The notes below the pieces were generated by a model, which had not been told where the DNA came from, searched no databases, and worked only from the letters and a program-made list of their open reading frames with translations. Shown here one piece after another: positions 1 to 64,000 of a stretch of 64,000 nt of DNA (positions are counted from its first letter, which is position 1; each line of letters opens with the position of its first letter). The DNA is from Antedon mediterranea (Eukaryota; Echinodermata; Crinoidea; Comatulida; Antedonidae). Both the position numbers and the translations under genes were made by a program. Location: assembly GCF_964355755.1 (NCBI RefSeq), contig NC_092680.1, positions 5,495,001 to 5,559,000 of the forward strand, read 5' to 3'.

Positions 1-3000
1 CCAATCCGACTACGACGGTAGTACCTGGTAAGTTGTTGGAGAGCTCATTGACACCTTTAAGTTACATAAAGATGTATACAAAAAAAATAAACAAAAATAT
101 GTAAATGTGTTCTTCTATAACCACAATTATTGCATACATGCAAACAAATATTTTTAAAAATGAGGTAGAGTAAGTAGATAAAAATGTTGAGTTATCAATG
201 TTTCTTCATTTGGATTTTTCTTTAAAAATAACAATAATCATTATATCTATAGGTTAACAGTGTTCGTATTAAGAACGTTTGCAGAATCTGATGAATTCAT
301 TGAAATAGATAGCAACCTAATGAGAGAGAGTCTTTCGTGGTTAATAAATCAACAAAACAAGAAAACAGGCTGCATCATGTCAAGAGGAACTCTATTTAAC
401 AAGGCTATGAAGGTATGCCTAGGCCTATTTGACGTCTTACACAAACGAATGCATAAAGCAAAGTTGTTCAGAATATTTGGTAGAACTTTTAAACAGCTTT
501 AAGCATAGGACATTCATTTCGTCCTCAATGTAATGACATCGACTTCAATATCTAGGCCTAGTTAGGGCGAATGATATTCAGTATAATACTCACTTTTTCT
601 CATTTTTCGATAGGGTGGTGTTTCAGATGAAATAACGTTGACCGCATATACTTTGATAACAATGACTGAAGCTGTTGGCCGGAAGTTGGTAAATATTAGG
701 TTTATTGTCTAAATAATTTATAAAAGAACATAATCCAAAGCATTCAAATAGGTAATTTTCTATATTTTCTTTCATTCTTATTTCTCAGAACAGAGGTATT
801 GATCTGGCCAGTAAATGTCTTGTCAATCGATGGGATGACGTTGATTCGGGTATTCGGAATGACCCTTATTCGGTTGCATTGCTGGCGTACGCATTCAAAC
901 TCTCTAAGAACGTCCGTTATCACGAAGTGCTTAGCCAATTAAATGAACTTGCAATTGAAGAAAGTAAGATTCAATATAATTATCCTTTAGGCCTAAATAA
1001 ATAATCTCTACAATTATTGCTTTGTCAATTTCAAAATAAATATAATAGTTAAACATTTACATTATTTTAACAGATGGATTGAAACACTGGGAACGTCCAG
1101 AAGGTCTAAGACCTAAGAACACATGTTATTACTGCCGAGCATCTTCAGCGGAGGTAGAAATGACTGCTTACGCTCTTCTAGCGCTTGATTTAGAAGTTGG
1201 CGCCGACCAAATAGAAGCATTAAAGATCTCTAAATGGCTTATTAAACAACAAAATGCCAATGGTGGATATTCGTCTACCCAGGTTTGTACAGTCATCACT
1301 TTATTGTTACTTAGGTAAAAGGTAAGGTTGAAACCTAAGCTAATGCTTACGGCCGTGGTGCCCATCTCCATTTCTTTAGCGTTTGGGCCAGACTCCACTA
1401 ATTGTGTAGGTTTGTGGGAGGTACGCCACTCCTCCCGCACAAACGAGTATGATTTACCTTCCCATTACTTACATACCGGTACCCATTTCTATCACCTGGG
1501 TGGGGAGGAACAATGTAGATAAAGAATCTTGCTCAAGGACCCAACACCGCAGTGCCCGGGCCGGGGCTTGAACCACCGGCAACCTATTAATTAAGTCCAA
1601 TGCACTAACCACTGCACCACAGTGCTCCACATATTGTTACTTAATTATGTCGTACCATTGCTAAAAACTAACTCAATAACTTTCTTTTACAATATATTTA
1701 ATCTAACAGGACACAGTGATTGCGTTAAAAGGACTGTCATATTTTTCCGAGGCACTTTACACAGGGGAAACGACCCAGATGAGTATCACAGCGACCTCGT
1801 CGGCTGGAGGTGAAACCGAAACATTTGAATTAGACTCCTCTAATCGCCTGTTACTTCAGAGAATGGATATAGAAAAAGCGCCAACAACGGTTGATATAGA
1901 GGCTTCCGGGACTGGGTGTGCTCTTATACAGGTATAAGACTGAATGTATATTATAAAAGAACAAACGAAAATAGAGAAACTCTGAACATTCTAGAAGTAA
2001 AATGAAAAGTGAAAATAAGTCACCTAGAAAGTTTCTAGAATCATATAGTATATACATATATATCCTAGGTTCAAACACTCTACAACATTTATGAAAAACC
2101 AGAAGTGGAAGTAGAACCATTCAGTATCAGTGTCGAATCAATCCCAGATGAAAAGCTGGGATGCCAAAAACAGACTGTCCGAATTACCGTATCGTAAGTT
2201 ATAATTTATAACAAAACAGTAACGCCAATAACATACACTGGATAAGAAAAATTATTCGCTGCGTCTCAGGATGCAGATAAAGCAATGATTATATGGTTGG
2301 TACACCTGGATACGCCACAAACAGCAAATACTACTGTAGCATAACCTAAAAGTAGATTTGGACACACAAAAAGATAATAATTATCTATAAAATTATCATA
2401 TTTTCTAATTGTTGATATTCAGTTCAATTTAATTCCACACAATACACAATAAAATAAATTTGACCCACCCCAAGATATAACATTACGAATACGAAAAGAA
2501 AACAAAATACATAAACTAATGATAAATAAAAGAAAACAAAGCTACAATTTCTATTTAAACCACTTGAAACCACTTCATATCTTGAAAGTAAATTGTTCTC
2601 GTATACTAATTTCAATTCGACAGGTACACTGGTGAAGACCAAGTATCCAGTATGTCTATTGTAGAGGTTAAGCTTGTTTCTGGATATTATGTGGATAAAG
2701 ATTCACTCAAAAGTCAGGACACACTATCGATAAGTCAGGAAGCAGTGCTTATTAAAACACTTGGATTCAAGAGATATGAAGCTAATGGTAACATGCTCGA
2801 GTTTTATTTTGATGAGGTAAGTCATTCAAATATAATTAATATACTGTATATTGTTTTAAATGTTGTGTGTTTTCTATGCCATATATTACTTAATAACGCA
2901 CATACACTTTTTATACATCTTCTGTATTATAGAATATTAGTTATTATTATTCCTCCTAAAGCTTGGTTCCCACTAGTGACGCAACGTTACGCAATCTACG

Positions 3001-3824
3001 CAACGTAAGCAAATGCCCTTCTAATAATTTGCCCCGCCTGCGTGAAATCAAACCTGCGATGTTTGCAGCCCTATTGCGTCATAGGTTCCCACTTCTGATT
3101 ACGCAATACATACATACACTTTGCGTTGCGTTCTAGTGGGAATCACGCTTTATAGGCATACAAATTGCCGATATATGAAATAATTTTTTTGTAAGCCTAC
3201 TCAGTTATGTAGAAGAAATAAAATTAATATTCGTTTCAATTTCAGTTTACCTCTGAACCAATAAGTTTTGAATTTGATGTGGTACAAGAATTAAAAGTAA
3301 AGAATTCTAAGCCTGGAATAGTAACCGTGTATGACTATTATGAAGCAGGTAGGACACCATTGTAACAATATTGTATTAAAACAAATATTTATATACATTC
3401 AACAAAAATGTATATTGTTGATCCATGTCATACATTCTTGTTATTCTCTCTATTTTTTTATTTTTTATTATCGCCAATTGTTTTCTTTGTTTTAAGGTGA
3501 CTAATCTATTTAAAAAAACATATTTTAAAAACATAAATATTCTCCTTCCATACGATTTAATTTATTTATATGTTTCATATTCTGTTTTAATGTGTGTGAG
3601 TTGTGCGGAGATTACATCTTAAAAACTAGCAACTTATCCTGCTTACTTACTACCATAGTAGGCGGAAATATAAAAATAAGAAAGATGCTGAATTTGATGT
3701 TGAGAAGAATGAGGAGAAAAAGAAGAAGATCGTGATGATATTGTATATACATTTAAGGGTATTTTGTTTACTTTGTCTTTTTACAGAATTGAAGTCTGTT
3801 AAATCCTACAAGTTTTGTCGGTAG
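1..3824 (+). CDS. A2M-like thioester protein, copy A (3' part only, exons 23-32)
   Basis: This is the C-terminal end of an alpha-2-macroglobulin-like protein whose 5' part lies before the window. Exons by splice sites, frame and comparison with the other copies: 1-27, 253-412, 614-688, 789-963, 1074-1282, 1710-1931, 2069-2193, 2624-2816, 3246-3348, 3787-3824 (stop TAG). The roughly 440 residues cover the end of the thioester domain ([30 protein letters not shown]), the second half of the CUB domain and the receptor-binding domain ([27 protein letters not shown]), ending [12 protein letters not shown]. As in A2M, there is no C345C domain and no obvious GPI tail. Exon 30 has the long form ([10 protein letters not shown] present), as in B and unlike C and D. 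No disruption is seen in this part. Intron 27 holds a SINE and intron 30 a MITE. Confidence 0.9.
1314..1632 (-). mobile_element. tRNA-derived SINE in intron 27 of copy A
   Basis: Read on the - strand it starts near GTGGTGCAGTGGTTAGTGC (A-box-like) and has GGTTCAAGCCCCGG (B-box-like), then a body with CCTTGAGCAAGATTC. It is flanked by 11-bp direct repeats ATTGTTACTTA (1303-1313 and 1633-1643). Copies C and D carry ATTGTTACTTA once with no insert, which is a clean empty site. Confidence 0.85.
2960..3149. mobile_element. Foldback MITE in intron 30 of copy A
   Basis: About 190 bp with terminal inverted repeats AGCTTGGTTCCCACTAG and CTAGTGGGAATCACGCT and inner GACGCAACG-type repeats. Flanks TAA (2957-2959) and TTA (3150-3152). 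Absent from C and D at this place. Confidence 0.75.
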
Positions 3825-3892
3825 TCACTTTACCACCAGTATATGAAAGATGCTACTAACCAGTAGATTAGTTAAAAACAAAATAATTGTTC

Positions 3893-3898
3893 AATAAA
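3893..3898 (+). promoter_or_regulatory. Polyadenylation signal, copy A
   Basis: AATAAA about 70 nt after the TAG stop of exon 32, kept in all four copies. Confidence 0.75.
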
Positions 3899-4199
3899 GT
3901 TTTCTATGATTAAATTTACAGTTAATCTTTGATGAGACTACTATCTTCCTCTTTTCTTTAATATTGTTAATTGTAACCCTTCGACATAATCGTAAAGTGG
4001 AAAATGATAGTTATAAAACAAAACGTTTCTAAACTAGTCCAGTTCTTTTTATGGTTGAACTTTTGAACAAAATTTAACTTATTTATTTTTGCTTGTATTT
4101 TTTTTACGTAACTGCAGCCTAACTTATTCGTATTTATATTTTGTTGATTGTGTCTATGGTTTTTTTTGGTCGCGTGGACGCGACTCAATAGTTCACTAT

Positions 4200-4247
4200 G
4201 TCGGTCGGTCGGTCTCTCTGTCGGTCTGTCTGTCTGTCTGTCGGTCC
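4200..4247 (+). repeat. (TCGG)n/(TCTG)n microsatellite, A-B intergenic
   Basis: TCGG and TCTG tetramers inside a block that runs from about 4165 (GGTCGCGTGGACGCGACTC) to 4330 and recurs in each intergenic region. The reading frame through it (SVCLSVCLSVC) is repeat noise. Confidence 0.85.
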
Positions 4248-5015
4248 GGTATCACTATGCGTTTTAGCACGCGACTTATGGCGGTTGGCCTTGTTAATTG
4301 TGTGATACATATGCAATTCAGCCATGTGCTGCCATGTATGTACTTTTTATGTGAATTTTGAATAAATATACCAAGATGTGATGCCTATTACGTCATTAAA
4401 AATATCTAATAACAATGGAGGTGATCGATCCAATAGTATAGTGTATCTTACACTTATATTCTCATTGTATTGTAACACTTTTCATTCATTTATTAATTCA
4501 TTTGATCAAAATCACATACAACAAGTAACAGGTTCATGAATAAAACAGCATTAAAAACAACATATAAAACAATAAAAATATATGCAATAATTAAGATTAT
4601 ACATTTTGGAAATGATATAAATAATTAAGATATTTAAAACCGTATAAAACTATATGTTTACAATATTGAAATATTGGATGGAACATTTCCCTCTCCCAAA
4701 ACAAAACATTTCAGAAATACTTCTTCTATAATCTTTTCCCTATTTAAAAAAAATTGACTGAAATGAAACCTTTTAAAAGATAGAAATAATAAAAAAAGAA
4801 ATTGACTGTTTATTTTGGAAAGGAACTGAAGTCCCACTATGTAGGAGGTATATTAATTGTAGCATGAATTAGTACATAAAACAGTGTCGACTATAACTTT
4901 TAATAACATCCGATATGCAGACCTAGAATTTTTGGAGGTACCTTAAGGCTTACTCTGACGTAAATCTTCAACTACCGATTACTACCGCTGTGACCTTTTA
5001 ATTTGTCGGTAAGCC

Positions 5016-5023
5016 TATATAAA
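5016..5023 (+). promoter_or_regulatory. TATA box, copy B
   Basis: TATATAAA about 60 bp before ATG 5083. The same sequence and spacing occur in C and D, implying a short 5' UTR of about 30-35 nt. Confidence 0.7.
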
Positions 5024-5082
5024 GCCACCTCAGAAAGTCATCACCCGTTGATTGGTATACAGTACTTGGATCCCGGTCAAAG

Positions 5083-5708
5083 ATGACTAGTTATCGCAAA
5101 CTTATCCTTTTAATGTGCATTTTACACGGCTTCTTTGAGGTACATTCAAATAATGAGACTGAAGCTAGATCTGCAGACACTGACACGGCACCTAAAGACA
5201 CTGAAGTAACACGTACATACACTGAAGCATCACCTACATACACTGACCCAAAACCTACAGATACTGAAGCAACACCTACAGGCACTGATTTAACACCTAC
5301 AGGCACTGATTTAACACCTACAGACATTAAAGCATCACCTACAGACACTTACTCAACACCTACAGACACTTACTCAACACCTACAGGCACTGAAGCAACA
5401 CCTACATACACTGAAGCATCACCTACGGACAGTGACCCAACATCTGCAGACACTGAAGCAACACCTACAAACACTGAATCAACACCTACAGACACTGAAG
5501 CAACACCTACAGACACTGAAGCAACACCTACAGACAATGAAGCAACACCTACAGACAATGAAGGAACACCTACATATACTGAAGCAACATCTACAGGCAC
5601 TGAATCAACAGGTACACATGAGGATGGTAAGACAAGTGATGTCAGTTCAAGTGATTATCCATACTCAAGTGATAAATCAAGCGAAGTTCAAAATGACGAA
5701 CATACCGA
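5083..5708 (+). other. Copy B exon 1: signal peptide plus mucin-like VNTR
   Basis: The exon encodes a hydrophobic signal peptide ([18 protein letters not shown]) and then a Thr/Pro/Ser-rich stretch made of about 19 imperfect 7-residue units of the type TEATPTD (21-bp DNA unit), followed by an acidic Ser-rich linker. Such sequence is expected to be heavily O-glycosylated. It ends GA|GTAAGT in phase 2 and joins exon 2 to read HTEGYLITT, which puts MG1 directly after the linker. ATG 5083 has A at -3 and lies about 65 bp after a TATA box. The mirrored - strand reading frames here are repeat shadows. Confidence 0.88.
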
Positions 5709-8700
5709 GTAAGTAATCATTGTTTTAGTTTTGTATTTTAATTCCCAAGCACAGTCGTCGCAGGCATACAGTAGGCCTATTACATGAAATAGTGCCTAAT
5801 TAATATTGAAGGTAACCGATATATAAACCACGGTAATAGATTAGTAATTTCATTTCGAATGCGGTTTTATTACGGACAAGCATACTAACGTTTTCATATA
5901 CCCTGTATCTGGCATGATGATTAAATTGTTATACAACACAGACTTGCCAGGCCTATACATTATAGATATTGGTGTTTTCTATGATTTTTAGAGGATATCT
6001 TATAACTACATCGCAACTATGGATATCAGACAGTATAGAAATTATATGCGTTGCGTATCTTAAAAAACCTACAAACGTTGAAATCAGAGTAGAGAACACG
6101 TACAGTGATTGGTGGTATCTTAGATTTTCCATGTATCATTCACAAACATTCCATGAAGGCGGAAGCGATTGTTTCGAAGTAAAGGTAAAAGGAAACATAT
6201 TCTTATTCTATATATTTCTTTATGTTTTTAAACGGATATAAAAATTGTGTACGCTTCATTACCAACACTAAGCAAGTGCTACGGCATGGCGATTTAGTAG
6301 TGGGGTGATGTTATACAGGAAGTAATCAAAGCACAGTGTACATAATTCCCACCTACAAGCAGCACTCGTATACATCCATGCTCTTGAGGCTACTCATTAA
6401 GCTAATAGCCTGGCAAAAGATTTTGTTATTTAGTTTATTTGATCATTGAATACTATGATAATGCTACTTATTAACTAAAATAATGTAGGTTCCTGAAATG
6501 TCAGCACGGTACAGGTTGTCGGTGACATTGAGTGCACTTATAACGACTGCTGACGCAGAGATTGAACGGCAGATGAAAATCCGCATCTATAGGGAACAAG
6601 TGGAAACATACATACAGACTGACAAACCAAAATACAGTGCTGGACAAGAAGGTAACATGCTAAATGTAACAAGATTGATAATTTCAAATGTTGCTGTACA
6701 TGGGGCCTACTAGCAATCTATTTTGAAAACAAAAAGTACACATTATTCAATACACATTATAGACATGTAAAATAATTAATTGATTAAGAATGAAAATGCT
6801 TCCTCTATCGTCTGATGATTGAACATATTGGTATCAACATTTGTATAGGAAAAAAGGTAAGTGTTATGTTTTTCTTCATTTTCAGTTAAATTTCGAATGT
6901 TGTCCATCAAATCACCGTCATTAAAGGTTGTGAAGAACAATGTAAGTATAAAATAAATGTGATATCATTGCACGAGTGGTTGATGCAATAGTTGTCTATG
7001 CAATATTTAATTGTGAAGTAGTATACCTATTATTTTCAAGACAAGGTCAGGGTTTAAATTAAATAAGTGGAGTAGAACTTTTAAGGGTATGCATTCAAAT
7101 CTCAATCAAGTGTCCTCTTTGTCCAAAATATGTGTCCAAAAGGAGAGGTTCTATTTTGCAGTACACTTTTCTTCAGAAAACATATATGACGATTAAAAAC
7201 ATTTTGAAGTGTTAGGAACCGGCAAGGTTATAAAAACGTCCAAATTCTTTACAACATCATAAATCTACAAATTTTCGGGCCATAGTTAGTTACTTTTTAT
7301 CAGATACCAACAATTTAGTAGATGTTTGACTGTATTTTTTGTGTTGAAGATACCAAGCATCTGGATTGAAGCTCCGAATGACATTCGAGTTAGGCAGTGG
7401 GTAGATGTGAAAGCAGACGAGGGTCTTGTTGATCTACAGATGCTATTGTCTGATGAACCAATACTAGGGACGTGGACAATAAAAGCAATGGTTGCCGACA
7501 GAACAGTCACACAAACATTCGTTGTAGAGGAATACGGTAGGTCCATCAGTTGGAAACATACGTCTAAAGTAGACATTATTAAATTTATCTTCCGATTCCA
7601 TCAATCCAAATGACAAAGACCAAGCCAAGCAAAAAAGCTTGCCACACTCCACATATTGGAGAGGCATCGTTATAAGCCATTACTTGAGTGAGACGAACAT
7701 TTGAGTCTTTGTTGTTCCATATGATTTATAAAAGAGTTTTTTTTTTCAGTTTTACCAAAGTTTGAAATTCTGATTGCTACACCCACATCTATTTACGTCC
7801 GTGATGAAACTTTTAAAGTCAAAGTTTGCGGAATGTGAGTATAAACACGTTTTCTTTGGAATAATCATTAAAACAAAAGTTCTTTAAAAAAAAATGTTAT
7901 TTATACTTTCTCAATATTTCTTCATAAAGTGTCATTACGGCACAAGAAACCCATATCAAATGACTAATTTTCAAAATTCAATAGTATACATACATATGTA
8001 CTGTGTACTAAAATCACAATAATATAATAGGTTTCAATATTTAAATGAGTCGATTCGGGATTCTTATTATTTACAGCACCAGCAGAATCAGACTCACTAT
8101 AGATATAATTGTATTTTATGATTTTTTTTTCTAATATCTTCAAATTTTAGAATTCGTCAATGAAGAAAATAATTAAATGTCATCTGGAGTATTTGGTATT
8201 ACTGTCAAATTTTCATATTATGGGCCGTATTGTTAAATTATTAAATACTTATTATAGGTATACATACGGACAACCCGTCAGAGGATCTGTAAATTTTACC
8301 GTTTGTTTTAGACATTCACGTGTCGAATGTAACCCAGAAACTACTGTAGTCAAATATGCTAAAGTAAGTAAAATCTTGCTCGAGTTAATTGTATACTCAA
8401 TATAGACCGGAACATTAAATTAGCGCCCCCTCTGTCACTCTATGTACAGTTTCTGTAGGTAATTCATTTATGATTTATTTTTAGGATACTGGTTCAGATG
8501 GATGTGGTGAATTTGATTTGACTTCAGAAGAACTTAAATGGGACAGACCTTATTACTATTATTATGAAAGACAAAAATTATCTGTCAATGCAAATTTTAC
8601 TGAAGCTGGAACCGGTATGTAATAATTATTACTCTGTAATTGGAACGTCTTTGTTGTTAATGAAACGCATGTTAAGCGTGGTTCTCACTAGTGACGCAAC

Positions 8701-11700
8701 GCAAGGACGTAACGCAACGCAAGTGAATTAACCAATCACAAGCAATGGCTTATTCGCTTGTGATTGCTAACTGTCTATAACTTCGCTTGTCATTGGTTAA
8801 AACGCTTGCGTTCCGTTTACGTCCTTGCGTTACGTTCTAGTGGGAACCAAGCTTGAGATTATTAAAGTGATACATTAACGTTTTGTATACATTTTCAGAC
8901 ATAACTTTGACCAGCTCATCGCTGTCAACAACTATTAAAACAACGGCAGTACAAATAGAGATAACAGGTCTAAGCTATTACAAGCCCGGCATTGAATACA
9001 ATGGAAAGGTAAAAGACAATTGAGAAAAATTGTTCACGCTCCATAAGGCCAATTATATTAAAGTTGCGGTAAAGGCAGTTCAGGAAACTTGGTTAAATTT
9101 GATGTGTTGAACATCCACGCAATTGCTACTTAGAAGGTTAAAATAATATTTAATATTTGTTATACTGTACCTATTTTGACCTAAAATAAAAATAGTGGAA
9201 AGGTAGTTCAAGGATTCTAGCCAAAGTATGAACACATGTGTATTTATGTACATAACATGAACTATACTATTCGATGCGTATTTTTTTTAAATACGCTATT
9301 TAAAGATGTATTGTCCCCTTAAAAAAATATTTAGAACACAATTTTTTGTTGAATATGCCATTTTAATATAACATAATAGTTATCCACTTTGACCAAAAAT
9401 TGGATCGAAAAAAAAATGTATTTACCTGAAAAAAACTGTAATTTAAAGCAAAATTTGTCAAATTGGCCAGCTAATGGATTTTTGTTTGAATTTAACCATT
9501 TATTTTGGCATTTTAGAAGTAAAAACATTTTTTGTTCACGTTTTTTTTAAAGGAAGTGATAACTTCATTAAAACTACAGAATAACACATTAAAAGTCTGA
9601 TTTAATTAATCTTCATTGTTCATGTTTTCTTTAAGTGTATTGGATGTTTCAAATAGGCTATTTAAATAAGGATTTTAAACTTTGATATAGTACCGTATGG
9701 TTTCTATTTAATTCATTCCTTCATTCATCCTTTATTTAGCATTTAAAATCGAAATACATTTAAAACAAAGGTAACAAAAACAAGGCAGGTGGACATCTAA
9801 GGAGGCAAGGATAAGCAGTAGCAATTAAAATCGCTGTAGCTCGCAGGCTTACTTATCCATCCTTAGACATCCAGTACATAAAGATAAATAAAATACACAT
9901 TAATGATCCAAATATAAATAAATTCTAATTAAGTGACAATGTATTAAAACCGTTTAAGAATCAGTTCTCATTTTTTTTTTCAATTTTTGATTTTGAAAAT
10001 ATCCTATTTTGATTTCACAGGTCTTTATAAAGAATGTGGATGGAAGTCCAGCTAATGGTATTAATACAACAATACATATACAGGAAAAACGCGAATCTGA
10101 CGTAATCCATGTATTCAACAGCTTCTCGAATAAAGGAGTTGTAACATTTAGTTTTGATGCGCCTATTGATACGGCTATTACTTCTCTGCTAATTACGGTA
10201 ATTACAACCAGGAAAGAATGAAATTCCCTGTTATAACATCATTCGATGATATTAATTTTTATTCTTATTCATTATTAATTATTATTATCTGTCGCTATCG
10301 ATATTCAACAATAGATATAAGATATCATTTTTGTAGCTTTTGTTTTAAATCTATTATGATGTTTTGGAAAATAGCAGTTTGTCGTAGGGTTGGTGGAAAG
10401 AGATGTGTTACTTTATAACGTTATAACGTTGATTGTTATCTTGGTAATGCTCGCCTATGAACGCCTATCACCCTTTTTATTGGAGCACTACGTATATTCT
10501 AGGTAACAGCAGAAGGATATAAAACACAAACCTACGAAGATGTCTATGGGTATTATAGAATTAGAAACAACCCATCTAATACAAAGACAATTTCTGCCTT
10601 CTATTCGCCTAGTGGAAGTTTCCTGAACATCAAGCCAGTGCCAAATGAAATCAACTTTGGCGGTAGTCATACTTTTGATGTTGATTACACCATTCCGACT
10701 GGCGCTAACAAAACAATCAATGTTAAGTATATGGTAAGTGTTAATATAGTGTACTAGTTACTGTAAAATGTATAAAGGTTCGTGGAATCCTTGTATGTAC
10801 TTTAAAAACTGGCGGTAATAATCTCATTAATTTTAAAATGTATTCATTTTTCGACAAATGTATTTGATAAATTTAAACTCTATACAATAATTAATGTTTA
10901 TTGAATATAACTAGGTCATTGCTAGAGCTGCTGTAGCAACATTTGGCAGTTTAGAGGTGAAGATGCCTTCTTGTTCTCGTCAAGAGAAAAGATCTCTTCA
11001 GCTAATTTGGCCTACATACGATTATTTTATTTCCAGACCAGAAGATGAATCAGGTATATATATATATATTATGGATTTCAATATTTGCAGCAATAATGTT
11101 TTACTAAAGGGTTTGTATAGGTATTATATAGATTTACGTATGCAAAAAATGCGAAATCCAAAAATGGCTTTCATTTATTTTTTATTGTTTTTATCTTTTT
11201 CCTTCTGGCTTGAGAAACCTTGGTCTTTTTTTTTTTAAATATCCACACATTGGAAATCCAACTGCCATAGTGTTTTTTTAAAATATTTTTTAATCTGGGA
11301 ATAAATCCTTTCTTTGTATGCCTTATAGATTATACTTTATATATTACTTTATGGAATTTGTAAATTATTTTTTTTGTTTATTGCTTAAAAAACAAAAAAC
11401 AAATGGACCAGTCGCAATATAGTTAATATGGCAGAATACAATACCACCAGAATACATACTTCATTTCTTCTGTTGCAGTGATAGGATTGAAACCATTGCC
11501 ACCAACATGTCAATTCTCGTTTAAGTTACCTATTGATGTCAATTCTAAAATGTCACCAGACGCCAAACTTCTAATTTACTACGCTCGTGAGGATGGAGAA
11601 ATTGTTGCCGATTCAATTAAATTTAAAGTTGTCAGAGGTCTATCTAATCAGGTATTTTTGTCAGCTGAAACTGATCAGAATCCCGGTTGATCAAGAATTT

Positions 11701-14700
11701 TGAAATAATAAGAGTACCCAGGCTTAAAACAATTAATCTAATAATTATGTTTTTTTAATTGTTTTTAATGGTTTCCTCTCAAATCTATATAGGTAGGCAG
11801 GAGGGACAGCATGGGTATTTAGTATCCCATATATTTTATGGTTTTATATTTTTCATGATAATAAAAAATCTACGACGCGGTCACATTCATCTACAATACT
11901 ATTATTATTGAAATTCACCATTTAACGAACTTTTTGAAAAAATTGTAACATTCATTACACAAATAGGTTAAATTACAATTTGAAGAAAATATGACAAGGC
12001 CTGGAGACAAAACAATACTTCGTGTTCAGTCATCATCAAATTCACTGTGTGCTATTGGAATCGTAGATAAAAGTGTTGAACTCCTTGGAACAACTAACCA
12101 AATTACCAATGATAAGGTGAGTTTCTATGTTTTTGCTTTCATTAATGGATCCTGTTTCTTAATAGGAAACGTTTCTATCCTTCAGCTTTTATGCCTTTTA
12201 GTGGTTTCAATTAGGAATAATGTATTATAAGAACACGTTAATACGTTTATCGGACAAAATAATCCACGGCTTTACATTTGCTCATAAAAAATAGATAGTT
12301 TGTTTTTAGTAAACCCTCACCCCCACTTTTTTAATTTTTATACAGAAAAATTCAGTTGCAAATTCTAAACTCTAGATGTTTACATTTATTCCACACAGGT
12401 ATTCAATTCTTTAACAAACTATTCATATCAAAACTTTTACTACACTTCAAAATGTACTCGTAGCTTATTCATAAATAAACGATCAGAAGGCACTCCTACT
12501 CCACCACCACCTTCGAAGAGAGGGCACTTTTATCAAACTATTTACGTCAAAACGAAACATTTGGATAGTGCAACTGTTTTCTTGGTAAGTAAGATATATA
12601 TTTTAAACTAGTACTGTACTAACTATGGCGAAGCAAGGCAAACAGAGCGTAAGGGACCATAGTGGTCATTTAAGAGAGATGGCCGTTTACCAGAGGTGGT
12701 CAATTATGAGGTCCCTTACAAGCTTGAGGTGTGGTACTTTAAAAGATGTGGTTCCTCACAAGAGGTAGTGGTCGGTTACGAGAGCTGGTCGATAATAATA
12801 TAAGACGCGGTCTCTTACAAGAGGTGGTCGGTTATGTCGAGAAGCGGTCCCTTAAGAGAGAAGGTGGTCGTTTAAGAGAGGTGATCGTTACAAGAGGTGT
12901 TTGATTATGAGAAGCGGTCCCTTAGGAGAGGTGGTCGGTAATGAGGGTGTTTGCTTACGATGTATGTCGTTTTAGGGAGGTGGTCACTTTTTATGTTACA
13001 TTAGTGGTTAATGTTACATTAGTGGTTGATTTGTGTTACGTTAGTGGTTAATGGGCGTGTAGCGCAGTGTGTTGGACGTTCGACTACTGATCGTGAGATC
13101 GAGGTATAAATGGGAACCTGGTTAGATCATTTGTGTTTGCATTATAGGAGTATGTTTCCATATGTGTTTGATCCCAAAAAAATGACTAGGGTAATAATGT
13201 TTAGGCGCTTATAAATCCAGGATATTATTATTAATGTTACATTAGTGGTTTTGATATTTACGTTATAGTGGGTGATACTTAGTAGTAAGCTCTCTAGTTG
13301 TACACCAATTTATGTACAGTTTTATGATAAATAAAAGTACTTGGTGTACTGTGTTCATCACTACTTTACTTAAATGTTGCACTGAGTATAATTATGCATA
13401 CGACTCTACTTTATTTGTCACTGTTATTTTCAGAATGCTGGTGTTGCGTTTACGACAAGTTTAGATGTGGAAACAAGACCTTGCTATGAAATCACAGGTA
13501 ACTCAGTAGTAGTAAATCTTATGATGAAGACTAATGTGTTAGTTGTGTGGTTTTAACATTTGCTTATCACTTCAAAAATAATTTACAGTGGTGTATCTAG
13601 TAGTATTAGTATTAAAATGAATTAGTGGTATTAGGATAGTATCAAAACATGAGGCGGCGTTTAAATTATATTATTATGGTGACATGGCGGGGCCTTTAGT
13701 AGAATAAAATAAAAACCAGTCCTCCTTGTCATTAAATTTCTTAATTGGACTAAATATTTAATTGCCCCTATTTAGGCCCAAATGGGTTATTCTAATCTAA
13801 GCTTTGTTTTACCTGGTAAAACTTTTTCGACATTTCTGAAATTAAAATAAAATAATAAAATTTTGATTTGAATAAATGTATAGACATTATGTTATTTTGT
13901 TTTTTTTTTTTTTTTGTTTTTTTTTGTACTAACGTTTTTTGTTAGGGTTACATTTTTAAAGAACTTGTGCTTATTTTGTATCCCATTTTATTATCATATT
14001 ATTTGTATTGTATTTGTATATGTTTTTATATTGATTATGGAATAAAAATGTCGCATATTGATAGTAAATTTGGAATTGTAGTAGACTCCGTAACTAAAGC
14101 AAAACAGATAGCAGCAAATCCAACAGACGAAGTCGAAGTCAAAAAAGAAGAACATGCAGTCAACATAAGAACATATTTTCCAGAAACACTTTTGTGGCAA
14201 ATTAAAAGAACTCGGTAAGAATTCGAAAGTGATTATTGTACATACGCACATACATACATGTGGTAGGGATTTAATTTTTTAGATGGTCAGATATTGGTGT
14301 GTGTGTGTGTGTGTGTGCGTGTGTGTCTCTCTCTTGACAAGATAACGTCAAAACTCAACGGATCTTTACCAAATTTAAACCACAGATAGATATGTGGTCA
14401 CGGACGACTCAATTCAATTTTGGAGATATTCTGAACCAGGATCCCAATTCTGAACTGTTATTTTATTATTAAGTATAGGTAGTACATCGAAACTAGGCTA
14501 CAAGGCGGATTTTTATAACGATTTTTGATCCTGTATCTCTTGTTATTACTCTTGGCGGAGGTTGTGTACCGGTAATGCATCTGTATTCGTAATATTGCTT
14601 ATTGAACATTTTTGTTTTCAACACTAATATAAAAGCTGAAAATAAACTTCCTATGAATAAGGGGAAGCCAATGTCCAGATTCTGGAAGATGTTTGAGATG

Positions 14701-16568
14701 ACCGATTCCTCTACATTTGTTAGGGAGATAGTTGTCGCCTCTCAGTTTTCGCGAGCAGGCCCCTTATTTGTATGTCAACATCATGAATGCACGGTGCCTC
14801 AAAACGAATCGGCGACCTTCCACTCTCCTTTTTTGACAGCAAAATGAAATTAAGACTTTTTCATATTACTTTATTTTAAACGAATATTAATAATTGATAT
14901 AGGTAAGAATAAGTACGCCTTGACATAGTACTACTCTTGTCTAAGCATATATTAGCACACCTCCATTTCAGAAATTCTGAATCCGTCTCTGTTTGATACA
15001 ATTTCGATATGATTTGTATGCATAGGATAAATAGTTGAAACTTTTTTTATCTTTTTAAACTTTAAAGTGAAGAAGATGGCGTAGCCAAGTTTGATCTGAA
15101 AGTTCCTGATACGATCACCGATTGGAAAGCAAACGGATTCTGTATATCACCCGACAGTGACATTGGTATTGGAGAAACTACAACATTACGTGCATTTAAA
15201 CCGTTTTTCGTTTCTTTAACGCTTCCTTACTCGGTAATTCGCAACGAAAGTGTTCCATTGAAAGTCACGGTGTTTAACTACCTTGCTGACCAATGTCTTA
15301 TGGTAAGATATGATACATAATATGTATCTTACTTTTTAAATCAATTCGTATGTATATCAGTGTAAAATACAATATTTATAAACACGTGGTAATTACAACA
15401 AAATACTAACTTACACGTGATGTATGAGTACTTTAGTATGCTCTTGGAACCTGTCTAGCAAATATCTGTAATGAAAAGTGATTTTGTTAATGGCATTTAT
15501 TTTTTTAGGTCAAACTTGAGCTCAAGGAAAGTAGTAACTTTACAACATTGGGTAATGACTTTACACGTAAAGTGTGCGTTTGTGGAGGTGGGTCAAAGAC
15601 TGTCCATTACAGAATAGTATCACATACACTTGGACATGTTCCCATGACAGGTAATTTTCTTTTGTACACTACACCATTTCAAAAATTGCGCAAAACATGA
15701 AATCAATATGATACTATGAAATGGTTTAAATTATTGTAATGAAATATTGAACTAATTGTAATTAATTTACAATATAATATAAATTTATTTAAAAAATGTA
15801 ATATATAATATTTTCTGCTATGGTTCATTAAAATGTAGTTTCTGCTGTAACCAAGGGTTTCAGTAAAGCACTTGGTCGTAGAATGTGTGACGGTGAACCT
15901 GATCGCCCAGACAAACAATACATTGGCTTGACCGATGGAGTACAGCGTGATTTGCTTGTTGAGGTAAGCGAAAACTAAACATACAAACAATTGCGTATAA
16001 TAATTATATTATTATTATTGCACAACAATTGGTGCATACTAGAATCGGCGTATAACTGCACATACCCAACTACCCATACCATAAAGCGTGCTTACCACTA
16101 ACTGCCCATACACCAACTGCGCATATCACTAACTGAGCATACCACTAACTGCGTATTCCACTAACTGCGCATACCACATTGCATTTTCCTATCTTTCTAA
16201 CCTCCATTCATTACTCTATGTTATTGTATTTCAGTTTATTCTCATGTTACACACTGTACTAATATATCTAGAAATTAAAACTTTGTGTGTATTTTTTGTT
16301 AGCCTGAAGGGATAGAAAAGGATGAAACGCAGTCATCAGTTATATGTTTAAGCAGCAATGAAACGAACGAAAAAGGAAGCTATAAAGTAAACTTCCCTGA
16401 AAACATTGTACCTGGATCGGACAGAGTGAAATTACAATTAATTGGTAGGCCTATGTTCGTATGTGTTTGTAACAAAACGACGAGAACGATTGCGATCATT
16501 ATCTGATCATCAGGAATGAAAATCTGTTTCTGTGAAGGTCACATGAACCCCATATTGAACCTAAAACC

Positions 16569-16618
<50 letters not shown>

Positions 16619-19600
16619 CCCACAATACTTGCATTCACTCAATTTTAATAATTACAATGCACACAATTTAGTATATTCTCATTCTACGTCATATCCGCCT
16701 ATGTTCTTTTCAATATAATGTAAAGCGTCGGTGTAGGCTATACATAAATTCATTATAATGTATTCAATTTGAAAATGCTAATACGTTTGCGTGATACATA
16801 TATTTTTGTAGGAGATATAATGGGACCAGCTCTCAACAACATGAATCATCTAATCCGGTTACCAACTGGTTGTGGAGAACAGAATATTGTAAAAATGGCG
16901 CCAAACGTTTACGTCTTAAAATACCTTATAAACACAGGTCAAATCGAGGCTCGGCTAAAACAAACGATAGTTAACAACATAAGAGCAGGTGAGTTAATTG
17001 TTTCACAACCTACTGTGTGTTTGTTTCCTAAAATGAGATTTACAGCTACTTGTATACAATTTTAAAATAAAGGTTAATATTGTTCTACAACACTCACTAA
17101 TTTCAAATTTTCTTAATATTTTTGGAGAAACCATTCTCCGTCCTCAGCGGGTGTTGCCTGACTGAAGACTGATTGACTCCCTCCTTCTGGACGTAGATGG
17201 CGTCCTACGTGGTGTTTCTATTAGAGAGTCATAGACTTTGAAAGTTATCTGTATAAATATATAAATAGCCTCCCGTATTTTCCTGAGAATTAATTTGTCC
17301 TCTCGGCATAAAATCTTGACGTTAGAATTATCAATTTCGTAGCCTGTGGGTTTAAGGTGTTCAGCAATGGCAGACTGAATGGAGGGGGTTATTGCAATAT
17401 GTTCTAAATACGTTCCCTCAAAGACCTCTTTGTTTCGCCTATGTACACTTTGTCACAGCCTTTACAAGGAAGACGATAAACTAATCCTGATTTATCCTCA
17501 ATGGATAGGAGCGACAAGAATTTGACGAAGTGTCTGATGTGGTTTAAAGGCGGTGGGGGTACCGTATTGTCCATAAACCCGTTTAAGTTGCTCGAATATA
17601 CATTTAACGAAAGGAATCACCACCAGGATTTTTCTAGTACTAGATGTAGAAAGTTCTAGATTTGAATTCCGCTGGTGACTGGTGTTTCTTTACCGTGGCA
17701 CGCTTAAAACTCCAAATCTGCGTATCCACAGCGTTTTAATGCCGATTTAACATGTTTAATTTATTGTCTTTATCAACCTGATGTGTGACCACAGTATCAG
17801 CTCCATCAAAAAGAGTCCTAATCACACTAAGTTTGTGCTCTAGTGGGTGATGGGAGTCAAAGGCCAGGTATTGGTCAGTGTGAGTTGGTTTTCTATACAC
17901 ACTGACCTCTAACCTCCCATCGAATTGTCTTTTCACAAGCGTATCAAGAAAGGGCAACCGTCCGTCTTTTTCAGGATCGTTAGTGAACTTTATGTGTGGA
18001 TTCTGGCTGTTAATATGTTCAGTAAATTCTTAAATTTTGGATCTGTCGATAATCACATAAGTGTCGTCCACGTATTGAAACCACACTTTCGGACCACTTT
18101 TCGCAGATTTTAGAGCTTTAAGTTCAAAATCTTCGATATACATGTTCGCGATGATTGGACTAACAGGAGACCCCATAGCGCAACCATGATCTTTCAAAAG
18201 TCTATGACTCTCCAATAGAAACACCAAGTAGGACGCCACCTACGTCCAGAAGTAGGGAGTCAATTTAGTCGCTGAGGAAGCCAAAAAATAAATTACGAAA
18301 ATTTGAAATTAGTGAGTGTTGTAGAACAGTATTAACCTTTATTTTAATATTTTCCACCGATGCAGCCCAATCGAAACATTACGATTTTCCAAGCATTCGA
18401 GAACCAGGATAAAGTATGTGAACTGTGTTGAGCAATGTGCTCTATTGATAAGATATGCTTCTCTGATTTAAAGATGTATCTTATTGTATTGAAATGAGAG
18501 AGGTAGACAGAAAACAATTAAAAAAATTATTTAATTCTAGGCTATCAACGAGAGCTGAATTATCGCAGACAAGATGGATCATATAGTGCTTTTGGTCAAT
18601 CCGACTACGACGGTAGTACCTGGTAAGTTGTTGAAGAGCTGATTGACAAGTATACAAGAAAAATAAACAAAAATATGTAAATGTGTTCTTCTATTACCAC
18701 AATTATTGCATACATGCAAACAAATATTTTTTTTAATGAATTAGAGTAAGTAGATACAAATGTTGAATTCTCAATATACCTGGATTTTTCTTTTAAAATA
18801 ACAATAATCATTATATCTATAGGTTAACAGCGTTCGTATTAAGAACGTTTGCAGAATCTGATGAATTCATTGAAATAGATAGCAACCTAATGAGAGAGAG
18901 TCTGTCGTGGTTAATAAACCAACAAAAGAAGAAAACAGGTTGTATCATGTCAAGAGGAACTCTATTTAACAAGGCTATGAAGGTATGCCTAGGCCTATTT
19001 GACGTCTTACACAAACGAATGCATAAAGCAAAGTTGTTCAGAATATTTGGTAGCACTTTTAAACAGCTTTAAGCATAGCACATTCATTTCGTCCTCAATG
19101 TAATGACATCGACTTCAATATCTAGGCCTACTTAGGGCGAATGATATTCAGTATAACTTTCACTTTTTCTCATTTTTCGATAGGGTGGTGTTTCAGATGA
19201 AATAACGTTGACCGCATATACTTTGATAACAATGACTGAAGCTGTTGGTCAGAAGTTGGTAAATATTAAGTTTATTGTCTAAATAATTTATAAAAGAACA
19301 TAATCCAAAGCATTCAAATAGGTAATTTTTTTATATTCTTTCATTATTATTTCTCAGAACAGAGGTATTGATCTGGCCAGTAAATGTCTTGTCAATCGAT
19401 GGGATGACATTGATTCGGGTATTCGGAATGACCCTTATTCGGTTGCATTGCTGGCGTACGCATTCAAACTCTCTAAGAACGTCCGTTATCACGAAGTGCT
19501 TAGCCAATTAAATGAACTTGCAATTGAAGAAAGTAAGATTCAATATAATTATCCTTTAAAGAAATAATCTCTACAATTATTGCTTTGTCAATTTCAAAAT

Positions 19601-22428
19601 AAATATAATAGTTAAACATTTACATTATTTTAACAGATGGATTGAAACACTGGGAACGTCCTGAAGGTCTAAGACCTAAGAACACATGTTATTACTGCCG
19701 AGCATCTTCAGCGGAGGTAGAAATGACTGCTTACGCTCTTTTAGCGCTTGATTTAGAAGTTGGCGCCGACCAAATAGAAGCATTAAAGATCTCTAAATGG
19801 CTTATTAAACAACAAAATGCCAATGGTGGATATTCGTCTACCCAGGTTTGTACAGTCATCACTTTATTGTTACTTAGGTAAAAGGTAAGGTCGAAACCTA
19901 AGCTAATGCGGCCGTGGTGCCCATCTCCATTTCTTTGGGCCAGACTCCACTAATTGTGTAGGTTTGTGGGAGGTACGCCACTCCTCCCGCACAAACGAGT
20001 ATGATTTACCTTCCCATTACTTACATACCGGTACCCATTTCTATCACCGGGGTGGAGAGGAACAATGTGGATAAAGAATCTTGCTCAAGGACCCAACACT
20101 GCAGTGCACGGGCCGGGGCTTGAACCACCGGCAACCTATTAATTAAGTCCAATGCACTAGCCACTGCACCACAGTGCTCCACATATTGTTACTTAATTAT
20201 GTCGTACCATTGCTAAAAACTAACTCAATAACTTTTTTTTACAATGTATTTAATCTAACAGGACACAGTGATTGCGTTAAAAGCACTGTCATATTTTTCC
20301 GAGGCACTTTACACAGGGGAAACGACCCAGATGAGTATCACAGTGACCTCGTCGGCTGGAGGTGAAACCGAAACATTTGAATTAGACTCCTCTAATCGCC
20401 TGTTACTTCAGAGAATGGACATAGAAAAAGCGCCAACAACGGTTGATATAGAGGCTTCCGGGACTGGGTGTGCTCTTATACAGGTACTATACATATGTAT
20501 ATTATAAAAGAACAAACGAAAATAGAGAAACTCTGAACACAATCTAGTAGAAGTAAAATGAAAAGTGAAAATAAGACACCTAGAAAGTTTCTAGAATTAT
20601 AGTATATATATAATTTTATATATCCTAGGTTCAAACACTCTACAACATCTATGAAAAACCAGAAGTGGAAGTAGAACCATTCAGTATCAGTGTCGAATCA
20701 ATCCCAGATGAAAAGCTGGGATGCCAAAAACAGACTGTCCGAATTACCGTATCGTAAGTTATAATTTATAACAAAACAGTAACGAAGAAAAAAATATTCG
20801 CTGCGTCTCAGGATGCAGATAAAGCAATGATTATAAGGTTGATACACCTGGATACGCCACAAACAGCAAATACTACTGTAGTATAACCTAAAAGTAGATT
20901 TGGACACACAAAAAGATAATAATTATCTATAAAATTATCATTTTTTTCTAATTGTTGATATTCAGTTCAATTTAATTCCACACAATACACAATAACATAC
21001 AGGATAATAAATACAATGAAGTAATCATGTGGGGAGAGGGTCATAAAGTCAGAAAGACTTTAAATTTGACCCACCCCAACATATAACATTACGAATACGA
21101 AAAGAAAACAAAATACATAAACTAATGATAAATAAAAGAAAACAAAGCTACAATTTCTATTTAAACCACTTTATCCAATCTTAACTGGTCTTATGAAATA
21201 CGTTCATCATATCTTGAAAGTAAATAGTTCTTGTAGTATACTAATTTCAATTCGACAGGTACAATGGTGAAGACCAAGTATCCAGTATGTCTATTGTAGA
21301 GGTTAAGCTTGTTTCTGGATATTATGCGGATAAAGATTCACTCAAAAGTCAGGACACACTATCGATAAGTCAGGAAGCAGTGCTTATTAAAACACTTGGA
21401 TTCAAGAGATATGAAGCTAATGGTAACATGCTCGAGTTTTATTTTGATGAGGTAAGTCATTCAAATATAATTAATATACTGTATATTGTTTTAAATGTTG
21501 TGTGTTTTCTATGCCATATATTACTATCTTCTGTATTATAGAATATTAGTTATTGTTATTCCTCCTAAAGCTTGGTTCCCACTAGTGACGCAACGTTACG
21601 CAATCTACGCAACGTAAGCAAATGCCCTTCTAATAATTTGCCCCGCCTGCGTGAAATCAAACATGCGATGTTTGCAGCCCTATTGCGTCGTAGGTTCCCA
21701 CTTCTGATTACGCAATACATCACTTTGCGTTGCGTTCTAGTGGGAATCACGATTTCTAGGCATACAAATTGCCGATATATGAAATAATTTTTTTGTAAGC
21801 CTACTCAGTTATGTAGAAGAAATAAAATTCATATTCGTTTCAATTTCAGTTTACCTCTGAACCAATAAGTTTTGAATTTGATGTGGTACAAGAATTAAAA
21901 GTAAAGAATTCTAAGCCTGGAATAGTAACCGTGTATGACTATTATGAAGCAGGTAGGACACAATTGTATCAATATTGTATTAAAACAAATATTTATATAC
22001 ATTCAACAAAAATGTATATTGTTGATCCATGTCATACATTCTTGTTATTCTCTCTATTTTTTTATTTTTTATTATCGCCAATTGTTTTCTTTGTTTTAAG
22101 GTGACTAATATTTTTTAAAAAACATATTTTAAAAACATAAATATTCTCCTTCCATACGATTTAATTTATTTATATGTTTCATATTCTGTTTTAATGTGTG
22201 TGAGTTGTGCGGAGATTACATATTAAAAACTAGCAACTTATCCTGCTTACTTACTACCATAGTAGGCGGAAATATAAAAATAAGAAAGATGCTGAATTTG
22301 ATGTTGAGAAGAATGAGGAGAAAAAGAAGAAGATCGTGATGATATTGTATATACATTTAATGGTATTTTGTTTACTTTGTCTTTTTACAGAATTGAAGTC
22401 TGTTAAATCCTACAAGTTTTGTCGGTAG
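5083..22428 (+). CDS. A2M-like thioester protein with mucin-like N-terminus, copy B (32 exons, about 1703 aa)
   Basis: Likely a secreted protease-trapping/opsonic protein of the A2M family. Exons: 5083-5708, 5992-6184, 6489-6651, 6886-6941, 7350-7536, 7750-7834, 8258-8363, 8485-8614, 8899-9008, 10021-10197, 10503-10733, 10915-11053, 11479-11651, 11967-12116, 12399-12584, 13434-13497, 14082-14214, 15068-15302, 15509-15650, 15839-15963, 16303-16444, 16812-16988, 18541-18622, 18823-18982, 19184-19258, 19358-19532, 19637-19845, 20262-20483, 20629-20753, 21259-21451, 21850-21952, 22391-22428. Phases agree throughout (5112 nt). Residues, roughly: signal 1-22, Thr/Pro repeats 40-180, MG1-MG5 209-735 ([26 protein letters not shown]), MG6 and bait 735-970 (IRTYFPET), MG7 to 1095, CUB/thioester domain 1096-1590 (GCGEQ at 1204-1208), receptor-binding domain to 1703. 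Asn1320 (LFNKAMK) occupies the reactivity-tuning position. The exon 17 acceptor is the doubtful point. Confidence 0.88.
8675..8853. mobile_element. Foldback MITE in intron 8 of copy B
   Basis: 179 bp, ends AGCGTGGTTCTCACTAG and CTAGTGGGAACCAAGCT, flanked by TTA (8672-8674) and TGA (8854-8856). Copy C has the empty site ATGTTAGATT, so a 3-bp TTA target was duplicated. Confidence 0.85.
9721..9960. repeat. Possible dispersed repeat with foldback core in intron 9 of copy B
   Basis: The long intron 9 (9009-10020) contains arms GGACATCTAAGGA...GGATAAG (9791-9815) and CTTATCCATCCTTAGACATCC (9852-9872) that can pair, within a block rich in TTTATTTAGCATTTAAAA-type sequence. Homologous blocks lie near 28,170-28,400 (C) and 47,090-47,330 (D). 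The rest of intron 9 is AT-rich with no coding signal. Confidence 0.4.
12626..13050 (+). repeat. Degenerate GAGGTGGTC minisatellite in intron 15 of copy B
   Basis: About 400 bp built from variants of AAGAGAGGTGGTCGGTTA and GAGAAGCGGTCCCTTA, followed by ATGTTACATTAGTGGTT repeats. Copy C has the same block at 31074-31490; D lacks it. Confidence 0.75.
13053..13232 (+). mobile_element. SINE in intron 15 of copy B
   Basis: Begins GGGCGTGTAGCGCAGTGTG (A-box-like), then GATCGTGAGATCGAGG, GTATAAATGGGAACCTGG, and ends with an AGGCGCTTATAAATCCAG tail and ATT repeats. It lies inside a run of ATGTTACATTAGTGGTT repeats. The same copy is at 31500-31679 in C. Confidence 0.7.
14082..14214 (+). other. Copy B exon 17: bait region end and IRTYFPET motif
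   Basis: The 3' part is conserved in all copies ([12 protein letters not shown], then [17 protein letters not shown]); in the A2M family this YFPET motif follows the bait region that target proteases cut. The 5' part differs between copies; here it starts [12 protein letters not shown]. The acceptor homologous to that of copy C (AG 14063-14064) would give a stop at 14079-14081, so the next AGs must be used: exon start 14082, or 14085 (tandem TAGTAG). Neither has a good pyrimidine tract. Confidence 0.65.
14602..14847 (+). other. Unexplained conserved reading frame in intron 17 of copy B
   Basis: An 81-codon frame ([19 protein letters not shown], then [17 protein letters not shown]) kept at high identity in C (33025-33261) and D (51984-52208). 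In D, 1 nt fewer in GTTTTCGCG shifts the second half to [18 protein letters not shown], which reads more like protein. It has no place in the A2M fold, so it is probably a fossil of an inserted gene or transposon. I do not recognise the family. Confidence 0.3.
16080..16176 (+). repeat. About 16-bp minisatellite in intron 20 of copy B
   Basis: About six imperfect copies of ACTAACTGCGCATACC. The same array is at about 34530-34622 in C and 53570-53655 in D. Confidence 0.8.
16570..16617 (+). repeat. (ATA)n microsatellite in intron 21 of copy B
   Basis: About 16 ATA repeats in B against about 4-5 in C and D at the homologous place. Confidence 0.9.
16812..16988 (+). other. Copy B exon 22: thioester exon
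   Basis: Encodes [20 protein letters not shown] followed by CGEQN. GCGEQ (16868-16882) is the internal Cys-Gln thioester site of A2M/C3/TEP proteins, preceded by the usual RLPTG. The matching exons are 35268-35444 in C and 54302-54478 in D, identical in the motif. Confidence 0.95.
17062..18347 (-). mobile_element. Truncated Penelope-like element in intron 22 of copy B
   Basis: On the - strand, 18239-18030 encodes the end of a reverse transcriptase ([25 protein letters not shown]); 17957-17736 continues with [10 protein letters not shown] and HPLEHKL; and about 17530-17420 encodes a GIY-YIG endonuclease ([18 protein letters not shown]). RT followed by GIY-YIG is the Penelope-like order. The upstream RT motifs are missing and the frame is broken, so it is dead. 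In B the join CATGTTAAATCGGCATTAAA reads [11 protein letters not shown] without interruption. The ends form a long inverted repeat (17062-17245 with 18193-18347) that includes the start of the truncated RT. Confidence 0.88.
19877..20184 (-). mobile_element. tRNA-derived SINE in intron 27 of copy B
   Basis: The same insertion as in copy A, with ATTGTTACTTA at 19866-19876 and 20185-20195. It has small internal deletions relative to A. Confidence 0.85.
21569..21753. mobile_element. Foldback MITE in intron 30 of copy B
   Basis: The same insertion as in copy A, about 185 bp, with the right end slightly decayed (CACGAT). Confidence 0.75.
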
Positions 22429-22496
22429 TCACTTTACCACCAGTATATGAAAGATGCTACTAACCAGTAGATTAGTTAAAAACATAATAATTGTTC

Positions 22497-22502
22497 AATA
22501 AA
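22497..22502 (+). promoter_or_regulatory. Polyadenylation signal, copy B
   Basis: AATAAA about 70 nt after the stop at 22426-22428. Confidence 0.75.
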
Positions 22503-22809
22503 GTTTTCTATGATTAAATTTACAGTTAATCTTTGATGAGACTACTATCTTCCTCTTTTCTTTAATATTGTTAATTGTAACCCTTCGACATAATCGTAAA
22601 GTGGAAAATGATAGTTATAAAACAAAACGTTTCCAAACTAGTCCAGTTCTTTTTATGGTTGAACTTTTGAACAAAATTTAACTTATTTATTTTTGCTTGT
22701 ATTTTTTTTACGTAACTGCAGTCTAACTTATTCGTATTTATATTTTGTTGATTGTGTCTATGGTTTAAATTTTTTTGGTCGCGTGGACGTGACTCTATAG
22801 TTCACTATG

Positions 22810-22856
22810 TCGGTCGGTCGGTCTCTCTGTCGGTCTGTCTGTCTGTCTGTCGGTCC
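22810..22856 (+). repeat. (TCGG)n/(TCTG)n microsatellite, B-C intergenic
   Basis: The same repeat at the homologous place. Confidence 0.85.
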
Positions 22857-23629
22857 GGTATCACTATGCGTTTTAGCACGCGACTTATGGCTGTTGGCCT
22901 TGTTAATTGTGTGATACATATGCAATTCAGCCATGTGCTGCCATGTACGTATGTACTTTTTATGTGAATTTTGAATAAATATACCAAGATGTGATGCCTA
23001 TTACGTCATTAAAGATATCTAATAACAATGGAGGTGATCGATCCAATAGTATAGTGTATCTTACACTTATATTCTCATTGTATTGTAACACTTTTCATTC
23101 ATTTATTAATTCATTTGATCAAAATCACATACAACAAGTAACAGGTTCATGAATAAAACAGCATTAAAAACAACATATAAAACAATAAAAATATATGCAA
23201 TAATTAAGATTATACATTTTGGAAATGATATAAATAATTAAGATATTTAAAAACCGTATAAAACTATATGTTTACAATATTGAAATATTGGATGGAACAT
23301 TTCCCTCTCCCAAAACAAAACATTTCAGAAATACTTCTTCTATAATCTTTTCCCTATTTAAAAAAAATTGACTGAAATGAAACCTTTTAAAAGATAGAAA
23401 TAATAAAAAAAGAAATTGACTGTTTATTTTGGAAAGGAACTGAAGTCCCACTATGTAGGAGGTATATTAATTGTAGCATGAATTAGTACATAAAACAGTG
23501 TCGACTATAACTTTTAATAACATCCGATATGCAGACCTAGAATTTTTGGAGGTACCTTAAGGCTTACTCTGACGTAAATCTTCAACTACCGATTACTACC
23601 GCTGTGACCTTTTAATTTGTCGGTAAGCC

Positions 23630-23637
23630 TATATAAA
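23630..23637 (+). promoter_or_regulatory. TATA box, copy C
   Basis: TATATAAA about 60 bp before ATG 23697, in a promoter almost identical to that of B. Confidence 0.7.
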
Positions 23638-23696
23638 GCCACCTCAGAAAGTCATCACCCGTTGATTGGTATACAGTACTTGGATCCCGGTCAAAG

Positions 23697-24262
23697 ATGA
23701 CTAGTTATCGCAAACTTATCTTTTTATTGTGCATTTTACACGGCTTCTTTGAGGTACATTCAAATAATGAGACTGAAGCTAGATCTGCAGACACTGACAC
23801 GGCACCTAAAGACACTGAAGTAACACCTACATACACTGACCCAAAACCTACAGACACTGAAGCAACACCTACAGGCATTGATTTAACACTTACAGGCACT
23901 GATTTAACACCTACAGGCACTGATTTAACACCTACAGAAATTAAAGCATCACCTACAGACACTTACTCAACACCTACAGACACTGAAACAACACCTACAG
24001 GCACTGAAGCAACACCTACATACACTGAAGCAACACCTACATACACTGAAGCAACACCTACAAACACTGAATCAACACCTACAGACAATGAAGGAACACC
24101 TACAGACAATGAAGGAACACCTACATATACTGAAGCAACATCTACAGGCACTGAATCAACAGGTACACATGATGAGGATGGTAAGACAAGTGATGTCAGT
24201 TCAAGTGATTATCCATACTCAAGTGATAAATCAAGCGAAGTTCAAAATGACGAACATACCGA
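23697..24262 (+). other. Copy C exon 1: signal peptide plus mucin-like VNTR
   Basis: The same exon as in B, with about 16 heptad units and one extra Asp codon in the linker (DEDG against EDG). The 60-nt difference from B is exactly three 21-bp units minus one codon, so the frame is kept. The signal peptide reads IFLLCIL, as in D. Confidence 0.86.
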
Positions 24263-27200
24263 GTAAGTAATCATTGTTTTAGTTTTGTATTTTAATTCCC
24301 AAGCACAGTCGTCGCAGGCATACAGTAGGCCTATTACATGAAAGAGTGCCTAATTAATATTGAAGGTAACCAATATATAAACCACAGAAAAGGTAATAGA
24401 TTAGTAATTTCATTTCGAATGCGGTTTTATTACCGACAAACATACTAAAGTTTTCATATACCCTGTATCTGGCATGATGATTAAATTGTTATACAACACA
24501 GACTTGCCAGGCCTATACATTATAGATATTGGTGTTTTCTATGATTTTTAGAGGATATCTTATAACTACATCGCAACTATGGATATCAGACAGTATAGAA
24601 ATTATATGCGTTGCGTATCTTAAAAACCTACAAACGTTGAAATCAGAGTAGAGAACACGTACAGTAATTGGTGGTATCCTAGATTTTCCATGTATCATTC
24701 ACAAACATTCCATAAAGGCGGAAGCGATTGTTTCGAAGTAAAGGTAAATGGAAACATATTCTTATTCTATATATTTCTTTATGTTTTTAAACGGATATAA
24801 AAATTGTGTACGCTTCATTACCAACACTAAGCAAGTGCTACGGCATGGCGATTTAGTAGTGGGGTGATGTTATACAGGAAGTAATCAAAGCACAGTGTAC
24901 ATAATTCCCACCTCCAAGCAGAACTCGTATACATCCATGCTCTTGAGGCTACTCATTAGGCTAATAGCCTGGCAAAAGATTTTGTTATTTAGTTTATTTG
25001 ATCATTGAATACTATGATAATGCTACTTATTAACTAAAATAATGTAGGTTCCTGAAATGTCAGCACGATACAGTTTGTCGGTGACATTGAGTGCACGTAT
25101 AACGACTGCTGACGCAGAGATTGAACGGCAGATGAAAATCCGCATCTATAGGGAACAAGAAGAAACATACATACAGACTGACAAACCAAAATACAGCGCT
25201 GGACAAGAAGGTAATGCGATAAATGATAAAGATTGATAATTTCAAATGTCACTGTACATAGGGTCCTACTAGTAATATTTTCCGAAAACAAACACATTAT
25301 TAATAATGTGTTTGTTCAACACACATTATAGACATGGTAATCCCATGGTTATTGTGTTGTTAAAGTAAATATGTAAAATAATTATAATTGATTAAAAATG
25401 AAAATGCTTCATCTATCGTCTGATGATGACCGTATTTATATCACCATTTGTAAAAAAAAAAAAAAGAAATACTGAAGTGTTACATGTTTCTCGTCATTTT
25501 CAGTTAAATTTCGAATGTTGTCTATCAAATCACCGTCATTAAAGGTTGTGAAGAACAATGTAAGTATAACAATAAATGTGATATCATTGCGCGAGTGGTT
25601 GATGCAATAGTTGTCTATGCAATATTTAATTGTGAAGCAGTATACCTATTATTTTCAAGACAAGGTCAGGGTTTAAATTAAATAAGTGGAGTAGAACTTT
25701 TAAGGGTATACATTCGAATCTCAATCAAGTGTCCACTTTGTCCAAAACATGTGTCCAAAAGGAGAGGTTCTATTTTGCAGTAGAATTTTCTTCAGAAAAC
25801 ATTTGACGATTAAAAACATTTTAAGTGTTAGGAACCGGCAAGGTTATAAAAAACGCCCAAATCCTCTACAACATCATGAATCTACAAATTTTCGGGTCAT
25901 AGTTAGTTACTTTTTATCAGATACCAACAATTCAGTAGATGTCTTACTGCATTTTTTGTGTTGAAGATACCAAGCATCTGGATTGAAGCTCCGAATGACA
26001 TTCGAGTTAGGCAGTGGGTAGATGTGAAAGCAGACGAGGGTCTTGTTGATCTACAGATGCTATTGTCTGATGAACCAATACTAGGGACGTGGACAATAAA
26101 AGCAATGGTTGCCGACAGAACAGTCACACAAACATTCGTTGTAGAGGAATACGGTAGGTCCATCAGTTGGAAACATACGTCTAAAGTAGACATTATTAAA
26201 TTTATCTGCCGATTCCATCAATCCAAATGACAAAGACCAAGCCAAGCAAAAAAGCTTGCCACACTCTACATATTGGAGAGGCGTCGTTATAAACCATTAC
26301 TTGAGTGAGACGAACATTTGAGTCTTTGTTGTTCCTTATGATTTATAAAAGAGTTTTTTTTTTTTCAGTTTTACCAAAGTTTGAAATTCTGATTGATACA
26401 CCCTCATCTATTTACGTCCGTGATGAAACTTTTAAAGTCAAAGTTTGCGGAATGTGAGTATAAACACGTTTTCTTTGGAATAATCATTAAAACAAAAGTT
26501 CTTTAAAACAAATTGTATTTATACTTTCTCAATATTTCTTTATAAAGTGTCATTACGGCACAAGAAGCCAATATCAAATGACTAATTTTCAAAATTCAAT
26601 AGTATACATACATATATGTACTGTATACTAAAATCACAATAATATAATATGTTTCAATATTTAAATGAGTCGATTCGGGATTCTTATTATTTACAGCACC
26701 AGCAGAATCTGACTCACTATAGATATAATTGTACTTTATGATTTTTTTTTTCTAATATCTTCAAATTTTAGAATTCGTCAATGAAGAAAATAATTAAATG
26801 TCATCTGGAGTATTTGGTATTACTGTCAAATTTTTATATTATGGGCCGTATTGTTAAATTATTAAATACTTATTATAGGTATACATACGGACAACCCGTC
26901 AGAGGATCTGTAAATTTTACCGTTTGTTTTAGACATTCACGTGACGATTGTAACCCAGAAACTACTGTAGTCAAATATGCTAAAGTAAGTAAAATCTTGC
27001 TCGAGTTATTTGTATACTCAATATAGACCGGAACATTAAATTAGCGCCCCCCCCCCCCCCCCTGTCGCTCTATGTACAGTTTCTGTAGGTAATTCATTTA
27101 TGATTTATTTTTAGGATACTGGTTCAGATGGATGTGGTGAATTTGATTTGACTTCAGAAGAACTTAAATGGGACAGACCTTATTACTATTATTATGAAAG

Positions 27201-30200
27201 ACAAAAATTATCTGTCAATGCAAATTTTACTGAAGCTGGAACCGGTATGTAATAATTATTACTCTGTAATTGGAACGTCTTTGTTGTTAATGAAACGCAT
27301 GTTAGATTATTAAAGTGATACATTAACGTTTTGTATACATTTTCAGACATAACTTTGACCAGTTCAACGCTGTCAACAACTATTAAAACAACAGCAGTAC
27401 AAATAGAGATAACAGGTATAAGCTATTACAAGCCCGGCATTGAATACAATGGAAAGGTAAAAGACAATTGAGAAAAATTGTTCACGCTCCATAAGGCCAA
27501 TTATATTAAAGCTGCGGTAAAGGCAGTTCAGGAAACTTGGTTAAATTTGATGTGTTGAACATCCACGCAATTGCTACTTAGAAGGTTAAAATAATATTTA
27601 ATATTTGTTATACTGTACCTATTTTGACCTAAAATAAAAATAGTGGAAATGTAGTTCAAGGATTCTAGCCAAAGTATGAACACATGTGTATTTATGTACA
27701 TAACATGAACTATACTATTCGATGCGTATTTTTTTTAAATACGCTATTTAAAGATGTATTGTCCCCTTAAAAAAATATTTAGAACACAATTTTTGTTGAA
27801 TATGCCATTTTAATATAACATAATAGTTATCCACTTTGACCAAAAATTGGATCGAAAAAAAAATGTATTTACCTGAAAAAAACTGTAATTTAAAGCAAAA
27901 TTTGTCAAATTGGCCAGCTAATGGATTTTTGTTTGAATTTAACCATTTATTTTGGCATTTTAGAAGTAAAAACATTTTTTGTTCACGTTTTTTTTAAAGG
28001 AAGTGATAACTTCATTAAAACTACAGAATAACACATTAAAAGTCTGATTTAATTAATCTTCATTGTTCATGTTTTCTTTAAGTGTATTGGATGTTTCAAA
28101 TAGGCTATTTAAATAAGGATTTTAAACTTTGATATAGTACCGTATGGTTTCTATTTAATTCATTCCTTCATTCATCCTTTATTTAGCATTTAAAATCGAA
28201 ATACATTTAAAACAAAGGTAACAAAAACAAGGCGGGTGGACATCTAAGGAGGCAAGGATAAGCAGAAGCAATTAAAATCGCTGTAGCTCGCAGGCTTACT
28301 TATCCATCCTTAGACATCCAGTACATAAAGATAAATAAAATACACATTAATGATCCAAATATAAATAAATTCTAATTAAGTGACAATGTATTAAAACCGT
28401 TTAAGAATCAGTTCTCATTTTTTTTTTCAATTTTTGATTTTGAAAATATCCTATTTTGATTTCACAGGTCTTTATAAAGAATGTGGATGGAAGTCCAGCT
28501 AATGGTATTAATACAACAATACATATACAGGAAAAACGCGAATCTGACGTAATCCATGTATTCAACAGCTTCTCGAATAAAGGAGTTGTAACATTTAGTT
28601 TTGATGCGCCTATTGATACGGCTATTACTTCTCTGCTAATTACGGTAATTACAACCAGGAAAGAATGAAATTCCCTGTTATAACATCATTCGATGATATT
28701 AATTTTTATTCTTATTCATTATTAATTATTATTATCTGTCGCTATCGATATTCAACAATAGATATAAGATATCATTTTTGTAGCTTTTGTTTTAAATCTA
28801 TTATGATGTTTTGGAAAATAGCAGTTTGTCGTAGGGTTGGTGGAAAGAGATGTGTTACTTTATAACGTTATAACGTTGATTGTTATCTTGGTAATGCTCG
28901 CCTATGAACGCCTATCACCCTTTTTATTGGAGCACTACGTATATTCTAGGTAACAGCAGAAGGATATAAAACACAAACCTACGAAGATGTCTATGGGTAT
29001 TATAGAATTAGAAACAACCCATCTAATACAAAGACAATTTCTGCCTTCTATTCGCCTAGTGGAAGTTTCCTGAACATCAAGCCAGTGCCAAATGAAATCA
29101 ACTTTGGCGGTAGTCATACTTTTGATGTTGATTACACCATTCCGACTGGCGCTAACAAAACAATCAATGTTAAGTATATGGTAAGTGTTAATATAGTGTA
29201 CTAGTTACTGTAAAATGTATAAAGGTTCGTGGAATCCTTGTATGTACTTTAAAAACTGGCGGTAATAATCTCATTAATTTTAAAATGTATTCATTTTTCG
29301 ACAAATGTATTTGATAAATTTAAACTCTATACAATAATTAATGTTTATTGAATATAACTAGGTCATTGCTAGAGCTGCTGTAGCAACATTTGGCAGTTTA
29401 GAGGTGAAGATGCCTTCTTGTTCTCGTCAAGAGAAAAGATCTCTTCAGCTAATTTGGCCTACATACGATTATTTTATTTCCAGACCAGAAGATGAATCAG
29501 GTATATATATATATATTATGGATTTCAATATTTGCAGCAATAATGTTTTACTAAAGGGTTTGTATAGGTATTATATAGATTTACGTATGCAAAAAATGCG
29601 AAATCCAAAAATGGCTTTCATTTATTTTTTATTGTTTTTATCTTTTTCCTTCTGGCTTGAGAAACCTTGGTCTTTTTTTTTTTAAATATCCACACATTGG
29701 AAATCCAACTGCCATAGTGTTTTTTTAAAATATTTTTTAATCTGGGAATAAATCCTTTCTTTGTATGCCTTATAGATTATACTTTATATATTACTTTATG
29801 GAATTTGTAAATTATTTTTTTTGTTTATTGCTTAAAAAACAAAAAACAAATGGACCAGTCACAATATAGTTAATATGGCAGAATACAATACCACCAGAAT
29901 ACATACTTCATTTCTTCTGTTGCAGTGATAGGATTGAAACCATTGCCACCAACATGTCAATTCTCGTTTAAGTTACCTATTGATGTCAATTCTAAAATGT
30001 CACCAGACGCCAAACTTCTAATTTACTACGCTCGTGAGGATGGAGAAATTGTTGCCGATTCAATTAAATTTAAAGTTGTCAGAGGTCTATCTAATCAGGT
30101 ATTTTTGTCAGCTGAAACTGATCAGAATCCCGGTTGATCAAGAATTTTGAAATAATAAGAGTACCCAGGCTTAAAACAATTAATCTAATAATTATGTTTT

Positions 30201-33200
30201 TTTAATTGTTTTTAATGGTTTCCTCTCAAATCTATATAGGTAGGCAGGAGGGACAGCATGGGTATTTAGTATCCCATATATTTTATGGTTTTATATTTTT
30301 CATGATAATAAAAAATCTACGACGCGGTCACATTCATCTACAATACTATTATTATTGAAATTCACCATTTAAAGAACTTTTTGAAAAAATTGTAACATTC
30401 ATTACACAAATAGGTTAAATTACAATTTGAAGAAAATATGACAAGGCCTGGAGACAAAACAATACTTCGTGTTCAGTCATCATCAAATTCACTGTGTGCT
30501 ATTGGAATCGTAGATAAAAGTGTTGAACTCCTTGGAACAACTAACCAAATTACCAATGATAAGGTGAGTTTCTATGTTTTTGCTTTCATTAATGGATCCT
30601 GTTTCTTAATAGGAAACGTTTCTATCCTTCAGCTTTTATGCCTTTTAGTGGTTTCAATTAGGAATAATGCATTATAAGAACACGTTAATACGTTTATCGG
30701 ACAAAATAATCCACGGCTTTACATTTGCTCATAAAAAATAGATAGTTTGTTTTTAGTAAACCCTCACCCCCACTTTTTTAATTTTTATACAGAAAAATTC
30801 AGTTGCAAATTCTAAACTCTAGATGTTTACATTTATTCCACACAGGTATTCAATTCTTTAACAAACTATTCATATCAAAACTTTTACTACACTTCAAAAT
30901 GTACTCGTAGCTTATTCATAAATAAACGATCAGAAGGCACTCCTACTCCACCACCACCTCCGAAGAGAGGGCACTTTTATCAAACTATTTACGTCAAAAC
31001 GAAACATTTGGATAGTGCAACTGTTTTCTTGGTAAGTAAGATATATATTTTAAACTAGTACTGTACTAACTATGGCGAAGCAAGGCAAACAGAGCGTAAG
31101 GGACCATAGTGGTCATTTAAGAGAGATGGCCGTTTACCAGAGGTGGTCAATTATGAGGTCCCTTACAAGCTTGAGGTGTGGTACTTTAAAAGATGTGGTT
31201 CCTCACAAGAGGTAGTGGTCGGTTACGAGAGCTGGTCGATAATAATATAAGACGCGGTCTCTTACAAGAGGTGGTCGGTTATGTCGAGAAGCGGTCCCTT
31301 AAGAGAGAAGGTGGTCGTTTAAGAGAGGTGATCGTTACAAGAGGTGTTTGATTATGAGAAGCGGTCCCTTAGGAGAGGTGGTCGGTAATGAGGGTGTTTG
31401 CTTACGATGTATGTCGTTTTAGGGAGGTGGTCACTTTTTATGTTACATTAGTGGTTAATGTTACATTAGTGGTTGATTTGTGTTACGTTAGTGGTTAATG
31501 GGCGTGTAGCGCAGTGTGTTGGACGTTCGACTACTGATCGTGAGATCGAGGTATAAATGGGAACCTGGTTAGATCATTTGTGTTTGCATTATAGGAGTAT
31601 GTTTCCATATGTGTTTGATCCCAAAAAAATGACTAGGGTAATAATGTTTAGGCGCTTATAAATCCAGGATATTATTATTAATGTTACATTAGTGGTTTTG
31701 ATATTTACGTTATAGTGGGTGATACTTAGTAGTAAGCTCTCTAGTTGTACACCAATTTATGTACAGTTTTATGATAAATAAAAGTACTTGGTGTACTGTG
31801 TTCATCACTACTTTACTTAAATGTTGCACTGAGTATAATTATGCATACGACTCTACTTTATTTGTCACTGTTATTTTCAGAATGCTGGTGTTGCGTTTAC
31901 GACAAGTTTAGATGTGGAAACAAGACCTTGCTATGAAATCACAGGTAACTCAGTAGTAGTAAATCTTATGATGAAGACTAATGTGTTAGTTGTGTGGTTT
32001 TAACATTTGCTTATCACTTCAAAAATAATTTACAGTGGTGTATCTAGTAGTATTAGTATTAAAATGAATTAGTGGTATTAGGATAGTATCAAAACATGAG
32101 GCGGCGTTTAAATTATATTGTTATGGCGACATAGCGGGGCCTTTAGTAGAATAAAATAAAAACCAGTCCTTGTCATTAAATTTCTTAATTGGACTAATTA
32201 TATAATTGCCCCTATTTAGTCCCAAATGGGTTATTCTAATCTAAGCTTTGTTTTACCTGGTAAAACGTTTTCGACATTTCTGAAATTAAAATAAAATAAT
32301 AAAATTTTGATTTGAATAAATGTATAGACATTATGTTATTTTGTTTTTTGTTTGTTTTTTTGTTTGTTTGTACTAACGTTTTTCGTTAGGGTTACATTTT
32401 TAAAGAACTTGTGCTTATTTTGTATCCCATTTCATTATCATATTATTTGTATTATATTTGTATATGTTTTTATATTGATTATGGAACAAAAATGTCGCAT
32501 ATTGATAGAACACAACGTGGAAAGGGAAGATGAAGTACTAGAATACGTAGATCAAGAAAAAGAAATAGAAGAAAATCCAACAGACGAAGTCGAAGTCAAA
32601 AAAGAAGAACCTGCAGTCAACATAAGAACATACTTTCCAGAAACACTTTTGTGGCAAATTAAAAGAACTCGGTAAGAATTCGAAAGTGATTATTGTACAT
32701 ACACACATACATACATACATGTGGTAAGGATTCAATTTTTTAGATGGTCAGATATTGGTGTGTGTGCGTGTGTACGGATCTTTACCAAATTTAAACCACA
32801 GATAGATATGTGGTCACGGACGACTCAATTCAATTTTGTAGACATTCTGGACCAGGATCCCAATTTTGAACTGTTATTTTATTATTAAGTATAGGTAGTA
32901 CATCAAAACTAGGCTACAAGGCGGATCTTTATAACGATTTTTGATCCTGTATCTCTTGTTATTACTCTTGGCGGAGGTTGTATACCGGTAATGCATCTGT
33001 ATTCGTATTGGTTATTGAACATTTTTGTTTTCAACACTAATAATAAAAGCTGAAAATAAACTTCCTATGAATAAGGGGAAGCCAATGCCCAGATTCTGGA
33101 AGATGTTTGAGATGACCGATTCCTCTACATTTGTTAGGGAGATAGTTGTCGCCTCTCAGTTTTCGCGAGCAGGCCCCTTATTTGTATGTCAACATCATGA

Positions 33201-36200
33201 ATGCACGGTGCCTCAAAACGAATCGGCGACCTTCCACTCTCCTTTTTTGACAGCAAAATGAAATTACTTTTTCATATTACTTTATTTTAAACGAATATTA
33301 ATAATTGATATAGGTAAGAATAAGTACACCTTGACATAGTACTACTCTTGTCTAAGCATATAATTAGCACACCTCCATTTCAGAAATTCTGAATCCGTCT
33401 CTGTTTGATACAATTTTGATATGATTTGTATGCATAGGATAAATAGTTGAAACTTTTTTATCTTTTTAAACTTTAAAGTGAAGAAGATGGCATAGCTAAG
33501 TTTGATCTGAAAGTTCCTGATACGATCACCGATTGGAAAGCAAACGGATTCTGTATATCACCCGACAGCGACATTGGTATTGGAGAAACTACAACATTAC
33601 GTGCATTTAAACCGTTTTTCGTTTCTTTAACGCTTCCTTACTCGGTAATTCGCAACGAAAGTGTTCCATTGAAAGCCACGGTGTTTAACTACCTTGCTGA
33701 CCAATGTCTTATGGTAAGATATGATACATAATATGTATCTTACTTTTTAAATCAATTCGTATGTATATCAGTGTAAAATACAATATTTATAAACACGTGG
33801 TAATTACAACAAAATACTAACTTACACGTGATGTATGAGTACTTTAGTATGCTCTCGAAACTTCTCTGGCAAATATCTGTAATGAAAAGCATAATTTTAG
33901 CTCATTAACAAAAATGAGTATTGACTGATTTTTTTTATGGCATTTTTTTTTTTAGGTCAAACTTGAGCTCAAGGAAAGTAGTAACTTTACAACATTGGGT
34001 AATGACTTTACACGTAAAGTGTGCGTTTGTGGAGGTGGGTCAAAGACTGTCCATTACAGAATAGTACCACATTCACTTGGACATGTTCCCATGACAGGTA
34101 ATTTTCTTTTGTACACTACACCATTTCAAAAATTGCGCAAAACATGAAATCAATATGATACTATGAAATGGTTTAAATTATTGTAATGAAATATTGAACT
34201 AATTGTAATTAATTTACAATATAATATAAATTTATTTAAAAAATGTAATATATAATATTTTCTGCTATGGTTCATTAAAATGTAGTTTCTGCTGTAACCA
34301 AGGGTTTCAGTAAAGCACTTGGTCGTAGAATGTGTGACGGTGAACCTGATCGCCCAGACAAACAATACATTGGCTTGACCGATGGAGTACAGCGTGATGT
34401 GCTTGTTGAGGTAAGCGAAAACTAAACATACAAACAATTGCGTATAATAATTATATTATTATTGCAAAACAATTGGTGCATACTAGAATCGGCGTATAAC
34501 TGCACATACCCAACTACCCATACTATAAAGCGTGCTTACCACTAACTGCGCATACACCAACTGCGCATACCACTAACTGAGCATACCACTAACTGCGTAT
34601 TCCACTAACTGCGCATACCACATTGCATTTTCCTATCTCAATGTTTCTTTCTAACCTCCATTCATTACTCTATGTTATTGTATTTCAGTTTATTCTCATA
34701 TTACACACTGTACTAATATATCTAGCAATGAAACACATCCAATTCAAACTTATCTAGAAATTAAGACAGTTTGTGTTTTGGTTTTGTTTTTTGTTTGTTA
34801 GCCTGAAGGGATAGAAAAGGATGAAACGCAGTCATCAGTTATATGTTTAAGCAGCAATGAAGCGAACGAAAAAGCAAGCTATAAAGTAAACTTCCCTGAA
34901 AACATTGTACCTGGATCGGACAGAGTGAAATTACAATTAATTGGTAGGCCTATGTTTGCATGTGTTTGTAACAAAACGACGAGAACGATTAGGAATGAAA
35001 ATCCGACTTTTTCTGTGAAGGTCACATGAACCCAATATTGAACCTAAAACCTATAGAATAATAATAATAATAAACCCACAATACTCACATTTACTCAATT
35101 TTAATAATTACAATGCACACAATTTAGTATATTCTCATTCTACGTCATATCCGCCTATGTTCTTTTCAATATAATGTAAAGCGTTGGTGTAGGCCATACA
35201 TAAATTCATTATAATGTATTCAATTTGAAAATGCTCATACGTTTGCGTGATACATATATTTTTGTAGGAGATATAATGGGACCAGCTCTCAACAACATGA
35301 ATCATCTAATCCGGTTACCAACTGGTTGTGGAGAACAGAATATTGTAAAAATGGCGCCAAACGTTTACGTCTTAAAATACCTTATAAACACAGATCAAAT
35401 CGAGGCTCGGCTAAAACAAACGATAGTTAACAACATAAGAGCAGGTGAGTTAATTTCACAACCTACTATGTGTTTGTTTCCTAAATGAGATTTACAGCTA
35501 TTTGTATACAATTTTAAAATAAAGGTTAATATTGTTCTACAACACTCACTAATTTCAAATTTTCGTAATATTTTCGGAGAAACCATTCTCCGTCCTCAGC
35601 GGGTGTTGCCTGACTGACGACTGATTGACTCCCTCCTTCTGGACGTAGATGGCGTTCTACGTGGTGTTTCTTAGAAAGTTATCTGTTTAAATATATAAAT
35701 AGCCTCCCGTATTTTCCTGAGAATTAATTTGTCCTCTCGGCATAAAATCTTTACGTTAGATTTATCAATTTCGTAGCCTGTGGGTTTAAGGTGTTCAGCA
35801 ATGGCAGACTGAATGGAGGGGGTTATTGCAATATGTTCCCTCAAAGACATCTTTGTTTCGCCTATGTACACTTTGTCACTGCCTTTACAAGGAAGACGAT
35901 AAACTACTCCTGATTTATCCTCAATGGATACTTTGTCCCTAGGAAGGACAAGAATATGACGAAGTATCTGATGTGGTTTAAAGGCGGGTGGGGGTACCGT
36001 ATTGTCCACAAACCAGTTTAAGTTACTCGGATATACCTTTAACAAAAGGAATCACCACCAGGATTTTTCTAGTACTAGATGTAGAAAGATCTAGATTTGA
36101 ATTTTGAAGTGACTGGTCTTTCTTTACCGTGGCACGCTTAAAACTCCAATCTGCGTATCCACAGCGTTTTAATTTGTTTTTTATCTTTTGTGGTAGCCAC

Positions 36201-39200
36201 CACCTTTGTTCATCCTTCAATCTTTCCTAAATGTATTACAATTGTTGTATAATACTCTCATTTCATATAATATATAATACATTTCTATTAATACATGTTA
36301 TTTTCAATAAATCCATCATACTTAACATCTAATATTCAATTAACAATGTTTGTTTTTTTCTTCTGATTAGAACAATCAGTTGTATTCTTTTTGTAACATA
36401 TTATCATTATTTTTTTTGTATCTATCCTATTCTTATATATAATTTCTACTAGTACTGATTTCTTCTTTGTATACATATAATCTATTCTAACACATTCCCA
36501 TTCTCTTAGCATTTTTTTTCATTTTTTTATAGATATTTACAATCATAGTATACTATTACCGTTGCATTTGTTTCGATCAAACATATATTCAATTAACAAT
36601 GCATATTCTCTCTTTTAACTGTAAATTACTACTTACTAGCTATTTAAACTAACAAAATGTTAATATTGCTTTTTATTTTGAATAACAAATTATTTTCATT
36701 TACCATTGCTTTATATTTTAAATGAATTCACTTTTCAACTGAGTTTCTTTTGCCTTATTGTTACATAAAATTAATGTTGCATGAATTAGTGAATGAGTCA
36801 AAGATATATGATAAAAACCATAAAATATTTAACTACATAAAATGTCGTATATTATGTTACCAATCTTAGTACAAATATTGCACATTCCTTGCGATTAGTT
36901 CATTATGAAAGACATTAATAAGATTGTTTTTATGGTTACTGTGTTTAAATTTACATATTGAGAATTTATCAATAAAAATAACTTTATTTATATATTTATA
37001 ATTCATTCTTTGTGCGTAAAATCCAAACATAACATGTTCTAACTAACATTATTTATATCTGTGTCCCAGAGTCTCCTGTTTATGGGATGAACTGAGACGA
37101 AATATAATGATAAATATAGAGTTAACGTTTTAATGCCGATTTAACATGTTTAATGTATTGTCTTTTTTCAACTTGTTGTGTGACCACAGTATCAGCTCGA
37201 TCAAAAAGAGTCCTAATCACACTAAGTTTGTGCTCTAGTGGGTGATGGGAGTCAAAGGCCAGATATTGGTCAGTGTGAGTTGGTTTTCTTTACACACTGG
37301 CCTCTAACCTCCCATCGAATTGTCTTTTCACAAGCGTATCAAGAAAGGGCAACCGTCCGTCTTTTTCAAGATCGTTGGTGAACTTTATGTGTGGATTCTG
37401 GCTGTTAATATGTTCAGTAAATTCTTAAATTTTGGATCTGTCGATAATCACATAAGTGTCGTCCACATATTGAAACCACACTTTCGGACCACTTTTCACA
37501 GATTTTACAGCTTTAAGTTCAAAATCTTCGATATACATGTTCGCGATGATTGGACTAACAGGAGATCCCATAGCGCAACCATGATCTTTCAAAAGTCTAT
37601 GACTCTCTACTAGAAACACCAAGTAGGACGCCACCTACGTCCAGAAGTAAGGAGTCAATCAGTCGCTGAGGAAGCCAAACAATTAATTACGAAAATTTGA
37701 AATTAGTGAGTGTTGTAGAACAGTATTAACCTTTATTTTAATATTTTCCACCGACATTCTGCAGCCCAATCGAAACATTATCTTAAGCCACAAACTTAAT
37801 ACAATGTGACGATTTTCCAAGTATTCGAGAACCAGGATAAAGTATGTGAACTGTGTTGAGCAATGTGCTCTATTGATAAGATATGCTTCTCTGATTTAAT
37901 GGTGTATCTTATTGAATTGAAATGAGAGAGGTAGACAGAAAAGAATTACTTAAGGAATACTTTAATTTTAGGCTATCAACGAGAGCTGAATTATCGCAGA
38001 CAAGATGGATCATATAGTGCTTTTGGTCAATCCGACTACGACGGTAGTACCTGGTAAGTTGTTGGAGAGCTGATTGACACCTTTAAGTTACATAAAGATG
38101 TATACAAAAAAAAATAAACAAAAATATGTAAATGTGTTCTTCTATTACCACAATTATTGCATACATGCAAACAAATATTTTTAAAAATGAGGTAGAGTAA
38201 GTAGATAAAAATGTTGAGTTATCAATGTTTCTTCATTTGGATTTTTCTTTTAAAATAACAATAACCATTATATCTATAGGTTAACAGCGTTCGTATTAAG
38301 AACTTTTGCAGAATCTGATGAATTCATTGAAATAGATAGCAACCTAATGAGAGAGAGTCTGTCGTGGTTGATAAACCAACAAAACAAGAAAACAGGCTGC
38401 ATCATGTCAAGAGGAACTCTATTTAACAAGGCTATGAAGGTATGCCTAGGAGGCCTATTTGACTTACATAAACGAATAATATTAACATCATGCATCAGGG
38501 CAGCTAGTTACTCGGAATATTTGGTAGCATTTTGAACAACTTTAAGCATAGTGCATGTAATTCATGCTCAATGTAATGACATTGGCTTCAATATCTAGGC
38601 CTACTAAGGGCGAATGATATTCAGTATATCTCTCACTATTTCTCATTTATGCAAATATTCTTGTGGATTATCGATAGGGTGGTGTTTCAGATGAAATAAC
38701 GTTGACCGCATATACTTTGATAACAATGACTGAAGCTGTTGGCCAGAAGTTGGTAAATATTAGGTTTATTGTCTAAATAATTTATAAAAGAGCATAATCC
38801 AAAGCATTCAAATAGGTAATTTTCTATATTTTCTTACATTCTTATTTCTCAGAACAGCGGTATTGATCTGGCTAGCAAATGTCTTGTCAATCGATGGGAT
38901 GACGTTGATTCGGGTATTCGGAATGACTCTTATTCGGTTGCATTGCTGGCGTACGCATTCAAACTCTCTAAACACGTCCGTTACCAAGAAGTGCTTAGGC
39001 AATTAAATGAACTTGCAATTGAAGAAAGTAAGATTCAATATACCTTAAAGAAATAATCGATACAATTACTGCTTTGTCAATTTTAAAATAAATATAATAG
39101 TTAAATAATAACATTATTTTAATAGATGGATTAATACACTGGGAACGTCCTGAAGGTCTAAGACCTAAGAACACATGTTATTACTGCCGAGCATCTTCAG

Positions 39201-41435
39201 CGGAGGTAGAAATGACTGCTTACGCTCTTCTGGCGCTTGATTTAGAAGTTGGCGCCGACCTAATAGAAGCATTAAAGATCTCTAAATGGCTTATTAAACA
39301 ACAGAATGCCAATGGTGGATATTCGTCTACCCAGGTTTGTACAGCCATCACTTTATTGTTACTTAATTGTTTCGTACCATTGCTACAAATTAACTCGATA
39401 ACTTTCTTTTACAATGTATTTAATCTAACAGGACACAGTGATTGCGTTAAAAGCACTTTCATATTTTTCCGAGGCACTTTACACATGGGAAACTACCCAG
39501 ATGAGTATCACAGCGACCTCGTCGGCTGGAGGTGAAACTGAAACATTTGAATTAGACTCCTCTAATCGCCTGTTACTACAGAAAATGGACATAGAAAAAG
39601 CGCCAACAACGGTTGATATAGAGTCTTCCGGGACTGGGTGTGCTCTTATAAAGGTACTATACATATGTATATTATAAAAGAACAAACGAAAATAGAGAAA
39701 CTCTGAAAACAATCTAGTAGGAGTAAAATGAAAAGTGAAAATAAGTCACCTAGAAAGTTTCTAGAATTATAATATATATATAATATTATATATCCTAGGT
39801 TCAAACACTCTACAACATCTATGAAAAACCAGAAGTGGAAGTAGAACCATTCAGTATCAGTGTCGAATCAATCCCAGATGAAAAGCTGGGATGCCAGAAA
39901 CAGACTGTCCGAATTACCGTATCGTAAGTTATAATTTATAACAAAACAGTAACGGCAATCACATACACTGGATAAGAAAAAAATATTCGCTGCGTCAGGA
40001 TGCAGATAAAGCAATGATTATAAGGTTGATACACCTTGATACGCCACAAACAGCAAATACTACTGTAGCATAACCTAAAAGTAGATTTGGACACACAACA
40101 AGATAATGATTCTCTATAAAATGAAAATCTTTTTAATGTTGATATTTAATTCAATTAATTCAATTCCATTTATTTCTACACAATACACAATAACATACAG
40201 GATAATAAATACGATAAAGTAATCATGTGGGGGAGGGTCATATAAGTCAGAAAGACTTTAATTTGACCCACACCACGAATACGAAAAAGAAAAAAAATAC
40301 ATTAAACTAATAATAAATAAAAGAAAACAAAGCTACAATTTCTATTTAAACCACTTTTTCCAATCTTAACTGGTCTTATGAAATACGTTCATCATATCTT
40401 GAAAGTAGTAGTAGTAGTAGTATACTAATTTGAATTCGACAGGTACAATGGTGAAGACCAAGTATCCAGTATGTCGATTGTGGAGGTTAAGCTTGTTTCT
40501 GGATACTATGCGGATAAAGATTCACTTAAAAGTCATGACACACTTGGATTCAAAAGATATGAAGCTAATGGTAACATGCTCGAGTTTTATTTTGATGAGG
40601 TAATTCGTATTTAAATCTAATTAATATATTTTTTTTAAAACGTTGTGTACGTTTATCTATGCCATAAATTACTTAATAACGCACATATACCTTCTACACA
40701 TCTTCTGTATTATAGACTATTAGTTATTATTATTAGTTATAAAGACATCATAAAAGACATACAAATATATGAAATATGTTTTTGATTTGTAGACCTACTG
40801 AGTTACGTAGAAGAATTAAAATTCATATTAATTTGTTTCAATTTCAGTTCACCTCTGAACCATTAAGCTTTGAATTTGATGTGGTACAAGAAATAAAAGT
40901 AAAGAATTCTAAGCCTGGAATAGTAACCGTGTATGACTATTATGAAGCAGGTAGGATACCATTGTAGCAATATTGTATTAAAACAAATATTTATATACAT
41001 TCAACAAAAATGTATATTGTTGATCCATGTTATACATTCTTGTTATTCTCTCTGCTATTTTAATTTTAATTTCATCGTGTTTTGCCAATTGTTTTCTCTG
41101 TTTTAAGGTAACTAATCTATTTTAAAAAACATATTTGAAAAACATAAATAGTTTCCTTCCATACGATCTAATTTATTTATATGTTTCATATTCTGTTTTA
41201 ATGTTTGTGAGTTGTGCGGAGATTACATCTTAAAAACTAGCAACTTATCCTGCTTACTTACTACCATAGTAGGCAGAAATATAAAAATAAGAAAGATGCT
41301 GAATTTGATGTTGAGAAGAATGAGGAGAAAAAGAAGAAGATCGTGATGATATTGTCTATAAATTTAATAGTATTTTGTTTACTTTGTCTTTTTACAGAAT
41401 TGAAGTCTGTTAAATCCTACAAGTTTTGTCGGTAG
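23697..41435 (+). CDS. A2M-like thioester protein, copy C, frameshifted in exon 2 (possible pseudogene)
   Basis: Same 32-exon gene as copies B and D: 23697-24262, 24552-24743, 25048-25210, 25504-25559, 25967-26153, 26369-26453, 26879-26984, 27115-27244, 27347-27456, 28468-28644, 28950-29180, 29362-29500, 29926-30098, 30414-30563, 30846-31031, 31881-31944, 32509-32671, 33479-33713, 33956-34097, 34286-34410, 34802-34943, 35268-35444, 37972-38053, 38280-38439, 38678-38752, 38853-39027, 39126-39334, 39432-39653, 39799-39923, 40443-40599, 40848-40950, 41398-41435. Exon 2 is 192 nt instead of 193: an A6 run is A5 near 24622-24626, giving a stop at 24649-24651 after about 221 residues. All other exon lengths fit an open frame and all splice sites look good, so either a recent lesion or a homopolymer error is possible. 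GCGEQ is at 35334-35348. The first 16 exons resemble B; exon 17 onward resembles D. Confidence 0.85.
24617..24651 (+). other. Frameshift and premature stop in copy C exon 2
   Basis: B and D read TATCTT followed by six A and CCT (YLKKPTN); C has five A. The frame then runs KNLQTLKSE and stops at TAG 24649-24651. Skipping exon 2 cannot rescue the frame, because exon 1 ends in phase 2 and exon 3 starts in phase 0. Confidence 0.85.
31074..31490 (+). repeat. Degenerate GAGGTGGTC minisatellite in intron 15 of copy C
   Basis: Near-identical to the block in copy B. Confidence 0.75.
31500..31679 (+). mobile_element. SINE in intron 15 of copy C
   Basis: The same insertion and flanks as in B, nearly identical in sequence. 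Confidence 0.7.
32509..32671 (+). other. Copy C exon 17: bait region, distinct sequence
   Basis: 163 nt after the acceptor GATAG. The first part is acidic ([19 protein letters not shown]) and unlike B, then [14 protein letters not shown] and NIRTYFPET follow. The intron before it resembles B; the first exon bases (AACACAACGTGGAAAG) resemble D. Confidence 0.82.
34530..34622 (+). repeat. About 16-bp minisatellite in intron 20 of copy C
   Basis: Imperfect ACTAACTGCGCATACC units, as in B. Confidence 0.8.
35514..37741 (-). mobile_element. Truncated Penelope-like element in intron 22 of copy C, with internal insert
   Basis: The same insertion as in B. RT remnant at 37634-37425 (YVDDTYVI), GIY-YIG at 36045-35671 ([18 protein letters not shown]; the second Cys is replaced by Ser). 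RT and endonuclease are separated by an extra AT-rich segment of about 970 bp. The terminal inverted repeat is kept. Confidence 0.87.
36165..37144. repeat. About 970-bp insert in the Penelope-like element, copy C, between 9-bp direct repeats
   Basis: CGTTTTAAT occurs at 36165-36173 and again at 37136-37144; copy B has a single CGTTTTAAT at this point with the reading frame running through. The insert is AT-rich, with no coding potential I recognise and no clear terminal inverted repeats. The same insert is in D. A 9-bp duplication suggests transposition, but a deletion in B between the repeats is also possible. Confidence 0.6.
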
Positions 41436-41503
41436 TCACTTTACCACCAGTATATGAGAGATGCCACTAACCAGTAGATTAGTTAAAAACATAATAATTG
41501 ATC

Positions 41504-41509
41504 AATAAA
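41504..41509 (+). promoter_or_regulatory. Polyadenylation signal, copy C
   Basis: AATAAA about 70 nt after the stop at 41433-41435. Confidence 0.75.
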
Positions 41510-41815
41510 GTTTTCTATGATTAAATTTACAGTTAATCTTTGATGAGACTACTATCTTCATCTTTTTTTTAATATTGTTAATTGTAACCCTTCGACATAA
41601 TCGTAAAGTGGAAAATTATAGTTATAAAACAAAACGTTTCTAAACTAGTCCAGTTCCTTTTATGGTTGAACTTTTGAACAAAATTTAACTTATTTATTTT
41701 TGCTTGTATTTTTTTTACGTAACTGCTGTCTAACTTACTCGTATTTATATTTTGTTGATTGTGTCTATGGTTTAAATATTTTTAGTTGCGTGGACGCGAC
41801 TCTATAGTTCACTAT

Positions 41816-41869
41816 GTCGGTCAGTCGGTCGGTCGGTCGGTCGATCAGTCTGTCTGTCTGTCGGTCCGG
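41816..41869 (+). repeat. (TCGG)n/(TCTG)n microsatellite, C-D intergenic
   Basis: The same repeat with a different mix of units (more TCGG). Confidence 0.85.
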
Positions 41870-42635
41870 TATCACTATGCGTTTTAGCACGCGACTTATG
41901 GCTGTTGGCCTTGTTAATTGTGTGATACATATGCAATTCAGCCATGTGCTGCCATGTATGTACTTTTTATGTGAATTTTGAATAAATATACCAAGATGTG
42001 ATGTCTATTACGTCATTAAAGATATCTAATAACAATGGAGGTGATCGATCCAATAGTATAGTGTATCTTACACTTATATTCTCATTGTATTGTAACACTT
42101 TTCATTCATTTATTAATTCATTTGATCAAAATCACATACAACAAGTAACAGATTCATGAATAAAACAGCATTAAAAACAACATGTAAAACAATAAAAATA
42201 TATGCAATAATTAAGATTATACATTTTGGAAATGATATAAATAATTAAGATATTTAAAACCGTATAAAACTATATGTTTACAATATTGAAATATTGGATG
42301 GAACATTTCCCTCTCCCAAAACTAAAAATTTCAGAAATACTTCTTCTATAATCTTTTCCCTATTTAAAAAAAATTGACTGAAATGAAACCTTTTAAAAGA
42401 TAGAAATAATAAAAAAAGAAATTGACTGTTTATTTTGGAAAGGAACTGAAGTCCCACTATGTAGGAGGTATATTAATTGTAGCATGAATTAGTACATAAA
42501 ACAGTGTCGACTATAACTTTTAATAACATCCGATATGCAGACCTAGAATTTTTGGAGGTACCTTAAGCCTTACTCTGACGTAAATCTTCTACAACCGATT
42601 ACTAACGCTGTGACCTTTTAATTTGTCGGTAAGCC

Positions 42636-42643
42636 TATATAAA
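42636..42643 (+). promoter_or_regulatory. TATA box, copy D
   Basis: TATATAAA about 60 bp before ATG 42703, in a promoter almost identical to those of B and C. Confidence 0.7.
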
Positions 42644-42702
42644 GCCACCTCAGAAAGTCATCACCCGTTGATTGGTATACAGTACTTGGATCCCGGTCAA
42701 AG

Positions 42703-43223
42703 ATGACTAGTTATCGCAAACTTATCTTTTTATTGTGCATTTTACACGGCTTCTTTGAGGTACATTCAAATAATGAGACTGAAGCTAGATCTGCAGACAC
42801 TGACACGGCACCTAAAGACACTGAAGTAACACCTACATACACTGACCCAAAACCTACAGACACTGAAGCAACACCTACAGGCATTGATTTAACACTTATA
42901 GGCACTGATTTAACACCTACAGACATTAAAGCATCACCTACAGACACTTACTCAACACCTACAGACACTGAAACAACACCTACAGGCACTGAAGCAACAC
43001 CTACATACACTGAAGCATCACCTACGGACACTGGCCCAACATCTGCAGACACTGAAGCATCACCTACAGACAATGAAGGAACACCTACATACACTGAAGC
43101 AACATCTACAGGCACTGAATCAACAGGTACACATGAGGATGGTAATACAAGTGATGTCAGTTCAAGTGATTATCCATACTCAAGTGATAAATCAAGCGAA
43201 GTTCAAAATGACGAACATACCGA
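42703..43223 (+). other. Copy D exon 1: signal peptide plus mucin-like VNTR
   Basis: About 14 heptad units; 105 nt (five 21-bp units) shorter than B and in frame. The signal peptide and linker are otherwise nearly identical to the other copies. Confidence 0.86.
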
Positions 43224-46200
43224 GTAAGTAATCATTGTTTTAGTTTTGTATTTTAATTCCCAAGCACAGTCGTCGCAGGCATACAGTAGGCCTATTACAT
43301 AAAGAGTGCCTAATTAATATTGAAGGTAACCGATATATAAACCACAGAAAAGGTAATAGATTAGTAATTTCATTTCGAATGCGGTTTATTACGGACAAGC
43401 ATACTAACGTTTTCATATACCCTGTATCTGGCATGATGATTAAATTGTTATACAACACAGACTTGCCAGGCCTATACATTATAGATATTGGTGTTTTCTA
43501 TGATTTTTAGAGGATATCTTATAACTACATCGCAACGATGGATATCAGACAGTATAGAAATTATATGCGTTGCGTATCTTAAAAAACCTACAAACGTTGA
43601 AATCAGAGTAGAGAACACGTACAGTAATTGGTGGTATCCAAGATTTTCCATGTATCATTCACAAACATTCCATGAAGGCGGAAGCGATTGTTTCGAAGTA
43701 AAGGTAAAAGGAAACATATTCTTATTCTATATATTTCTTTATGTTTTTAAACGGATATAAAAATTGTGTACGCTTCATTACCAACACTAAGCAAGTGCTA
43801 CGGCATGGCGATTTAGTAGTGGGGTGATGTTATACAGAAAGTAATCAAAGCACAGTGTACATAATTCCCACCTCCAAGCAGAACTCGTATACATCCATGC
43901 TCTTGAGGCTACTCATTAAGCTAATAGCCTGGCAAAAGATTTTGTTATTTAGTTTATTTGACCATTGAATACTATGATAATGCTACTTATTAACTAAAAT
44001 AATGTAGGTTCCTGAAATGTCAGCACGGTACAGGTTGTCGGTGACATTGAGTGCACTTATAACGACTGCTGACGCAGAGATTGAACGGCAGATGAAAATC
44101 CGCATCTATAGGGAACAAGTGGAAACATACATACAGACTGACAAACCAAAATACAGTGCTGGACAAGAAGGTAACATGCTAAATGTAACAAGATTGATAA
44201 TTTCAAATGTTACTGTACATAGGGTCCTACTAGTAATCCTTTCCGAAAACAAACACATTATTCAACACACATTAAGGACATGGTAATCCCATGGTTATTG
44301 TGTTGTTAAAGTAAATATGTAAAATATTTATAATTGAGTAAGAATGAAAATGCTTCATCTATCGTCTGATGATGACCGTATTGATATCACCATTTGTAAA
44401 GAAAAAAAATAGAAATACTGAAGTGTTACATGTTTCTCGTCATTTTCAGTTAAATTTCGAATGTTGTCTATCAAATCACTGTCATTAAAGGTTGTGAAGA
44501 ACAATGTAAGTATAAAATAAATGTGATATCATTGCACGAGTGGTTGATGCAATAGTTGTCTATGCAATATTTAATTGTGAAGTAGTATACCTATTATTTT
44601 CAAGACAAGGTCAGGGTTTATATTAAATAAGTGGAGTAGAACTTTTAAGGGTATACATTCGAATCTCAATCAAGTGTCCTCTTTGTCCAAAATATGTGTC
44701 CAAAAGGAGAGGTTCTATTTTGCAGTACACTTTTCTTCAGAAAACATATGACGATTAAAAACATTTTGAAGTGTTAGGAACCGGCAAGGTTATAAAAACG
44801 TCCAAATTCTCTACAACATCATAAATCTACAAATTTTCGGGCCATAGTTAGTTACTTTTTATCAGATACCAACAATTCAGTAGATGTCTTACTGCATATT
44901 TTGTGTTGAAGATACCAAGCATCTGGATTGAAGCTCCGAATGACATTCGAGTTAGGCAGTGGGTAGATGTGAAAGCAGACGAGGGTCTTGTTGATCTACA
45001 GATGCTATTGTCTGATGAACCAATACTAGGGACGTGGACAATAAAAGCAATGGTTGCCGACAGAACAGTCACACAAACATTCGTTGTAGAGGAATACGGT
45101 AGGTCCATCAGTTGGAAACATACGTCTAAATTAGACATTATTAAATTTATCTGCCGATTCCATCAATCCAAATGACAAAGACCAAGCCAAGCAAAAAAGC
45201 TTGCCACACTCTACATATTGGAGAGGCGTCGTTATAAACCATTACTTGAGTGAGACGAACATTTGAGTCTTTGTTGTTCCATATGATTTATAAAAGAGTT
45301 TTTTTTTCAGTTTTACCAAAGTTTGAAATTCTGTTTGATACACCTTCATCTATTTACGTCCGTGATGAAACTTTTAAAGTCAAAGTTTGCGGAATGTGAG
45401 TATAAACACGTTTTCTTTGGAATAATCATTAAAACAAAAGTTCTTAAAAAAAAAATTGTATTTATAATTTCTCAATATTTCTTCATAAAGTGTCATTACG
45501 GCACAAGAAGCCAATATCAAATGACTAATTTTCAACATTCAATAGTATACATACATATCATGTACTGTATACTAAAATCACAATAATATAATATGTTTCA
45601 ATATTTAAATGAGTCGATTCGGGATTCTTATTATTTACAGCACCAGCAAAATCAGACTCACTATAGATATAATTGTATTTTATGATTTTTTTTTTCTAAT
45701 ATCTTCAAATTTTATAATTCGTCAATGAAGAAAATAATTAAATGTCATCTGGAGCATTTGGTATTACTGTCAAATTTTCATATTATGGGCGTATTGTTAA
45801 ATTATTAAATACTTATTATAGGTATACATACGGACAACCCGTCAGAGGATCTGTTAATTTTACCGTTTGTTTTAAACATTCACATGACGATTGTAACCCA
45901 GAAACTACTGTAGTCAAATATGCTAAAGTAAGTAAAATCTTGCTCGAGTTATTTGTATACTCAATATAGACCGGAACATTAAATTAGCGCCCCCTCTGTC
46001 GCTCTATGTACAGTTTCTGTAGGTAATTCATTTATGATTTATTTTTAGGATACTGGTTCAGATGGATGTGGTGAATTTGATTTGACTTCAGAAGAACTTA
46101 AATGGGACAGAACTAATTATTACTATTATTATGAAAGACAACAATTATCTGTCAATGCAAAATTTACTGAAGCTGGAACCGGTATGTAATAACATTTTAT

Positions 46201-49200
46201 ATTACTCTGTAGTATTGGAACGTTTCTGTTGTTAAACAGCGTATGTTAAATTATTGATAAATTACCATTTTCAGACATCACTTTGACCAGCTCATCGCTG
46301 TCAACAACTATTAAAACAACGGCAGTACAAATAGAGATAACAGGTATAAGCTATTACAAGCCCGGCATTGAATACAATGGAAAGGTAAAAGACAATTGAG
46401 AAAAATTGTTCACGCTCCATAAGGCCAATTATATTAAAGCTGCGGTAAAGGCAGTTCAGGAAACTTGGTTAAATTTGATGTGTTGAACATCCACGCAATT
46501 TAACTGAAGGTTAAAATAATATTTAATATTTGTTATACTGTACCTATTTTGACCTAAAATAAAAATAGTGGAAATGTAGTTCAAGGATTCTAGCCAAAGT
46601 ATGAACACATATGTGTATTTATGTACATAACATGAACTATACTATTCGATGCGTATTTTTTTAAAAACGCTATTTAAAGATGTATTGTCCCCTTAAAAAA
46701 ATATTTAGAACACAATTTTTGTTGAATATGCCATTTTAATATAACATAATAGTTATCCACTTTGACCAAAAATTGGATCGAAAAAAAAATGTATTTACCT
46801 GAAAAAAAACTGTAATTTAAAGCAAAATTTGTCAAATTGGCCAGCTAATGGGTTTTTGGTTGAATTTAACCATTTATTTTGGCATTTTAGAAGTTAAAAC
46901 ATTTTTTGTTCACGTTTTTTTTTAAAGGAAGTGATAACTTCATTAAAACTACAGAATAACACATTAAAAGTCTGATTTAATTAATCTTCATTGTTCATGT
47001 TTTCTTTAAGTGTATTGGATGTTTCAAATAGGCTATTTAAATAAGGATTTTAAACTTTGATATAGTACCGTATGGTTTCTACTTTATTCATTCCTTCATT
47101 CATTCTTTATTTAGCATTTAAAATCGAAATACATTTAAAACAAAGGTAACAAAAACAAGGCAGGTGGACATCTAAGGAGGCAAGGATAAGCAGAAGCAAT
47201 TAAAATCGCTGTAGCTCGCAGGCTTGCTTATCCATCCTTAGACATCCAGTACATAAAGATAAATAAAATACACATTAATGATCCAAATATAAATAAATTC
47301 TAATTAAGTGACAATGTATTAAAACCGTTTAAGAATCAGTTTTCATTTTTTTTTTTTCAATTTTTGATTTTGAAAATATCCTATTTTGATTTCACAGGTC
47401 TTTATAAAGAATGTGGATGGAAGTCCAGCTAATGGTATTAATACAACAATACATATACAGGAAAAACGCGAATCTGACGTAATTCATGTATTCAACAGCT
47501 TCTCGAATAAAGGAGTTGTAACATTTAGTTTTGATGCGCCTATTGATACGGCTATTACTTCTCTGCTAATTACGGTAATTACAACCAGGAAAGAATGAAA
47601 TTCACTGTTATAACATCATTCGATGATATTAATTTTTATTCTTATTCATTATTAATTATTATTATCTGGCGCTATCGATATTCAAAAATAGATATAAGAT
47701 ATCATTTTTGTAGCTTTTGTTTTAAATCTATTATGATGTTTTGGAAAATAGCAGTTTGTCGTAGGGTTGGTGGAAAGATGTGTTACTTTATAACGTTATA
47801 ACGTTGATTGTTATCTTGGTAATGCTCGCCTATGAACGCCTATCACCCTTTTTATTGGAGCACTACGTATATTCTAGGTAACAGCAGAAGGATATAAAAC
47901 ACAAACCTACGAAGATGTCTATGGGTATTATAGAATTAGAAACAATCCATCTAATACAAAGAGAATCTCTGCCTTCTATTCGCCTAGTGGAAGTTTCCTG
48001 AACATCAAGCCAGTGCCAAATGAAATCAACTTTGGCGGTAATCATACTTTTGATGTTGATTACACCATTCCGACTGGCGCTAACAAAACAATCAATGTTA
48101 AGTATATGGTAAGTGTTAATATAGTGTACTAGTTACTGTAAAATGTATAAAGGTTCGTGGAATCCTTGTGTGTACTTTAAAAACTGGCGGTAATAATCTC
48201 ATTAATTTTAAAATGTATTCATTTTTTGACAAATGTATTTGATAAATTTAAACTCTATACAATAATTAATGTTTATTGAATATAACTAGGTCACTGCTAG
48301 AGCTGCTGTAGCAACATTTGGCAGTTTAGAGGTGAAGATGCCTTCTTGTTCTCGTCAAGAGAAAAGATCTCGTCAGCTAATTTGGCCTTCATACGATTAT
48401 TTTATTTCCAGACCAGAAGATGAATCAGGTATATATATATATATTATGGATTTCAATATTTGCAGCAATAATATTTCACTAAAGGGTTTGTAAAGGTATT
48501 ATATAGATTTACGTATGCAAAAAATGTGAAATCCAAAAATGGCTTTCATTTATTTTTTATTGTTTTTATCTTTTTCCTTCTGGCTTGAGAAACCTTGGTC
48601 TTTTTTAAAAAAATATCCACACATTGGAAATCCAACTGCCATAGTGTTTTTTTTAAATATTTTTTAATCTGGGAATAAATCCTTTCTTTGTATGCCTTAT
48701 AGATTATACTTTATATATTACTTTATGGAATTTGTAAATTATTTTTTTTGTTTATTGCTTAAAAAACAAAAAACAAATGGACCAGTCGCAATATAGTTAA
48801 TATGGCAGAATACAATACCACCAGAATACATACTTCATTTCTTCTGTTGCAGTGATAGGATTGAAACCATTGCCACCAACATGTCAATTCTCGTTTAAGT
48901 TACCTATTGATGTCAATTCTAAAATGTCACCAGACGCCAAACTTCTAATTTACTACGCTCGTGAGGATAGAGAAATTGTTGCCGATTCAATTAAATTTAA
49001 AGTTGTCAGAGGTCTATCTAATCAGGTATTTTTTGTCAGCTGAAACTGATCAGAATCCCGGTTGATCAAGAATTTTGAAATAATAAGAGTACCCAGGCTT
49101 AAAACAATTAATCTAATAATTATGTTTTTTAAATTTTTTTAATGGTTTCCTCTCAAATCTATACAGGTAGGCAGGAGGGACAGCATGGGTATTTAGTATC

Positions 49201-51667
49201 CCATATATCTTATGGTTTTGTATTTTTCATGATAATAAAAAATCTACGACGCGGTCACATTCATCTACAATACTATTTTTATTGAAATTCACCATTTAAA
49301 GAACTTTTTGAAATAATTGTAACATTCATTACACAAATAGGTTAAATTACAATTTGAAGAAAATATGACAAGGCCTGGAGACAAAACAATACTTCGTGTT
49401 CAGTCATCATCAAATTCACTGTGTGCTATTGGAATCGTAGATAAAAGTGTTGAACTCCTTGGAACAACTAACCAAATTACCAATGATAAGGTGAGTTTCT
49501 ATGTTATTGCTTACATTAATGGATCATGTTTCTTAATAGGAAACAATTCTATCCTTCAGCCTTTAAGCATTTTAGTGGCTTCAACTAGGAATAATGCATT
49601 ATAAGAACACGTTAATACGTTTATCGGACAAAATAATCCACGGCTTTATATTTGCTCATAAAAAATAGATAGTTTGTTTTTAGTAAACCCACACCCCCAC
49701 TTTTTTTATTCAGAAAAATTCAGTTGCAAATTCTAAACTCTAGATGTTTACATTTATTCCACACAGGTATTCAATTCTTTAACAACCTATTCATATCAAA
49801 ACTTTGACTACACTTCAAAATGTACTCGTAGCTTATTCATAAATAAACGACCAGAAGACATTCCTCCTCCACCACCACCTCCGAACAGAGGGCGCTTCTA
49901 TCAAAAGACTTACGTCAAAACGAAACATTTGGATAGTGCAACTGTTTTCTTGGTAAGTAGATATATATTTTTAAACTAGTACTGTACTAACTAGCTCTCT
50001 GTACAAACAGAGAGCCACACAGCAATACGCGGTTTTCAAATAGTTTTAGCTACAAATTATATAATTATACAAGAATACAAACGGCTTTTCCGAATGGTCT
50101 GTATCACCCTCTAACGGAACAAGCAACCATTAATGTAACATTAAAGCGTGGTTCCCACTAGCGACGCAACGCAAGGACGTAACGCAACGCAAGTGAATTG
50201 ACCAATAACAAGCGATGGCTTATTCGCTTGTGATTGCTAACTGTCTATAACTTCGCTGGTCATTGGTTAAAACGCTTGCGTTGCGTTTACGTCCTTGCGT
50301 TACGTTCTAGTGGGAACCACGCTTAACTACTAATGTAACATTAACTACTAACGTAACCAAATTTAACCACTAAGTAACAACAGAAGAAAATGTTAAGAAA
50401 TCATCTTAGACTTTAACAACTCTTTGTCATATTTTTTATTTTGAAAGTTGGAAATCTAAAATTGTTTGTTCATCAGCTCTCTTTAACTGGATAAATAATG
50501 GTTTTATTATTATCAAATTAATCGTTTGCCTGCTTTAATATTAAGCTTCAATGTTTTATGTCTCTCGCTTGTATCCTTGGGCAAGATACTTTACATACGT
50601 TTGCCTCTCTCCACCAAGGTGTATAAATGGGAACCTGGTTACATCAAGACACAACTTTGTGTCTGCAATATGGGAGTATGTATCTATATACGTGTTTGAT
50701 AAAAAAAAAATATTGTTAATAATGTTTAGCGGCTCTTCAGCGGCCTCTTTCACAACATTAGGCGCTATATATATCCAGGATATTATTATTTATATTAATG
50801 TTACATTAGTGATTTTGATTGTTACGTTAGTGAGTGATACTGAGAAGTAAACTCTCTAGTTGTATACCAATGTATGTACAGTTTTATGATAAAATAACAG
50901 TAATTGCTGTACTGTGTTCATTTAACCATGTTACTTAAATGTTGCACCTCTATTTTATTTGTCACTGTTATTTTCAGAATGCTGGTGTTGCTTTTACGAC
51001 AAGTTTAGATGTGGAAACAAGACCCTGCTATGAAATCACAGGTAACGCAGTAGTAGTGGTTCTTATGATGAAGGCTAGTGTGGTTTTAACACTTGCTTAT
51101 CACTTCAAAAATAATGTACTAACAGTGGTGAATCTAGTAGTATTAGTATTAAAATGAATTAGTGGTAGTAGGATAGTATCAAAGCATGAGGCGGCCTTTA
51201 AATTATATTATTATGGCGACATGGCGAGGCCTTTAGTAGAATAAAATAAAAACCAGTCCTTTTGATCGAAAACACTATAGAAATGGAATGTCGTTAAATT
51301 TCTTAATTGGACTATTCATTAAATTGTCCCTATTTGGCCCAAATGGGGTATTCTAATTTAAAAGCTTTGTTTTACCTCACTTTTTCAAAATTTCTGATGT
51401 ACAGAACACCACATGGAAAGATTATGGATGGATTATCAAGTGGACATTTTAGTAGAAGGTGAAGCTGAAGCAAAACAGATAGCAGCAAATCCAACAGACG
51501 AAGTCGAAGTCAAAAAAGAAGAACCTGCAGTCAACATAAGAACATACTTTCCAGAAACACTTTTGTGGAAAATTAAAAGAACTCGGTAAGAATTCGAAAG
51601 TGATTAATGTACATACACACATACATACATGTGGTAAGGATTCAATTTTTTAGATGGTCAGATATTG

Positions 51668-51699
<32 letters not shown>

Positions 51700-54600
51700 G
51701 TCTCTCTCTTGACAAGATAACGTCAAAACTCAACGGATCTTTACCAAATTTAAATCACAGATAGATATGTGGTCACGGACGACTCAATTCAATTTTGGAG
51801 ACATTCTGGACCAGGATCCCAATTTTGAACTGTTATTTTATTATTAAGTATAGGTAGTACATCAAAACTAGGCTACAAGGCGGATCTTTATAACGATTTT
51901 TGATCCAGTATCTCTTGTTATTACTCTTGGCGGAGGTTGTATACCGGTAATGCATCTGTATTCGTATTGGTTATTGAACATTTTTGTTTTCAACACTAAT
52001 AATAAAAGCTGAAAATAAACTTCCTATGAATAAGGGGAAGCCAATGCCCAGATTCTGGAAGATGTTTGAGATGACCGATTCCTCTACATTTGTTAAGGAG
52101 ATAGTTGTCGCCTCTCAGTTTCGCGAGCAGGCCCCTTATTTGTATGTCAACATCATGAATGCACGGTGCCTCAAAACGAATCGGCGACCTTCCACTCTCC
52201 TTTTTTGACAGCAAAATGAAATTGAGACTTTTTTATATTACTTTATTTTAAACGAATATTAATAATTGATATAGGTAAGAATAAGTACACCTTGACATAG
52301 TACTACTCTTGTCTAAGCATATAATTAGCACACCTCCATTTCAGAAATTCTGAATCCGTCTCTCTGTTTGATACAATTTCGATATGATTTGTATGCATAG
52401 GATAAATAGTTGAAATTTTTTTTATCTTTTTAAACTTTAAAGTGAAGAAGATGGCGTAGCCAAGTTTGATCTGAAAGTTCCTGATACGATCACCGATTGG
52501 AAAGCAAACGGATTCTGTATATCACCCGACAGTGACATTGGTATTGGAGAAACTACAACATTACGTGCATTTAAACCGTTTTTCGTTTCTTTAACGCTTC
52601 CTTACTCGGTAATTCGCAACGAAAGTGTTCCATTGAAAGTAACGGTGTTTAACTACCTTGCTGACCAATGTCTTATGGTAAGATATGATACATAATATGT
52701 ATCTTACTTTTTAAATCAATTCGTATGTATATCAGTGTAAAATACAATATTTATAAACACGTGGTAATTACAACAAAATACTAACTTACACGTGATGGAG
52801 TACTTTAGTATGCTCTTGAAACTTCTCTGGAAAATACCTGTAATGAAAAGCATAATTTTAGCTCATTAACAAAAATTATTTGCATGCAATGGTTTTTAAA
52901 TTTTTTTTTCGCCTGGTTTTTGTGAAATCTTTTGACATTATACACGAGTATTGACTGATTTTTTTTATGGCATTTTATATTTTTTTTAGGTCAAACTTGA
53001 GCTCAAAGAAAGTAGTAACTTTACAACATTGGGTAATGACTTTAAACGTAAAGTGTGCGTTTGTGGAGGTGGGTCAAAGACTGTCCAGTACAGAATAGTA
53101 CCACATACACTTGGAAATGTTCTCATGACAGGTAATTTTCTTTTGTACACTACACCATTTCAAAAATTGCGCAAAACATGAAATAAATATGATACTATGA
53201 AATGGTTTAAATTATTGTAATGAAATATTGAACTAATTGTAATTAATTTACAATATAATATAAATTTATTTAAAAAATGTAATATATAATATTTTCTGCT
53301 ATGGTTCATTAAAATGTAGTTTCTGCTGTAACCAAGGGTTTCAGTAAAGCACTTGGTCGTAGAATGTGTGACGGTGAACCTGATCGCCCAGACAAACAAT
53401 ACATTGGCTTGACCGATGGAGTACAGCGTGATTTGCTTGTTGAGGTAAGCGAAAACTAAACATACAAACAATTGCGTATAATAATTATATTATTATTGCA
53501 CAACAATTGGTGCATACTAGAATCGGCGTATAACTGCACATACCCAACTACCCATACCATAAAGCGTGCTTACCACTAACTGCGCATACACCAACTGCGC
53601 ATACCACTAACTGAGCATACCACTAACTGCGTATTCCACTAACTGCGCATACCACATTGCATTTTCCTATCTCAATGTTTCTTTCTAACCTCCATTCATT
53701 ACTCTATGTTATTGTATTTCAGTTTATTCTCATATTACACACTGTACTAATATATCTAGCAATGAAACACATCCAATTCAAACTTATCTAGAAATTAAGA
53801 CAGTTTGTGTTTTGGTTTTGTTTTTTGTTTGTTAGCCTGAAGGGATAGAAAAGGATGAAACGCAGTCATCAGTTATATGTTTAAGCAGCAATGAAGCGAA
53901 CGAAAAAGCAAGCTATAAAGTAAACTTCCCTGAAAACATTGTACCTGGATCGGACAGAGTGAAATTACAATTAATTGGTAGGCCTATGTTTGCATGTGTT
54001 TGTAACAAAACGACGAGAACGATTAGGAATGAAAATCCGACTTTTTCTGTGAAGGTCACATGAACCCAATATTGAACCTAAAACCTATAGAATAATAATA
54101 ATAATAAACCCACAATACTCACATTTACTCAATTTTAATAATTACAATGCACACAATTTAGTATATTCTCATTCTACGTCATATCCGCCTATGTTCTTTT
54201 CAATATAATGTAAAGCGTTGGTGTAGGCCATACATAAATTCATTATAATGTATTCAATTTGAAAATGCTCATACGTTTGCGTGATACATATATTTTTGTA
54301 GGAGATATAATGGGACCAGCTCTCAACAACATGAATCATCTAATCCGGTTACCAACTGGTTGTGGAGAACAGAATATTGTAAAAATGGCGCCAAACGTTT
54401 ACGTCTTAAAATACCTTATAAACACAGATCAAATCGAGGCTCGGTTAAAACAAACGATAGTTAACAACATAAGAGCAGGTGAGTTAATTGTTTCACATCC
54501 TACTATGTGTTTGTTTCCTAAATGAGATTTACAGCTATTTGTATACAATTTTAAAATAAAGGTTAATATTGTTCTACAACACTCACTAATTTCAAATTTT

Positions 54601-57600
54601 CGTAATATTTTTGGAGAAACCATTCTCCGTCCTCAGCGGGTGTTGCCTGACTGACGACTGATTGACTCCCTCCTTCTGGACGTAGATGGCGTTCTACGTG
54701 GTGTTTCTTTGAAAGTTATCTGTTTAAATATATAAATAGCTTCCCGTATTTTCCTGAGAATTAATTTGTCCTCTCGGCATAAAATCTTTACGTTAGATTT
54801 ATCAAGTTCGTAGCCTGTGGGTTTAAGGTGTTCAGCAATGGCAGACTGAATGGAGGGGGTTATTGCAATATGTTCCCTCAAAGACATCTTTGTTTCGCCT
54901 ATGTACACTTTGTCACTGCCTTTACAAGGAAGACGATAAACTACTCCTGATTTATCCTCAATGGATACTTTGTCCCTAGGAGGGACAAGAATATGACGAA
55001 GTATCTGATGTGGTTTAAAGGCGGGTGGGGGTACCGTATTGTCCACAAACCCGTTTAAGTTGCTCGGATATACCTTTAACAAAAGGAATCACCACCAGGA
55101 TTTTTCTAGTACTAGATGTAGAAAGATCTAGATTTGAATTCCGAAGTGACTGGTCTTTCTTTACCGTGGCACGCTTAAAACTCCAATCTGCGTATCCACA
55201 GCGTTTTAATTTGTTTTTTATCTTTTGTGGTAGCCACCACCTTTGTTCATCATTCAATCTTTCCTAAATGTATTACAATTGTTGTATAATACTCTCATTT
55301 CATATAATATATAATACATTTCTATTAATACATGTTATTTTCAATAAATCCATCATACTTAACATCTAATATTCAATTAACAATGTTTGTTTTTTTCTTC
55401 TGATTAGAACAATCAGTTGTATTCTTTTTGTAACATATAAATCATTATTTTTTTTTTGTATCTATCCTATTCTTATATAATTTCTACTAGTACTGATTTC
55501 TTCTTTGTATACATATAATCTATTCTAACACATTCCCATTCTCTTAGCATTTTTTTTCATTTTTTTTTATAGATATTTACAATCATAGTATACTATTACC
55601 GTTGCATTTGTTTCGATCAAACATATATTCAATTAACAATGCATATTCTCTCTTTTAACTGTAAATTACTACTTACTAGCTATTTAAACTAACAAAATGT
55701 TAATATTGCTTTTTATTTTGAATAACAAATTATTTTCATTTACCATTGCTTTATATTTTAAATGAATTCACTTTTCAACTGAGTTTCTTTTGCCTTATTG
55801 TTACATAAAATTAATGTTGCATGAATTAGTGAATGAGTCAAAGATATATGATAAAAACCATAAAATATTTAACTACATAAAATGTCGTATATTATGTTAC
55901 CAATCTTAGTACAAATATTGCACATTCCTTGTGATTAGTTCATTATGAAAGACATTAATAAGATTGTTTTTATGGTTACTGTGTTTAAATTTACATATTG
56001 AGAATTTATCAATAAAAATAATTTTATTTATATATTTATAATTCATTCTTTGTGCGTAAAATCCAAACATAACATGTTCTAACTAACATTATTTATATCT
56101 GTGTCCCAGAGTCTCCTGTTTATGGGATGAACTGAGACGAAATATAATGATAAATATAGAGTTAACGTTTTAATGCCGATTTAACATGTTTAATGTATTG
56201 TCTTTTTTCAACTTGTTGTGTGACCACAGTATCAGCTCGATCAAAAAGAGTCCTAATCACACTAAGTTTGTGCTCTAGTGGGTGATGGGAGTCAAAGGCC
56301 AGATATTGGTCAGTGTGAGTTGGTTTTCTTTACACACTGGCCTCTAACCTCCCATCGAATTGTCTTTTCACAAGCGTATCAAGAAAGGGCAACCGTCCGT
56401 CTTTTTCAGGATCGTTGGTGAACTTTATGTGTGGATTCTGGATGTTAATATGTTCAGTAAATTCTTAAATTTTGGATCTGTCGATAATCACATAAGTGTC
56501 GTCCACATATTGAAACCACACTTTCGGACCACTTTTCGCAGATTTTACAGCTTTAAGTTCAAAATCTTCGATATACATGTTCGCGATGATTGGACTAACA
56601 GGAGATCCCATAGCGCAACCATGATCTTTCAAAAGTCTATGACTCTCTACTAGAAACACCAAGTAGGACGCCACCTACGTCCAGAAGTAGGGAGTCAATC
56701 AGTCGCTGAGGAAGCCAAAAAATTAATTACGAAAATTTGAAATTAGTGAGTGTTGTAGAACAGTATTAACCTTTATTTTAATATTTTCCACCGACATTCT
56801 GCAGCCCAATCGAAACATTATCTTAAGCCACAAACTTAATACAATGTGACGATTTTCCAAGTATTCGAGAACCAGGATAAAGTATGTGAACTGTGTTGAG
56901 CAATGTGCTCTATTGATAAGATATGCTTCTCTGATTTAATGGTGTATCTTATTGAATTGAAATGAGAGAGGTAGACAGAAAAGAATTACTTAAGGAATAC
57001 TTTAATTTTAGGCTATCAACGAGAGCTGAATTATCGCAGACAAGATGGATCATATAGTGCTTTTGGTCAATCCGACTACGACGGTAGTACCTGGTAAGTT
57101 GTTGGAGAGCTGATTGACACCTTTAAGTTACATAAAGATGTATACACAAAAAAATAAACAAAAATATGTAAATGTGTTCTTCTATTACCACAATTATTGC
57201 ATACATGCAAACAAATATTTTTAAAAATGAGGTAGAGTAAGTAGATAAAAATGTTGAGTTATCAATGTTTCTTCATTTGGATTTTTCTTTTAAAATAACA
57301 ATAATCATTATATCTATAGGTTAACAGCGTTCGTATTAAGAACGTTTGCAGAATCTGATGAATTCATTAAAATAGATAGCAACCTAATGAGAGAGAGTCT
57401 TTCGTGGTTGATAAACCAACAAAACAAGAAAACAGGCTGCATCATGTCAAGAGGAACTCTATTTAACAAGGCTATGAAGGTATGCCTAGGAGGCCTATTT
57501 GACTTACATAAAACGAATATTATTAACATCATGCATCAGCTAGTTGCTCAGAATATTGGGTAGCATTTTGAACAACTTTAAGCATAGCGCATGTAATTCA

Positions 57601-60455
57601 TGCTCTATGTAATGACATTGGCTTCAATATCTAGGCCTACTAAGGGCGAATGATATTCAGTATATTTCTTACTATTTCTCATTTATGCAAATATTCTTGT
57701 GGATTATCGATAGGGTGGTGTTTCAGATGAAATAACGTTGACCGCATATACTTTGATAACAATGACTGAAGCTGTTGGCCAGAAGTTGGTAAATATTAAG
57801 TTTATTGTCTAAATAATTTATAAAAGAGCATAATCCAAAGCATTCAAATAGGTAATTTTCTATATTTTCTTACATTCTTATTTCTCAGAACGGAGGTATT
57901 GATCTGGCTAGCAAATGTCTTGTCAATCGATGGGATGACGTTGATTCGGGTATTCGGAATGACTCTTATTCGGTTGCATTGCTGGCGTACGCATTCAAAC
58001 TCTCTAAACACGTCCGTTACCAAGAAGTGCTTAGGCAATTAAATGAACTTGCAATTGAAGAAAGTAAGATTCAATATACCTTAAAGAAATAATCGATACA
58101 ATTACTGCTTTGTCAATTTTAAAATAAATATAATAGTTAAATAATAACATTATTTTAATAGATGGATTAATACACTGGGAACGTCCTGAAGGTCTAAAAC
58201 CTAAGAACACATGTTATTACTGCCGAGCATCTTCAGCGGAGGTAGAAATGACTGCTTACGCTCTTCTGGCGCTTGATTTAGAAGTTGGCGCCGACCTAAT
58301 AGAAGCGTTAAAGATCTCTAAATGGCTGATTAAACAACAGAATGCCAATGGTGGATATTCGTCTACCCAGGTTTGTACAGCCATCACTTTATTGTTACTT
58401 AATTGTTTCGTACCATTGCTACAAATTAACTCGATAACTTTCTTTTACAATGTATTTAATCTAACAGGACACAGTGATTGCGTTAAAAGCACTTTCATAT
58501 TTTTCCGAGGCACTTTACACATGGGAAACTACCCAGATGAGTATCACAGCGACCTCGTCGGCTGGAGGTGAAACTGAAACGTTTGAATTAGACTCCTCTA
58601 ATCGCCTGTTACTTCAGAGAATGGACATAGAAAAAGCACCAACAACGGTTGATATAGAGTATTCCGGGACTGGGTGTGCTCTTATACAGGTATAAGTCTA
58701 AATATATATTGTAAAAGAACAAACCGAAATTGAGAAACTCTGAACATTCTAGAAGTAAAATAAAAAGTGAAAATAAGTCACCTAGAAAGTTTCTAGAATT
58801 ATAGTATATATATAATATTATATATCCTAGGTTCAAACACTCTACAACATCTATGAAAAACCAGAAGTGGAAGTAGAACCATTCAGTATCAGTGTCGAAT
58901 CAATCCCAGATGAAAAGCTGGGATGCCAAAAACAGACTGTCCGAATTACCGTATCGTAAGTTATAATTTATAACAAAACAGTAACGGCAATCACATACAC
59001 TGGATAAGAAAAAAATATTCGCTGCGTCAGGATGCAGATAAAGCAATGATTATAAGGTTGATACACCTTGATACGCCACAAACAGCAAATACTACTGTAG
59101 CATAACCTAAAAGTAAATTTAGACACACAACAAGATAATGATTCTCTATAAAATGAACATTTTTTTAATCTTGATATTTAATTCAATTCAATTCCATTTA
59201 TTTCTACACAATACACAATAACATACAGGATAATAAATACGATAAAGTAATCATGTGGGGGAGGGTCATATAAGTCAGAAAGACTTTAAATTTGACCCAC
59301 ACCACGAATACGAAAAAGAAAAAAAATACGTTAAACTAATAATAAATAAAAGAAAACAAAGCTACAATTTCTATTTAAACCACTTTTTCCAATCTTAACT
59401 GGTCTTATGAAATACGTTCATCATATCTTGAAAGTAGTAGTAGTAGTAGTATACTAATTTGAATTCGACAGGTACAATGGTGAAGACCAAGTATCCAGTA
59501 TGTCGATTGTGGAGGTTAAGCTTGTTTCTGGATACTATGCGGATAAAGATTCACTTAAAAGTCATGACACACTTGGATTCAAAAGATATGAAGCTAATGG
59601 TAACATGCTCGAGTTTTATTTTGATGAGGTAATTCGTATTTAAATCTAATTAATATATATTGTTTTAAACGTTGTGTACGTTTATCTATGCCATAAATTA
59701 CTTAATAACGCACATATACCTTCTACACATCTTCTGTATTATAGACTATTAGTTATTATTATTATTTATAAAGACAGCATAAAAGACATACATACATATA
59801 TGTTTTTAATTTGTAGACCTACTGAGTTACGTAGAAGAATTAACATTCATATTTGTTTCAATTTCAGTTCACCTCTGAGCCATTAAGCTTTGAATTTGAT
59901 GTGCTACAAGATATAAAAGTAAAGAATTCTAAGCCTGGAATAGTAACCGTGTATGACTATTATGAAGCAGGTAGGATACCATTGTAGCAATATTGTACTC
60001 CAAAAAAATATTTATATACATTTAACAAACATTTATATTGTTGATCCATGTTATGCATTCTTGTTATTCTCTCTGCTATTTTAACTTACTTTAATTTTAT
60101 CGTGTTTCACCTATTGTTTTCTCTGTTTTAAGGTGACTAATCTATTTTGAAAACATATTTAAAAACCGTAAATAATCTCCTTCCATACGATTTAATTTAT
60201 TTATATGTTTCATATTCTGTTTTGATGTGTGTGAGTTGTGCGGAGATTAGGCCTACATTTTAAAAACTGATCCTGCTTACTTACCATAGTAGGCGGAAAT
60301 ATAAAAATAGAAAAAGATGCTGAATTTGATGTTGAGAAAAATGAGGAAAAAAGAAGAAGATCGTGATGATATTGTCTATAAATTTAATGCTATTTTGTTT
60401 ACTTTGTCTTTTTACAGAATTGAAGTCTGTCAAATCTTACAAGTTTTGTGGGTAG
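42703..60455 (+). CDS. A2M-like thioester protein with mucin-like N-terminus, copy D (32 exons, about 1673 aa, intact)
   Basis: The best candidate for a functional member of the array. Exons: 42703-43223, 43511-43703, 44008-44170, 44450-44505, 44912-45098, 45311-45395, 45822-45927, 46049-46181, 46275-46384, 47398-47574, 47878-48108, 48290-48428, 48853-49025, 49341-49490, 49767-49952, 50978-51041, 51405-51585, 52443-52677, 52990-53131, 53320-53444, 53836-53977, 54302-54478, 57012-57093, 57320-57479, 57714-57788, 57889-58063, 58162-58370, 58468-58689, 58831-58955, 59472-59628, 59868-59970, 60418-60455. The total, 5022 nt, is divisible by 3 and I found no stop in the exons I translated. GCGEQ is at about residues 1186-1190 (54358-54372), with Asn in LFNKAMK downstream. 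It has the shortest mucin domain (14 repeats), the longest bait exon (181 nt), one extra codon in exon 8, and the 36-nt-shorter exon 30. It is the last array copy; Ig-domain genes follow. Confidence 0.9.
50145..50323. mobile_element. Foldback MITE in intron 15 of copy D
   Basis: 179 bp with perfect ends AGCGTGGTTCCCACTAG and CTAGTGGGAACCACGCT, flanked by TAA on both sides (50142-50144, 50324-50326). It is the youngest-looking member in the window. The TWA target resembles PIF/Harbinger-type elements. Confidence 0.85.
50560..50790 (+). mobile_element. SINE-like sequence in intron 15 of copy D
   Basis: Contains CCTTGGGCAAGATACTTTAC, GTGTATAAATGGGAACCTGG and the GGCGCTATATATATCCAGG tail with ATT repeats. 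It is a related SINE body without the recognisable tRNA-like head; the internal sequence differs from B and C. Confidence 0.6.
51405..51585 (+). other. Copy D exon 17: bait region, longest form
   Basis: 181 nt after a clean acceptor (GATGTACAG). It begins [18 protein letters not shown], then [17 protein letters not shown] and the conserved [15 protein letters not shown]. The AKQIAA block is shared with B; the EHxxER start is shared with C. Confidence 0.84.
53570..53655 (+). repeat. About 16-bp minisatellite in intron 20 of copy D
   Basis: Imperfect ACTAACTGCGCATACC units, as in C. Confidence 0.8.
54551..56781 (-). mobile_element. Truncated Penelope-like element in intron 22 of copy D, with internal insert
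   Basis: Almost identical to the element in C. RT remnant at 56674-56465; GIY-YIG frame at 55082-54633 ([18 protein letters not shown]), here open for 149 codons. It carries the same extra segment (about 55,202-56,174). Confidence 0.87.
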
Positions 60456-61052
60456 TCACTTTACCACCAGTATATGAAAGATGCTACTATAACCAGTAGA
60501 TTAGTTAAAAACATAATAATTGATCAATAAAGTTTTCTAAGATTAACTTTACAGTTATTCTTTGATGAGACTACTATCTTCATCTTTTCTTTAATATTAT
60601 TAATTGTACTACTAAAAAATTTACAATTCATTAAAAATTACTCTAAAATATTCAAATTGCATTTTACAAGTTTCTATTGACTATAGTAACTATTAATAAT
60701 CTGTTAAATAAATATTTCCTGAAAATTATGTTCAAGTACCTGTTATTTGACTCAATTAACATTTATAATAGGTCTACAAATAATGGTGCTGTGGAATTTG
60801 TTAAAAGCTATTTATAGGTAGACATGACATGCTAAATTAAATATTTTGGATCAATTACTGCAAAGCATAAGACAAGATGTTTTGAGTAGAACTTAAACTG
60901 AATACCGATTGACGTTAAGTAAACATTATTTAGAACGAAGAACTCATGCGATCAAAAGAAAACCATCGAAGAATAAGCAACAGACAGTTATTATATTTTC
61001 TATAATTTCTTGTTTTATTACATTAAATATCATTTTGACGAATTAAAGCAAT
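60456..61052. other. Right border of the A2M array and spacer before the Ig genes
   Basis: 3' UTR of copy D to about 60,600, where the match to the other spacers breaks off (ATTGTAACCCTTCG is replaced by ATTGTACTACTAAAA). The rest is AT-rich and, just before 61053, resembles the sequence before the next Ig gene (AATTAAAGCAATATGGT against AATTAAAGCAAGATGGT). Confidence 0.7.
60526..60531 (+). promoter_or_regulatory. Polyadenylation signal, copy D
   Basis: AATAAA about 70 nt after the stop at 60453-60455. Similarity to the other copies is lost near 60,605. Confidence 0.75.
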
Positions 61053-62430
61053 ATGGTCTATTTTTACGTTGTTCGATGTTGGTTAATGTTGATATACTAC
61101 AGTTCGTTTGTTAATACTCAGATGCCTACAATACATCCTATTGAAATTCAAGTGTGGGTTGGAGATAAGGCTACTTTTGAATGTACCACTAGTGTGACAC
61201 CTTCTGAGATGAAATGGTTGTGGTTTAAGACGTATATGGGCAGAACTTCATTTCTAGTGATTGAGGAAGAAGTTATCGATTTCAGATATGAATTTAAAAT
61301 TGACGATGATAGAAGGAAGAGTACACTAACAATATTAAATATCACAGTTGAGGATGGTAACGAGCAATATTACTGTGTGAATATGGAACAAAATCGATAA
61401 ATGCAACACTCTTAGTTCTTATAGGAACTAAGTTAGACATAAAATATCCAGAGTGTAAATCTGATAACAGTACAGTAAATACAGAGAAAACACTTACACT
61501 TCAGCCTGTTTTCCTGTCGACGTTATTCGACGCTATCGTTAACAATTATCGGCGATCTTCAACTTCCGATGACAACAAATCTTATCTAGCTGGGTTGAAA
61601 CATTTGCTGACTGCTGAAGACGAGACGTCAATATTCACACGTAGAGAAGGTATAGCAGCAACTGTTAACCAAAGTTGTTCCATAACGCTCACCATTCCAC
61701 CAACGGTCACTATCATTATAACCCTGACATCCTTTGCTGTTATGGACCCGTTAGAATTTACATGTAAAGTGATGAGTCCGTGGAATGTTACGACATATAT
61801 CTGAAAGTACGATAATAAACCGATTGATCTGACAAGTAAAAAATTCAAACTCAACAGTGACAACACTGAGTTAACTATATCAAATTTACAATCAGAAGAT
61901 GAAGACAATATAGTAGAATGTACATCGATGTCATTTGGATTGAGTGGTAGAGATTTGGTAATAATTTCAATGTATGATTCGAATGAGAAGCAGGAAAATA
62001 GTACACTTTTAATAATGTTTGTAGTGGTTGGATCTGTAGTTTTGACACTGTTGGTATGATTTTCTATCTTCATACTCTTCCAAAATCAGAGACAAAGACG
62101 ACAAAAAGATTATCGAAAACAAGAAGAAATTCTGACAATAAAAACCAGTCTAATACAAATGGGAATTAGCGCGATGCCCTCTAAACAGTATGTCATTGTC
62201 AGAGAATATTTCTCACGAAACTAGTGTTTTCAATTTTCATACCTGAACTAACCTCTTCAAGACATTCTTGTGAAAGGCATACCGATATAACTGATAGAAA
62301 TGAGACTGAAGGAAGAAATAGCTCCGAAACATCGTCATTGGAAAACAATGAAAGCAATGGTAAAGTTAATAAGACTAAAATCGGACACGAATTAATGAAT
62401 ATTCTATATTTGGTATTAAACAATATATAA
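61053..62430 (+). pseudogene. Ig-domain transmembrane receptor, decayed copy
   Basis: ATG 61053 starts a 115-codon frame with signal peptide (MVYFYVVRCWLMLIYY) and a V-like Ig domain (TFECTTS, WLWFK, STLTILNITVED, YYCVN) ending at TAA 61398-61400. Compared with the intact gene at 63014, a small indel after YYC breaks the frame. Ig2 then continues in another frame (GTKLDIKYPEC) with its core rearranged and the second Cys changed to Arg (CACGT). Ig3 (about 61,740-61,950) has a Trp-to-stop change (ATCTGA). A transmembrane helix (STLLIMFVVVGSVVLTLLV) with an internal TGA lies near 62003-62085, followed by a basic stop-transfer and a tail with QYVIVREYF. A frame to 62430 (NNESNGKVNKTKIGHELM) may be the end of the tail. 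A secreted single-Ig product from the first frame cannot be excluded. Confidence 0.75.
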
Positions 62431-63013
62431 ATTATTTACACACCAGGTATCGTTTGAAGTTATACGGTATGTAGCATAAATTATATGTTAGTATTTCGAA
62501 ATTTTAAATTTAAGCAATTAAATGAAGAAAGGGAAGTTCTATTAAACTTTTCTAATCGTTCCTATTTATTCCTCGACATTTCTTGGGATTTTTAAGCAAT
62601 GCTTTAGTTATATATAGATAGAAAATCCAAATTAAAAGAAAAAATTACTTTTTATTAAATTGTTAGAATCTACATTAATATTTACAACATGTCTACAATA
62701 ATGGTGGTAGGAAAGATTTTTATAGGTGACCCGTAGATGTTTTGAAAAAGAAATTCAATTCAATACCGGTACTGTTGTTAACGGTAAGTAAATATTATTT
62801 ACACACATTGAATACAATGTGCCATTGCGTGTCATACACAACAAAACATAGATTGAAATACAGTATAATAATAGACGCGTTTAACCGAGACCAACAGACA
62901 ACCATCGATAACACTAATCAATCGTTTCAGTTTCTGTGAATCATAATACATTTGGATAAGATAACTTCTCGTTTTTTTTATATATTAAACATCATTTTTG
63001 AAATTAAAGCAAG
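62431..63013. other. Spacer between the two Ig-domain genes
   Basis: AT-rich, no gene seen. Its last 250 bp resembles the region before 61053 (CAACAGACA, ACCATCGA, TTAAACATCATTTTTGAAATT), which supports tandem duplication including the promoter. No clear TATA box was identified. Confidence 0.6.
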
Positions 63014-64000
63014 ATGGTATATTTGTTTGTTATTCGGTGGTTGTTAATGTTGGTTTATTGCAGCTGGTTTGTTGATGCTCGTACCACTATACATCCTACT
63101 GAAATCCACGCGTTGGTTGGAGATAATGCTACAATTGAATGCAGTACTAGTAGAACGCCGTCAGATACGACGATATGGTGGTGGTTTAAAACATTTAGTC
63201 ACTCAACTATACAAATAGCGATTGAGGAAACATTTGTCGATGTCAGATATGAATTAAACATTGATGACGATAGAAGGAAGAGTACACTGACAATATTAAA
63301 TGTTACAGTGGAGCATGGTCACGTTCAATATTATTGTCAATATGGAACTGTGTCAACAATGAATGCTACACTAATTATTACAGGAACAAAATTAGATTTA
63401 CAATATCCAGAATGTCAATCTGATAACAGTGTCGCCAATACAGAGAAAAAAATTACACTAACATGCAGTGCAATTGGTGGCGATCCAAGACCATTATTAC
63501 AGTGGTATACAGATGGCGAAAGGGTTACAGAACAAATTCAAAGTTATTGCGACTGTGATGGTATATCTTATATTTCTATGTTGACGCATGTGCTGATTGC
63601 TAAATATGAGTCGGCAATATTTACATGTAAAGCAGAAGGTATAGCAGCAACTGTTGACCAAAGTTGTTCCATAACACCAGCAATTCCACCAACGGTCATT
63701 ATCATTGCAAACACAACCACTTTTGCAGATGGCGACTCTTTAGAATTCACATGTACGGTAATGACCCCTTGGAACATTACAAATTATATTTGGACGATTG
63801 ATAACCAGTTACTCACTTTGAGTAGATTCAGGTATAGAATGAAAAACGACGGAAGTGTTCTTACAATATTTGATCTAGATCAAACTCATTACAACATCAG
63901 ATGTAACGTAACCACTGCATCTGGATTACTTGGTAGTGACGATGTTGAAATTACCTATGTAGGCCTAGATGAAATGGATAATGATTCAAACAATTTAACA
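63014..64000 (+). CDS. Ig-domain receptor, three Ig domains, 3' end beyond the window
   Basis: ATG 63014 (context AAGATGG) opens a frame that runs 329 codons to the window edge without stop or intron. Signal peptide about residues 1-22 (MVYLFVIRWWLMLVYCSWFV). Ig1: Cys43, WWWFK 55-59, STLTILN, YYC108. Ig2: LTC151, QWY 163-165, FTC205. Ig3: FTC247, IW 259-260, IRC297. Several N-x-S/T sites are present. The decayed neighbour shows what should follow: a transmembrane helix and a basic cytoplasmic tail. The extracellular layout resembles immune-type or cell-adhesion Ig receptors, but the sequence does not tell ligand or pathway. Having three Ig domains in one uninterrupted exon is unusual, since metazoan Ig domains are commonly split between exons. 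Confidence 0.85.
   Translation, partial: MVYLFVIRWLLMLVYCSWFVDARTTIHPTEIHALVGDNATIECSTSRTPSDTTIWWWFKTFSHSTIQIAIEETFVDVRYELNIDDDRRKSTLTILNVTVEHGHVQYYCQYGTVSTMNATLIITGTKLDLQYPECQSDNSVANTEKKITLTCSAIGGDPRPLLQWYTDGERVTEQIQSYCDCDGISYISMLTHVLIAKYESAIFTCKAEGIAATVDQSCSITPAIPPTVIIIANTTTFADGDSLEFTCTVMTPWNITNYIWTIDNQLLTLSRFRYRMKNDGSVLTIFDLDQTHYNIRCNVTTASGLLGSDDVEITYVGLDEMDNDSNNLT

What the first reader, a model, noticed from the sequence alone, without database searches (positions are those of the whole stretch)
13434..14214. Paralogue divergence concentrated in the bait exon
Most exons of B, C and D are near-identical, but the first part of exon 17 differs completely: [12 protein letters not shown] (B), [17 protein letters not shown] (C), [18 protein letters not shown] (D), each joined to the same [21 protein letters not shown]. 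In A2M this is the protease-cut bait, so each copy may trap different proteases. Length also varies (133, 163, 181 nt).
Basis: partly seen in the sequence, partly recalled or inferred. Interest (0 to 1): 0.75.

Follow-up and report, generated by a model that had tools for sequence, protein, structure and literature searches.

The report
Hypervariable bait exon in A2M array
A row of four near-identical animal genes for alpha-2-macroglobulin, a protein that traps protein-cutting enzymes, differs most sharply in the short piece those enzymes must cut; bait variation of this kind is already known, but here it far exceeds the change in the surrounding non-coding DNA, and a second gene cluster in the same genome shows the same pattern.

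Summary
B, C and D are tandem alpha-2-macroglobulin-type genes; a fourth copy, A, lies mostly upstream of the window. The exon is the bait exon: its conserved tail aligns with human A2M immediately after its bait. The exon is 133/163/181 nt (205 in A), always in phase. Over about 55 nt its 5' part differs by 24-28% plus indels between B, C and D, while flanking introns differ mostly by 1-3% and neighbouring exons by 0-3%. Relaxed constraint alone cannot explain change faster than introns. An independent TEP cluster on another chromosome shows the same pattern. 'Differs completely' is too strong: the stretches are homologous and B/D share AKQIAA. Silent sites are raised too, so dN/dS is not clearly above 1, and gene conversion is evident: genealogies switch around this exon. 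Every bait keeps a lysine, and B, C and D share a KK pair, so 'each traps different proteases' is untested. B's exon needs a shifted splice acceptor, and C as assembled has a 1-nt frameshift in exon 2. Bait hypervariability is already known, so this is a new member of a known kind, in which tandem gene copies do what exon arrays do in Biomphalaria TEP2.

The parts
5083..21952 (+). Gene copy B, A2M-type TEP (signal peptide and mucin-like exon 1 to the receptor-binding domain; last exon(s) not modelled)
   Evidence: Exon-by-exon tblastn and alignment with GT-AG splice sites; A2M domains
23697..40976 (+). Gene copy C; 1-nt deletion in exon 2 as assembled (AAAAAA to AAAAA)
42703..59996 (+). Gene copy D; all modelled exons open
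12399..12584 (+). B exon 15: end of the bait-region domain with a variable proline run (C 30846-31031, D 49767-49952)
13434..13497 (+). B exon 16, [21 protein letters not shown], identical protein in A-D (C 31881-31944, D 50978-51041); the cysteine corresponds to the one just before the human A2M bait
   Evidence: placement against human A2M also from general knowledge
14065..14119 (+). Hypervariable stretch of B; its first 17 nt lie before the predicted B acceptor
14082..14214 (+). B bait exon, 133 nt: [44 protein letters not shown]; acceptor shifted 17 nt
32509..32671 (+). C bait exon, 163 nt: [54 protein letters not shown]
51405..51585 (+). D bait exon, 181 nt: [60 protein letters not shown]
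15068..15302 (+). B exon after the bait ([14 protein letters not shown]...), start of the A2M domain proper (C 33479-33713, D 52443-52677)
16812..16988 (+). B thioester exon with GCGEQ (same motif in A, C and D)

Best explanation
Four tandem A2M-type protease-trap genes share one scaffold, with a thioester GCGEQ and an asparagine at the catalytic position, and differ mainly in the bait. Shown: the bait exon's 5' part diverges far faster than introns and other exons and keeps frame and C-terminal tail, and this recurs in a second cluster. Shown: genealogies of the copies switch around the bait exon, and a nearly identical B-C tract ends about 390 bp before it, so the array has been reshuffled and homogenised by unequal exchange or gene conversion. 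Inferred: selection keeps or renews bait differences while the scaffold is homogenised, with in-frame tandem duplication, substitution and breakpoints as raw material. Inferred: a protease cuts the bait, the chain retracts, the cage closes and the thioester couples to the protease, so different baits extend the range of proteases or cutting rates.
For: Homology: concatenated exons hit human A2M at 5.7e-143, ahead of CD109 (1.6e-106) and mosquito TEP1 (1.1e-46), with [18 protein letters not shown] aligned to EEPHTETVRKYFPETWIW at the end of the human bait. Pfam: A2M_BRD, A2M, TED, A2M_recep, MG2-MG4. Asn in GTLFNKAMK aligns to A2M GSLLNNAIK. Excess divergence over introns: B-C P 2.8e-10, C-D 1.4e-8, B-D 1.1e-6. 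Replicate: a chromosome C8 pair has 27/71 substitutions plus 82 gap columns in the bait against 51/443 in adjacent introns and 4/123 in the exon tail, P 2e-7. Frame kept in all four copies. In-frame tandem duplications (15, 15 and 9 nt) in three baits. Genealogy switch: 30 of 31 four-way informative sites from 11.1 kb to 14,087 are AD|BC, then AC|BD at 14,105-14,115, and AB|CD dominates from 15.4 kb on. Human A2M works with its 39-residue bait wholly replaced and tolerates shortening (PMC9352918), so 30-54 residue baits are plausible.
Against: dN/dS in the bait is not significantly above 1 and silent sites are raised. The substitution counts rest on about 50 aligned bases and on the alignment. 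No transcript supports B's shifted acceptor; C's exon 2 frameshift may make C a pseudogene. A lysine in the bait tail is shared by all copies. No expression or cleavage data. A at about 54 residues is longer than human by 15, in the range where lengthened human A2M begins to collapse.
Confidence: 0.68

Rival explanations
1. No current selection for diversity: the bait differences are old divergence, and gene conversion has recently homogenised the rest of the genes, with tracts that happen to end near the bait.
For: B-C near identity (0-0.4%) over 9.1-13.6 kb ends about 390 bp before the exon; genealogy switch around the exon; raised silent divergence in the bait; Anopheles TEP1 divergence is attributed to gene conversion (PMC2576239).
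Against: Introns immediately on both sides, outside the near-identical B-C tract, differ by only 2-3% against 28% in the bait, so tract ends would have to fall within tens of bases of the exon on both sides; the C8 cluster shows the same placement independently.
Confidence: 0.17
2. Relaxed constraint only: the bait sequence is free to vary because no particular residue is needed.
For: A2M stays functional with a Gly-Ser bait (PMC9352918).
Against: Relaxed constraint cannot exceed the neutral rate, yet the bait differs about ten times more than adjacent introns in B-C.
Confidence: 0.06
3. Copies B and/or C are decaying pseudogenes, so their bait differences carry no function.
For: B has lost the frame of the ancestral acceptor; C has a 1-nt deletion in exon 2.
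Against: All other modelled exons are open with splice sites; D and A are intact and also differ in the bait; C's lesion is a homopolymer indel that may be a sequencing error.
Confidence: 0.06
4. Assembly artefact: allelic haplotypes laid in tandem.
For: Near-identical ~19 kb units; the animal may be highly polymorphic (assumption).
Against: Four units, no gaps, different genealogies along the unit.
Confidence: 0.03

Closest known systems
Biomphalaria glabrata BgTEP2/BgA2M/BgCD109 alternative bait exons (PMC7016707)
   Same: Same region of the protein; variable length and composition followed by a conserved C-terminal part of the exon
   Different: There one gene chooses among up to 12 mutually exclusive exons; here no second bait exon was found per gene and variation sits in tandem gene copies
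Drosophila Tep2, Chlamys farreri TEP and shrimp A2M-2 bait isoforms (cited in PMC7016707); tick A2M bait splice variants (cited in PMC2685406)
   Same: Diversity confined to the bait or bait-like region
   Different: Made by alternative splicing
Mammalian alpha-macroglobulin bait regions (Sottrup-Jensen 1989, cited in PMC7016707)
   Same: Bait much more diverse than the scaffold among related inhibitors
   Different: Between genes and species of mammals; compared here at the level of about 95-97% identical tandem copies including introns
Anopheles TEP1/TEP5/TEP6 gene conversion (PMC2576239)
   Same: TEP paralogues mosaic through genetic exchange
   Different: There the high-divergence part is the 3' half of the gene, including the thioester domain

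Membership tests
Alpha-2-macroglobulin (protease-inhibiting A2M within the TEP superfamily) | Macroglobulin domains, bait-region domain, A2M, thioester and receptor-binding domains in order | tested here: met
   (MG2, MG3, MG4, A2M_BRD, A2M, TED, A2M_recep, all above their cut-offs)
Alpha-2-macroglobulin (protease-inhibiting A2M within the TEP superfamily) | Intact thioester motif GCGEQ | tested here: met
   GCGEQN in A-D
Alpha-2-macroglobulin (protease-inhibiting A2M within the TEP superfamily) | Asn rather than His at the thioester catalytic position (amine reactivity) | tested here: met
   TLFNKAMK aligned to A2M SLLNNAIK; meaning from PMC7864068 abstract and general knowledge
Alpha-2-macroglobulin (protease-inhibiting A2M within the TEP superfamily) | Bait of roughly 25-40 or more residues just before [V/I]R.YFPET | tested here: met
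   About 30-54 residues between the cysteine and IRTYFPET
Alpha-2-macroglobulin (protease-inhibiting A2M within the TEP superfamily) | Inhibits proteases by bait cleavage and entrapment | not testable with these tools
   Needs recombinant protein
Complement C3-like | Anaphylatoxin domain with clustered cysteines in place of the bait | tested here: not met
   No cysteine in exon 17 of A-D; the C4 chromosome cluster does show it
Alternatively spliced bait-exon TEP (BgTEP2-like) | Several mutually exclusive bait exons in one gene | tested here: not met
   One FPET exon per gene and no other match in the genome; very divergent exons could be missed

The most novel reading that the evidence does not exclude
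The genome carries a germline mechanism that repeatedly renews bait exons in tandem A2M genes (in-frame slippage duplications plus exchange breakpoints at the exon) while conversion keeps the scaffold uniform, giving a protease-trap repertoire built from gene copies in at least two clusters.
Probability: 0.2. Interest if true: 0.65.

Novelty: new member of a known kind. Interest (0 to 1): 0.42.

Why it matters
In invertebrates bait diversity has been described chiefly through alternative splicing. Here tandem copies that are about 95-97% identical, introns included, isolate the bait as a stretch changing well above the neutral background, in two independent clusters of one genome. That makes a clean natural set for asking whether bait sequence alone sets which proteases an A2M catches, and whether host-parasite conflict over proteases drives it.

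Tried and rejected
A search for donors of the variable stretches elsewhere in the genome gave none. Extra or mutually exclusive bait exons: none found. The strong-looking acceptor at 13946 in B (poly-T, TACTAAC) is out of phase with exon 16 and was rejected. An open stretch between exons 17 and 18 (14629-14844, [12 protein letters not shown]...) is conserved in B, C and D but not found in A and broken in D, so it was taken as intron. A single concatenated reading frame failed because at least one small exon between the exons modelled as E7 and E8 was not found, so work stayed exon by exon. dN/dS as a proof of positive selection: inconclusive. Slippage as sole source of bait change: B, C and D show no significant tandem duplication.

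Full report
What the region is. It holds three full copies (B, C, D) and the end of a fourth (A) of an alpha-2-macroglobulin-type thioester protein gene, all on the + strand with units of about 18.5-19 kb. Concatenated exons match human A2M best (5.7e-143), before CD109 and mosquito TEP1, and Pfam gives the A2M domain order, including the bait-region domain. GCGEQ is present in all copies, and the catalytic position carries Asn as in A2M.

The observation. Exon 17 was rebuilt in all four copies: B 14082-14214, C 32509-32671, D 51405-51585, A -3169..-2965, that is 133, 163, 181 and 205 nt, all leaving the same phase. The tail ([18 protein letters not shown] in B-D) aligns with human A2M EEPHTETVRKYFPETWIW, and the preceding exon's cysteine with the one before the human bait (P690-T728; PMC9352918; the register of the cysteine is partly from general knowledge). 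Counted in that way the baits are about 54 (A), 30 (B), 40 (C) and 46 (D) residues, against 39 in man.

Is it more than chance? Over the variable ~55 nt, B-C, C-D and B-D show 13/46, 13/46 and 13/55 substitutions plus indels; neighbouring exons show 0-3%. More telling, the introns on either side differ by only 16/560 and 16/801 in B-C; the excess in the bait has P 2.8e-10 (B-C), 1.4e-8 (C-D) and 1.1e-6 (B-D). D's upstream intron is the exception to the low background: it differs from B and C by about 9% and lacks about 185 bases. Lack of constraint cannot push a coding stretch above its own introns, so relaxed constraint is not enough. The effect also appears in a separate tandem TEP cluster on C8: 27/71 substitutions and 82 gap columns in the bait against 51/443 in adjacent introns and 4/123 in the exon tail. 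A single paralogue on C1 shares A's tail [20 protein letters not shown] with an entirely different bait.

What makes the differences. The stretches are homologous, not foreign: C and D begin EH[N/H][V/M]ER, B and D end AKQIAA, and none has a donor elsewhere. Three baits (A, and two on C8) hold significant in-frame tandem duplications of 15, 15 and 9 nt. The copies are mosaics: of the four-way informative sites from 11.1 kb to 14,087, 30 of 31 join B with C; sites 14,105-14,115 join B with D; from about 15.4 kb on C joins D. The nearly identical B-C tract (0-0.4%) ends near 13,672, about 390 bp before the exon. So exchange between copies is shown, and its switch zone includes the bait exon, though sites between 14.2 and 15.6 kb are mixed and the exact breakpoint is not fixed.

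Selection. In the rest of the coding sequence dN/dS is 0.30-0.42. In the variable stretch B-C gives pN 0.35 and pS 0.13, C-D pN 0.31 and pS 0.46; none is a significant excess within the stretch. Raised silent change points to tract replacement, old divergence or a high local mutation rate besides amino-acid selection. I judge maintained or renewed diversity under selection most likely, because two clusters show it at the same place, but codon counts do not prove it.

Caveats on the copies. In C a run of six A in exon 2 is five, shifting the frame as assembled; this may be a sequencing error. A and D are open in all exons modelled; a few small exons could not be placed.

Function. Proteases cutting an A2M bait release the chain from a central channel and close the trap (PMC9352918). 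All baits keep a lysine in the shared tail (KK in B-D), while large hydrophobic residues (F, L, Y, W, M) number 9 (A), 0 (B), 2 (C) and 6 (D). The likely outcome is overlapping, not separate, ranges: shared trypsin-like cutting with copy-specific chymotrypsin-like cutting. This is inference.

What is known. Bait or bait-like regions are diversified by alternative exons in Biomphalaria TEP2 (12 exons), Chlamys TEP, Drosophila Tep2 and shrimp A2M (PMC7016707), and differ between snail strains (PMC9363628). TEP gene conversion is known in Anopheles (PMC2576239). In this locus one bait exon per gene was found, so copies take the place of alternative exons. That is a new member of a known kind.

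Noticed in passing
5083-5708 (B), 23697 on (C), 42703 on (D): Exon 1 encodes a signal peptide followed by a mucin-like stalk of 7-residue PTDTEAT-type repeats whose number differs between copies (exon 626, 566, 521 nt; A 410), joined in phase to MG1; to my knowledge unusual for an A2M.
   Followed up: partly
exon 2 of C, about 24550-24746: Single-base deletion in a run of six A shifts the frame of copy C; pseudogene or sequencing error.
   Followed up: partly
40438-40602 and 59467-59631: Exon in the C-terminal part of C and D lacks 12 residues (around [11 protein letters not shown]) present in A and B.
   Followed up: no
49993-50758 against 12625-13201: The intron before exon 16 in D has a sequence unrelated to that in B and C (B/C hold degenerate GAGGTGGTC-type repeats); an insertion or replacement.
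   Followed up: no
17144-18239, minus strand, and the same place in C and D: Frames that look like remains of a Penelope-like retroelement (GIY-YIG and reverse transcriptase fragments) in a thioester-region intron of B, C and D; named by eye.
   Followed up: no
61047-64000: Frames that look like Ig domains with a possible transmembrane stretch next to the A2M array on the + strand, and a similar one near 63.5 kb; named by eye.
   Followed up: no
L060-L063, L071 (chromosome C4): Separate TEP genes with a cysteine-rich, anaphylatoxin-like segment before FPETWIF in several of them, thus C3-like.
   Followed up: partly
L064-L066 (chromosome C8): Second A2M-like tandem cluster with hypervariable baits, including a 15-nt repeat coding PGMGR in L066 and a 9-nt ELT repeat in L065.
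   Followed up: yes
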